NCBI GenBank assembly: GCA_021372695.1
Contig: JAJFTY010000114.1
Span: 1 to 42,827 of the forward strand
Reading direction: 5' to 3'
DNA length: 42,827 nt
Origin: Deltaproteobacteria bacterium
GTDB taxonomy: Bacteria > Desulfobacterota > Syntrophia > Syntrophales > UBA5619
The notes beneath the pieces were generated by a model, which searched no databases, was not told where the DNA came from, and was given only the letters and a program-made list of their open reading frames with translations. This document shows positions 1 through 42,827 of the stretch, piece after piece. Each line of letters opens with the position of its first letter. Positions within the stretch are counted from its first letter, which is position 1. A program made the position numbers and the translations under genes.

Positions 1-197
1 ACGTTCAGGACGATCAGCGGCATCGCCAGGCTTTCGGCAATGGCGTAAGCGAGCATCGTCTTGCCGGTGCCCGGTTCGCCCTTCAGCAGAAGCGGCATTT
101 CCAAGACGATGGAAACATTAACGATCTTGGCTAGTTCCTCATCGAGGACATATTTTGCGGCGCCTTGGAAACGGGCAGGTTCATTGATCGGATTCAT
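1..197 (-). CDS. MoxR-type AAA ATPase, N-terminal part (runs off the left edge)
   Basis: The first 65 codons, read leftwards from an ATG at 197, encode MNPINEPARFQGAAKYVLDE and onward, with a Walker A motif GEPGTGKT around residues 40-47. The layout of a short N-terminal helix, then 'LLLKGEPGTGKTMLA', is that of MoxR/RavA-type AAA+ ATPases, which remodel or activate partner proteins, often together with a VWA-domain protein. The Walker B and sensor regions lie outside the window, so the exact subfamily cannot be named. The family call rests on the P-loop context only. Confidence 0.8.
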   Translation of the reverse strand, partial: MNPINEPARFQGAAKYVLDEELAKIVNVSIVLEMPLLLKGEPGTGKTMLAYAIAESLAMPLIVLN

Positions 198-304
198 CCG
201 TTCCTCCCTGGTGGATATCGGAGATCTTTTTAGCCAAATTTCCCGAAATTTTCCAGCGCTATTTGTTCGTGTGCGGAAGGGATAGGTCTGGGAACCTGAG
301 GTTC

Positions 305-520
305 TTACGGCTGATCAATATGAGATTCTTGATTTTGACAATCATCTGATTGTGTCTCATTGCACTTTGCGCTGTCTGCGCCATATATGTACTGGCAATA
401 TTTGCGTGCCGGCGCGAGATAGCTTTCTTTCATGCAATTGCCTTCCCGGCTGATTGACCCGTTGGCGAGATCAACCGCTTTTTGCAGGGTCAGCGCTTTT
501 GCATCGCTATCCTTGAACAT
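305..520 (-). CDS. small hypothetical protein, 71 aa
   Basis: Short reading frame just downstream of the FMN reductase gene on the same strand (18 bp gap). The product is hydrophilic, has four cysteines in its second half and no signal peptide or membrane segment. No strong ribosome binding site precedes the ATG. The composition looks protein-like rather than a GC-frame shadow, and the local base composition is lower in GC than in neighbouring genes. I do not recognise a family. It may be a real small protein or a degenerate remnant. Confidence 0.35.
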   Translation of the reverse strand: MFKDSDAKALTLQKAVDLANGSISREGNCMKESYLAPARKYCQYIYGADSAKCNETQSDDCQNQESHIDQP

Positions 521-538
521 GATGAAATCGATTCTACT

Positions 539-1090
539 TCAAACCGTGTGCTTTTTCACCCAGGCAACGTACCGGTCCATCCAGGTTTGCAGGAATTGTC
601 TGCTGTCCACGCCGATGTTGCCGAACTCGTCAAATAAACCGTCCTTGGCATGAATAAATGCCTCGAGTTGGGCAAGTGTCGGTACATCCAGAAAAGAGAG
701 GACGTTTCGCAAGTGTTGCTGTGCCATTGCCGTGCCGATGACGCCGATCGAAACGCCTAAAATACCGGCCGGCTTTCCCGCCCAACTGTTTTGGCCGTAA
801 GGACGAGAAGCATGGTCGATTGCGTTCTTGAGCACGCCGGGGATCGAACGGTTGTATTCCGGCGTTACAAACAGAAGACCTTGGGCATCCTTGATCTCGT
901 TCTTCAGCCGTTTGACGGATTCCGCCTGATTCAGATCGTCGTCCTGGTTGTACAGCGGCAAGTCATCGATCCGCACCTGCCGGAACGTGAATTCCGACGG
1001 AGCCAATTTTACGATGGCGTTGGCCAGTTTGCGGTTCAATGAATCTTTCCGAAGGCTTCCGACGATCACGGCGATTTTGTATTTGCTCAT
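539..1090 (-). CDS. NADPH-dependent FMN reductase family protein
   Basis: A 183-residue flavodoxin-like protein of the NADPH:FMN/chromate/quinone reductase family. Near the N terminus is the FMN phosphate-binding loop 'VGSLRKDSLNRKLA', and in the middle the conserved 'PEYNRSIPGVLKNAIDHASR' segment that packs against the flavin. Such cytosolic enzymes pass electrons from NAD(P)H to FMN, quinones, chromate or azo compounds; the true substrate cannot be told from sequence. I use the ATG at 1090, not the in-frame ATG at 1102, because GGAG lies 6 bases upstream of the former. The length is typical of the family. Confidence 0.9.
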   Translation of the reverse strand: MSKYKIAVIVGSLRKDSLNRKLANAIVKLAPSEFTFRQVRIDDLPLYNQDDDLNQAESVKRLKNEIKDAQGLLFVTPEYNRSIPGVLKNAIDHASRPYGQNSWAGKPAGILGVSIGVIGTAMAQQHLRNVLSFLDVPTLAQLEAFIHAKDGLFDEFGNIGVDSRQFLQTWMDRYVAWVKKHTV

Positions 1091-1290
1091 GACGATCTCC
1101 AAAGTTTTCCGTCAAAAATCAGATTTCGATCATTTCAACCATTGCCTGATCGCATACTCGCATGGTTCTCGAAATCAGTCAAATTATTCATTACTGGAAT
1201 ATTCATTCCATTTCCATGAGTTTTCCGGATGCTCCGCTGGGGAAATTGTGATAGAGAACGTGTAAAAAGAAGGACCAATGGAGGAGGCGT

Positions 1291-2112
1291 TTGATTTTTC
1301 TGCCCGAAGACCGGGAGATGTGCGAGGCATTGTTGCGATCGTTGTATCAGAGCGGTAAGCAAGCATGCTCCATCCCCGAAATGATCGTGAAGGCCGGATT
1401 TCGTTTTCTCGGTGCCCCCTATCAGGAAGGTACGCTGGAACGGGACGGAACGGAGGAACTCGTCGTCAACCTGCGCACCTTCGACTGCGTGACATTGGTC
1501 GAGAGCGCAATCGTTCTGGCGAACCTCGGCCTGGCGGGGAAGACCTCCTTTCAGGATTTCGCCGCGGCGCTGGAACGGATCCGCTACCGGGGCGGATGCA
1601 GGAACGGCTACCCGTCCCGCCTCCACTACTTCACCGACTGGCTATTGGATAACGGTCGCCGGGGCATCCTCCGGGAGATCACGCGGGAACTGGGCGGAAC
1701 GCCTTTCCGGAAGGATTTTCACGCGCTGACCGACCGTCGGGGGGAGATCCCGGCCCTCCGGGACGCGTCCGCGTTCCGCCGAATGAGGATCGTGGAGGCC
1801 GCCTGTTCCCGCCGGACGCTCCATCATATCCCCAAAGCGCGTGTGAGAGAGATGGAAAACCGGATCGAGAGCGGCGACATCATTGCGATCACGACGGACG
1901 CGGCGGGAATCGATGTCCTTCACGTGGGAATCGCCGTCCGCGTTCGCCGGGGGCTCCGTCTCCTCCATGCCTCGAGCCGGGCCGGAAAGGTCATCCTCTC
2001 CGACGCCACACTGCGCCGCTATCTATTTTCGCATCCTGGCCGCACGGGGATCCTCGTCGGCCGGGTGGTTCCGAAGACCGCCGGACAAAAACTTTCAAAG
2101 GAAAACCAATGA
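1291..2112 (+). CDS. DUF1460 NlpC/P60-superfamily amidase-like protein
   Basis: A 273-residue protein starting at TTG, chosen because GGAGGAG lies just upstream. The segment 'NLRTFDCVTLVE' (Cys66) and the later 'DVLHVGIAV' (His211) match the Cys and His positions of DUF1460, a papain-like-fold group related to NlpC/P60 and N-acetylmuramoyl-alanine amidases. These enzymes usually act on cell-wall peptides, but there is no clear signal peptide, so the cell compartment is uncertain. The stop overlaps the start of the next small membrane gene (ATGA), so the two are probably translationally coupled. Confidence 0.8.
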   Translation: MIFLPEDREMCEALLRSLYQSGKQACSIPEMIVKAGFRFLGAPYQEGTLERDGTEELVVNLRTFDCVTLVESAIVLANLGLAGKTSFQDFAAALERIRYRGGCRNGYPSRLHYFTDWLLDNGRRGILREITRELGGTPFRKDFHALTDRRGEIPALRDASAFRRMRIVEAACSRRTLHHIPKARVREMENRIESGDIIAITTDAAGIDVLHVGIAVRVRRGLRLLHASSRAGKVILSDATLRRYLFSHPGRTGILVGRVVPKTAGQKLSKENQ

Positions 2113-2261
2113 ACGACAAGACACCGCAGGGCCGTTCCCCCATCCCGAAGAGCTATCACTATTTTGTCATGGCCGTGGCCATCGGCATCATCATCGGCAC
2201 GCTCTGCCCGCTTCTCCTCGAATATTTCGGCATCATCGACTTCGTCAAGAACTGGCCCTGA
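2109..2261 (+). CDS. 50-aa single-pass membrane protein
   Basis: A 50-codon frame whose ATG overlaps the TGA of the upstream amidase-like gene. The product has a charged N terminus (MNDKTPQGRSPIPKSYHYF), one hydrophobic helix over about residues 19-41, and a short tail ending in KNWP. ATGA coupling and the clean positive-inside/hydrophobic pattern support it as a real gene. I do not recognise a family. It may anchor or regulate the amidase; that is inference from coupling only. Confidence 0.6.
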   Translation: MNDKTPQGRSPIPKSYHYFVMAVAIGIIIGTLCPLLLEYFGIIDFVKNWP

Positions 2262-2361
2262 TCCTTCCGGCGCATAGGACCCTGCCGGATGAGCAGGGGA
2301 TACGGGCACCATTCCGGTATGGTCGCCTTCGGCGGCACCATCATTGTCCATTCCCTCAAGA

Positions 2362-2391
2362 AAAGGCCGCGCCCTTCCGGGCGCGGCCTTT
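2362..2391. terminator. strong bidirectional rho-independent terminator
   Basis: Perfect 13-bp stem, AAAGGCCGCGCCC pairing with GGGCGCGGCCTTT, around a TTCC loop. On the minus strand it is followed by TTTTCTT-type sequence, right after the cupin stop at 2403. On the plus strand the T-tract is short (TTTGTCG). It mainly ends the cupin transcript and may also stop read-through from the small membrane gene. Confidence 0.85.
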
Positions 2392-2402
2392 GTCGTTCGG
2401 GA

Positions 2403-2768
2403 TCACTTCTTCAGGTGGTCGGGCAGAGGAGGAGCGTAGGCCCAGACAACCTTCAGCGGCGTGTCGCCGATGTTTTCCAGGGTGTGCCCGACACCGACGG
2501 GGTTCCAGAAGGCGGTACCCGGAACGATGTCGTAAACGTCACCGTTCTCCATCGTCAGACGGCCGTGGCCTTCGACGCAGTACAGGGCCTCCTCGGCGTT
2601 GTCATGCTTGTGGTTGGGGATGCCGCTGCCCGGCTGGGAGATGTTGATCCCCATGGAGATCTGCTTCGCGCCGACCGTGTGCTCGGAAATGAGGACTTTG
2701 GAAAGACGCACCCAAGGCTGTGTCTTGAGGGTGCCCTCAACGACTTTTTCGTAAACGACGGTACCCAT
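2403..2768 (-). CDS. small cupin-domain protein
   Basis: A 121-residue single-domain cupin. The metal-site motif appears as 'PNHKHDNAEEALYCVEGHG' at about residues 51-69 (G(X)5HXH(X)3-4E form), followed by the second motif with 'PVGVGHTLENIGDTP'. Such proteins bind a divalent metal in a beta-barrel and act as dioxygenases, isomerases or ligand sensors; the reaction cannot be assigned. It is monocistronic on the minus strand, with an upstream GGAGAAAC ribosome binding site and a strong terminator just after the stop. Confidence 0.9.
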   Translation of the reverse strand: MGTVVYEKVVEGTLKTQPWVRLSKVLISEHTVGAKQISMGINISQPGSGIPNHKHDNAEEALYCVEGHGRLTMENGDVYDIVPGTAFWNPVGVGHTLENIGDTPLKVVWAYAPPLPDHLKK

Positions 2769-2896
2769 TGATGTTTCTCCTTTCCTGAAAAAAGTGAATT
2801 GAAATCAAACTGACCTCTGGCCAACCCTTTAACAAATCCGTTTGGAGTTGTCCACAGCCATTTGACGGGGGGAAATTCGGAATCTCTCCGCTCCTC

Positions 2897-3910
2897 TCAG
2901 AGGCAATCCAGCAGGGCTTCGGCCGTCACGTCATCGAAGGCGACCTCCCGGTAGATCTCCGAGACGAGCTCCGGGGTCAATTTCCAGAAATCCTGCTCCC
3001 TGGGGGTGATGAGAACCCCTCCCATGTCCACGGCGCCGGGACTGATCAGCAACCCTTGGTCACCTTCCCGGAAATAGGCTGCCGGCCGGTGCTTCCGCCG
3101 GGGGAAGAGGATCAGGCACCACCCTTCTCCGGTGTGCCGCCCCAGAAGATTCAGCTGGGGTTCCCCGGTGGACGGCGTGAACCGGCCGAGCGCGGCGATG
3201 GCCTCCCGCACCGCCGTCGCTAAGGAGTCCGCTTCTCCCCCCTCGACGACGAGAGCTCCGCGACCGAGTTCCACGGTTCGGGAGATCGTCACTCCGGAGC
3301 GATGCCTAATGCCGGCCCGTTTCCGAGGAGCGCAGATTTCCATCTCGACTGGTATCCACCCGGCCGGGGCCGCCTGGAAATGGAGGTGGTCCGGCGCCGA
3401 GGCGCCGGCGCGGGGGCCGTTGTAAAAAAGCGTCATCCTCGGACCGAAGTCGGCGGCAAGCCCCAGGAACGTTCCGATATGGTCCGGGAGGGACTGGGGA
3501 AGATGGCTGCGGTTTGCGATCGTCAGGTGCCCCGGGAAGATCGGCATCGGATTGCAGAGGATGAGCCAGTCGTTCCGGTAGGCGATCGCCCGCTGTTCCG
3601 GGGGGCGGTGATCCGGGCAGAGAAAGCAGGGGCGCTGCCGAACGGTCTCGGGATCCAGTCTCGCCCCGCTGCTGACGATGCGCCTGGGGTTGAACTGCAC
3701 GAGGACCCGCCAGCCCTGGCCGCGGATTTCCCGGGTGCGGACCGCCGCCAGGGCCGCATAACCTGCGGAAAGATCGCGCCACTCTTCCTTCTGCCGCTTC
3801 AGGAGCGTTGCCGCCAGATCGACGAGTGCGGGCGCATCGCCCCTGCCGTCAAAGACGGCGCAGCACGGCCCGCCCCCTCCTGCTCCTTTTCCGCCCACTT
3901 TGGCATCCAT
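2897..3910 (-). CDS. DUF4922 / HIT-like nucleotidyltransferase-type protein
   Basis: A 337-residue protein. 'SAPDHLHFQA' near residue 172 resembles the histidine motif of the GalT/Apa/VTC2 branch of the HIT superfamily, where the histidine carries a nucleotidyl or phosphoryl group. An upstream 'CFLCPDHRP' segment and the 'NPMPIFPGHLTI' strand match DUF4922 and GDP-hexose phosphorylase-like proteins. A plausible role is phosphorolysis or transfer on a nucleotide or nucleotide sugar; the substrate is unknown. It is the last gene of the seven-gene minus-strand run and lies 78 bp after cyaA. The Gly-rich N terminus makes the exact start uncertain. Confidence 0.75.
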   Translation of the reverse strand: MDAKVGGKGAGGGGPCCAVFDGRGDAPALVDLAATLLKRQKEEWRDLSAGYAALAAVRTREIRGQGWRVLVQFNPRRIVSSGARLDPETVRQRPCFLCPDHRPPEQRAIAYRNDWLILCNPMPIFPGHLTIANRSHLPQSLPDHIGTFLGLAADFGPRMTLFYNGPRAGASAPDHLHFQAAPAGWIPVEMEICAPRKRAGIRHRSGVTISRTVELGRGALVVEGGEADSLATAVREAIAALGRFTPSTGEPQLNLLGRHTGEGWCLILFPRRKHRPAAYFREGDQGLLISPGAVDMGGVLITPREQDFWKLTPELVSEIYREVAFDDVTAEALLDCL

Positions 3911-3988
3911 TGCCGTTCGCCAAACCTCTTTGGCCGGACCATAACAGACCCGGCGATCGAAATCCAGGGTCCGGTGAGCCGCGCGACG

Positions 3989-5887
3989 CTAGGCGGCGGG
4001 GGAGCAGACGCCGGAAAGAATCTGCTGGACCAGCTTCCTGGATCTCGCGATGATCTTCTCATAATGAAGGCTGCTGCGCTGGACGTAGTAGTGCATCTCC
4101 GTCTGCGAAAAGATCGGGCCGGCCTGATCGACGAATTTCTTGAAGAGGTACGGGGAATTGAACCGCCGATAGAAGAGCTCGCCCCAGTGGTTGACATAGA
4201 GGACGCTGAAAACGCTCATGGTATGGGCGTGGAGGGTATCCCCGAAATTGACGATGACGAGCATCTTGGTCACCCGCTCCTCTTCCAGGATATGATCGAA
4301 ATCGACCTCGGCGATGTCGAAATTCCCGAATATCTCCTGAATTCGTTTCGCCAGGTTGTTGATCTCCTGGATGCTCACCGGCGTGGGGTTGGGCGTCATG
4401 CGGACGCTCGACGTCTGAAAGAGGTCGTTCCAGACCAGGTATCCGATGCAGCAGACGACGTCAGAGCCCTCCACGACGGGCCTCTCCGCATCTCCGGAGG
4501 CGCAGACGCGCCAGCCGCCCGGGACGCTCTGAAAGGTCAGCGTGGGAAGGTTCAGATTGGCGATGGGTTTATGGATCAGCGGGACCTTTCCCTGCTTCTT
4601 CTCCAGACATGCTGCCAATTTCCTGCCGATGATCGTCATGTCGTCATGGGAGATCCGGTTGACGACGTCCTTCTGGGAGGCCTTCACGCGATTGTAGATG
4701 TCCAAAAGCAGGCTGAAGATCTTCCCCCCGTAGTCGAGCTGCTCCATCAGCGGCCATTCCGCAAAGTCATTCAACCGCCAGATCTGCTCTTTGGTCAGGG
4801 GATAGGCATCGAAGATCTCCTTCGCCAGCTCCTCTCGCAGGGTCTGCTTCTTCGCGTACAGGCGGACATCATAGCGCAGGTAGCCGCACTGCTTGATGAA
4901 GTCGAGGGAATCCGGATGCGTGGCCTGGTTGTACTGGAGCACGGCTTTGAGCGTGAAGATGCTCGGGTCCTGAAAAACAGCGGGCGCCTGCCGGCTGAGG
5001 GTGGCATCCCGAAAACGATTGCAGAGCAGCTCATCCCCGCGGGAGATCAGGAGCATCTCCAAAAGCAGCATCTTGATCACCGATTTCAGGGGATGGGTCA
5101 GCGCCTTGTTGAGCTGCCAGAGCGCCGCACCGAAATACTCGTCATGGCCGACGGATTCGAGCGGCCCCAGATCGATCAGATCGTATTCATCGAAAGCACC
5201 CCGCGCGTACTGAGCCGCAAAACTCTGATAATCGATCTTCTCGTCGGGATCGAAGCAGACCCACCAGAGAGGGATCTTGCCGGCAATCAGGATCGACGTC
5301 CGGTAAAACTCCTCCTTCAGGACGTTGTGCTGCGCGCTTCCGGAGCTCTCCCCGCCGACGACGCCGAAGATGGAACGGCGGATGTCTTCGGCGTCGCAGA
5401 GAAAGAAATAGACGGGCATCTTCAGGTAGGAATCCAACCAGTCCTTGATGAGGCTGATCTTCTGAAGAAGCTGGCCCTTGGCCTCTTCATCGAAATCCTC
5501 TTCTTCGATGCAGACCCACAGGTCGCAGTCCGACGACCAAGTCTGGCTGATCGTTCCGGCGCTCCCGATGGTATAGAGGCCCTGAATCAGCGCCGTTTGA
5601 GAGGCGGTTCTGCGGAGCGGGGCCTTCCCCTTCATGCCGAAGCGCTTCATAAAGGATGCCTCGCGGTTGAGAAGCGCGGGGTCCGTTGCTGCACCGAAAA
5701 CCGAGATGGGGCTCTCCAGGTCCGGCACATAGCCCGGCACGGCAGGATCGTTCACACTCAGCATCCAGGGGAGCATATAGAGGATGGTTTCCCCGTCTCT
5801 CGGTGCGAGTTCGGTAAAGATCTTTTTTCGAAAACGATTGTAGGAGAGATAGGCTTTCTTGTTCTGGACGAATCGGTTTCGCAGCAT
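3989..5887 (-). CDS. cyaA: class I adenylate cyclase
   Basis: A 632-residue protein matching the N-terminal catalytic part of enterobacterial class I adenylate cyclase, which makes 3',5'-cyclic AMP from ATP in the cytosol. The nucleotidyltransferase-fold motif is clear: Gly108-Ser109 of 'GSAGTISQTWSSDCDLWVC' and the acidic pair Asp120/Asp122. Downstream family blocks such as 'GSAQHNVLKEEFYRT' and 'YFGAALWQLNKALTHP' are also recognisable. It is about 200 residues shorter than the E. coli enzyme, so the C-terminal regulatory region is reduced or different. Seven bases separate it from the unknown gene upstream, and AGG precedes the ATG. A Crp/Fnr-type protein at 15222 is in the window, but its helix motif looks FNR-like rather than CRP-like. 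Confidence 0.92.
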   Translation of the reverse strand: MLRNRFVQNKKAYLSYNRFRKKIFTELAPRDGETILYMLPWMLSVNDPAVPGYVPDLESPISVFGAATDPALLNREASFMKRFGMKGKAPLRRTASQTALIQGLYTIGSAGTISQTWSSDCDLWVCIEEEDFDEEAKGQLLQKISLIKDWLDSYLKMPVYFFLCDAEDIRRSIFGVVGGESSGSAQHNVLKEEFYRTSILIAGKIPLWWVCFDPDEKIDYQSFAAQYARGAFDEYDLIDLGPLESVGHDEYFGAALWQLNKALTHPLKSVIKMLLLEMLLISRGDELLCNRFRDATLSRQAPAVFQDPSIFTLKAVLQYNQATHPDSLDFIKQCGYLRYDVRLYAKKQTLREELAKEIFDAYPLTKEQIWRLNDFAEWPLMEQLDYGGKIFSLLLDIYNRVKASQKDVVNRISHDDMTIIGRKLAACLEKKQGKVPLIHKPIANLNLPTLTFQSVPGGWRVCASGDAERPVVEGSDVVCCIGYLVWNDLFQTSSVRMTPNPTPVSIQEINNLAKRIQEIFGNFDIAEVDFDHILEEERVTKMLVIVNFGDTLHAHTMSVFSVLYVNHWGELFYRRFNSPYLFKKFVDQAGPIFSQTEMHYYVQRSSLHYEKIIARSRKLVQQILSGVCSPAA

Positions 5888-5894
5888 CGGTTCC

Positions 5895-6239
5895 TCATCT
5901 CGGGGTGGCGGAGCAGGAGGCCCCGGCCGGGGCCGGAGGGTTCAACTGCTCCCGGCCCTGGTAATGCGCCACCAGGTCGGATAGCTGGCGAAATACCAAT
6001 GTCGGCTCGGTCCAATCCCGTTTCACTGGGTCCCATACGGCGTAAGCCCAGTATTCCTCGGGATTGCATCGGCCTGCCTTACGGCAGAGGTAGGCCGACA
6101 TCTTCCAGGTGGTCGCCCGGCCGATCACGACATCTTCACCCAGAAGCGCCTCCGCCTGGCACAACGTCATCGGTGTTACCTTTCTTCCCAAAACGGCTCC
6201 AGGATCGGGATCCTGGGGGCGCAGAATCATCTTCAGCAC
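5895..6239 (-). CDS. hypothetical protein between azlD and cyaA
   Basis: About 114 residues, ending 7 bp before cyaA. I place the start at GTG 6239 because GGAGGA lies about 10 bases upstream; an ATG at 6266 is the alternative. A longer upstream extension of the frame is only a shadow of azlD. The product is soluble, contains 'YLCRKAGRCNPEEYWAYAVWDP' with two Cys, and ends in a Pro/Ala-rich tail. I do not recognise the family. Its tight spacing to cyaA suggests co-expression and possibly a role in cyclase function, which is inference. Confidence 0.6.
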   Translation of the reverse strand: MLKMILRPQDPDPGAVLGRKVTPMTLCQAEALLGEDVVIGRATTWKMSAYLCRKAGRCNPEEYWAYAVWDPVKRDWTEPTLVFRQLSDLVAHYQGREQLNPPAPAGASCSATPR

Positions 6240-6361
6240 TGTCGGTCTTCCTCCAGCTCTAACCATGCTATCGTCATCTTTCACGGGATTCTTGAGCGAT
6301 TTTTTCGGATGGGAAGGCATCCGTGCAACGCGGCAGATCCCATGCGGCGATCCGGCCGATT

Positions 6362-6685
6362 TTACGGAAAGATTTTTCCGGCCGTCCAGAAGAGAGCCAT
6401 CCCGACGATGACGGTGCCTGCCAAGGAACGGCTCTTCCAGGCAAAGATCAGCGTCGGGATCGAAACCCACAAGGCCGGCTGGAGAAGGTCGAGCTGACGG
6501 GGCTCTCCTGTCGTCACCAGGGCGGGCAGGATCAGGGCGCTCAGGACCGCAACGGGAATGAAATCCAACCACTGCCGCATCCAGAGTGGCAGGCCGCGGC
6601 GGGAAAGAAAAACCAGGGGGAGAAAGCGGGGCAGATAGGTCACGATCCCCATGCCGAACACGAGCCACAGGTAGCCGGTCTTCAT
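6362..6685 (-). CDS. azlD: AzlD family branched-chain amino acid exporter subunit
   Basis: A 107-residue protein with three to four hydrophobic helices and the AzlD-type N-terminal 'MGIVTYLPRFLPLVFL' followed by 'WLDFIPVAVLSALILPAL'. It is the small partner of AzlC in a two-component exporter of branched-chain amino acids and analogues in the cytoplasmic membrane. Its ATG overlaps the azlC stop (ATGA), the standard arrangement for this pair. The length is normal for the family. Confidence 0.9.
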   Translation of the reverse strand: MKTGYLWLVFGMGIVTYLPRFLPLVFLSRRGLPLWMRQWLDFIPVAVLSALILPALVTTGEPRQLDLLQPALWVSIPTLIFAWKSRSLAGTVIVGMALFWTAGKIFP

Positions 6686-7395
6686 GATGCCTCCCCGCTC
6701 TCTTCATTCTCCCGGCCGCGCCGCCTCCGCAGCCAGAGTCCGAACGTCGCCCCGGCGGCCGCCGCCATCACGATGTAGGCATTGCCCGGAAAGAGAAGCG
6801 AGAAAGCAACGGCCAGCAATCCCGAGCAGGCGGCGACCCGGACGTAAAGGCCGCCCCGGATCTGGAAGACCAGCAGACAGATGAACATGGCGGGAAGCGC
6901 ATAGTCGATCCCGAAGGCCCCGGCGGGGATGAACTGCCCGCCATAGCCCCCGAGGACGGTGCTCGCGATCCAGACGAGGTTTGCGGTCTGGTTGAGGGCC
7001 AGGGCGCTCGTCCAATCACGCCGTCCCTCCCGGAAGCGGATGATGTTGACGGCGAAACTCTCGTCGGTCACCCCGTAGGCGTAGAGGGAGAGCCGGCCGA
7101 CGCCCAGATGCCGAAGATGGAGAGCCAGCGCCGAACTCATCAGCAGGTGACGGAGATTGACGGTGAAGGTCGTCAGGATGATCGGAAGCGCGGCGGCGCC
7201 GCTGCTGATCATGGAAACCGCGATGAACTGCGCGCTTCCCGCATAGACGAAAAGCGACATCAGGCCGATTTCCAGAGGCGTCAGCCCCGCATTATGGGCC
7301 AGGACGCCGAAGGCGAGGCCGATGGGCACATACCCCAGGCAGATGGGCCACGATGCGGCCATGCCTTCCTTCAGGAGTGCGAGTCGCCGGTTCAT
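6682..7395 (-). CDS. azlC: AzlC family branched-chain amino acid exporter subunit
   Basis: A 237-residue polytopic membrane protein with the family signature 'GYVPIGLAFGVLAHNAGLTP' and 'FVYAGSAQFIAVSM' near the N terminus and 'TVNLRHLLMSSALA' in the middle. With AzlD it forms a permease that exports branched-chain amino acids or related compounds. I take the ATG at 7395, 7 bp after the ABM gene stop and preceded by AGGGGA; a longer in-frame extension to 7455 lies in the preceding gene. The C terminus is Arg/Glu-rich. Confidence 0.9.
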   Translation of the reverse strand: MNRRLALLKEGMAASWPICLGYVPIGLAFGVLAHNAGLTPLEIGLMSLFVYAGSAQFIAVSMISSGAAALPIILTTFTVNLRHLLMSSALALHLRHLGVGRLSLYAYGVTDESFAVNIIRFREGRRDWTSALALNQTANLVWIASTVLGGYGGQFIPAGAFGIDYALPAMFICLLVFQIRGGLYVRVAACSGLLAVAFSLLFPGNAYIVMAAAAGATFGLWLRRRRGRENEESGEAS

Positions 7396-7402
7396 TCCCC
7401 TG

Positions 7403-7693
7403 TCAGAGGATTTCCGTGCAAGTCTTAATGTCCATCTGCGGATCGAGAAGCGCAAGGAGCCTGCCCATCGAGGCGCCCAGGTTCGCAGAATGCAGCTTCA
7501 GTGCATCCTTATCCGCGTATTTCTCGTAGATCACGAGGGTCGTGCCGTTTCCTTCGCCCTTCACCAGGTGCGGGATATAGGCCAGGCATCCCGGCTCGTT
7601 CTTCATCAGTTTCGGGACATCTTCCTTCAACACCTGGACGGCATCATCCATTTTCCCTTCGCGAACCTTCAGCGTGGCGATCACGGTGTACAT
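7403..7693 (-). CDS. antibiotic biosynthesis monooxygenase (ABM/YgiN-like) domain protein
   Basis: A 96-residue ferredoxin-like-fold protein with typical ABM blocks: N-terminal 'TVIATLKVREGKMDDAVQVL', 'EPGCLAYIPH', and 'LVIYEKYADKDALKLHSAN'. Small cytosolic ABM proteins oxidise quinols or polyketides without a cofactor, or bind small aromatics; a specific substrate cannot be given. A strong GGAGGA site precedes the ATG. It sits between the glycosyltransferase (22 bp) and azlC (7 bp) and is probably co-transcribed with both. Confidence 0.88.
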   Translation of the reverse strand: MYTVIATLKVREGKMDDAVQVLKEDVPKLMKNEPGCLAYIPHLVKGEGNGTTLVIYEKYADKDALKLHSANLGASMGRLLALLDPQMDIKTCTEIL

Positions 7694-7715
7694 GGACTTC
7701 CTCCTTTTCTCGCGT

Positions 7716-9200
7716 TTATTTCAACGGGATCGACTCCTCATGCGAATCACTCACCCCGTTCAGCTTCTGGCGCGCGCGAATTTCAATGGTCCGCAGCCGG
7801 TCCTTGTAGGCGTCGTGACGGTTCGCCTGCTCGACGGTGAGCCGCGCATCGGTGTTCCCCTCCCAGCGCCGGCACAGGTAAAGGCTGTCGTAGATCCGGC
7901 CGATCCGGTATTCCCGGGAAATACGAAGGGCAACCGCGTAATCCTCCCCGTAGCCGACGTTGGGAAACCCGATCCCGCGCAGGATCGCCGTGTCGAAGGC
8001 CCGGGGCGCCCCCAGGCCGTTGATCCGAAGCGCGTTGTTCCGCCCGTTTTCTTCCGTCCACTCCCGATGGTCGACCAGGCCCGGCGGAATCTCGTGGAGT
8101 TCCCGGTCGACGACGGTGTAGGAGCCGACGGCCATGGCGCAGTTTCCGCCCCGCAGGAGGTCGACGAGGCGCCCGAGCACATCGTCGCTCCGGTAGAGAT
8201 CGTCCGAATCGAGCTGAACGGCATAACGGCCGCAGGCCTCGGAAAAGAGAGCCTCGTTCCAGCAGCCGCCGATCGAGAGGTCGCGGCGTTCGGGGACCAG
8301 ATGCCTCAACCGCGGATGCCGGCGGGCGAGATCCGCGAGGAGTCCCGTGGTGCCGTCCTCGGAATGGTTGTCCACGACGATCACGTTGAAGGGGAAATCG
8401 GCCTGCTGTGCGAGGGCGCTTTCCGCGGCATCCGCCACGGTCCGGACCCGGTTCCGGACCGGAATGACGACGCTCGCCTCGACGGGAAAGGGGTGGTCCG
8501 AAAGCGGAACCTCCCGGAATACCGGTGCGAGCCAGGCCCCGATCCTTTTCAGGTGCGCCGTGGCCGCGGCTTCCATCTCTTCCTGGTACGGCCGGTTCCG
8601 CGGGTCCACGTAGGCGAACTGGCCCGCCCCCGGCCCGGCGGTTCCCTCCACGATGCAGAGGCGCTCCGGGAGATGGAGGGGTGCACGGTCGGTCGAGAGT
8701 TTCAGGCGGAGATCGTACCAGCCCGCCCACCGCCAGGGCGGAATCTCGCCGTATTTCCTGAGCGCCCCCCGGGCGGCGTCCGTTGAAATCAGGATCAGGG
8801 GGCCGAAATCGAAGCCGTCGCGCAGGCTTCCCGGCTGATGGTCGTTGACCGGGTGCTCCCGGAGGGTGTCGCCGTCTTGCTCTGCATAGTCGGCATAGAC
8901 CATCCCCGACCCGGTCTCTTCGGCCACGGCCAGCAGTCGGGTCAACCCGCGGGGATCCTGCCGGACGCCCGGGCGTGAAACGTAGAGCAGATGGCGCGTG
9001 GTCAACCCGGCCAGAAGGGCATTCCAGCTTCCGCCATCGCCCGGATCAGGGCAGGCCAGCCTCTCACAGCGGGCCGGCAGCGGCGATCCATCTCCGTGGT
9101 CGAGCAGAACGACCTTCCGGATCAGGGGATCCCGGAGAAGCGCTAACGCGATCTCCCTCTCCCGGGGACCGGCCCCGCCGGAAAGCGCAACGGTGATCAT
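7716..9200 (-). CDS. family 2 glycosyltransferase with an extra N-terminal region
   Basis: A 494-residue protein. From about residue 240 it has a clear GT-A domain: 'ASVVIPVRNRVRTVADA', 'VIVVDNHSEDGTTGLL', the metal/nucleotide-sugar site 'AVQLDSDDLYRSDDVL' and the acceptor-side 'GYGEDYAVALRIS'. The N-terminal 240 residues resemble another, less conserved GT-A-like half ('SGMVYADYAEQDGDTL'). It probably transfers a sugar from a nucleotide sugar to a surface glycan or lipid; donor and acceptor are unknown. No membrane helix is seen. It opens the minus-strand run ending with DUF4922. Confidence 0.88.
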   Translation of the reverse strand: MITVALSGGAGPREREIALALLRDPLIRKVVLLDHGDGSPLPARCERLACPDPGDGGSWNALLAGLTTRHLLYVSRPGVRQDPRGLTRLLAVAEETGSGMVYADYAEQDGDTLREHPVNDHQPGSLRDGFDFGPLILISTDAARGALRKYGEIPPWRWAGWYDLRLKLSTDRAPLHLPERLCIVEGTAGPGAGQFAYVDPRNRPYQEEMEAAATAHLKRIGAWLAPVFREVPLSDHPFPVEASVVIPVRNRVRTVADAAESALAQQADFPFNVIVVDNHSEDGTTGLLADLARRHPRLRHLVPERRDLSIGGCWNEALFSEACGRYAVQLDSDDLYRSDDVLGRLVDLLRGGNCAMAVGSYTVVDRELHEIPPGLVDHREWTEENGRNNALRINGLGAPRAFDTAILRGIGFPNVGYGEDYAVALRISREYRIGRIYDSLYLCRRWEGNTDARLTVEQANRHDAYKDRLRTIEIRARQKLNGVSDSHEESIPLK

Positions 9201-9321
9201 CGACGGTCACTCTCCATGGATAGGCGGATGCCCGGACAGAGGTTGCACGGTTTCCCATTGCCCGGGAAATCGATGCCAGGGAGTCTCATGACCCCGCAGC
9301 CCGATCGCGGCCTGAGGTCCT

Positions 9322-9525
9322 TCAATCATAGACCGGGTTGCGCGGGTAGGTGTGGTGCGGCGGCTCCTTGTGGTTCGGATTTGCGTTGACATTCGGAACA
9401 CCCATCAGCTTCGTCAACGCCTTGCTCCCGCAATGCTTGCATTCCGGACCCTCGACCTGACCTGTTTTGACAATGTACTCGTCGGTGCGTCCACATTTCT
9501 TGCAGCGATAATCGAACAGGGGCAT
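9322..9525 (-). CDS. FmdB family zinc-ribbon protein
   Basis: A 67-residue protein starting MPLFDYRCKKCGRTDE, with the paired CxxC knuckles Cys8/Cys11 and Cys30/Cys33 of FmdB-type zinc ribbons. In this family the N-terminal zinc ribbon is conserved and the tail is variable, here His/Pro/Asn-rich. It was originally seen next to formamidase and formylmethanofuran genes and is thought to be regulatory. AGGAGAAATGTC precedes the ATG. The gene appears monocistronic. Confidence 0.9.
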   Translation of the reverse strand: MPLFDYRCKKCGRTDEYIVKTGQVEGPECKHCGSKALTKLMGVPNVNANPNHKEPPHHTYPRNPVYD

Positions 9526-9818
9526 GACATTTCTCCTTCGTTAAACGGATGAGCGCCATTATATCCGCCATCCGCCGTTTGTCAACGTTTGGCGGGTCTA
9601 TTCTCCTTCCGGATATGCGCCTTGAAATAGGCTTTGCCTCCTGTTAGACTCCGCGCTGAACAGCGGCTGTCGATCATCGGGACATGAACCCTGTCGCCCG
9701 TGGGCAGCGGCTTGGCCGGACCCCACAGGCTCCGACCCGGAATCGGCTGCCTCGCCCGCTTCGCCGGGATGGCCTTTCCGCTGCCGCTTTCCGTTCCTGA
9801 CCCTACGAGGATGCATGC

Positions 9819-11633
9819 ATGCAAGATAAACCCCAACCGCTCTACGATCCCCCGACCGTGCCCGGGATGTTCATGCACCAGGCCCATCGCCTCGGCGACC
9901 GGGTCCTCAGGGTGAGCAAACAGGACGGCGTCTGGAAGCCCACCACCTGGGCCGAGGCGTATGCCGGTCTCCGCGCCCTGACCATGGGGCTTGTCTCCTG
10001 CGGGATCCGCAAGGGGAACCGCGTCGGGATCGTCAGCCGGACCCGGTACGAATGGTCCGACGCGGATTTCGCCGTGCTCTGCTCCGGCGGGATCACCGTC
10101 GGGATCTATCCGACGGCGAGCGTGGCCGAGATGGAGCACATCCTCGTCCATAGCGGCTGCCGGCTGCTCTTCGTCGAGAATGACGAACTGCTCGGACGGA
10201 TGGAGGAGATCCGGCGGAAGACCGGACTCCCCGAACGGATGGTTCTCTTCGAAACGAAGCGGGAGCGCCTTCCCGACGGGGCAATTCTATCCACGGAGCT
10301 CCTGCGTCTCGGCCGTGAGTTGGACCTGCGGGAACCGGGGCGCTTCGACGAAACGTGGCGTGCGGTCGCGCCCGACGACCTGGCGACGATCGCCTACACC
10401 TCCGGTACGACGGGGCCGCCGAAGGGGGCCATGATCACCCACGCGAACCTCTACTTTACCGCCATCAACGCGGTCACGACGCAGAACCTCAACCGGGACG
10501 ACTTCGGGATCGCCTACCTCCCGCTCACCCACATGCTGCAGCGCCTGACCGTCTATGCCGTGCTGCACGCGGAGGTCCGCGGTGTCTATGCCGAGAGCAT
10601 CGAAAAACTGATCGACAACTTTCGCGAACTGAAGCCCACGATCCAGGTGGGCGTCCCCCGGATCTTCGAGAAAATCCACGCGCGGATCATGCAGAAGGTC
10701 GCCGAGGCCTCGCCGCTCAGACAGCGGATCTTCGCCTGGGCCATGCGGGTCGGCAGCCTTGCGTCGCCGTACCGGAAAGAGAAGAAAAGGATGCCGGTTA
10801 CCCTCGCCCTCCGGCACACCCTGGCCGATCGGCTCGTCTTCCGGCCTATCCGCGAGGTCTTCGGCGGGCGGGTGAAACACCTGGTCTGCGGCGGCGCCCC
10901 GATGCCACTGGAGCTCCTCGAATTCTTCTATGCGTCGGGGTTGTTGATTCTGGAGGGCTACGGCCTCACCGAGACCGTGGCCCCCGTCTCGGTCAACCGG
11001 CCGGATGAGTTCAGATTCGGCACGGTCGGCCGACTCATCGAAGGGGTCGAGGCCAGGCTGGGGGCGGGAAATGAGCTCCTCCTCCGCGGGCAGGGTCTGT
11101 TCCGGGGATATTACCGGGATCCCGAGGCGACGACACTCGCGATCGACGCCGACGGCTGGTTCCACTCGGGCGACATCGCGGAGATCGACCGGGACGGCTT
11201 CATCCGGATCACGGATCGAAAGAAGGATATCATCGTCACCGCGGGGGGCAAGAACATCGCCCCGCAGAACATCGAAACCCTGATCAAGGCTTTGCCGATC
11301 ATCGGCAACGTCATGGTCCACGGAGACGGGAGGAGTCATCTGACCGCGCTCATCACGCTCGACGGAATGGAGATCCGCGATTGGGCCGCGCGTGAGGGGA
11401 TCGTGGAGGCGTCGTCGGCAGCTCTCGCGGCGCATCCGGCCGTCCGGCGCAGCGTTGAGGAATGGATCGCCGCGGTGAATGCACGCCTCGCCCCCTACGA
11501 GGCGATCAGGCGCTTCGCGATTCTGCCTTCCGATTTCACCGAAGCCGCTGGCGAACTGACGCCGACGCTGAAGATCCGCCGCCGCGAAATCGCCCGAAAA
11601 TACGCGGAACTTCTCGACTCCCTTTACGGGTAA
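9819..11633 (+). CDS. AMP-forming long-chain acyl-CoA synthetase
   Basis: A 604-residue ANL-superfamily enzyme that activates a fatty acid with ATP and joins it to CoA. The P-loop-like motif 'YTSGTTGPPKG' lies at residues 193-203. The 'GYGLTETVAPVSVN' block, 'GWFHSGDIAEIDRDGF' and the hinge 'DRKKDIIVTAGGKNIAP' are all present, so the enzyme looks intact. It resembles the FadD15 type common in anaerobes and actinobacteria. GAGG precedes the ATG. The TAA stop lies inside the left arm of a 24-bp inverted repeat. Confidence 0.93.
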   Translation: MQDKPQPLYDPPTVPGMFMHQAHRLGDRVLRVSKQDGVWKPTTWAEAYAGLRALTMGLVSCGIRKGNRVGIVSRTRYEWSDADFAVLCSGGITVGIYPTASVAEMEHILVHSGCRLLFVENDELLGRMEEIRRKTGLPERMVLFETKRERLPDGAILSTELLRLGRELDLREPGRFDETWRAVAPDDLATIAYTSGTTGPPKGAMITHANLYFTAINAVTTQNLNRDDFGIAYLPLTHMLQRLTVYAVLHAEVRGVYAESIEKLIDNFRELKPTIQVGVPRIFEKIHARIMQKVAEASPLRQRIFAWAMRVGSLASPYRKEKKRMPVTLALRHTLADRLVFRPIREVFGGRVKHLVCGGAPMPLELLEFFYASGLLILEGYGLTETVAPVSVNRPDEFRFGTVGRLIEGVEARLGAGNELLLRGQGLFRGYYRDPEATTLAIDADGWFHSGDIAEIDRDGFIRITDRKKDIIVTAGGKNIAPQNIETLIKALPIIGNVMVHGDGRSHLTALITLDGMEIRDWAAREGIVEASSAALAAHPAVRRSVEEWIAAVNARLAPYEAIRRFAILPSDFTEAAGELTPTLKIRRREIARKYAELLDSLYG

Positions 11634-11885
11634 ATGGGGTCAGAGTACTATTTTATCCCCTCCCTTTAATCCTTCTCCCGCATGAAAGGGGAAATCCGGC
11701 CACGGACACCGGCAGGATAGGGAAGAAGTCTTCTTTCTCACACGGGAGGGAATCCGGTCGGCAGGGTTTGTAATCACGCAACATTCCCCCGGGAGTCGGC
11801 AAGGCCTGTCTCAGCCAAGTTGCTCCCCCGCAACGGCGAGGGCAAGGGTGGGGAGTCGTGGAAAATAGTACTCTGACCCCATTTA
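11631..11885. mobile_element. 255-bp element bounded by perfect 24-bp inverted repeats
   Basis: The left arm (11631-11654; begins TAAATGGGGTCAGAG) and right arm (11862-11885; ends CTCTGACCCCATTTA) are exact reverse complements over 24 bp. The roughly 207-bp interior has no convincing reading frame but several GC-rich, self-complementary runs. No clear target duplication was found at the ends. The form fits a MITE or a non-autonomous element; a GGGGTCAGA-type end is, from memory, seen beside RAYT-type (IS200-like) transposases, which is inference. The left arm supplies the stop codon of the acyl-CoA synthetase, and the right arm ends 5 bp before the stop of the convergent gene. Confidence 0.6.
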
Positions 11886-11890
11886 CTATA

Positions 11891-14068
11891 CTATTTCTCC
11901 CGCCAGGCGCGGTAGGCGTTCATCCGGGCCAGCGCCTTCACGGCCCGCTCCGGCGTGAGGAAGGAGACCCCCTTGAACCGGCTTCCCTCGACGTCCAGGA
12001 TGGTGCGGGCGTTCTCTTCGGGAAGCAGGTTCACGCCGAGGATCGGCTTGCCATATTTCTCGATGAGATGAACCATATGGACCGTGTACCGGGTTTCGAA
12101 CTCGACGAGCGCCGCCGGTACGGCATCGAGGAACTTTCGGTCCATGGCCGGATCGACCTTCAGGATGGAGCGGATCATCTGTTTGAGGAAGGTGAGCCGT
12201 CCGACGATTCCCAGGTGGATCACGGCATCGCACCCCTCCCACTTCACCAGCTCCTCCATGACCTGCATCGGAATCTTGGGGCCGAATTCACCGACCAGGT
12301 CGATAGGGTTGGAACGGCTCCAGTAGGGGGGAAGGATCCCATCGATTGCCGCGACGAGCTCCTGCGAGAGGTCGGGGATGGTCAGACCGTTTTCGATACA
12401 GAGGTCTGAGGCGACGACCCCCCAACCGCCGCCCAGGGTCATGATCGCGACGCGGTTGCCGCGGGGCAGGGGAAGGGAGGAGAATGCCGCGGAGAGGTCC
12501 AGGAGATCCATCGGCTGCTCCGCGATGACGATCCCCGCCTGCCGGACGGCCGCGTCAAAGACCCGGAGATTGGAGGCGAGCGCTCCGGTATGGCTCGCCG
12601 CGGCGCGGTTCCCGGCCTGCGTGCGCCCCCCTTTGAGCATGACCACGGGCTTCTTCTTTCCGACGCGACGGGCGGCCTCGAAGAAGCGCCGGCCGTTCTT
12701 GATGCTTTCCAGGTAGAGGACGACCGTCTGCGTCAACTCGTCGACCTCGAAGGCCTCCATGTAATCCTCGATCGTGATCATCGCCTCGTTGCCCGACCCT
12801 CCGAAGGCGCGGATGCCGATCCCCTCGTGCTCGGCGAAGCCGAGGAGCTGCACCCCGAGGTTCCCCGACTGGGAGACGAGCGTGGTGCTCCCGGGTTTCG
12901 GCTGGACGTTCGAGCCGCAGCAGAAGAGGTCGCCGTGGGGATTGCAGATCCCCATCGTGTTGGGGCCGAGAATGAGGATGCCCGCCTCCCTGGCCTTGGC
13001 GACGAGTTCCTGCTCCAGGCGGCGCCCCTCGGCACCCGTTTCGGCAAATCCGGAGGTGATCAGGAGCATGTTCTTGATCCCCTTCGCCTGGAGCTGGGGC
13101 ATCAGGTCGAGGACGCTCGCCGCGGGAATGGTGACGACGGCCAGATCGACGGGCCCCGGAATCTGCCCGACCGACTTGAAGGTCTGCCGGCCGGCAATCT
13201 CGGTCCCCTTGGCGTTGACGAGGTAGATCGGCCCCTTGAACCCGCCTGCCGCCACGTTGCAGAAGAGCATGTAGCCCCACTTGCCGAACGTCCCGGAGGC
13301 GCCGACAAAGGCGATGGAGCGGGGGTAGAAGAACTTCCCGATGGCGACCGGGTCGACCGGCAGACGGGGCGCCTGCGCCGCGGGGCGCTCGCCCAGGATG
13401 ATCAGGGCGTCCACCGCCGTCACCTGTCCGTCCGGGGAGAGCAGCAAGGGATTGATGTCCACCTCGGTGACGTCCGGAAGCTCCAGGCCGACCCGGGAGA
13501 GACCCGTCAACGTTCGGATGAGCCGCTCCCGCCCCGCCGCACGCTCACCGCGGAACGGCCCGAGGAGATTACGCGAGCGGAGTTCATCGATCATCCGCGA
13601 GGCTTCTTCTTCATCGACAGGCGCAATCCGGAAGACCACGTCGTTCAAGGCCTCGGTGAAGATGCCGCCCAGGCCGAACATAACGACCGGCCCGAACTGC
13701 GCGTCGTGGAAGAGGCCGGCAACGAACTCCCTGCGGCCGGAGAGCATCGGCTGGAGCAGATATCCCTCCAGGTCCGCCCCCGCGGACGCGGCCACCTCCG
13801 CCGCCGCCTTCCGGACATCGCCTTCATCCTTGAGATTCAGCCGGACGAGCCCCCGTTCCGTCTTGTGCGTCAGCCTTGTTCCGAGCCCCTTCAGGACCAC
13901 GGGAAAACCGATCGCCCGTGCCTTCGCGACCGCGTCTGCCGGCGTGGCCGCGATGGACTCCGCCACGACGGGCACACCGAACTGCCCGAGAACCTCCTTG
14001 GATTCCGCCTCGGTCAGGGCGGTCCGTCCTTCCGCTTTCGCCTTCCGGATCAGCTTGGCAACGTCCAT
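11891..14068 (-). CDS. NDP-forming acyl-CoA synthetase (acetate-CoA ligase, ADP-forming type), fused subunits
   Basis: A 725-residue protein with an N-terminal ATP-grasp (beta) domain over about residues 10-225 ('GFPVVLKGLGTRLTHKTERG', 'DINPLLLSPDG'). Next come a CoA-binding Rossmann domain from about residue 245 ('SIAFVGASGTFGKWGY') and succinyl-CoA-ligase-like domains with 'SQSGNLGVQ'. His493 in 'ASHTGALAS' is the likely phosphohistidine. It interconverts acyl-CoA + ADP + Pi with acid + ATP + CoA, often to make ATP in anaerobes. The ATG at 14068 follows GGAGAG. The beta-alpha order differs from the common alpha-beta fusion. Confidence 0.9.
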   Translation of the reverse strand: MDVAKLIRKAKAEGRTALTEAESKEVLGQFGVPVVAESIAATPADAVAKARAIGFPVVLKGLGTRLTHKTERGLVRLNLKDEGDVRKAAAEVAASAGADLEGYLLQPMLSGRREFVAGLFHDAQFGPVVMFGLGGIFTEALNDVVFRIAPVDEEEASRMIDELRSRNLLGPFRGERAAGRERLIRTLTGLSRVGLELPDVTEVDINPLLLSPDGQVTAVDALIILGERPAAQAPRLPVDPVAIGKFFYPRSIAFVGASGTFGKWGYMLFCNVAAGGFKGPIYLVNAKGTEIAGRQTFKSVGQIPGPVDLAVVTIPAASVLDLMPQLQAKGIKNMLLITSGFAETGAEGRRLEQELVAKAREAGILILGPNTMGICNPHGDLFCCGSNVQPKPGSTTLVSQSGNLGVQLLGFAEHEGIGIRAFGGSGNEAMITIEDYMEAFEVDELTQTVVLYLESIKNGRRFFEAARRVGKKKPVVMLKGGRTQAGNRAAASHTGALASNLRVFDAAVRQAGIVIAEQPMDLLDLSAAFSSLPLPRGNRVAIMTLGGGWGVVASDLCIENGLTIPDLSQELVAAIDGILPPYWSRSNPIDLVGEFGPKIPMQVMEELVKWEGCDAVIHLGIVGRLTFLKQMIRSILKVDPAMDRKFLDAVPAALVEFETRYTVHMVHLIEKYGKPILGVNLLPEENARTILDVEGSRFKGVSFLTPERAVKALARMNAYRAWREK

Positions 14069-14445
14069 GATCTCTCCTTCGCAGGTTGTTGAGCGGGAAC
14101 GCATCCCCTGATCCCCGCCCTGGAGGCGGGGATCAGGGGTGCAATCAAAGAACAGACGGTCTCCTTGCCGGCAAACAGTCTGCCCAGCGGGCTGTGATTC
14201 AACATTCGTCAGGTTGAGGCCTTGATGTAACTTGGGAATCGGATCCGGGAAGCGCGCACTGGAGTCCTTTCGATCGAAAGGGATCCGGGGCGCTGTGGGA
14301 TCACGATTTTCAAAGGTCTCAGGTTATTGCCCTGGATCGGGCCGGGTTTTTCGTCGCCGGAACCCTATCACATAACGGGCCCTTCGACAAGCTCTGGATG
14401 ACCGGCGGTCAGAGAAGCGGGACGCGGTCTCGGGTTGAGGCCATC
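14069..14445. other. 377-bp gap between the NDP-forming synthetase and cupin-ABM genes
   Basis: No gene is supported here. Apart from the hairpin at 14105, it holds a perfect 16-bp palindrome CCTTTCGATCGAAAGG (14266-14281) that could be an operator. At about 14379-14404 there is a REP-like half-site 'CCCTTCGACAAGCTC'. The promoter of the NDP-forming synthetase should lie in the left part, but I could not single out convincing -35/-10 boxes. Confidence 0.4.
14105..14139. repeat. perfect 15-bp stem hairpin, REP-like
   Basis: CCCCTGATCCCCGCC and GGCGGGGATCAGGGG flank the five-base loop CTGGA. It sits just upstream of the NDP-forming synthetase gene and has no T-tract, so it is not a standard terminator. 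It may be an extragenic palindromic repeat or form a structure in the region upstream of the gene. Confidence 0.6.
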
Positions 14446-15105
14446 CTATTTTTTCCGATAGGAGAGGAGCGTCTCGTAGAAGTGCGGCGTGGACGGGCCA
14501 AGGACGAGGGGCTCCACGCGCCTGAAGAGCTCTTCCCGGTCGTCGGAAAGCTGCATGTCCATGAAGGTCTCTTTCGATTCGTGCTCGACCACCGCGGCGT
14601 AACGGCTGCCGCCCTCGATCGGTCCGAGGAGCGTCCGGGAGATGAATCCGGGATGCCTGGCAAATACCTGGCTGGAGTCGTGGAACCACTCCAGGAAGGC
14701 ATCCTCCTTTCCGGGTTTCGGCGGCGCGAAATCGATCAGATTGACGAAGCTTCCCGTTTTCGCAGACAGTGCGGATCCCGGGGCGGGGCTCTCCTCATGC
14801 GGCGTCTTGATCACGAGGAAGACCAGAGGGGCCGCCGATTCGTTCCGGATGCCCATCGAGGCGCCCTCGGGGATCCGGAGGAGCTTGCCCGGCCCCATCC
14901 GGATGCTCTCCCCGTCCGCAGTGAAGAGCCCCTCGCCGCGGACCACCTGGAGGGTCACCGTCGCATCGGCCGTGTGCATGGGAACCTCCTTGCCCGGTTC
15001 GAGTCCGACTTGGCGGATCTTCAAATTCGGCTCCTCCACGAGCGCCGCGACGCCGCGCCCCTCATGGCTGAACACCTCCCTGCTTTTCAGATCGATCACA
15101 TCCAC
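14446..15105 (-). CDS. cupin-ABM fusion protein
   Basis: A 219-residue protein. The N-terminal cupin (about residues 1-110) has 'GKEVPMHTADATVTLQVVRG' and a barrel ending 'IPEGASMGIRNES'. The C-terminal half (about 125-219) reads as an antibiotic-biosynthesis-monooxygenase-like domain ('GSFVNLIDFAPPKPGKEDAF', 'RHPGFISRTLLGP', 'YAAVVEHESKETF'). I take GTG 15105 because GGAGG stands 7 bases upstream; the ORF extends further only by chance. The cupin histidines are fewer than usual, so catalysis by that domain is doubtful. It may sense or detoxify a small organic molecule; this is inference. Confidence 0.7.
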   Translation of the reverse strand: MDVIDLKSREVFSHEGRGVAALVEEPNLKIRQVGLEPGKEVPMHTADATVTLQVVRGEGLFTADGESIRMGPGKLLRIPEGASMGIRNESAAPLVFLVIKTPHEESPAPGSALSAKTGSFVNLIDFAPPKPGKEDAFLEWFHDSSQVFARHPGFISRTLLGPIEGGSRYAAVVEHESKETFMDMQLSDDREELFRRVEPLVLGPSTPHFYETLLSYRKK

Positions 15106-15157
15106 CTTCTCACCTCCAAAAAGGGGAACCGCTCCCCCCAGGCTATCCCGCCACCCT

Positions 15158-15214
15158 TCCCCTCGACAAGCCCGGGGTGACACCACCTGTCATGGTGAGC
15201 CTGTCGAACCATGG
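15158..15214. repeat. REP-like imperfect palindrome
   Basis: Sequence around CCTCGACAAGC...GGTGACA, then TGTCATGGTGAGCCTGTCGA, pairs in 14 of 20 positions. It resembles the 'CTTCGACAGGCTCA' type of dispersed extragenic palindrome seen in many proteobacterial genomes (recalled, not searched). It lies between the cupin-ABM and Crp/Fnr genes, where it may stabilise or end transcripts. Confidence 0.5.
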
Positions 15215-15221
15215 CAGGCGC

Positions 15222-15908
15222 TCAGGGCAGCTTTCCCCCCTCTGCGATCTCCTCCAGTCCGCGTCGATCCAGGATGGCGATCTGCGCCCCCCGGGAGCGG
15301 ATCAGCCCCTGACGGTTCATCTTCGCCAGGATCCGGGAGAGGGTCTCCGGGATCGTCCCCAGGAGGGCCGCGAGCTGGCCCTTCGACACATCCAGTGCCG
15401 TCGCGCGACCCTCTTTGCATTCACTCAGGTAGAGCAGGTATTTTGCCAGCCTTCCCGGTACCTCCTTGAGCGACAGATCTTCGATCAGCCCGGCAAACTG
15501 GCGCAACCGCTGCGACAGCTGTGCGAGCATGTTCAGGGCAAGGGCGGGGTCGGACCGGATAAGGCCGCTGAAAGCCGCGCGCGGAAAGAAAACGACGGTC
15601 GCCGGAAGGGTCGCAGCGGCATCTGCCGGAAATCCCTGCCCGGTGAAAACGGAAACCTCGCCGAAGGATTCTCCCGGCCCGAAGAGGTGCAGGATCTGCT
15701 CCTTGCCGTCCGGGGAGACCTTGGAGATCTTCACGCGGCCCGAGAGGACCGCATAGAAGCCGATCCCGTCGTCCCCTTCGGAGAAGATCCGCTCCCCCTT
15801 CCGGAAGGAACGGCGCACGCCGATCCGGCCGAGCGCCTCGTACTGCGCCCGGGAAAGACCGGCGAAAAGAGAGATCCCTGCCAATTGACCGATGGCGTCT
15901 GTTTTCAT
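15222..15908 (-). CDS. Crp/Fnr family transcription regulator (FNR/DNR/HcpR-like)
   Basis: A 228-residue two-domain regulator: cyclic-nucleotide-binding-type barrel over about residues 12-120 ('FRKGERIFSEGDDGIGFYAV', 'FGPGESFGEVSVFTG') and an HTH near 165-210 ('SKGQLAALLGTIPETLSRIL'). The recognition helix carries E-T-L-S-R as in FNR-type proteins, which read TTGA half-sites, not the E-T-x-x-R of CRP that reads TGTGA. It lacks the N-terminal Cys cluster of FNR, so it does not sense oxygen by that iron-sulfur centre. HcpR or DNR, which respond to NO/nitrosative stress, are likely relatives. It is divergent from a 4Fe-4S protein gene with a shared palindrome between them. Confidence 0.88.
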   Translation of the reverse strand: MKTDAIGQLAGISLFAGLSRAQYEALGRIGVRRSFRKGERIFSEGDDGIGFYAVLSGRVKISKVSPDGKEQILHLFGPGESFGEVSVFTGQGFPADAAATLPATVVFFPRAAFSGLIRSDPALALNMLAQLSQRLRQFAGLIEDLSLKEVPGRLAKYLLYLSECKEGRATALDVSKGQLAALLGTIPETLSRILAKMNRQGLIRSRGAQIAILDRRGLEEIAEGGKLP

Positions 15909-15948
15909 CCGATCGCGGCCATTCGCCCTTTCGCAAAAATTCGCTGAT

Positions 15949-15977
15949 TAATTACATGTCTCTTTGACTTATGTCAA
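15949..15977 (-). promoter_or_regulatory. sigma70-type promoter of the Crp/Fnr regulator gene
   Basis: Read on the minus strand: -35 TTGACA (15977-15972, exact consensus), 17-bp spacer, -10 TAATTA (15954-15949). It leaves a leader of about 35 bases before the regulator's ATG at 15908. The -35 box is one half of the palindrome at 15963-15978, so autoregulation is likely. Confidence 0.6.
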
Positions 15978-15978
15978 A
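15963..15978. promoter_or_regulatory. FNR-like operator palindrome TTTGAC-N4-GTCAAA
   Basis: The 16-bp site TTTGACTTATGTCAAA is a perfect dyad with TTGAC half-sites and a 4-bp centre. It fits an FNR/DNR/HcpR-type binding site and lies in the 152-bp space between the divergent regulator and 4Fe-4S genes. Both -35 boxes fall inside it, so binding here would block RNA polymerase at both promoters. Repression is inferred from this geometry. Confidence 0.7.
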
Positions 15979-15992
15979 GCGCTTTTTATCAT
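15964..15992 (+). promoter_or_regulatory. sigma70-type promoter of the 4Fe-4S protein gene
   Basis: -35 TTGACT (15964-15969), 17-bp spacer, -10 TATCAT (15987-15992), giving a start near 16000 and a leader of about 60 bases to the ATG at 16061. The -35 box overlaps the FNR-like palindrome. Confidence 0.6.
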
Positions 15993-16060
15993 GACGTGAG
16001 ATCAGAGAATCAACAGATAGGGAATTCAGCCTGAGGAATGGCATCACAAGGAGGTTCATC

Positions 16061-16819
16061 ATGAAAAGCACCAGAAAGATCATCCGGATCGACGAGGAGA
16101 AATGTGACGGCTGCGGGCTCTGCGTCCCCTCTTGCGCCGAGGGGGCGATCCGGGTCGTGGACGGCAAGGCCCGGCTCGTGGCCGAGAAGTACTGCGACGG
16201 CCTGGGCGCCTGCCTCGGGGAATGCCCGCGGGGCGCGCTTGCGGTAATCGACGCGGAGGCGGAGCCTTTCGATGAAGCGGCGGCAAAAGAGCTCGTCCGT
16301 AAAGAGCGCGGTCCGCTTCGCGAGCGTACCTCCGAAGAGGGCGCAACCGGAGGAACGCTGCCCTGCGGCTGCCCGTCCGCGCAGCTCCAGAGCTTTGCCC
16401 CGCAGACCGCCTGCGACCGGGCGAACATTCCGGTCCTGAATCCCGGGTCCGCCGCCTCGGCCCTTCGCCACTGGCCGGTCCAGATCCGCCTGGTCCCCCC
16501 CTCGGCACCTTTTCTGAAGGGGGCCGATCTGCTCGTGGCCGCGGACTGCACCCCCGTCGCCTATGCCCGTTTCCATGAGGATCTTCTCCGGGGCAAGACC
16601 GTGCTCATGGGCTGCCCGAAGTTCGACGACGCGGAGGCGTACGTGGAGAAATTCACCGCCATCTTCGAGACAGCCGGGATCAAAAGCGTCACCGTCGCGG
16701 TGATGGAAGTCCCCTGCTGTCAGGGGCTGCCCGCGATCGTCCGGAAGGCGATGGCCCTTTCCGGAAAGCAGATCCCGCTCGAGGTCGTGGTCATCTCCAC
16801 GCGCGGTGAAAGGAGATAG
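16061..16819 (+). CDS. 4Fe-4S ferredoxin-type protein with C-terminal extra domain
   Basis: A 252-residue protein. The N terminus has one full cluster motif, Cys15-x2-Cys18-x2-Cys21-x3-Cys25, and a second motif 'CDGLGACLGECP' with Cys45, Cys51 and Cys55; the usual Cys at 48 is Leu. The C-terminal part contains 'GKTVLMGCPKFDD' and 'VPCCQGLP', which may hold another metal or thiol site. It is probably a cytosolic electron carrier. Similar proteins are encoded beside hybrid cluster protein genes in anaerobes, but no hcp gene lies in this window. AAGGAGG precedes the ATG. Control by the divergent Crp/Fnr protein is likely. Confidence 0.85.
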   Translation: MKSTRKIIRIDEEKCDGCGLCVPSCAEGAIRVVDGKARLVAEKYCDGLGACLGECPRGALAVIDAEAEPFDEAAAKELVRKERGPLRERTSEEGATGGTLPCGCPSAQLQSFAPQTACDRANIPVLNPGSAASALRHWPVQIRLVPPSAPFLKGADLLVAADCTPVAYARFHEDLLRGKTVLMGCPKFDDAEAYVEKFTAIFETAGIKSVTVAVMEVPCCQGLPAIVRKAMALSGKQIPLEVVVISTRGERR

Positions 16820-16824
16820 AGGGG

Positions 16825-18960
16825 TTATCTCAGGCCGGCGCCTCTTCCATCGCGGGAGACGGCATCTTTCTTGAGGTAGATCTCGGTGTTCCGCCCCATG
16901 TAGTCGAAGAGCGTGGTGAAATGCTCGATATCCTGGGCGACATCGCGCGTCCACGGGGAGATGCCGAAGCTGTACACGGTCCGGGAATCGGTCCGGCTGA
17001 AAAGGCGCAACGGGAGCGAAATCGCGACCCCCTTGTCGTGGTAGCCCCGGTTGAAAGGGTCCGTGAAGCCGTCCGTATTCGTCGCGCTGTACCAGGCCGA
17101 AAGCACGACGCCGTTGAAGAATTTCGACAGCGTCAGCACCGTTCCCCGGTCGCCGGCCAGGAACTGCCCCGTCTTCAGGTCAACCGCCGCCTCCATCTCC
17201 GGGATGTTCAGGCGCGTGTTCAGGAAAGCCGTCTCGTAATGGCTCTTCAAGCCGTTCTCCTTGAGCCCGAGCAGACTGTCCGGATCACGCTTCTTCACGA
17301 TGCTGCCGGAGAGGCCCAGCATCAGCCGCCCGCCGAAGAAGGGGCGCGCCACCTCCAGATCGATCCCAGCAAACTGGACCTCCAGAATCCCCGCCGCCGC
17401 ACGGCCATGGATCTGCCAGGGGAACTTTTCGATCTGCTGAAGCAGGAGCGACCCCAGCACCTCCTTGTTTTCCTGGTAGAGCGCGATATCCGACCGCACC
17501 GCCTCCGCCGAAGGGATGTTTGAGGAGGAGACGTTGTTCAAGGGGTACCACTCGAGCCCCGTCAGAAAGGTCGCCCCGCGCCAGGGGTAGACGCTCACCT
17601 CACCGCGCACCCCGAGCCGGTACTTGAAGAACCCCGAAGGATCGTTGAGGAACATCCTGAATGCCGGCAAAATCTTGTAATCCCACCACTCCCGGTTGAA
17701 CTTCTTCCCTGTCATTCCCGTGAAAATATCGGTTTGGAACGGCGAGCCCTCCCCGTTCAGGCGGAGGAACTCTCTGGCCGTGATCTTCTCCGAGAGAAAA
17801 AGGCCGGCGTCCTCCCGCGTGGTCGAGAAAGCCACGACAGGAATCCCGTTTTCCGTGACGATCAGGCGGATCTCGTGCACCTCGGTGGGAGCGAACTCGG
17901 ACACGACCCGGAGCATCACCGAGAGCGCCCGCGGCGTGTAGTAGTACTTGTCGTTCCGGGCCTCCACTGCAAGCCTGTCCCCGTCCTTCCGCACGAGGAT
18001 GTCGCTGAAGCCGGTCTCCTGCAGCCCCCGGGCGATCCGCTCCTCGACCGGGTTCAGCCGGTACTCCGGCCTCTCCTTGTAGGGACGGTCGTAGAGCGGG
18101 ATCAGCGGAACGCCCAGGTCAAAGGCGGCGCTCAGGTTGACGCCGATCTGGTCGCCCCGCTGCCAGCTCAGATCGGCCTCCAGCCAGTTCCAGGGGCGCC
18201 AGCGGATGCCGAAGTTGTATGGGGACGGCACAGGCTCGGTGAAATATCTCTTCTGCGCCGGGTCGTGGGTCTGCGCCTCATAGCGGATCGGGCTGTACTC
18301 CGCCATCAGCAGAATCTCCTCCGTCAGGGCGAACTGCACCCCCCAGAAGAACTGCCCGTCCCGCCGCCAGGAGGCATTGTCGTCTAATATCTCGGCCGCG
18401 AACCCTTCTCCCTTGGCGGCGAGCGGCCGCTTCCCGAAGCGCCCGTTGCCGAAGCCGATCGTGAAATCGAACGGATAGATCTGCTTGCTGGCCACAATGT
18501 ACTGGCCTGGATAGATCCGCGTCCCGTGCGGGTCCATGATCCCGATGGCGACGGCCGGCCACCATTTTCCCTCGGGAATAACCTGATACTTCAGATCGAC
18601 GGCCTTGTCCTTGAAATCGCCGTACCCCGAGAGCAGTGCGGGCACGCCGATCACCTCGGTGATCCGCCCGTCGATCTCCAGGCCTTTGAGCGGAGAGATC
18701 GCAAAAGTGTAATAGCGGTACGGATTGGCCTGGCCGATGCCGAAACGAAACCGCCCCTCCCGCATCACCCGAGCGGTGGGGATCTCCATCAGCCCGGTCG
18801 CGCCCCAGTTCGATGGCCCGTCGAACGGCTCATCCGCCGCTGCTGCGTTTCCAGTCAGGAGCAGGATCAGCAAGAATAGCCCTATAACAAAACAGGGACT
18901 TGCGTCCCTTCGGTCCCTGCGAGCCCCACGAAGCGATCTCATCGACTTCCGGTTATCCAT
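16825..18960 (-). CDS. YjbH-type outer-membrane protein
   Basis: A 711-residue exported protein: a basic N terminus, hydrophobic signal segment 'VIGLFLLILLLTGNAAAADE', then 'GPSNWGATGLMEIPTARVMR', the hallmark start of the YjbH domain. Many alternating aromatic beta-strands and a barrel-like C-terminal half follow. YjbH proteins are outer-membrane or periplasmic components linked to exopolysaccharide production. I take the ATG at 18960 (AAGAAGG upstream); it overlaps the stop of the preceding secreted protein by 8 bp. No polysaccharide synthase genes adjoin, so the glycan is unknown. Confidence 0.8.
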   Translation of the reverse strand: MDNRKSMRSLRGARRDRRDASPCFVIGLFLLILLLTGNAAAADEPFDGPSNWGATGLMEIPTARVMREGRFRFGIGQANPYRYYTFAISPLKGLEIDGRITEVIGVPALLSGYGDFKDKAVDLKYQVIPEGKWWPAVAIGIMDPHGTRIYPGQYIVASKQIYPFDFTIGFGNGRFGKRPLAAKGEGFAAEILDDNASWRRDGQFFWGVQFALTEEILLMAEYSPIRYEAQTHDPAQKRYFTEPVPSPYNFGIRWRPWNWLEADLSWQRGDQIGVNLSAAFDLGVPLIPLYDRPYKERPEYRLNPVEERIARGLQETGFSDILVRKDGDRLAVEARNDKYYYTPRALSVMLRVVSEFAPTEVHEIRLIVTENGIPVVAFSTTREDAGLFLSEKITAREFLRLNGEGSPFQTDIFTGMTGKKFNREWWDYKILPAFRMFLNDPSGFFKYRLGVRGEVSVYPWRGATFLTGLEWYPLNNVSSSNIPSAEAVRSDIALYQENKEVLGSLLLQQIEKFPWQIHGRAAAGILEVQFAGIDLEVARPFFGGRLMLGLSGSIVKKRDPDSLLGLKENGLKSHYETAFLNTRLNIPEMEAAVDLKTGQFLAGDRGTVLTLSKFFNGVVLSAWYSATNTDGFTDPFNRGYHDKGVAISLPLRLFSRTDSRTVYSFGISPWTRDVAQDIEHFTTLFDYMGRNTEIYLKKDAVSRDGRGAGLR

Positions 18961-19501
18961 TCGCCTTCTTGTGCGCTTCCACAAACCCCGCAAGCAGCGT
19001 CCCGAGGTTGTCATAGAGCGTCCGGAGCTGGCCGATATTCATCACACCGGTCATGTTCATCGACCATGTGGCTCCGCTGATCGTCTTGCCCGGCTGGCCC
19101 GCCAGGGTCACCAACTGCCGAACCTCTACGAGGATATTGTAGGCATACCAGAACTTTTCGTATTCGTGAGTATTGACAGAAACATACAGGATCGGCCTCT
19201 CCGGCGTCTTGATCATCTCGTCCCAGGAAAGGACCCGGATGCCGGCGGCCCGAAGACGATTTTCCACCTGGCTTTTCAAGGTCTGCGTGGAGATGTGATT
19301 CTTCTGGACGCTGGCATATTTCGCTATGTTCGGATTCAACTCCTCGATCAGAATGTAGAATCCCGGCAGTCCCTTCAACGTCTCGCGCGTCACTTCCGCG
19401 TCAAACGCGTGGGCCGGCCATACCAATCCGGTCAGGAGCGCAAGAACCGCCATGGTGTGCAAAGCAAGATGGAGAAGCCGGGGATTCTTTTCCATGTCCA
19501 C
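18953..19501 (-). CDS. small secreted protein of unknown function, partner of the YjbH-type gene
   Basis: A 182-residue protein with an N-terminal signal peptide ('LALHTMAVLALLTGLVWPAHA') and a mature part of mixed alpha/beta character: 'LPGFYILIEELNPNIAKY', 'LKSQVENRLRAAGIRVLSWD', 'LYVSVNTHEYEKFWYAYNIL'. The pattern resembles periplasmic domains that assemble or bind at envelope complexes, but I cannot name a family. The start is GTG 19501 (AGAGG upstream), or ATG 19495. It overlaps the YjbH-type gene downstream, so the two probably work together in the envelope. Confidence 0.75.
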   Translation of the reverse strand: MDMEKNPRLLHLALHTMAVLALLTGLVWPAHAFDAEVTRETLKGLPGFYILIEELNPNIAKYASVQKNHISTQTLKSQVENRLRAAGIRVLSWDEMIKTPERPILYVSVNTHEYEKFWYAYNILVEVRQLVTLAGQPGKTISGATWSMNMTGVMNIGQLRTLYDNLGTLLAGFVEAHKKANG

Positions 19502-19623
19502 CCGTTCACCTCTTTTTTTGCGCTATATAGCCCAGAATGCGTTCGGGGTCAAAATTAATATGTCCCAGCACCTCCTTCCCCGACGAGGGGGTTGACGGAT
19601 TTTTGTGATGAACTTTTTGAAAG

Positions 19624-19645
19624 AGGCCTCATGAATCAGAGGCCT
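19624..19645 (-). terminator. hairpin spanning the stop codon of propeller gene 1
   Basis: A 7-bp stem (AGGCCTC/GAGGCCT on the minus strand) with the 8-base loop TGATTCAT that contains the TGA stop, followed by CTTTC. It is a weak terminator at best. The same loop and a covaried stem recur after propeller gene 2 at 42127. Confidence 0.45.
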
Positions 19646-21240
19646 ACCACGATCATGGACGGGTCCGCCGTTGAAAGCGAAGTCCATGCGTCGTTTTCCC
19701 ATTTCAAAAGTCCGGACGCTCCATAATCGGCGTACAGTACCGAATCTGTTGCCACCATCTCGGCCGGAATATTTGAATTCAGTTTAGCCCATGCGTTGCC
19801 ATCCCATTTGTAGAGACCCTTACCCGTGAAAGTCCCATAAAGTAACGAACCTGATGCCACTATACTTGTCGGAACATTTGAGTTGATCTGGGACCATGTA
19901 CTGCCATCCCATTTATAGAGACCCCTACCCGTGAAGGTCCCATAAAGTAACGTTCCCGAAGCCACCATGCTCGTCGGAATATTTGAGTTGATCTTGGACC
20001 ATACGCTGCCATCCCATTTGTAGAGACCCTTACCCGTGAAAGTCCCATACAGCATCGATCCGGAAGCCACCATGCTCGTCGGAATATTTGAGTTGATCTT
20101 GGACCATACGCCGTCATCCCATTTGTAGAGACCTTTACCCGTGAAAGTCCCATAAAGTAACGAACCTGAAGCCACTATACTTGTCGGAATATTTGAATTA
20201 ATCTGGGACCATGCGCTGCCATCCCATCGGTAGAGGCCATCTCCCACAAAACTGGCATACAGATTCGCCGATGGGTCGTACTCCCCGACGTCTTTCCTCA
20301 GCGACGAGCCATCCTGTTCAATCCCCGTCCCGATGTAGCCTTTGTTCCCGATGGAAAAGCCAACGGCTGCGGCTCGCATTGTCTCCCCGAAATCGGCCCT
20401 CTGGGTCCAGCTATTGGCCGCAGGGTCATACCCCCAGAAGTCTTTCCCGAATAACGGCTTACCATCTTCTCCCGTGCCGATGTAGCCCGTGCCGACGTAG
20501 CCCGTGGTGCCGATGGAGAAGCCTACGGCGGAATATCGCGCTGCCCCCCCGAAAACCGCCTTCTCTGTCCAGGCATTGCCAATGGGGTCGAACTCCCAAA
20601 AGTCTTTTCGATATGGCGAATCATCGTCTCCCGTGCCGATGTAGCCCTTACTCCCGATGGAGAAGCCGACGGCCAAACTCCGCGCCGTCCCTCCGAAAGG
20701 GGCCTTCCCCGTCCAGGTATCGCCGACCGGGTCGTACTCCCAGAGATCTTTTACGAATAACCTATGCTCACTTTCATCAAGATATTCTCCCGTCCCGACG
20801 TAGCCCTTGGCCCCGATGGAGAAGCCGACAGCGGACATTCGTGCCGTCCCTCCGAAAGGTGCCTTCTCTGCCCAGGTATTGCCGGCAGGATCGTACTCCC
20901 AGAAGTCATTTTTGACGGCTGAACCATCCCATCCTGTTCCCACGTAGCCCTTGGTGCCGATGGAGAAGCCTACGGCATGATCTCGCGCAGCCCCTCCGAA
21001 ATTGGCCTTCTGCGACCAGGTGTTGGTGGCAGGGTCGAACTCCCAGAAATCACTCTTATAGGCACCATCGTACCCCGTCCCGACATAGCCCTTGGTGCCG
21101 ATGGAGAAGGCGACGGCTGCCATTCGTGCTGTCCCCTGAAAATCGGTCTTCGCCGTCCAGGTATTGGCGGCTGCGAAAAGCGGCTGGACGCCAAGGATAC
21201 TGCAAAGCACCGCCATGAAGATGATCATGTATCTTTTCAT
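19636..21240 (-). CDS. secreted kelch plus 35-residue-repeat beta-propeller protein (copy 1)
   Basis: A 534-residue protein with a signal peptide (MKRYMIIFMAVLCSILGVQP, cleavage near FAA). Six kelch-type repeats follow, of the form 'W..K..F.G.AR..AVGFSIG.KGYVGTG...DFWEYDP', then six 35-residue units of the form 'LYGTFTGKGLYKWDGS.WS'. Each part probably folds as a beta-propeller. Such proteins are extracellular or periplasmic binding scaffolds; no catalytic site is visible. The start may instead be ATG 21252. It follows the DUF4907 gene and has a close paralogue at the right edge of the window. Its signal peptide and nearby T2SS genes make it a possible secretion substrate (inference). Confidence 0.85.
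   Translation of the reverse strand: MKRYMIIFMAVLCSILGVQPLFAAANTWTAKTDFQGTARMAAVAFSIGTKGYVGTGYDGAYKSDFWEFDPATNTWSQKANFGGAARDHAVGFSIGTKGYVGTGWDGSAVKNDFWEYDPAGNTWAEKAPFGGTARMSAVGFSIGAKGYVGTGEYLDESEHRLFVKDLWEYDPVGDTWTGKAPFGGTARSLAVGFSIGSKGYIGTGDDDSPYRKDFWEFDPIGNAWTEKAVFGGAARYSAVGFSIGTTGYVGTGYIGTGEDGKPLFGKDFWGYDPAANSWTQRADFGETMRAAAVGFSIGNKGYIGTGIEQDGSSLRKDVGEYDPSANLYASFVGDGLYRWDGSAWSQINSNIPTSIVASGSLLYGTFTGKGLYKWDDGVWSKINSNIPTSMVASGSMLYGTFTGKGLYKWDGSVWSKINSNIPTSMVASGTLLYGTFTGRGLYKWDGSTWSQINSNVPTSIVASGSLLYGTFTGKGLYKWDGNAWAKLNSNIPAEMVATDSVLYADYGASGLLKWENDAWTSLSTADPSMIVVGL
19639..20265 (-). repeat. tandem 105-bp coding repeats, locus 1
   Basis: Six in-frame units of about 105 bp (35 codons) encode the second propeller of copy 1. 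The middle four are very similar at DNA level. A 59-bp stretch (19961-20019) is identical to 42254-42312 in the second locus. Confidence 0.85.
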
Positions 21241-21292
21241 AAGTACCCCCATGCCCTTTCTTGTGAGCTCTTGCCTTTCCGTAAGCGAACCT

Positions 21293-21667
21293 TCATTTCA
21301 ATACGCCCATGCTATTCAAATCCTCGATGGTCACTGTGGGCGGCATCTCGTTGTTTCTGATCTTCTTTAGTACGAATTCTGCCACCGTCTGCGCTCGTTC
21401 CCGGGTGGTGAAACCTTCATTCCCCGGCAATCCCGGGATACAGGGCTGATGAACCCACGGCTTCCCATATAAAAGGAGATCATACCCGAAAGTCTGATTG
21501 ATGGAAGGTATGATCTGGATGGTGATTTCTGCGTCGGCATAGGGGTGGGTATGCTGATCGAACGATTTGTCCGCCGAAATTGATGTGCCGGCAAGGCCCG
21601 CACCGAGGAAAAGGATGCACAATGCGGCAACGAAGACAGAATGGACAAAGCGTTTGATGGTCAGCAT
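21293..21667 (-). CDS. DUF4907-like secreted protein
   Basis: A 124-residue protein with a signal peptide (about residues 1-32) and a conserved-looking body: 'FGYDLLLYGKPWVHQPCIPG', 'PGNEGFTTRERAQTVAEFVL' and 'NNEMPPTVTIEDL'. This pattern matches, as I recall it, the DUF4907 family, of unknown function and best known in Bacteroidetes. It ends 52 bp before the kelch protein on the same strand, so the two are probably one operon; it may process or bind the propeller protein (inference). Confidence 0.7.
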   Translation of the reverse strand: MLTIKRFVHSVFVAALCILFLGAGLAGTSISADKSFDQHTHPYADAEITIQIIPSINQTFGYDLLLYGKPWVHQPCIPGLPGNEGFTTRERAQTVAEFVLKKIRNNEMPPTVTIEDLNSMGVLK

Positions 21668-22107
21668 TCATTTACCCGCAGCATCATTCAATCCGATGGA
21701 TCGTCCTTAATTTACCAGATCTGCTATCATAATTATCTTTAGAAATCCATTATTTTCAAATCTTCCGGCTACCGGGTGCTCCTCCTGTTTCTCTTGAGAT
21801 CTCCGCCAGGTCGACCCATCCCGGGTTCTCCAAAATTGGGTCGATGATCTCTTTGGGCGGTTCCAGCTTACATCTCTATCGCCCACAGTCCATTGGACCT
21901 TGGTACAATGGAGGCCTTCCCCAGGGCTCCCAGATTGGTAGTTTTGACCTATGATTCGGCTTATCATGAACTGCCATTTCTTTTTCCCGCCGGTCCCGCT
22001 ATAGTTCACTCACGAATCGGAACTGATTAAAATGATGATATTTTCTTTTAAGGACCGCCTCTGGTTTGGAATCACGGAAGGACAATTCCTGGAATGGGTG
22101 TCGTAGA
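21668..22107. other. 440-bp intergenic region between DUF4907 and gspG, with possible gene remnant
   Basis: A divergent region that should hold promoters for both sides. It is more AT-rich than its surroundings. On the minus strand, 21756-21860, an open stretch encodes 'LEPPKEIIDPILENPGWVDL' and ends in TGA, but it has no start codon and is blocked by a stop upstream, so it looks like a decayed C-terminal fragment of an unknown gene. A 100-codon frame at 21707-22009 overlaps it in another frame and is not convincing. Confidence 0.35.
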
Positions 22108-22542
22108 ATGACGATCCGGCTATTGAATCATCGCCAACCTGGCCAGCGGGGTTTCACCCTGGTCGAGATGCTCGTCGTCATGGTGATTCTCGCGCTCATT
22201 GCCGCCCTTGTGGGGCCTCGCCTTTTCCCGAAGCTGGGCAAAGGCAAACAGTCGGCAGCCAAGGCGCAGATCGAACTCCTGGGGCAGGCGCTGGATCACT
22301 TCCGGCTTGACGTGGGACGGTATCCGACCACGCAGGAAGGCCTCAATGCCCTGATGGTCAATCCCGGTGCCGACAACTGGGAAGGCCCCTACCTCAAGAA
22401 GGATATGCCGGTGGATCCGTGGGGCAAACCCTACCATTACCAGTATCCCGGCACCCATGGGGAGTACGACATCTTTTCCTATGGCCGGGATGGCGCCGTC
22501 GGTGGAGAGGGAGAAGACCAGGACGTCGTGAGCTGGAAATGA
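22108..22542 (+). CDS. gspG: type II secretion major pseudopilin GspG
   Basis: A 144-residue pseudopilin. The prepilin cleavage site is 'QRGFTLVEMLVVMVILALIA' (cut after Gly, with Glu at +5). The GspG body follows with 'DHFRLDVGRYPTTQEGLNAL' and the calcium-site region 'DPWGKPYHYQYPGTHGEYDI'. It builds the periplasmic pseudopilus of the T2SS after prepilin peptidase cleavage. The ATG at 22108 is used; an upstream in-frame ATG at 22066 lacks a ribosome site. The stop overlaps the gspD start (ATGA). The other pseudopilin genes are 19 kb away on the opposite strand. Confidence 0.95.
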   Translation: MTIRLLNHRQPGQRGFTLVEMLVVMVILALIAALVGPRLFPKLGKGKQSAAKAQIELLGQALDHFRLDVGRYPTTQEGLNALMVNPGADNWEGPYLKKDMPVDPWGKPYHYQYPGTHGEYDIFSYGRDGAVGGEGEDQDVVSWK

Positions 22543-24521
22543 TGCACTTCAGGAGGGGTATGTCGTCGAAGCCAAGCGCCTTCTTTCCGCCGCACCTCGG
22601 CTGCTTTCTTCTCTGCCTGATGGTGAGCTCGCTCCTGCCGATCAAGGGCATCGAGACCTTATGCCCGGCGCAGGGAGAAGCGCCGGAGCCATCGGCCGTC
22701 GAGGCCGGTTTCGAACCGGCGCCGCCCCAACCCCCTCCCGCACCCGCGTTGTCCAGAGGGGGTACGGCGTCACCTGTCGTATCACACCGAGGCCAGTTCG
22801 CCCTCAATTTTGACGACGCCGACGTCTATTCGATCATCCAAACCGTCTTCGGCGAAATCCTGAAAGTCAACTATGTTATCGATCCCCGCGTCAAGGGAAG
22901 GGTGACTTTCCGGGCTGTCGCCCCGGTGCCTGCCGAGCAGGTTCTGCCCCTGATGGAGGTCATTCTCCGATTGAACGGAATCGGGATTGTCGAGGAGAAT
23001 CACCTCTACAGAATCGTCCCTATCAGCGACATCGCCAAGGAGCCGTCGCCTGTCAGCTTCGGCCGCGATCCGGCAAAGATCGAGGCGAAGGGCAAAGCGC
23101 TGCTCCAGGTGGTGCCGATCATCGACGTCCAATCCTCCGACGTCCTGAAACTGATCACCCCCTTTGCTTCGAGCAACGCCGTTCTCATCGACGTGCCCAA
23201 GAGCAACCAGATCATCATCGTTGATACCGATGCCAGCGTAAAGCGGCTGCTCAAGCTGATCGAGGTGTTCGACAACGAGAAGCTGAAGAAACGGAAACCG
23301 CAAGTAAATGTCTATCAGGTTCAGAACAGCAAGGCCAAGGATATCGCCGTTTTGTTGCAGCAGATCTTTACGGGGGGCAAGGGGGTGACCCTGGAGCGCT
23401 CAACCGGATCCGCTCCCGCCAAGACAGGCATGGAGGGCTCTTCTGCAGCGCTCCCGACAGGACCCGGGTCGGGCGGTCCATCCCTGCAACAGGCTTCGAC
23501 GCAGCCGGTCGGCACGGAAGCGCTCCTTTCCGACATCACGAAGATAATTTCAGACGAGATCACCAACACCGTCATCGTTCTCTCCACTCCGGAGGACTAT
23601 GAGATCATTGTGAAAACCATCGAGCAGATCGACATCGTCCCCCGGCAGGTCGTCATTGAGGGGATGATTGCCTCGGTATCGCTGACGGACAATCTCAGTT
23701 TGGGCCTGGGCGCCCTTTTCAAGGGAAGCGTTTCGGGCTACGACACCAGCATCGGTGTGAATCCCGGCTCGTTGAACGTCAATCCGCTGGCCCTGACCCA
23801 GGCCGGATTCACCTTTCTGGTCACCGACGCCGCAGGAATCGTCAGAGGGCTGCTCACGGCACTGGCATCGGAGTCGAAGGCAAAGGTGCTTGCAGCGCCG
23901 CATATCCTGGTTTCCGACAACCGGGACGCGAAGATCCAGGTTGGGCAGCAGGTTCCCCTTCTCACCTCGGAAACCTACGGTGCCGTCGGCGTTACGCCCC
24001 AGCGGAATTATCAGTACAAGGACATCGGCATCATCCTGAAGGTCAAGCCGCGGATCAACGAGGGCGGCCTGGTTTCGCTGGAAATCTCTCAGGAAATATC
24101 CACTTCCGAAAAAATCACGCTGGGTGGCACCGAACAGCTGCTCCTCAACAAGACCGAGGCGACAACGAACCTCGTGGTGCAGGACGGCCAGACCATCGTG
24201 ATTGGCGGCCTCATCCGGGAGGATACCAACAAAGGGAGCTCCGGCGTGCCGTTCCTCTCCCGGATACCCATCATCGGCTGGCTTTTCGGAGGATCGACGG
24301 ACGACGTCAAGAGGCAGGAACTCATCATCCTGCTGACCCCACGCGTGATCAAGAACCAGAAAGAGGCGAAGGAACTCTCCCAGGAGTTGATCGACAACAT
24401 GTCTGAGGCCAGCAAAGACCGGATCAAAAAGGAAGAGCTGCTCCGAGGAAAAGCCCCGCAAAAGCAGGAAGGGGCCCAACCGCCGGATGCATCCGGAAAC
24501 TCATCTCAGCCAAACCCGTAG
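22539..24521 (+). CDS. gspD: type II secretion outer-membrane secretin GspD
   Basis: A 660-residue secretin with a signal peptide and a Pro/Ala-rich linker to about residue 85. Next come an N0 domain ('LNFDDADVYSIIQTVFGEIL'), N1-N3 ring domains interrupted by a Ser/Gly-rich insert, and a C-terminal secretin domain with 'VVQDGQTIVIGGLIREDTNK' and 'IPIIGWLFGG'. It forms the outer-membrane exit channel of the T2SS. I use the ATG overlapping the gspG stop; ATG 22560 with AGGAGG directly upstream is an alternative. The C-terminal tail is charged and may bind a pilotin. The gene ends 17 bp before cusB. Confidence 0.95.
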   Translation: MMHFRRGMSSKPSAFFPPHLGCFLLCLMVSSLLPIKGIETLCPAQGEAPEPSAVEAGFEPAPPQPPPAPALSRGGTASPVVSHRGQFALNFDDADVYSIIQTVFGEILKVNYVIDPRVKGRVTFRAVAPVPAEQVLPLMEVILRLNGIGIVEENHLYRIVPISDIAKEPSPVSFGRDPAKIEAKGKALLQVVPIIDVQSSDVLKLITPFASSNAVLIDVPKSNQIIIVDTDASVKRLLKLIEVFDNEKLKKRKPQVNVYQVQNSKAKDIAVLLQQIFTGGKGVTLERSTGSAPAKTGMEGSSAALPTGPGSGGPSLQQASTQPVGTEALLSDITKIISDEITNTVIVLSTPEDYEIIVKTIEQIDIVPRQVVIEGMIASVSLTDNLSLGLGALFKGSVSGYDTSIGVNPGSLNVNPLALTQAGFTFLVTDAAGIVRGLLTALASESKAKVLAAPHILVSDNRDAKIQVGQQVPLLTSETYGAVGVTPQRNYQYKDIGIILKVKPRINEGGLVSLEISQEISTSEKITLGGTEQLLLNKTEATTNLVVQDGQTIVIGGLIREDTNKGSSGVPFLSRIPIIGWLFGGSTDDVKRQELIILLTPRVIKNQKEAKELSQELIDNMSEASKDRIKKEELLRGKAPQKQEGAQPPDASGNSSQPNP

Positions 24522-24538
24522 CAGGCAGAAAATTGAGG

Positions 24539-26569
24539 ATGAAAAAAATACATCTCCGGGTGCTCGTTCTATTGCTGATTGCCGCTGGCTCCTTTCTTGC
24601 CGGATCCTGGGTCACCCACCAAGGTAGCAGGGGAACGGTGGCGGAACGCAAGATCCTCCACTACGTGGACCCGATGAATCCGGCCCTCAAGTTCGACAAG
24701 CCGGGCATCGCCCCGTGCGGCATGCCCCTCGAACCGGTCTATGCCGATCAGGAGGGTGCTGGCGCAACCGCTCTCCGGGCATCCCTCCCGCCGGGGACGA
24801 TCCGGATCGCTCCGGAGAAGCAGCAGCTGACCGGCGTCAAAACGGCTGCGGTCGAGAAAATCCCGTGGAGTCACACCCTGCGGGTGTTGGGGCGGGTGGC
24901 TCCGGACGAGACGCTCGTCTACCGAGTGAATGCCGCAGTCAACGGCTGGATCGAGGAGGTCCTCCCCGTCACCACCGGCAGTCTGGTCAAGGAAGACGAG
25001 CTCCTGGCCACATTCTATTCCCTGGAATACCGTAATCTGGTCCAGAACTATTTCAACCTGATCACCATCAGCAAGGAGGGCTCCCCGGGTGCGAAGGCGG
25101 TGGCTCAGGGGTCCAAGTACAGCGTGGGCCAGCTCCGGCAGCTCAGGGAAGCGGCCAGTTCCATCGGTCAGGCCGGTGAGGGATCGCAAATCGACTATTA
25201 CCGGAAGAACCTTCTCAACTATGGGATGAGCGCCCACCAGATTGAAGAAATGGAACGGACCAAGAAAGTCCCGGAAACAGTCGAAATCCGGGCGCCGAGC
25301 GCGGGCTTCGTCCTCTATCGGAATGTCTCTCCAGGCTTGCGCTTTGACCGGGGGGCCGAATTCTTCCGGATTGCCGATCTCTCCCGGGTCTGGATCCTGG
25401 CCGATCTCTTTGAAACCGAGGCGTCCCATTTCAGACCGGGGTTGCGGGTGAAGATGGAACTTCCCTACCAGAAGAGGACCCTTCACGGAGTGATCAGTAC
25501 CGTGTTGCCCCAATTCGACCCTGCCACGCGCACCCTCAAGGTCCGGATCGTGGCGGACAACCCCGGCTATGCGATGCGTCCCGATATGTTCGTGAACGTG
25601 GAGCTTCCTGCCAGCGGTCCACCAGCCATCCTCGTCCCGGTCGATGCGGTCCTCGATTCGGGTTTGAAAAAGACGGTCTTCGTCGACCGGGGGAACGGCT
25701 ATTTCGAGCCGAGACTTGTCGAGACGGGACAATTGCTGGGGGAACAGGTCGAAATCGTCCGTGGGCTCATGGCAGGCGAAAAGATCGTCGTGTCCGGGAA
25801 TTTCCTGATCGATTCGGAAGCGCGAATGCAACAGGCTGCCAGCGGGATCGCCGGCCGAATTGGCCGCGACCCGGTTTGCGGGATGAACATCGACGAAGAC
25901 CTCGCCAAAACGGCAGGAAACATGCGGACACACAAGGATAAGGGTTATTTCTTCTGCTCGCCCGAGTGCAGGGATGAATTCGGCAAGGATCCGGAGCGGT
26001 ACCTGAAATCGGCCAAAGGGCCGGGGACCACGGGGATGACCGGTTCGGGGGATGCTGCGGCGAAGCATGACCACCCGCTGCCGGAAGCGGCTCCCCCATC
26101 GCGGGGAACGAAGGCCACGCGCGGGGGACATGAGGGGATGGCCATGCCGATGCCGGGTGCAGAACCCCCGCGTGCGATGCCCGGGAAGCCCCCCACTGCC
26201 GGAACCATGCCAGGGCGGATGTCCATGCCGAAAGACGCTGCACCCCTGCCCGAGATGAAAGACGACATGATGGCCCCCTCACCAGGCAGTACTCCAGAGG
26301 TGGATATGGACTCGCCAGCGCTTCCCGGTCCGGAGGAGATGACCATGACCGGACCTCAGGAGGCGGCGCCGATGTTGGGCGCCCAACCGGGCGCACCGGC
26401 GCCCAGGGCACCGATGACCCGTACTCCCAGGATAAATCCAAGGTTGCAGCGATATCTCCCCCCGGGAGCCATGCCAAAGGCTGCTCCGCAGGGAGAAGTG
26501 CTCATGCCCGGAGAGAAGACCGGGACCGAGCCTGCGCCCGCAATCGATAGTTCGGGATCACGGCCGTGA
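24539..26569 (+). CDS. cusB: CusB-like RND periplasmic adaptor with added metal-binding domains
   Basis: A 676-residue membrane-fusion protein for a heavy-metal RND pump. An N-terminal anchor is followed by a heavy-metal-binding domain ('HYVDPMNPALKFDKPGIAPC', then GMPLEPVY). The core has lipoyl-type, hairpin and beta-barrel domains ('VNAAVNGWIEEVLPVTTGSL', 'LADLFETEASHFRPGLRVKM'). A YHS-like domain follows near residues 445-485 ('DPVCGMNIDEDL', 'YFFCSPECRDEFGKDPERYL'), then a 180-residue Pro/Met/His-rich tail ('MAMPMPGAEPPRAMPG'). It links the pump to the outer membrane and may hand Cu(I)/Ag(I) to it. TTG 24533 is an alternative start. No CusC gene is nearby. Confidence 0.88.
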   Translation: MKKIHLRVLVLLLIAAGSFLAGSWVTHQGSRGTVAERKILHYVDPMNPALKFDKPGIAPCGMPLEPVYADQEGAGATALRASLPPGTIRIAPEKQQLTGVKTAAVEKIPWSHTLRVLGRVAPDETLVYRVNAAVNGWIEEVLPVTTGSLVKEDELLATFYSLEYRNLVQNYFNLITISKEGSPGAKAVAQGSKYSVGQLRQLREAASSIGQAGEGSQIDYYRKNLLNYGMSAHQIEEMERTKKVPETVEIRAPSAGFVLYRNVSPGLRFDRGAEFFRIADLSRVWILADLFETEASHFRPGLRVKMELPYQKRTLHGVISTVLPQFDPATRTLKVRIVADNPGYAMRPDMFVNVELPASGPPAILVPVDAVLDSGLKKTVFVDRGNGYFEPRLVETGQLLGEQVEIVRGLMAGEKIVVSGNFLIDSEARMQQAASGIAGRIGRDPVCGMNIDEDLAKTAGNMRTHKDKGYFFCSPECRDEFGKDPERYLKSAKGPGTTGMTGSGDAAAKHDHPLPEAAPPSRGTKATRGGHEGMAMPMPGAEPPRAMPGKPPTAGTMPGRMSMPKDAAPLPEMKDDMMAPSPGSTPEVDMDSPALPGPEEMTMTGPQEAAPMLGAQPGAPAPRAPMTRTPRINPRLQRYLPPGAMPKAAPQGEVLMPGEKTGTEPAPAIDSSGSRP

Positions 26570-26597
26570 ATGCACACCTCCGACAGCGGGCAAGCGC

Positions 26598-29500
26598 ATG
26601 ATCAACAGAATCATTGATTTTTCCGCCAAAAACAGGCTGATCATTTTCCTGCTCGTGACGGCAGCTGCCGTCACGGGGTGGTGGTCCCTGAAGCATCTTC
26701 AACTGGACGCCATCCCGGATCTCTCCGAGACCCAGGTGATCATCTACTCCCGCTGGGACCGCAGTCCGGATATTCTCGAGGATCAGGTCACCTACCCGAT
26801 CGTATCGGCCATGCTCGGCGCTCCGGGGGTCCGGACCGTTCGCGGCTTCTCCGATTTCGGCTATTCCTTTGTCTATGTCATCTTCAACGAGGGAACCGAC
26901 ATCTACTGGGCCCGTTCCCGGACCCAGGAGTATCTCTCGGCGGTTCTGCCGCGTCTTCCCCAGGGGGTCCAGACGGAGCTGGGACCCGACGCAACGGGGC
27001 TGGGCTGGGTATTTCAGTACGCGCTCGTCGATACGACCGGGCAGCAGAGTCTGGCCGAGCTCCGCTCCTACCAGGACTGGTACCTGCGCTATCACCTCAA
27101 GTCGGTGCCCGGCGTGGCCGAGGTGGCGCCCGTGGGCGGTTTCCGTCGGCAGTATCAGGTGAATCTCGACCCCAACCGGCTGCAGTTCTACAACATACCC
27201 GCCAGCCGCGTGGTGGAGAAAGTCCGTGAGAACAATAACGATACCGGTGGGCGTCTCATCGAGTTCGGCGGAACGGAGTACATGGTCCGCGGCCGTGGAT
27301 ATGCGCGATCCATCCAGGATTTCGGGAATATCGCCATAGCGGTGAGCGAAAACGGCTCGCCCATACGCATCCGGGACGTAGGAGAGGTGACCCTCGGACC
27401 CGACTACCGGCGTGGGGTGGCGGACCTGAACGGCACCGGCGATACGGTATCGGGCATCATCGTCATGCGCCAGGGACAAAACGCCCTGGAAGTGATCGAG
27501 CGGGTCAAGAAGAAAATCCGCGAGATCGAACCGGGACTCCCTTCCGGCGTGAAAATCGTCCCCGTTTACGACCGTTCGGACTTGATCCACCGCGCGATCG
27601 ACAATCTGAAGGGGACGCTTGTCGAGGTGATGATCACAGTATCGCTGGTGGTGCTCCTGTTTCTCTGGCATTTCCCAAGCGCCATCATCCCCATCATCAC
27701 CATTCCTCTGGCGGTCCTGATCTCGTTCATCCCCTTTCGGCTGATGGGGGTCACGGCAAACATCATGTCCCTCGCGGGGATCGCGATCGCCATCGGCGCC
27801 CTGGTCGATTCGGCCATCGTGGTCGTGGAGCAGACGCACAAGAAGCTTGAACTTTGGGAGCGGGAGGGCCGGCGAGGCGATTACCGGGACGTGATCATCC
27901 AGGCCGTCAAGGAGGTTGGTGGGGCCAGTTTCTTCGCGCTTCTGGTCATTGCCGTATCATTCCTCCCCGTTCTGACACTGGAAGCCCAGGAGGGGCGCCT
28001 GTTCAAGCCGCTCGCGTACACCAAGACCCTCTCCATGATCGTCGCCGCCTTCCTGGCCATCACCCTGGACCCGGCACTGAGGCTACTCTTCACCCACATT
28101 CGCAACTTCCATTTCCGGCCGCTCTGGCTCTGCCGGACGGCAAACGCCGTCCTGGTCGGGACCATACGCTCCGAGCAGCGTCATCCCATCAGCCGTTTCC
28201 TGATCCGCATCTACGAACCGGCTGTGGCATGGTCGCTTCGTCGTAAGTGGTGGGTGATCGGCGCTGCCGCCGTCCTTGTCCTGGCAACGGCGCCGGTGTT
28301 CCAGAAGCTGGGCTCCGAGTTCATGCCGCCGCTGGATGAGGGATCGCTCTTCTTCATGCCGACCACCATGCCGGGAATCTCTGTCACCGAGGCGCAGAAG
28401 CTTCTCCAGGTCACCGACCGGATAATCAAGGGGTTCCCGGAGGTCGATCAGGTGCTCGGCAAAGCAGGGCGCGCGGAGACGTCGACAGACCCGGCGCCCC
28501 TTTCGATGCTCGAAACCCTGGTCATCCTCAAACCGAAGAGCCAGTGGCGCAGGGTGGATACCTGGTACTCCTCCTGGGCGCCGGAGTGGCTCAAGCCCCT
28601 CCTTCGCCCGATTTCGCCCGACACCCTCACGTCGGAGGAGCTGGTCAGCCAGCTGAACAATGCGCTCAGGCTCCCCGGCCTCTCGAACGCCTGGACCATG
28701 CCGATCAAGGGCAGAATAGACATGCTGACGACGGGCATCCGCACACCGGTTGGGCTCAAGATCTCCGGTGCGAACCTGGTCCAGATCGAACAGATCGGGG
28801 GACAGGTGGAGTCGGCCCTGCGCCAGATGAAGGGGACCCGGAGCATCTTTGCCGAGCGGACCGGTGGCGGCTATTTCCTCGACATCGACTGGAATCGCGA
28901 TGAACTGGCCCGTTACGGCCTTTCCATCGACGACGCGCAGGGGGCCGTCCAGAATGCCATCGGCGGTGAAAATGTCGCCGTCACCATCCAGGGGCGTGAA
29001 CGGTATTCGGTGAACGTGCGCTACCAGCGAGACTTCCGCAGCAATATGGAAGCCATCGGCCGAGTCCTGGTACCCATCGACGAAGGCCGGAAACAGCTCT
29101 CCCTCGCCCAACTGGCGGATGTGAGCGTCGCGAGCGGGCCGGCCATGATCCGGGATGAAGACGGCCTGCTGACCGGGTACGTCTATGTGGATATCGCCGG
29201 GCAGGATCCGGGCGGGTACATCGAAGAGGCGGATCGGCTGCTTCGCACGAAGCTGGAACTTCCCCCCGGTTACGCGGTTGCCTGGAGCGGTCAATACGAA
29301 GCGATGCAGCGGGTCCGGGAGCGCTTGGCGATCGTGGTGCCCGTGACCCTCATGCTGATCGTCCTGCTGCTCTATCTCAACACCGGTTCGCTCGTGAAGA
29401 CGGCAATCGTGCTTTTAGCCGTCCCGTTCTCGGCGGTGGGTGCCGTCTGGTTCCTCTACTGGCTCGGCTACAACATGAGCATCGGCGTCTGGGTGGGGCT

Positions 29501-29894
29501 GATCGCCCTGCTCGGCGTCGATGCCGAAACCGGCGTCTTCATGCTCCTCTATCTCGACCTGGCCTATGAAAAGGCACGGAAGGAAGGGCGCCTGAAGACC
29601 CTGAACGACCTGCGGGAAGCCATCCGGGAGGGTGCCGCCAAACGCATCCGGCCGAAGTTCATGACGGTGGCGACCACGCTCCTCGGCCTCATTCCCATCA
29701 TGTGGTCCACTGGCACGGGCGGGGATGTGATGAAACACATCGCAGCGCCAATGGTAGGGGGAATCCTGACCTCCTTTCTCATGGAACTGATGGTCTACCC
29801 GGCGATCTACGAGATCTGGAAATGGAATTTTGTCATGAAAAAGGGGCTCATCCCGGCAGGCGGACAGCACCGTGCTGATGGGCGGGAGAGGTGA
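26598..29894 (+). CDS. cusA: CusA-like heavy-metal RND efflux pump
   Basis: A 1098-residue HME-RND transporter with the usual 12 membrane segments and two periplasmic loops. Family motifs include 'LDAIPDLSETQVIIYSRWD', 'AIAIGALVDSAIVVVEQTHK' and 'VDAETGVFMLLYLDLAYE', which hold proton-relay Asp/Glu. Three methionines that match the Cu(I)/Ag(I) site of E. coli CusA are present: Met587 (FFMPTTMPG), Met637 (LSMLETL) and Met709 (RIDMLTTG). The substrate is therefore probably Cu(I)/Ag(I) (inferred by alignment from memory). It drives export from the periplasm with CusB. The gene is followed 1 bp later by a TlpA-like gene. Confidence 0.93.
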   Translation: MINRIIDFSAKNRLIIFLLVTAAAVTGWWSLKHLQLDAIPDLSETQVIIYSRWDRSPDILEDQVTYPIVSAMLGAPGVRTVRGFSDFGYSFVYVIFNEGTDIYWARSRTQEYLSAVLPRLPQGVQTELGPDATGLGWVFQYALVDTTGQQSLAELRSYQDWYLRYHLKSVPGVAEVAPVGGFRRQYQVNLDPNRLQFYNIPASRVVEKVRENNNDTGGRLIEFGGTEYMVRGRGYARSIQDFGNIAIAVSENGSPIRIRDVGEVTLGPDYRRGVADLNGTGDTVSGIIVMRQGQNALEVIERVKKKIREIEPGLPSGVKIVPVYDRSDLIHRAIDNLKGTLVEVMITVSLVVLLFLWHFPSAIIPIITIPLAVLISFIPFRLMGVTANIMSLAGIAIAIGALVDSAIVVVEQTHKKLELWEREGRRGDYRDVIIQAVKEVGGASFFALLVIAVSFLPVLTLEAQEGRLFKPLAYTKTLSMIVAAFLAITLDPALRLLFTHIRNFHFRPLWLCRTANAVLVGTIRSEQRHPISRFLIRIYEPAVAWSLRRKWWVIGAAAVLVLATAPVFQKLGSEFMPPLDEGSLFFMPTTMPGISVTEAQKLLQVTDRIIKGFPEVDQVLGKAGRAETSTDPAPLSMLETLVILKPKSQWRRVDTWYSSWAPEWLKPLLRPISPDTLTSEELVSQLNNALRLPGLSNAWTMPIKGRIDMLTTGIRTPVGLKISGANLVQIEQIGGQVESALRQMKGTRSIFAERTGGGYFLDIDWNRDELARYGLSIDDAQGAVQNAIGGENVAVTIQGRERYSVNVRYQRDFRSNMEAIGRVLVPIDEGRKQLSLAQLADVSVASGPAMIRDEDGLLTGYVYVDIAGQDPGGYIEEADRLLRTKLELPPGYAVAWSGQYEAMQRVRERLAIVVPVTLMLIVLLLYLNTGSLVKTAIVLLAVPFSAVGAVWFLYWLGYNMSIGVWVGLIALLGVDAETGVFMLLYLDLAYEKARKEGRLKTLNDLREAIREGAAKRIRPKFMTVATTLLGLIPIMWSTGTGGDVMKHIAAPMVGGILTSFLMELMVYPAIYEIWKWNFVMKKGLIPAGGQHRADGRER

Positions 29895-29895
29895 C

Positions 29896-30444
29896 ATGAA
29901 GCAGAATTGCGAACCAATGGCAGGCATGGAGCGAGGCCAGGGCCGCCCCAGACAACCACTGTGGTATTCCATCCTTCTCCTTGTCCTTGTCCTGCTGGTC
30001 GCATCATCTCCCGCGGAGGCTGACCTGCGCATCGGATCCGCGGTGCCGCAGGCCACGATTCCGGATGTCAACGGGGGTTCCGTCAGGATTCGCGAACGCC
30101 TCATGGGCAAGGTGGCCCTTCTCCACTTCTGGCAAATCGGCTGTTCATCGTGCAAGTTGGAGATGCCTGCCATGGATACCCTGTACACGCAATACCGGAA
30201 GAAGGGGCTGGAGATCCTGGCCGTCAACGTCGGTCAGAAAAAAGAGAGCGTACAGGCCTTTGCGGCTGAGTTGGCGGTCTCCTACCCGCTCCTGATCGAT
30301 CCGGAACAGAAGAACGCCCGTCTGCTCGGCGTGACAGATGTGCCCAGGACCTACGTGATCGACCGCAACGGGATCGTCCGATACAGGATTCTGGGCGGCG
30401 CGACAACGGAGACATTGAAGAAGCTGATCCTGAGTCTTCTCTGA
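29896..30444 (+). CDS. TlpA-like membrane-anchored thioredoxin (CSSC)
   Basis: A 182-residue protein with an uncleaved or signal helix at about residues 23-42 and a thioredoxin-fold domain with redox motif Cys83-Ser-Ser-Cys86 in 'LLHFWQIGCSSCKLEMPAMD'. The cis-Pro loop is 'GVTDVPRTYVIDRNG'. TlpA/ResA-type proteins reduce periplasmic disulfides for cytochrome c or copper-site assembly. I take ATG 29896, just after the cusA stop, with GGGAGAGGTG upstream. The context suggests reduction of cysteines in the copper proteins encoded next. Confidence 0.9.
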   Translation: MKQNCEPMAGMERGQGRPRQPLWYSILLLVLVLLVASSPAEADLRIGSAVPQATIPDVNGGSVRIRERLMGKVALLHFWQIGCSSCKLEMPAMDTLYTQYRKKGLEILAVNVGQKKESVQAFAAELAVSYPLLIDPEQKNARLLGVTDVPRTYVIDRNGIVRYRILGGATTETLKKLILSLL

Positions 30445-30495
30445 TGTACCCGAAATTGACCGTAACGAGGTTATGTTGACGACCTCTTAAGAAGG

Positions 30496-30558
30496 CGTCA
30501 CCCCGGTGACAGCCGGGGTCCAGGGTATAACTGGTTCCCGGCTGTCGCCGGTATGACG
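30496..30558. repeat. dispersed REP/MITE-like palindrome
   Basis: Arms CGTCACCCCGGTGACAGCC... (30496-30523) and CTGGTTCCCGGCTGTCGCC... (30531-30558) pair in 23 of 28 positions around GGTATAA. The form matches the common 'GTCATTCC.GCG.AAGCGGGAA' class of interspersed repeat, and the following 'GGCTTTTACGGGTTCGTC' resembles the tail often seen with it in Desulfobacterota (recalled, not searched). It sits between the TlpA-like and cytochrome genes. Confidence 0.6.
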
Positions 30559-30632
30559 TTCTGGTGGATTTTGGGCTTTTACGGGTTCGTCCATTTTGTC
30601 TCGTTGATAAACCGAACGGAGGGAGAAAGATC

Positions 30633-30947
30633 ATGAAGAAGTTGTGGGTTTTTCTGGTTGTCGCCGTAATGGCTGCCCCGGCCGCCGCCTGGGCGAATCC
30701 GAGAATCGACTTCAACGCCCATTGTGCGAAATGCCACAGGGCGAACAAGTCTCTCCCGAAAACGGCCAAAGCGCTGGGAGTGGCTCCCGCCAAACTTGCC
30801 CTCAGAACAAGCACCATGAACCGGGAGGAGATGATCGCTGTCGTCGAAAAGGGCCGGGAGAAGATGCCGGGATTCGAGAAGGAGCTGACCAAAGAGCAGG
30901 TTACCGAAATCGTTGACTATATCATCCAACTGAAGAACAGGAAGTGA
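30633..30947 (+). CDS. small periplasmic c-type cytochrome
   Basis: A 104-residue class I cytochrome c with a signal peptide (about residues 1-21, ending AWA), haem motif Cys31-Ala-Lys-Cys34-His35 and probable distal ligand Met78 in 'REKMPGFEKEL'. It carries one electron in the periplasm. A strong GGAGGGAGAAAGATC ribosome site decides the ATG at 30633; an upstream in-frame ATG at 30564 lies in the REP-like region. It lies between two TlpA-type thioredoxins, so its haem or copper partner may be handled by them. Confidence 0.9.
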   Translation: MKKLWVFLVVAVMAAPAAAWANPRIDFNAHCAKCHRANKSLPKTAKALGVAPAKLALRTSTMNREEMIAVVEKGREKMPGFEKELTKEQVTEIVDYIIQLKNRK

Positions 30948-31068
30948 GCGGCCGGCCGGGGACATCTCCCTATTCGCGCTGCTCAAAATGGCGTCAGCCC
31001 CGTTCCTTGCTGGCCGGTTCCATGCGGCCGTCGGAGAGTGTTCTCGTTGATGAGAAGGGGTAGGTTCG

Positions 31069-31590
31069 ATGTCACCCGAAATATCCCGAAGACTATTCTT
31101 GAGGATGACCGCACTCCTGGTCCCCGGCCTGATCTGGTGCGGAAGGATGCCGAGTCTCGCCGGAGCGGCTTTCAGGATGGGCGACGCGCCGCCCGATGTT
31201 GCCCTCAGCAATCTCCGCGGCGAGAGCTTCCGCATCCCATCCGGGTTCGCGGGAAAAGTGGTCGTGATCCACTTCTGGGCAAGCTGGTGTCCCACCTGCC
31301 TCGGGGAGATGATGAGCCTCGAGTCCGTATACCGCGAGTACCCGCGGAAAGAGGTCATTCCCTGTTCAATCGGCCTCGGTGAGAAAAAGGAAACGGCCCT
31401 GAGGTACCTGAAAAACGTTGAAATCTCGTACCCAGTTCTTCTCGATCCGGTCTCGTCCACGAGAAAACTGTACGGCGTCGCCGGCATCCCGACCTACTTC
31501 ATTATCGATCGCGGAGGCTTGATTCGACAGAAGATTCTCGGCAAGGCTGACCCGGCAGGACTGAACAGGATGATCCGGTCACTCCTGTAA
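31069..31590 (+). CDS. TlpA-like thioredoxin with Tat-type signal (CPTC)
   Basis: A 173-residue protein. 'SRRLFLRMTALLVPGLIWC' at the N terminus fits a twin-arginine signal. The thioredoxin domain has Cys74-Pro-Thr-Cys77 in 'VIHFWASWCPTCLGEMMSLE' and the cis-Pro loop 'GVAGIPTYFIIDRGG'. It is a periplasmic or membrane-linked thiol-disulfide protein related to the CSSC gene 1.2 kb upstream but different in sequence and active site, so the pair are likely distinct steps of one redox path. Confidence 0.88.
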   Translation: MSPEISRRLFLRMTALLVPGLIWCGRMPSLAGAAFRMGDAPPDVALSNLRGESFRIPSGFAGKVVVIHFWASWCPTCLGEMMSLESVYREYPRKEVIPCSIGLGEKKETALRYLKNVEISYPVLLDPVSSTRKLYGVAGIPTYFIIDRGGLIRQKILGKADPAGLNRMIRSLL

Positions 31591-31781
31591 GGCGACCGGG
31601 TTGGAAATCAACCCACGGAGCGAGGATTACAGAATGCGCAACCGTCGACAGATTCATCAGGATCTACCTACCATTCTACTACCATAATGCCCTTCTTTAC
31701 TGCAGGCCTGGGAACAGCCAAGATGAGGCCAGATTGCAGAGTCGAATCGTTTAATTTCTGACCAGTTGCCCGAATGACGCC

Positions 31782-32117
31782 ATGAAAAAGATTCGAACAT
31801 GGATTCCGGTAATCCTGGCCCTGGCCATCCTGGTGGGCGGCCCCTTCGGTTTCGGACGGATGGACGATTCCGACCCGCGCGGGGGACTCATCTGCTACTG
31901 CTGCTCCGCAACGGGAGAGACGTGCGCCATGATCTCCTGTTCGGGTTGCTGCGGCGCCCACACGAGCGCGACCGCCGACCGCTGGTCGCCTGAAATGACC
32001 CTGGAATCGTCTCCCGCCTTCATCCCGGCGACGGTCGTTTACGGCGATTTGGAAACCGCACAACCACCGGAAACCGTTTACCTCGACGTTCCGGATGAGC
32101 CCCCCGAGCGAGCCTGA
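31782..32117 (+). CDS. Cys-rich secreted protein, 111 aa, unknown family
   Basis: Signal-like N terminus ('WIPVILALAILVGGPFGFG') followed by a short Cys-rich stretch with seven Cys in 20 residues (Cys38, 40, 41, 48, 53, 56, 57; for example 'ICYCCSATGETC'), then an acidic, Pro-rich tail. I do not recognise the family. The composition fits a periplasmic metal-binding peptide, and it stands just before the NosL genes. The ribosome site is weak, which lowers confidence. Confidence 0.6.
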   Translation: MKKIRTWIPVILALAILVGGPFGFGRMDDSDPRGGLICYCCSATGETCAMISCSGCCGAHTSATADRWSPEMTLESSPAFIPATVVYGDLETAQPPETVYLDVPDEPPERA

Positions 32118-32223
32118 ATCCTTCACGCGCCAATGGGTGGATCGCCCCGCGCAGACGCCATCGTCCGAGGGTGCCGTCCACCCCGCGAAAAGAACACCCA
32201 AAGACAATGTGAAAGGAGATGCC

Positions 32224-32745
32224 ATGAAGAAGATGGCTTTATGTTCCATAGTTGCGGTTTTCTGTCTCTGCTGGGGGAGCGCGGTCTGGGCGCTCGACAA
32301 CGATGTGAAGGAGATCCCGGCCTGCAAGTATTGCGGAATGAACCGGGAGATGTTTGCCCACAGCCGGATGCTGCTCGAATACAGCGACGGCACGAAGGAG
32401 GGGGTCTGCTCCCTGCACTGCGCCTCCGTCGATCTGGCCCTGAACCTCGACAAGGCGCCCAAGGCGATCCAGGTGGGCGATTACGGTCAAAAGACGCTGA
32501 TCGATGCGGAAACGGCGACCTGGATCATCGGTGGGAGCAAACCCGGGGTGATGACCAAAAACGCCAAATGGGCTTTTGCGAACAAAGCCGATGCCGAGAA
32601 GTTCAGGCTGGAAAACGGGGGCCGGCTGGCCACATTCGATGAAGCCCTCGAGGCGGCTTACAAGGATCTCGCCGATGATACCAAGATGATCCGGGAGCGG
32701 CGAAAAATGCGAAACATGAAGATGATGCATGAGCACAAGCCATGA
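32224..32745 (+). CDS. nosL: NosL-like copper-binding protein 1
   Basis: A 173-residue exported protein. After a signal peptide (ending near VWA) it has 'IPACKYCGMNREMF' (Cys34, Cys37, Met39), the metal-binding core of the NosL family, then 'CSLHCAS' and 'TWIIGGSKPGVMTKNAKWAF', typical of NosL. NosL proteins bind Cu(I) and supply it to periplasmic enzymes. No lipobox is seen. The tail is Met/His/Lys-rich. The ATG at 32224 has GGAGATGCC upstream; its stop overlaps the next NosL gene. Confidence 0.88.
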   Translation: MKKMALCSIVAVFCLCWGSAVWALDNDVKEIPACKYCGMNREMFAHSRMLLEYSDGTKEGVCSLHCASVDLALNLDKAPKAIQVGDYGQKTLIDAETATWIIGGSKPGVMTKNAKWAFANKADAEKFRLENGGRLATFDEALEAAYKDLADDTKMIRERRKMRNMKMMHEHKP

Positions 32746-33365
32746 TCCGGAGCATCGCACAAAAAACTTGGGAAGCCTTCTGTAGGGACAGGGCTGCGGA
32801 GGGCAACGCCCGGCAGAGGCATTCTCCGCCGGGAAATCCGGTCCAGCAGGCGGGGAGATCCGCCCTGCCTGCCGCACCGGGTTCGTGGGATATTCTCCTG
32901 GTCATGGTGCTCTGCGGGATTTGGGTCCTGCTCTCATCTTCCCCGGGAGCGGCCGAGCCGGGGGTGCCGAAGCCGGGGCTCCGGGACAAGTGCCCGGTGT
33001 GCGGCATGTTCGTGGCGAAGTATCCCGACTGGATGGCTGCGATTCACTTCAGGGACGGCTCTCACGTCTACGCCGACGGCGCAAAGGATATGTTCAAGTA
33101 CCTCCATGATCTCAAAAAGTATGATCACGTGAGGAAGCCGGAGGAGATCCAGACCGTCCTGGTCATGGACTATTACCGGCTCTCGTGGATCGATGCGCGG
33201 AGCGCCTGGTATGTCCTGGGCAGCGACGTGTTCGGCCCCATGGGCCGGGAACTCATCCCGCTGGAGCACAAGACCGATGCGGAGGAGTTCATGAAGGACC
33301 ACCGGGGGACCCGGATCGTCCGGTTTGCCGACATCACCAGAGAGGTCATCAAAACCCTTGATTGA
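32742..33365 (+). CDS. nosL: NosL-like copper-binding protein 2
   Basis: A 207-residue second NosL relative with 'DKCPVCGMFVAKYPDWMAAI' (Cys84, Cys87, Met89), 'YVLGSDVFGPMGRELIP' and 'AEEFMKDHRGTRIVRF'. The signal-like helix lies far in, at about residues 50-71, after a hydrophilic stretch, so a start near ATG 32904 is possible. The ATG at 32742 overlaps the stop of the first NosL gene. It may pass Cu(I) from or to the first copy. Confidence 0.85.
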   Translation: MIRSIAQKTWEAFCRDRAAEGNARQRHSPPGNPVQQAGRSALPAAPGSWDILLVMVLCGIWVLLSSSPGAAEPGVPKPGLRDKCPVCGMFVAKYPDWMAAIHFRDGSHVYADGAKDMFKYLHDLKKYDHVRKPEEIQTVLVMDYYRLSWIDARSAWYVLGSDVFGPMGRELIPLEHKTDAEEFMKDHRGTRIVRFADITREVIKTLD

Positions 33366-33714
33366 AGCACTCTCCCGGAAGGCACAGGCAAAGCCTAGGC
33401 TTCCCATCCGGAAGTCCGGGCTCTGCCTGTGCCTGCTGTGTGTCGGCTTGCTGCTGATGGGCCTGATGTTTACCCATGCCCACATTCAGGGGCGTGCAGA
33501 CGGCCCGTCCCTCGGCCGGATGGCCGGAGTCGTTCGGGACCTGGAGCTCACCGACCTTGCCCTCTTCACGGAGGCCCGTTATACGCGACACCTCTCCCAG
33601 ACCGATCTCCATTCGGCCTTCCAGGACCATCCGCTCTCCCTGGAGCATTTTCCGGCGGGATCCATGGCGGCTCCCCCGGCCCGCTTGCGGAGGCCCCATG
33701 ACAAGCCGGATTGA
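33358..33714 (+). CDS. small single-pass membrane protein before the ABC permease
   Basis: About 118 residues with one hydrophobic helix ('SGLCLCLLCVGLLLMGLMFT') and a soluble part containing 'AHIQGRADGPSLGRMAG' and 'FQDHPLSLEHFPAGS'. I place a TTG start at 33358, overlapping the NosL stop; ATG 33325 is possible but lies in NosL. The end overlaps the permease start at 33698. I do not recognise the family. It is probably an accessory subunit of the ABC system (inference). Confidence 0.6.
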   Translation: MIEALSRKAQAKPRLPIRKSGLCLCLLCVGLLLMGLMFTHAHIQGRADGPSLGRMAGVVRDLELTDLALFTEARYTRHLSQTDLHSAFQDHPLSLEHFPAGSMAAPPARLRRPHDKPD

Positions 33715-34834
33715 AAAACAGCGCAGCATTCTGGATTTCACGCTCTCCTCGGTGCTGCGGAGGAAGGGCAAGAACGTCAGTCTCGTCTGCGTCTACACGC
33801 TGGTGGTGTTCCTCCTGGGGTCCGCCCTTTTTCTGACGCAGGCCATGAAGCGAGAGGCCGCGCTCATCCTGAAGGGCTCTCCGGAAATGGTCGTCCAGCG
33901 GCTGCTCGGCGGCCGATACGATCCGATCCCCGTCGAGTACACCGAAAAAATCCAGAAGATCCGGGGCGTCGTCTCCGCGGCTCCCCGATTGTGGGGATAC
34001 CACTACGACCCCGCCGCGGGCGCCAACTACACGCTCATGGTTCCACAGAACGATCCTCCCGGCCGGGGGAAGATCGTCATCGGAAAAGGCATCTCGCGGG
34101 CCAGGAGCGTCTATCCGGGCGACATCCTCTCGTTCCGGGGATATGACGGCCTTGTCCTGAACGGTGAGGTGGAGCGGGAGTTCCCCTCCGAATCGGAGCT
34201 GGTCTCGGCCGACCTGATCCTCATGGCCGAGGATGATTTCCGGAGTCTTTTCGGGCTGGATGTCGCGCGGGCAACGGACATCACTGTCACGGTCCGGAAC
34301 CTGAAAGAGCTGCCGACCATCGCGGAGAAGATCGCGACGCTGCTGCCCGATACGCGGCCCATCCTCCGGGACGAGATGGTGCGGACCTACGATTCGGTCT
34401 TCGACTGGCGGGGCGGAATGGTGATCGTCCTGATCATGATGGCCCTTCTCGCCTTTGTCATTTTCGCCTGGGAAAAGGCCTCGGGCCTGAGCGCGGACGA
34501 AAAGCGGGAAATCGGCATCTTGAAGGCCGTCGGCTGGGAAACATCCGACGTGATCGCGGTCAAGGCATACGAAGGGCTTCTGGTCTCCTTCTTCTCATTC
34601 TGCGCCGGAATCCTGCTGGCCTACGCGCACGTGTTCTTTACCTCGGCCGCTCTTTTCGCACCGGCCTTGAAGGGCTGGTCCGTGCTCTATCCCGACTTCC
34701 GGATCTCGCCCCTGATCGATCCCTATCAGGTGGCGATCCTCTTCTTCCTGACCGTGGTGCCCTATACGGTCGCAACCATCGTCCCCTCGTGGCATGCCGC
34801 CATTGTCGATCCCGATTCGGTGATGAGGTCCTAG
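33698..34834 (+). CDS. FtsX-like ABC transporter permease
   Basis: A 378-residue permease of the MacB/FtsX type: helix 1 near residues 28-47, a large periplasmic domain, then three helices with 'GGMVIVLIMMALLAFVIFAW' and the 'DEKREIGILKAVGWETSDVI' cytoplasmic coupling segment. With the ATPase downstream it would form a transporter or mechanotransmission complex for envelope proteins or metal-loaded carriers. The ATG follows GGAGG. The gene follows NosL, unlike classic nosDFY, where NosY has a different fold. Confidence 0.88.
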   Translation: MTSRIEKQRSILDFTLSSVLRRKGKNVSLVCVYTLVVFLLGSALFLTQAMKREAALILKGSPEMVVQRLLGGRYDPIPVEYTEKIQKIRGVVSAAPRLWGYHYDPAAGANYTLMVPQNDPPGRGKIVIGKGISRARSVYPGDILSFRGYDGLVLNGEVEREFPSESELVSADLILMAEDDFRSLFGLDVARATDITVTVRNLKELPTIAEKIATLLPDTRPILRDEMVRTYDSVFDWRGGMVIVLIMMALLAFVIFAWEKASGLSADEKREIGILKAVGWETSDVIAVKAYEGLLVSFFSFCAGILLAYAHVFFTSAALFAPALKGWSVLYPDFRISPLIDPYQVAILFFLTVVPYTVATIVPSWHAAIVDPDSVMRS

Positions 34835-34836
34835 AG

Positions 34837-35565
34837 ATGATAAGATTGCTGAACGTCCGCAAGGGATTCAACCTGGGCAAGCCGAGCGAATTCATCGCGG
34901 TGGGCGGGGTCACGCTTTCGATCGAGGCGCACCGGATCACGGTCCTGAAGGGGCCGAGCGGTTCGGGGAAGACGACGCTCCTGAGCCTCATCGGCTGCAT
35001 GGCCAGGCCCACCTCGGGCCGCATCACCGTGATGGGTAAGCTCCTGGGCAGCAACGGATTTCTGAAGAACGAAGCGGCAGGAGAGATGGAGGTGACGAGC
35101 CTCCCGGAGCGGTTTCTGACGGAGATCCGACGAAAGACGTTCGGTTTCATCTTCCAGCAGTTCAACCTCGTGAAGGGGATCTCGGTGATCGAAAACATCA
35201 TGCTGCCCGCCTATCCGCTCGGGGAAAAGCACGAGGTCGTCAAGGCGCGGGCACTCTCCCTGCTCGAGGCTTTCGGCCTCCGGGAGCGCGCCACGGCACG
35301 GGTGGAATGGCTGTCGGGCGGCGAGGCGCAGCGGGTAGCCATTGCCCGGGCGCTCATGAACGATCCCCCGGTCATCATCGCTGACGAGCCGACGGCCCAC
35401 TTGGACAGCAAGCTCTCCCTGGAGTTCATGGAGACCATCTGCCGCCTGAAGGACGAAGGGAGGACCGCTATCATCGCGAGCCACGATCCTCTCGTTTACG
35501 GCGCACCGATGGTCGACCGGGTGGTTGCAGTCCGGGATGGCCTGATCGAGGGTAGCGGAACATGA
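34837..35565 (+). CDS. ABC transporter ATP-binding protein (MacB/LolD type)
   Basis: A 242-residue ATPase: Walker A 'GPSGSGKTT' (residues 39-47), Q-loop 'FIFQQFNLVKG', signature 'LSGGEAQRVAIARAL', Walker B 'VIIADEPTAHLDSK' and H-loop 'ASHD'. It powers the FtsX-like permease that ends 2 bp upstream. The start at 34837 is preceded by GAG; the longer frame starting at 34789 lies in the permease. The stop overlaps the next gene's ATG (35562). Confidence 0.92.
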   Translation: MIRLLNVRKGFNLGKPSEFIAVGGVTLSIEAHRITVLKGPSGSGKTTLLSLIGCMARPTSGRITVMGKLLGSNGFLKNEAAGEMEVTSLPERFLTEIRRKTFGFIFQQFNLVKGISVIENIMLPAYPLGEKHEVVKARALSLLEAFGLRERATARVEWLSGGEAQRVAIARALMNDPPVIIADEPTAHLDSKLSLEFMETICRLKDEGRTAIIASHDPLVYGAPMVDRVVAVRDGLIEGSGT

Positions 35566-36566
35566 TTCTCCATCCCGGCATCGTCGCCCTCGTTCTGGTC
35601 TCGCTTCTCACCTCCGGGATGATCCTCTACAGCGCCTTTTTCGGGGTCCGGATCATCCGGCGATGGGATATCCGGAGCGGCAGCGAGGAGCAGTTGGCCC
35701 TGGAGAGGCGAACCTACCTCATCTCGACGATCCTTTCCTACGTGTTCGTGTTTCAGATCGGCTCGCTCTTTCTCTACATCTACACGGCCGACAGCCTCCA
35801 CAATCTCTTCGTCGGGGCGATGTGCGCCGCCGGAAGCCTGAACGTCGATCCTTACGGCTATCCGGCATTCCTGCTGAAAATACTCAATTGCATCCTGGCG
35901 GGCCTCTGGTTGATCATCAATTACACGGACAACCGGGCCCATGACTATCCCCTGATCCGCAAAAAGTACGGCCTGCTGCTCGTCCTGGCGCCCCTGATCG
36001 TGACGGAGGCGGTGGTTCAGTGGCTCTATTTCGCGCAGATGAGGGCGGATGTGATCACCTCCTGCTGCGGGAGCCTGTTCAGTTCGGACAAGGGAAGTGT
36101 GGGTTCGGACATCGCGGCCGTGCCGGTGAAAGCCGCGATGGCGGCCTTCTATCTGAGCCTCGCGCTGCTCCTTTTTTCGGGGATCGTCTATTACGTCAGG
36201 GGGAAACTGGGGTGGCTTTTATCCGTTGCGAGCGGGCTTTTCTTCCTGATCTCCTGCATATCGTTCATCTCGTTCATCTCGCTCTATTTCTACGAGCTTC
36301 CGACCCACCACTGCCCTTTCTGCGTCCTGCAGCGCGAGTACGGCTACATCGGATATCTGCTGTACGCTGCCCTGCTGACGGGGGCTGTTTCGGGCCTCGG
36401 CGTCGGCGCCTTGATGCCTTTCAGGTCGATCGGCAGCCTTTCGGAAAGTCTGCCACTGATACAGAAGAGGCTGGCGCTGCTGTGCCTCGTCTCCTACCTT
36501 GTTTTCGCCGGCATATCGATCTGGCGCATGACCGGCACGGATTTCACCCTGGGGCTGATGCGCTGA
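35562..36566 (+). CDS. polytopic membrane protein with Cys pairs, unknown family
   Basis: A 334-residue protein with about eight membrane segments. It has a 'VITSCCGSLF' motif (Cys168, Cys169) and 'ELPTHHCPFCVLQREYGYIG' (Cys251, Cys254), the latter resembling the CxxC of DsbB/VKOR-type quinone-linked thiol oxidoreductases, though the rest does not clearly match. It may exchange electrons between membrane quinones and periplasmic cysteines or bind copper in the membrane; both are inference. It is the last gene of the metal cluster and is coupled to the ATPase (ATGA). Confidence 0.7.
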   Translation: MILHPGIVALVLVSLLTSGMILYSAFFGVRIIRRWDIRSGSEEQLALERRTYLISTILSYVFVFQIGSLFLYIYTADSLHNLFVGAMCAAGSLNVDPYGYPAFLLKILNCILAGLWLIINYTDNRAHDYPLIRKKYGLLLVLAPLIVTEAVVQWLYFAQMRADVITSCCGSLFSSDKGSVGSDIAAVPVKAAMAAFYLSLALLLFSGIVYYVRGKLGWLLSVASGLFFLISCISFISFISLYFYELPTHHCPFCVLQREYGYIGYLLYAALLTGAVSGLGVGALMPFRSIGSLSESLPLIQKRLALLCLVSYLVFAGISIWRMTGTDFTLGLMR

Positions 36567-36644
36567 ACACCGGTAATAACTCCATGCCCCGGATCACGAT
36601 CAGCGGATGCCACGAAGAATCTTGCAGATGCATCAGCGATGTGA

Positions 36645-37469
36645 TCACTGCTGCTTTTGCAGCTGCTCCATCCGCAGGAGCCGTCCCTCTCTCAGCCGCT
36701 GCTGTGTCTGCTCCACGCTGCTTTGGGTAGGCGGCCATGTCCCGGAGCCCCCGATTCCCGGTGCGGGCGCCGATGGTTGTCCGGTCTGTGCGGACGGCGC
36801 AATCTTGGGGGGTTGCTGCTGGCTGGGAGCGGGCAGAGTTACCGCGCGTGCCGAAGGGGGGGCAGCACGAGGAGGGGAAGGCAGAGCCTGTGGAGGGGGG
36901 GGCGTGCCGCCGGTCGCCAATCCTGCAACAGCGGGCGCTGCGGGACCTTCGACCCGTCTCTTTTCCTTGTCGTCCAGGCTGACCACGAGCCTCTCGTCTC
37001 CCTTGATCAGGACAATCCGGCTCGCCTCGATCTCGCGCAGGACATACCCGCCCAGGCTCTCCCCTTTCTTAAGCGTGACCTGCCGCTTGCCTCTCCCTGC
37101 CGTCGAATAGGGCGCCTTCCTGTCTTCGACAAAGGCATAACTCGCATTGTCCGTAATCAGGGTGCCGTAAAGGACAAGGTCCGGCTTTGGCAGGACCTTG
37201 TCCTGCGGCTTCTCCGGCGGGACCTTCCGTTCCGGGTGAAAAAGGTTCTGCTCGATGATCACGGCATAATCAGCCGGAGCCGGTCTCAGACTCTGAATCG
37301 CCACCGCCTTTTCCACGGATCCCGCAGCCGTCCCCTTCGCCGCGGGAAGGGGGACCGCAGCCGGGTTCAGAAAGGGAATCACGGCAAAAAACACGATCGC
37401 CGCGACGGCTGCCGCGAGCAGGCCGTTCAAAAAATTCAGGCTGAGGAAAAAGTATCTCATTTTGGACAT
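36645..37469 (-). CDS. gspC: GspC-like type II secretion inner-membrane protein
   Basis: A 274-residue protein with an N-terminal membrane helix ('LNGLLAAAVAAIVFFAVIPF') and a homology-region domain: 'LFHPERKVPPEKPQDKVL', 'LVLYGTLITDNASYAFVEDR', 'LGGYVLREIEASRIVLIKGD'. The C terminus is a Pro/Ala/Gln-rich tail with no PDZ domain, unlike many GspC proteins, so it may not recruit substrates in the same way. It links the secretin to the inner-membrane platform. It is the last gene of the minus-strand gsp operon, 1 bp from gspM, and converges on the metal cluster. Confidence 0.82.
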   Translation of the reverse strand: MSKMRYFFLSLNFLNGLLAAAVAAIVFFAVIPFLNPAAVPLPAAKGTAAGSVEKAVAIQSLRPAPADYAVIIEQNLFHPERKVPPEKPQDKVLPKPDLVLYGTLITDNASYAFVEDRKAPYSTAGRGKRQVTLKKGESLGGYVLREIEASRIVLIKGDERLVVSLDDKEKRRVEGPAAPAVAGLATGGTPPPPQALPSPPRAAPPSARAVTLPAPSQQQPPKIAPSAQTGQPSAPAPGIGGSGTWPPTQSSVEQTQQRLREGRLLRMEQLQKQQ

Positions 37470-37470
37470 C

Positions 37471-38025
37471 TCAAATTCCCCCGGTCAGGCCCGACACCTT
37501 CAGTTTGACCGTCAGGTCTCGCGGCTCCCGGAAATTCCGGATGCGCGTATCGAGCTCCCGGACGACGAGGGAAGGGGTCTGCGTCTCGATGGCGTAGAGC
37601 GTGTCGGCGAGTGCCTTCGTGTCGGGCAGGACCGCATCGACCGTGACCGTGATGACCTTGAATTTTCCCGCCTCTTCCAGCTTTTCAACCCTTTCGCTGG
37701 CGATGGTCCCGCCCCTGGATGTGATCATGATGCCGATCGTGTTCTGCAGCGCTGCGGCGGCGACGGGAGGGGTCTGCCCCTCGATGATCTTCGCGTTTTC
37801 CGCCCTTCTGGCCTCCCTGGCCGCGGTCAGTTTCGCCTCGAGGCGGGGCTTGTCGGCGATCAGGGTCACGTATTTCTGGAGGGTTCCCGCCTTGACGGCC
37901 GCCGCATCCTCCAATTCGACCAGCTCCGACCGGACCCTCAGGTAGCCGTACTCGTAAACGACCAGGCCCAGGAGGACGATCAAAAGAGGGATGGCGATCA
38001 GGAGAATATTGCTTTTTCCTTTCAT
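37471..38025 (-). CDS. gspM: GspM-like inner-membrane assembly protein
   Basis: A 184-residue protein with one N-terminal membrane helix ('NILLIAIPLLIVLLGLVVYE'), a coiled-coil stretch and a small PilO/GspM-type ferredoxin-like domain ('KVITVTVDAVLPDTKALADT', 'SLVVRELDTRIR'). It works with GspL and GspE in the T2SS inner-membrane platform. The start overlaps the gspL stop by 4 bp. The sequence is poorly conserved, so the name rests on order and topology. Confidence 0.75.
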   Translation of the reverse strand: MKGKSNILLIAIPLLIVLLGLVVYEYGYLRVRSELVELEDAAAVKAGTLQKYVTLIADKPRLEAKLTAAREARRAENAKIIEGQTPPVAAAALQNTIGIMITSRGGTIASERVEKLEEAGKFKVITVTVDAVLPDTKALADTLYAIETQTPSLVVRELDTRIRNFREPRDLTVKLKVSGLTGGI

Positions 38026-39200
38026 TTTTTTGCCTTTCCCTCCGGGAGCCCTTCGATCTCCATCTTGATGCTGAAGCGGTCCGCATTGAGGCGGATGTCC
38101 CTGGCCGTGGGGGATGCAAACTCGACCTTCTTGAAATAGGCGGAAGCCTCGAGCTTCGGCAGAATCTCCGTGGCCGAAGCGGCATAGCCCTCGATTTCGA
38201 CCGTGGATTCGGTGAACCGAATCCGGGAAAGCCAGGTATTCGTCGGCAGAACCCGGGTCATCTCCTTGAGCAGGTCGAGCATCACGGGCCGGGAGGTCTT
38301 GAAGGCTGCGATGGCAGCGATCTCCGTTTCCAGCCCGCCCAACTCCTTCCGCGACGCTTCTACTTTTTTGACTTCGTCCTTTCGGGCCGCGATCTCCCGG
38401 TCGATGATCTCGATCCGTTGCTCAGCGATCCAGAGCGGCGACATCAGCCAGCAGAGGCCCAGGGCGGCAAGAAGGGACGCCAGAACGATGGTCAACGCCA
38501 TCGGGGTACCGGGGGCTTTGTGCACCCCTTTGCAGAGGAGGTTCATCTCCCCGGCGGCGGTATCCCTGGCCGCCTGGGAAACGGGGCTCCCGTCACTGCC
38601 CGGATCCGGCGCAGGGAGGACCTGCCGGAGGGCGATCCCTTTGCCTTCCAGGGCATCCATGTAGGGCTGGAGAGTCTCGGCCTTCATCGCCGCAAGTACG
38701 ATCCGGATCCGGTTTTCCTCCTCCGAGAGGATCCGATAGTCGTAGAACGCCTTCTCGGGAAGAAGCGGGGTTATCCTGTCCAACTCATAGGAGACGACGT
38801 CGGAGAGATTCTCTCGGACGGTCGACGGGAATTCGGCCGTCTTCACAATCGTCCAGGCCCGGGGAACGACAAGGGTCGCCGGCGCCCCGGCGGCACCGAG
38901 GTCGCTGACCGCCAGCGCTGCCGCGGAAGCGACGTTCTCCGGCGTCGGATACCTGCCCTCCTCGAAAGGGTAACGCCGGCTTCCCCGATTCTTCATGCGG
39001 GACATGAGGAACCGTGAGAAGTAAACGACAGAGACCCCACCGCTCTCGAGCACAACCGACAGACGCCGCACGGGCGCAATACGATCGTCGGCAAGACTGA
39101 AGGAGAGCAGGCGCCAAAGCTGCTCCCACCAACCTGAGGCCTGCCCGGCCGTTTTCGAAAGGAAGAACTTTGTCCTTCCCATGGCTTCCGCTGCGATCAT
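38022..39200 (-). CDS. gspL: GspL-like protein (PilM/PilN type)
   Basis: A 392-residue protein: an actin-like cytoplasmic N part ('ATLVVPRAWTIVKTAEFPST', 'VSYELDRITPLLPEKAFYDY'), one membrane helix near residue 240 and a PilN-like periplasmic part ('MLDLLKEMTRVLPTNTWLSR', 'STVEIEGYAASATEILPKLE'). GspL couples the ATPase GspE to the platform. It overlaps both gspK (upstream) and gspM (downstream) by 4 bp, so translation is coupled. Confidence 0.85.
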   Translation of the reverse strand: MIAAEAMGRTKFFLSKTAGQASGWWEQLWRLLSFSLADDRIAPVRRLSVVLESGGVSVVYFSRFLMSRMKNRGSRRYPFEEGRYPTPENVASAAALAVSDLGAAGAPATLVVPRAWTIVKTAEFPSTVRENLSDVVSYELDRITPLLPEKAFYDYRILSEEENRIRIVLAAMKAETLQPYMDALEGKGIALRQVLPAPDPGSDGSPVSQAARDTAAGEMNLLCKGVHKAPGTPMALTIVLASLLAALGLCWLMSPLWIAEQRIEIIDREIAARKDEVKKVEASRKELGGLETEIAAIAAFKTSRPVMLDLLKEMTRVLPTNTWLSRIRFTESTVEIEGYAASATEILPKLEASAYFKKVEFASPTARDIRLNADRFSIKMEIEGLPEGKAKK

Positions 39201-40159
39201 GGCATCATTTCCGCCGGGTTCTTGTAGTAAACATAGCGATATTGACGGGGGGCATCGATGGCAACCGTCGCCAGGATGGAATAACCCCGTTTCGGACTAT
39301 CCTTGTACCCCGTAGCCTCCACGCTGAATACCCCGGGCAGGCCCCCGAAACCGAAGTTCACATAAGGCGCCATCTGGGGATAGGCGGGGCCCAGGAGCCC
39401 GCTGATGTCTCCTTCTCCCTGGATCTCCGCCGATCTCCTGAACTCGATGAGCCTGTCCGCCATTTCGGGATCCATCCCGGGCAGGGCCGCCAGGATATCC
39501 CTCGGCGCTGAATTGACGTTGATCCGCGCGGTCTTGCCATAGGCCGTCAGGAAGTGGATGATCCCCTTTGTCTTGCCTGTCCCGTACAGGATCTCCGGGG
39601 TCATTCCCCGGACCAGGATCAGCTCTTCCAGGGTCTCGAAGTCGGCATTCCTCGCCTTGTAAGGCCTCGGCAACGACTGGTAATAATCGTTTTCCGCTCC
39701 GTTGAGGTGGTGCAGATCGTCGGCATCCTTCCAGTCCAGGATGGAATCGACTATGATATCGGCGTCTTCAGATGAGACCCCCTGGCGGATCAGCAGATTC
39801 CTCAGGACGATGCCGGAGGAGTCGGTCAGGCCGTTGAGCGCCACCTTGCCCGATTCGTCGATCACCCGCACCGCGCAGCCGCCCGTTCCCATATCGACGG
39901 AATAGGCCGTACCGTCCAGCCTCCACGGCTCCCTCCCTTCGAGCGTCAGGGCCTGGTTCCGGTTCACGGCCCGATAGAAGATCTCCGTGATGCCCCGCTC
40001 GATTCCTCCCTCGGCAAGGAGTTTCTTCTCCAGCCCCTCCTTGAAGGTCAGGGTCCCGTAACCTTCGGCTCTGGTCAGCAGGGAGAAGGAAAAGGCCATC
40101 ACGGTGAGGATCGTCATGACCCACAGAACAATTAAGAGTGCGATCCCCCTCTGCCTCAT
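39197..40159 (-). CDS. gspK: type II secretion minor pseudopilin GspK
   Basis: A 320-residue protein with a short prepilin leader ('MRQRGIALLIVLWVMTILTV'; no Glu at +5, as usual in GspK) and the large alpha-domain with 'SSGIVLRNLLIRQGVSSEDA', 'DSILDWKDADDLHHLNGAEN' and 'ARINVNSAPRDILAALPGMD'. GspK caps the pseudopilus tip with GspI and GspJ. It overlaps gspJ and gspL by 4 bp each. Confidence 0.93.
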   Translation of the reverse strand: MRQRGIALLIVLWVMTILTVMAFSFSLLTRAEGYGTLTFKEGLEKKLLAEGGIERGITEIFYRAVNRNQALTLEGREPWRLDGTAYSVDMGTGGCAVRVIDESGKVALNGLTDSSGIVLRNLLIRQGVSSEDADIIVDSILDWKDADDLHHLNGAENDYYQSLPRPYKARNADFETLEELILVRGMTPEILYGTGKTKGIIHFLTAYGKTARINVNSAPRDILAALPGMDPEMADRLIEFRRSAEIQGEGDISGLLGPAYPQMAPYVNFGFGGLPGVFSVEATGYKDSPKRGYSILATVAIDAPRQYRYVYYKNPAEMMP

Positions 40160-40779
40160 TTGAGCGCCCCTCCCTGGACCTGGGTCATGGCGCCCCTGAC
40201 CCTGACGGGGAATATCAGGGAAAAATTCTCCGGCTTCCGCTTTACACGCAGCCTTATCCTTTCGGGGATGACGGTCCCTTCGGACAGCGTCTCAACCCAT
40301 TTCCCCTGCTCTTCGGTCGGGTCCTTATAAAAATAGTCGAAGGATATCGCGGCTGCATCGATCAACCGGCTCTCCCGACGGCCCTCGATCCCCGGAACCT
40401 GCTCGGAGGCATAGAGGATCTCGTTGCCGGCATCGTCGGTCTCCACCCTGTAATCGACCATGACGTACCCCCTCCTCCCGTCCCAGATAGAGTAGTTCGT
40501 CGAAAGGCGAAGGCTCTTCCCATCCCCCCTGAAACGGTATTTCTTGTTCCCGCCCTCATCGTAGGAGAGGGGAACCTGGGATTGAATCTGGGCATCCATG
40601 ATCGAGAGCACCGTCCTGAACCTCTCCTGCCCGTCCATCCTTTTTTCACCGGCCGCGATGGCGCGGGAACCCATTCTCATGGCTCCCATCGTGATGCTCA
40701 CGATCACGACGAGCAGGCTCATGGAGATCAGGAGCTCCAGCAGGGTGAATCCGCCCGCGCTTTTATCGGTCGTCCTCAT
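40156..40779 (-). CDS. gspJ: type II secretion minor pseudopilin GspJ
   Basis: A 207-residue pseudopilin with the cleavage motif 'AGGFTLLELLISMSLLVVIV' (Glu at +5) and a beta-rich body ('RFRTVLSIMDAQIQSQVPLS', 'LIDAAAISFDYFYKD'). It forms the tip complex with GspI and GspK. Start and stop both overlap their neighbours by 4 bp. Confidence 0.92.
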   Translation of the reverse strand: MRTTDKSAGGFTLLELLISMSLLVVIVSITMGAMRMGSRAIAAGEKRMDGQERFRTVLSIMDAQIQSQVPLSYDEGGNKKYRFRGDGKSLRLSTNYSIWDGRRGYVMVDYRVETDDAGNEILYASEQVPGIEGRRESRLIDAAAISFDYFYKDPTEEQGKWVETLSEGTVIPERIRLRVKRKPENFSLIFPVRVRGAMTQVQGGALK

Positions 40780-41189
40780 AGCAGTGTCCTATCGATCATC
40801 TTCACCGTCTTGAGACTGAGGCTCTTTTCCTTCAGTCCCTCCGTCCAGCGGACCGTCAGCGCGACTTCCATCAGCCGCACCGGCAGATTGTCCGTCCGCT
40901 CCTTCATCACCTCCGATATGGCTATATCCAGTCGATAGCCGTCCTCCGTGGCCTCGCTCCAGGCTTTATCGGCAGGGAGCGGCTCCGTGAGGATCTCTCT
41001 GATCCGGGAATCGGCCCTGACCGCGGCCGATGTGATGTCTCCGGACCGGACAACAGCCCTCAGATCGGATGCAAAGAGCTGGACGACCAGCGTGACGGCG
41101 ATCGCCATGATGGCAAGGGACACCAGGACCTCCAGAAGGGTGAAGCCGCTTTGTCCCGGACATCCTGCTGTTGAGTTCTCATTCCTCAT
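40776..41189 (-). CDS. gspI: type II secretion minor pseudopilin GspI
   Basis: A 137-residue pseudopilin with 'QSGFTLLEVLVSLAIMAIAV' (cleavage after Gly, Glu at +5) and the GspI-type small domain. The ATG at 41189 is preceded by GGAGGAGGGG; the frame's first ATG at 41234 is upstream of this site. It leads the tightly coupled gspI-J-K-L-M-C operon. No gspH lies before it, where it is normally found. Confidence 0.9.
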   Translation of the reverse strand: MRNENSTAGCPGQSGFTLLEVLVSLAIMAIAVTLVVQLFASDLRAVVRSGDITSAAVRADSRIREILTEPLPADKAWSEATEDGYRLDIAISEVMKERTDNLPVRLMEVALTVRWTEGLKEKSLSLKTVKMIDRTLL

Positions 41190-41303
41190 GGAATGCCCCT
41201 CCTCCCCATGTCTCCTCACATCATCCCTCCCCAACCCAGGAGGGGAAATTTCTCGCCGCAGTTAAGACATTATTGGAGAGAAAAAAGTGGGTGATGTCAA
41301 GGG

Positions 41304-42017
41304 TCACTTAACAGAAAGGAGCTCCAACTCGAAGATCAGCGTAGCATTCGGCCCGATGACCCCACCCGCTCCCCGTTCTCCGTAAGCGAGTTGCGGGGGG
41401 ATAAAGAGTTGCCACGTCGAGCCTGCCGGCATGAGCTTCAGCGCCTCAGTCCAGCCGGCGATGAGTCCGGTCACCTTGAACGTCGCTGGTTTCCCGGTCC
41501 GGTGGGAGCTGTCGAATTCGGTCCCATTGATGAGCATACCCCGATAGTTGCATTCCACCGTGTCGGCTTCCGTCGGTATCTTGCCGTCACCCACTTTCAG
41601 GATCTTGTACTGCAAACCGCTCGCAAGAGTCGTCACACCCTCCTTCTTCCCGTTCTCCGCCAGGAAGGCCTCTCCCTGCTTCTTGTTCTCCTCGGCCGCT
41701 GCCCGCAGGGCCTGCACCCTCTTTTGCATCAATTCCTGCTGATAAGCGGTCAGAGTAGCTCGCATGTCCTCTTCGGTCATGAGAAGTTTGTTGCCAGAGG
41801 AATCGTCCCTGAAACCCTTCAGCAGGGCCTCAGCGTCAAAGTCGACCCCCTGCTTCTTGAAGTTTCTCGACATGTCGACCCCGATCCCGTAGCTTATCTT
41901 TTCCTTCGGGGTTTTGAGCTCTGGCGTCTCCGCAGCGTTCGCTTGGGTGACAAAAAGCAGGATGCCTGCAACGACTGCATATCTGATGATGATCTTCAGC
42001 TTCACGGTCCCTTTCAC
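41304..42017 (-). CDS. FKBP-type peptidyl-prolyl isomerase (FkpA/Mip type)
   Basis: A 237-residue periplasmic isomerase: a signal peptide (ending near ANA), an N-terminal helical dimerisation domain ('SYGIGVDMSRNFKKQGVDFD'), then an FKBP domain with 'VECNYRGMLINGTEFDSSHR', 'GLIAGWTEALKLMPAGSTWQ' and 'YGERGAGGVIGPNATLIFEL'. It speeds proline isomerisation during folding of exported proteins. I place the start at GTG 42017 with AGGAGGG upstream; a second GTG 42005 results from a 12-bp tandem duplication (AGGGACCGTGAA twice). It precedes the gsp operon by 115 bp. Confidence 0.9.
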   Translation of the reverse strand: MKGTVKLKIIIRYAVVAGILLFVTQANAAETPELKTPKEKISYGIGVDMSRNFKKQGVDFDAEALLKGFRDDSSGNKLLMTEEDMRATLTAYQQELMQKRVQALRAAAEENKKQGEAFLAENGKKEGVTTLASGLQYKILKVGDGKIPTEADTVECNYRGMLINGTEFDSSHRTGKPATFKVTGLIAGWTEALKLMPAGSTWQLFIPPQLAYGERGAGGVIGPNATLIFELELLSVK

Positions 42018-42123
42018 GGTCCCTCCTATCCCCACTGATTCATACAGCAAGAAAGAAATTCGGGGAGGGATTTCTCCCTCCCCGGTCAAAGTGGTTTTAC
42101 GAATCTTCGCGATCAACTTCTTC

Positions 42124-42151
42124 AGCAGGCTTCATGAATCAGAAGCCCGCC
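42124..42151 (-). terminator. hairpin spanning the stop codon of propeller gene 2
   Basis: A stem of about 10 pairs with two G-T pairs (minus strand GGCGGGCTTC with GAAGCCTGCT) and the loop TGATTCAT holding the TGA stop. It matches the hairpin at 19624 in loop sequence and position; one pair differs by a compensating change. Confidence 0.4.
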
Positions 42152-42827
42152 ACCATAATAGATGGATCTGTCGTTGAAAGCTTGGTCCATGCGCCGCTTT
42201 CCCATTTTAAAAGCCCAGACGCTCCGTAGTCGGCGTACAATGCTGAACCTGACGCCACCATGCTCGTCGGAATATTTGAGTTGATCTTGGACCATACGCT
42301 GCCATCCCATTTATAGAGGCCCTTACCCGTGAAGGTCCCATAAAGTAACGTTCCCGAAGCCACTATGCTTGTCGGAACATTTGAGTTGATCTGGGACCAT
42401 ACGCTGCCATCCCATTTATAGAGCCCCCTACCCGTGAAGGTCCCATAAAGTAACGTTCCCGAAGCCACCATGCTAGTCGGGATATTTGAGTTGATCTTGG
42501 ACCATACGCTGCCATCCCATTTGTAGAGGCCTTTGCCCGTGAAGGTCCCGTAGAGAACCGATCCGGAGGCCACCATGCTAGTCGGGATATTTGAGTTGAT
42601 CTGGGACCATGCGCTGCCATCCCATTTATAGAGACACTTACCCGTGAAGGTCCCATAAAGTAACGTTCCCGAAGCCACCATGCTAGTCGGAACAGCCGCA
42701 TTGATCCTGGTCCAGACACTGCCGTTCCACTGATAGAGACCGGAACCCGTGACCCTCGCAAACATGAGCGACCCTGAAGCCACCATATTCGCCGGAACGG
42801 CCGCATTGATCTGCGTCCATGTGCCCA
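42139..42827 (-). CDS. secreted 35-residue-repeat beta-propeller protein (copy 2), C-terminal part
   Basis: The C-terminal 229 codons of a gene that continues past the right edge. It is made of at least six 35-residue units ('LYGTFTGKGLYKWDGSVWSK') and ends like copy 1 ('LKWESGAWTKLSTTDPSIMV' compared with 'LKWENDAWTSLSTADPSMIV'). The outermost unit visible ('INAAVPANMVASGSLMFARV') is more divergent. It likely forms a beta-propeller of a secreted binding protein. It is transcribed toward the FKBP gene, 122 bp away. Confidence 0.85.
   Translation of the reverse strand, partial: GTWTQINAAVPANMVASGSLMFARVTGSGLYQWNGSVWTRINAAVPTSMVASGTLLYGTFTGKCLYKWDGSAWSQINSNIPTSMVASGSVLYGTFTGKGLYKWDGSVWSKINSNIPTSMVASGTLLYGTFTGRGLYKWDGSVWSQINSNVPTSIVASGTLLYGTFTGKGLYKWDGSVWSKINSNIPTSMVASGSALYADYGASGLLKWESGAWTKLSTTDPSIMVAGF
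42142..42827 (-). repeat. tandem 105-bp coding repeats, locus 2
   Basis: At least six in-frame 105-bp units, near-identical to those at 19639-20265 and in the same orientation. The 59 bp at 42254-42312 match 19961-20019 exactly. Confidence 0.85.

Follow-up and report, generated by a model that had tools for sequence, protein, structure and literature searches.

Introduction

In the NosDFYL system for nitrous oxide reductase, NosL Cu(I) chaperones occur beside an ABC permease and an ATPase, as set out in the available portions of two papers (PMC6530538, PMC7558416). The mofABC/ompB clusters, as presented in excerpts of PMC5566968, comprise a multicopper oxidase, a peptidyl-prolyl isomerase, SCO1 and a cytochrome c with a periplasmic-binding domain. 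The copper chaperone named in those excerpts is SCO1/SenC.

Here we describe a run of genes from a Deltaproteobacteria bacterium, located within a window of 42,827 nucleotides (the whole stretch of DNA that was analysed), that partly resembles these systems and contains a core of six genes, referred to below as the cassette. Like NosDFYL, the cassette pairs NosL with an ABC permease and ATPase, and it adjoins NosDFY in two genomes (G050 and G203). However, its permease is of the FtsX type whereas NosY is ABC2-type, NosD has no match among the run's 12 genes, NosZ is usually absent, and the cassette adds a 334-residue membrane protein (M334) and a small protein. Several loci have genes of the mofABC/ompB kind in the neighbourhood of the cassette, but NosL, the ABC pair and M334 are absent from the excerpts of PMC5566968, with 0 text matches in that paper for NosL and “ABC transporter”. 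CusB and CusA are both present in the run, as in the CusCBA copper/silver efflux system, but CusBA is an optional companion of the core, CusC was not found among the scanned genes, and the window's CusB scores 158 in the CusB subfamily model, whose cut-off is 390. The Campylobacter P19/Ftr iron system, as here, clusters genes for FtsX permeases, an ATPase and TlpA-like proteins; unlike the cassette, it has P19 and an Ftr1 permease and lacks NosL.

No description of the cassette was found among the open-licence PMC papers retrieved; the available text of PMC9473688 and PMC8456105 offers general background only. GSU1330 and the ABC permease GSU1340 share one table in the accessible part of PMC2680965, and the identity of Geobacter sulfurreducens GSU1330-1340 with the cassette locus is only a lead.

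Gene content of the locus

An ORF and profile scan of the window yielded a run of 12 closely spaced genes, all on the + strand and including two for NosL. Every gene listed in the original prediction was found, on this strand and in the order given; its title had counted 11, but the genes that it listed number 12. The run and its flanks are as follows.

22066..22542, +, gspG, type II secretion pseudopilin (T2SSG, 1.4e-40)
22419..24521, +, gspD, type II secretin (Secretin, 8.2e-50); first listed start used, the true start probably being more internal
24539..26569, +, CusB-like adaptor; YHS domain, Met/His-containing tail (HlyD_D23, 8.7e-53; YHS, 2.6e-7)
26598..29894, +, CusA/CzcA RND pump (TIGR00914, 1043.6 bits against a cut-off of 701)
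29872..30444, +, TlpA-like thioredoxin-fold protein, CSSC (AhpC-TSA, 1.2e-24)
30633..30947, +, small cytochrome c, one CxxCH (Cytochrome_CBB3, 6.6e-12)
31069..31590, +, TlpA-like thioredoxin-fold protein, CPTC (Redoxin, 4e-18)
31782..32117, +, Cys-rich secreted protein, 111 aa (no Pfam match at E<=0.1)
32224..32745, +, NosL1 (core), CxxCGM, a second Cys pair and a Met/His-containing tail (PF05573, 6.2e-14)
32742..33365, +, NosL2 (core), CPVCGM (PF05573, 6.7e-31)
33325..33714, +, small membrane-anchored protein (core), 129 aa, start uncertain (TEARYTRH and EHFPxG motifs)
33698..34834, +, FtsX-type permease (core), 378 aa (PF02687, 3.1e-8)
34837..35565, +, ABC ATPase (core), 242 aa (ABC_tran, 1.8e-27)
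35562..36566, +, M334 (core), 334-aa eight-helix membrane protein (C88, C168-C169, C251/C254)
36645..41234, -, gspC-M-L-K-J-I block (PilN/GspL, T2SSK, T2SSM_b, weak T2SSJ, N_methyl); gspC named by position, with no Pfam match, and gspI by N_methyl and position
41304..42116, -, FKBP-type peptidyl-prolyl isomerase (FKBP_N, 2.9e-29; FKBP_C, 9.6e-27)
42139..42825, -, C-terminal repeat domain, ORF truncated by the window end (similar to the C-terminus of a multicopper oxidase in genome G255)

With the starts chosen here, the spacings in bases are -4 for NosL1/NosL2, -41 for NosL2/small protein, -17 for small protein/FtsX, +2 for FtsX/ATPase, -4 for ATPase/M334 and +17 for gspD/CusB. The ATG of the cytochrome c at 30633 is preceded by a purine-rich stretch. 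CusB also matches HMBD at 1.7e-4, which lies under the cut-off for that model.

Six of the genes form a conserved core

Eighty related loci were collected with two peptide patterns that include the M334 cysteines. Inspection of these loci shows that the conserved core is NosL1-NosL2-small protein-FtsX permease-ATPase-M334. Among loci with enough upstream DNA to be scored, the order small protein-FtsX-ATPase-M334 is kept in 65 of 66, and 58 of 66 have NosL close to the core and in its orientation; in the other 8, no NosL was found within 5.5 kb on the core's strand. In Methylococcales loci NosL is placed after M334. CusBA and TlpA are optional: of the 42 loci with at least 7.5 kb of DNA available on each side, 14 have CusA and 9 have TlpA, with DsbD nearby in 6 and the CopA ATPase in 4. 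The prediction of a single 11-gene module is thus not supported, and by the refuting test proposed with it, separate occurrence of the genes in most relatives, the six core genes alone qualify as a unit. Relatives of the 111-aa Cys-rich protein were found by tblastn in 3/80 loci (L004, L005, L074).

A copy of TlpA, NosL2, the small protein and FtsX adjoins a multicopper oxidase on contig C143 of another genome (G257). It does not amount to a complete second cassette, as the final 2.3 kb of the contig yielded neither ATPase nor M334.

Properties of the core proteins

Both NosL proteins exceed the PF05573 cut-off of 24 bits, with 52.9 bits for NosL1 and 107.8 for NosL2. The CxxCGM motif is present in 62/62 aligned NosL1 and 84/84 aligned NosL2 sequences. 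Position by position, C34, C37, M39, C62, C66 and M110 are invariant in all 62 of the former, as are C84, C87 and M89 in all 84 of the latter. These motifs fit the clade II NosL motif for Cu(I), CXXCXM, as given in the accessible text of PMC6530538. No lipobox was seen by eye in the leaders of the window's two NosL proteins.

The permease has FtsX (PF02687) as its only Pfam match and does not fit the ABC2 type of NosY, whereas the permeases in the NosY position of loci L085 and L086 match PF12679. MacB_PCD (PF12704) gave no match in the permease, and the ATPase is encoded separately rather than fused to it.

M334 and the small protein represent two families without a domain name. The window's M334 has no Pfam match at E<=1 and no NCBIfam match at E<=0.1, M334 profiles found nothing among PDB sequences at E<=10, and the small protein has no Pfam match at E<=0.1. 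The TEARYTRH and EHFPxG motifs of the latter are kept in most of 85 aligned sequences. Counts of the M334 cysteines in the 80 loci are partly built in because the retrieval patterns contain those residues; in the 19 sequences found in genomes by profile, and not by the Cys motif, the positions are kept in 19/19. The predicted M334 model has eight helices (pLDDT 88), and the loops without the cysteines are richer in K+R per residue. The five conserved cysteines, CPFC included, therefore likely face the periplasm. A search with 51 members at E<=1, in which the filters discard most matches above 0.1, returned 15 Pfam families, none of them matched by more than 5 members; DsbB, VKOR and CcdA were not among the 15, and M334 could not be assigned to any of the three. 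An apparent internal duplication (p 0.0056 in a shallow alignment; reversed control 0.19) vanished with 101 sequences, for which the score was 15.3, compared with 15.4 when reversed and, for 30 block-shuffled alignments, a mean of 15.1 and a best of 20.2.

NosL and candidate clients accompany M334

Co-occurrence was measured in a sample of 247 genomes from one phylum (32 with M334, 215 without) and in Nitrospirota (27 with, 141 without). NosL is present in 31/32 M334-positive versus 12/215 M334-negative genomes of the first sample (p 2e-28) and in 24/27 versus 17/141 of the second (p 4e-15), although these p-values overstate significance because the sampled genomes are related. In 12 genomes of the first sample and 17 of the second, NosL is thus not accompanied by M334. 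The co-occurrence in two phyla, together with multicopper oxidase or NosZ genes near many loci of the first, supports the earlier proposal that NosL works with an ABC pair not of the NosFY type in copper delivery.

In the 247-genome sample, a multicopper oxidase, COX1 or NosZ is encoded by 31/32 genomes with M334 and by 90/215 without. Of the 22 genomes that have both M334 and a multicopper oxidase, 12 carry the two within 20 kb of each other (0.68 expected), and in 7 of these 12 CusA is in the same retrieved stretch. COX1, used as a control, is that close in 0/22 (0.45 expected). Cytochrome oxidase was accordingly rejected as the main client: it co-occurs with M334 (22/32 versus 68/215), yet is never within 20 kb. 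In Nitrospirota the genome-level link is absent, multicopper oxidases being found in 12/27 genomes with M334 and 79/141 without (p 0.30); among the matches listed, proximity to the oxidase was seen in 2 of those 12. The scanned ORFs of the window itself showed no multicopper oxidase domain. Many of the oxidases near the cassette in other loci are MofA/OmpB-like, with lengths of about 1200-1600 aa (the frames span 999-1563 aa), and we take them not to be of the CueO kind.

NosZ exceeds its cut-off in 2/32 M334-positive genomes of the 247-genome sample. In G050 and G203 a single run contains NosZ, NosD, NosF, NosY, TlpA and several NosL genes, followed by the cassette. Since the cassette stands beside NosDFY in these two nos clusters, the arrangement suggests that a second, FtsX-type ABC pair is used for N2O reductase assembly in some bacteria. 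M334 matches, one of them weak, were obtained in 17 of 151 Methylobacter-order genomes; M334 is therefore probably not generally needed for the copper monooxygenase of that order, and this methanotroph enzyme is not supported as a general client.

A model for copper loading and its alternatives

Gene content, conservation of the core, motifs, topology by charge and gene proximity were observed directly; metal, direction, client and mechanism we infer from them. Our preferred reading, which we consider somewhat probable, is that the six-gene core is a periplasmic machine that depends on NosL and supplies exported copper enzymes with Cu(I). NosL1 and NosL2 would hold Cu(I) through their CxxCGM sites, and M334, with five periplasm-facing cysteines, would take copper from NosL, give copper to it, or keep thiols reduced. 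Hydrolysis of ATP in the cytoplasm by the FtsX-ATPase pair would move a periplasmic part and so drive hand-over or release, and the pair would not transport copper through the membrane. The apo-enzyme would receive copper and then be retained or exported. Its clients would be exported cuproenzymes, mostly MofA/OmpB-like multicopper oxidases, with NosZ in two genomes. CusBA, TlpA and the cytochrome c would be accessories, clearing excess copper and adjusting thiol redox. A combined detoxification and delivery pathway had been predicted; delivery by NosL and the ABC pair is supported, but its union with CusBA and TlpA in one module is not, these being optional. That TlpA keeps cysteines reduced is plausible by analogy with its action in work on oxidase subunit II (available portion of PMC7558416).

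It is also conceivable, though we think it unlikely, that the locus is a copper-resistance island in which CusBA, a multicopper oxidase and the cassette together detoxify periplasmic copper, NosL with FtsX and M334 scavenging surplus Cu(I) and passing it to either the pump or the oxidase. The YHS domain and Met-containing tail of the window's CusB, the 14/42 loci with CusA and 4/42 with CopA, and the CusA genes in 7 of the 12 multicopper-proximal genomes all speak for such an island. On the other hand, 28/42 loci have no CusA in the retrieved DNA, the nos clusters of G050 and G203 have none in the 20 kb examined, and many adjoining oxidases are the long MofA/OmpB-like proteins noted above.

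The conserved M334 cysteines, CPFC included, on the likely periplasmic side, and the TlpA or DsbD genes near some loci, could instead indicate a thiol-redox relay, in which M334 moves electrons across the membrane for TlpA and client cysteines in the manner of DsbD/CcdA and copper is secondary. We consider this improbable: the steady partner is NosL rather than TlpA (9/42) or DsbD (6/42), and the 51 members gave no DsbB, VKOR or CcdA-type match in the filtered Pfam search described above. Still less probable is an exporter of protein or lipoprotein like LolCDE or MacB, with NosL nearby for some other reason. The best curated models for the permease are indeed LolCE and ADOP, but the LolCE equivalog scores 39.4 bits against a cut-off of 362, MacB_PCD is unmatched, and the linkage to NosL holds in two phyla.

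The loading model can be extended to a more tentative proposal, which we regard as possible: an undescribed copper-insertion machine with two new families would use mechanical work of the FtsX type to place Cu(I) into multicopper oxidases that are secreted and serve metal redox chemistry outside the cell, or into NosZ in some bacteria, and in the window's lineage would pass the loaded enzyme straight to the linked type II secretion system. The cassette would bear on the copper supply of extracellular multicopper oxidases in metal-respiring and manganese-oxidising bacteria. With its two unnamed families it provides gene targets in named isolates that carry it, among them Pelotalea chapellei, Oryzomonas japonica and Methylobacter tundripaludum.

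Type II secretion genes flank the run

In the window's lineage the machine would be wired to two partners for folding and exporting the client, the FKBP isomerase and the type II secretion system. The ORF at 42139..42825 may encode the end of a multicopper oxidase: a 226-aa stretch is 55% identical (E 5e-83) to the C-terminus of a 1334-aa multicopper oxidase in the relative genome G255. It was not accepted as a proven one, because a Kelch ORF at 19636-21252 carries the same repeats and because these repeats were not found near FKBP in loci L128 and L131-L134.

The run is flanked by gspG-gspD on the + strand and by the gspC-M-L-K-J-I-FKBP block on the - strand. In locus L005 no more than 35 bases separate gspD from the Cys-rich gene downstream of it, after which comes the core, and a Nitrospirae locus (L046) has type II secretion flanks similar to those of the window. 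Linkage to type II secretion genes is common to a few relatives.

Gene content of the run and its conserved core

The following features of the window enter the analysis.

19636-21252, minus strand, Kelch ORF
ending 17 bases upstream of CusB, gspD (type II secretion)
24539-36566, plus strand, run of twelve genes
24539-26569, plus strand, CusB-like adaptor opening the run, with a YHS domain and a long Met/Pro-rich tail
downstream of the run, minus strand, gspC-M-L-K-J-I and then an FKBP isomerase (gspC named by position and relatives only)
42139-42825, minus strand, ORF cut by the window end

The gene content of the run agrees with the original prediction; its count of eleven was one too few. 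CusB and CusA are clear identifications, the two thioredoxin-fold proteins carry CSSC and CPTC, respectively, and NosL1 and NosL2 both pass the Pfam cut-off. The permease matches only FtsX, whereas permeases at the NosY position in two nos clusters match PF12679 and not FtsX, which bears out the view that this ABC pair is not the classic NosFY. Neither the 334-aa membrane protein that ends the run (M334) nor the 129-aa membrane-anchored protein between NosL2 and the permease (the small protein) has a Pfam match. Genes of the NosL1-M334 stretch overlap or almost abut, with gaps of -4, -41, -17, +2 and -4.

The relatives of M334 number at least 4861 at E<=0.001. We compared the best 80 of at least 582 confirmed places in species genomes, a sample that leans towards close relatives; of these, 66 were scorable for core order, the M334 frame starting at base 3800 or beyond. 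The order small protein-FtsX-ATPase-M334 is found on one strand in 65 of the 66, and NosL lies within 5.5 kb of M334 on the same strand in 58, so that the predicted association of NosL, the ABC pair and M334 is upheld. In the exceptional locus, L019, the small protein, FtsX and NosL2 lie just past M334 on the opposite strand. Flanking genes were counted in the 42 loci that offer 7.5 kb of sequence to either side: CusA occurs in 14, a MofA/OmpB-like multicopper oxidase in 11, TlpA in 9, DsbD in 6, CopA in 4 and SCO1 in 3. Because the core order is nearly constant and CusA and TlpA are not, the unit is the six-gene core, NosL1-NosL2-small protein-FtsX-ATPase-M334, with CusBA, TlpA and cytochrome c as accessory genes; the whole run is thus not the single module that had been proposed. 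This cassette is real and conserved, and we found no description of it in the open-licence papers searched. Taxa represented among the loci include several deltaproteobacterial families, Nitrospirae, Methylococcales, Candidatus Methylomirabilis and Lentisphaerae, and in the Methylococcales NosL and TlpA come after M334. Six Methylococcales loci (L030, L045, L055, L059, L076, L080) encode an approximately 470-aa NosL-type protein whose C-terminal part is long, and in most of them DsbD or CopA genes are close by. A further Cys-rich protein family (family 31) is encoded near the cassette in L008, L011, L053 and L056.

Motifs and topology

Residues C34, C37, M39, C62, C66 and M110 of NosL1 are present in 62/62 aligned sequences, and C84, C87 and M89 of NosL2 in 84/84. 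Judged by sequence, the motif in both is the CXXCXM that Bennett et al. (PMC6530538) assign to clade II NosL. Among 102 aligned M334 sequences, C88, C168 and C169 occur in all, C251 in 101 and C254 in 98, counts that are partly built in, since the 80 loci were retrieved by patterns containing these cysteines. For this reason we recounted 19 sequences found by profile searches of genomes; all five cysteines are present in 19/19 and H249 in 17/19. A second structure model of M334 (pLDDT 88) has eight long helices. Lys plus Arg per residue is higher in the loops without conserved cysteines, and the cysteine-bearing side is therefore most likely periplasmic. Some M334 relatives, P0004, P0030 and P0058 among them, are about 381 aa long, with an insert repeating an SCC motif.

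Association with copper enzymes

M334 was matched in 32 of 247 genomes sampled from the phylum to which Pelotalea chapellei's genome belongs.

Genomes carrying each gene, with and without M334
NosL: 31/32 with, 12/215 without
Multicopper oxidase (PF07731): 22/32 with, 50/215 without
COX1: 22/32 with, 68/215 without
Any of multicopper oxidase, COX1 or NosZ: 31/32 with, 90/215 without

Kinship among the genomes overstates p-values for co-occurrence and affects proximity less. A multicopper oxidase lies within 20 kb of M334 on one contig in 12 of the 22 genomes with both, where random placement expects 0.68; for COX1 the figure is 0 of 22, with 0.45 expected. One genome (G236, locus L090) has several clustered M334 matches with multicopper oxidases between them.

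In 168 genomes of the phylum that includes the Nitrospirae record L046, the co-occurrence with NosL was repeated (24/27 with M334 vs 17/141 without) and multicopper oxidase was not tied to M334 (12/27 vs 79/141, p 0.30). Among the coordinates listed, the pair is separated by no more than 5 kb in G306 and G342, two of the 12 genomes that carry both genes. On contig C143 of G257 (L129, L136) a partial copy, TlpA-NosL2-small protein-FtsX, adjoins CusA, CusB and multicopper oxidase genes on the other strand; ATPase and M334 were not found in the contig's remaining 2.3 kb. For the Methylobacter order, M334 was matched in 17/151 genomes, once weakly.

NosZ exceeds the cut-off in three of the 247 genomes. 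One of them, G235, lacks a match to M334; in the other two the cassette is inside the nos cluster. The order in G050 is cytochrome b, cytochrome c, NosZ, NosD, NosF, NosY, TlpA, core, with four NosL genes, one ahead of NosY and three ahead of the small protein. For G203 the order is NosZ, NosD, NosF, NosL, NosY, TlpA, NosL, NosL, small protein, FtsX, ATPase, M334. Both clusters retain NosDFY, so the cassette there is an addition to it and not a replacement. The nos-cluster cassettes at loci L085 and L086 have NosZ and NosDFY beside them; one of the NosL frames of L085 has an additional match to cytochrome c, and a second NosL frame has one to an outer-membrane-type Pfam family.

A proposed copper relay

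Genes, their order, motifs, topology by charge and proximity make up the evidence. We propose that the metal would be Cu(I), carried by NosL; that M334 would pass it on or keep thiols reduced; that FtsX and its ATPase would perform mechanical work on the periplasmic side; and that the clients may be exported cuproenzymes. FtsX-fold transporters, for example MacB and LolCDE, are known for such work. The cassette would operate like the NosL-ABC relay, yet it is not NosDFY. A published analogue is nosDFYL of Parageobacillus, which joins NosL to an ABC system and lacks NosZ; PMC13068155 suggests other recipients.

The main rival to such a relay is a copper-resistance island. CusA is in the same retrieved stretch in 7 of the 12 genomes with a proximal multicopper oxidase. 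Resistance is less likely as the whole explanation, given the cassettes within nos clusters (G050, G203) and the absence of CusA from the flanks examined in 28 of 42 loci, though it may still hold here.

Type II secretion and mof-type genes

A few other loci show a type II secretion neighbourhood as well. L005 has gspG-gspD, a Cys-rich gene, NosL1 to M334, CusB, CusA, TlpA and TlpA, gspD and the Cys-rich gene being at most 35 bases apart or overlapping by 4, depending on the start chosen. L046 largely resembles the window, its gspD being upstream, with gspC-M-L-K-J-I encoded on the opposite strand farther down. G252, the genome of L002, carries FKBP-gspI-J-K-L-M-C-gspG-gspD on the same strand 2.7 kb upstream of CusB-CusA, and in L061 gspC directly follows M334. 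Among the loci examined, gsp matches occur only in L005, L006, L037, L046, L061 and L088, and the link is therefore lineage-bound.

PMC5566968 describes mofABC as combining multicopper oxidase, peptidyl-prolyl isomerase and cytochrome c, with a periplasmic-binding domain in MofC-like proteins and, in Geobacter, SCO1 adjoining the mofC homologue; the reference list of PMC1974784 includes Mehta et al. Several loci have the oxidase, an FKBP, a Peripla_BP-bearing cytochrome c or SCO1 in the vicinity of the cassette. G255, the genome of L005, encodes, on a contig equal in length to that of L005, a 1334-aa multicopper oxidase whose terminal repeats share 55% identity across 226 aa with the ORF that the window end truncates. 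This ORF is only possibly the tail of such an oxidase, because the Kelch ORF carries repeats of the same LYGTFTGKGLYKWDG type. In two relatives, L125 and L126, repeats of a similar kind come immediately after a multicopper-oxidase-like stretch.
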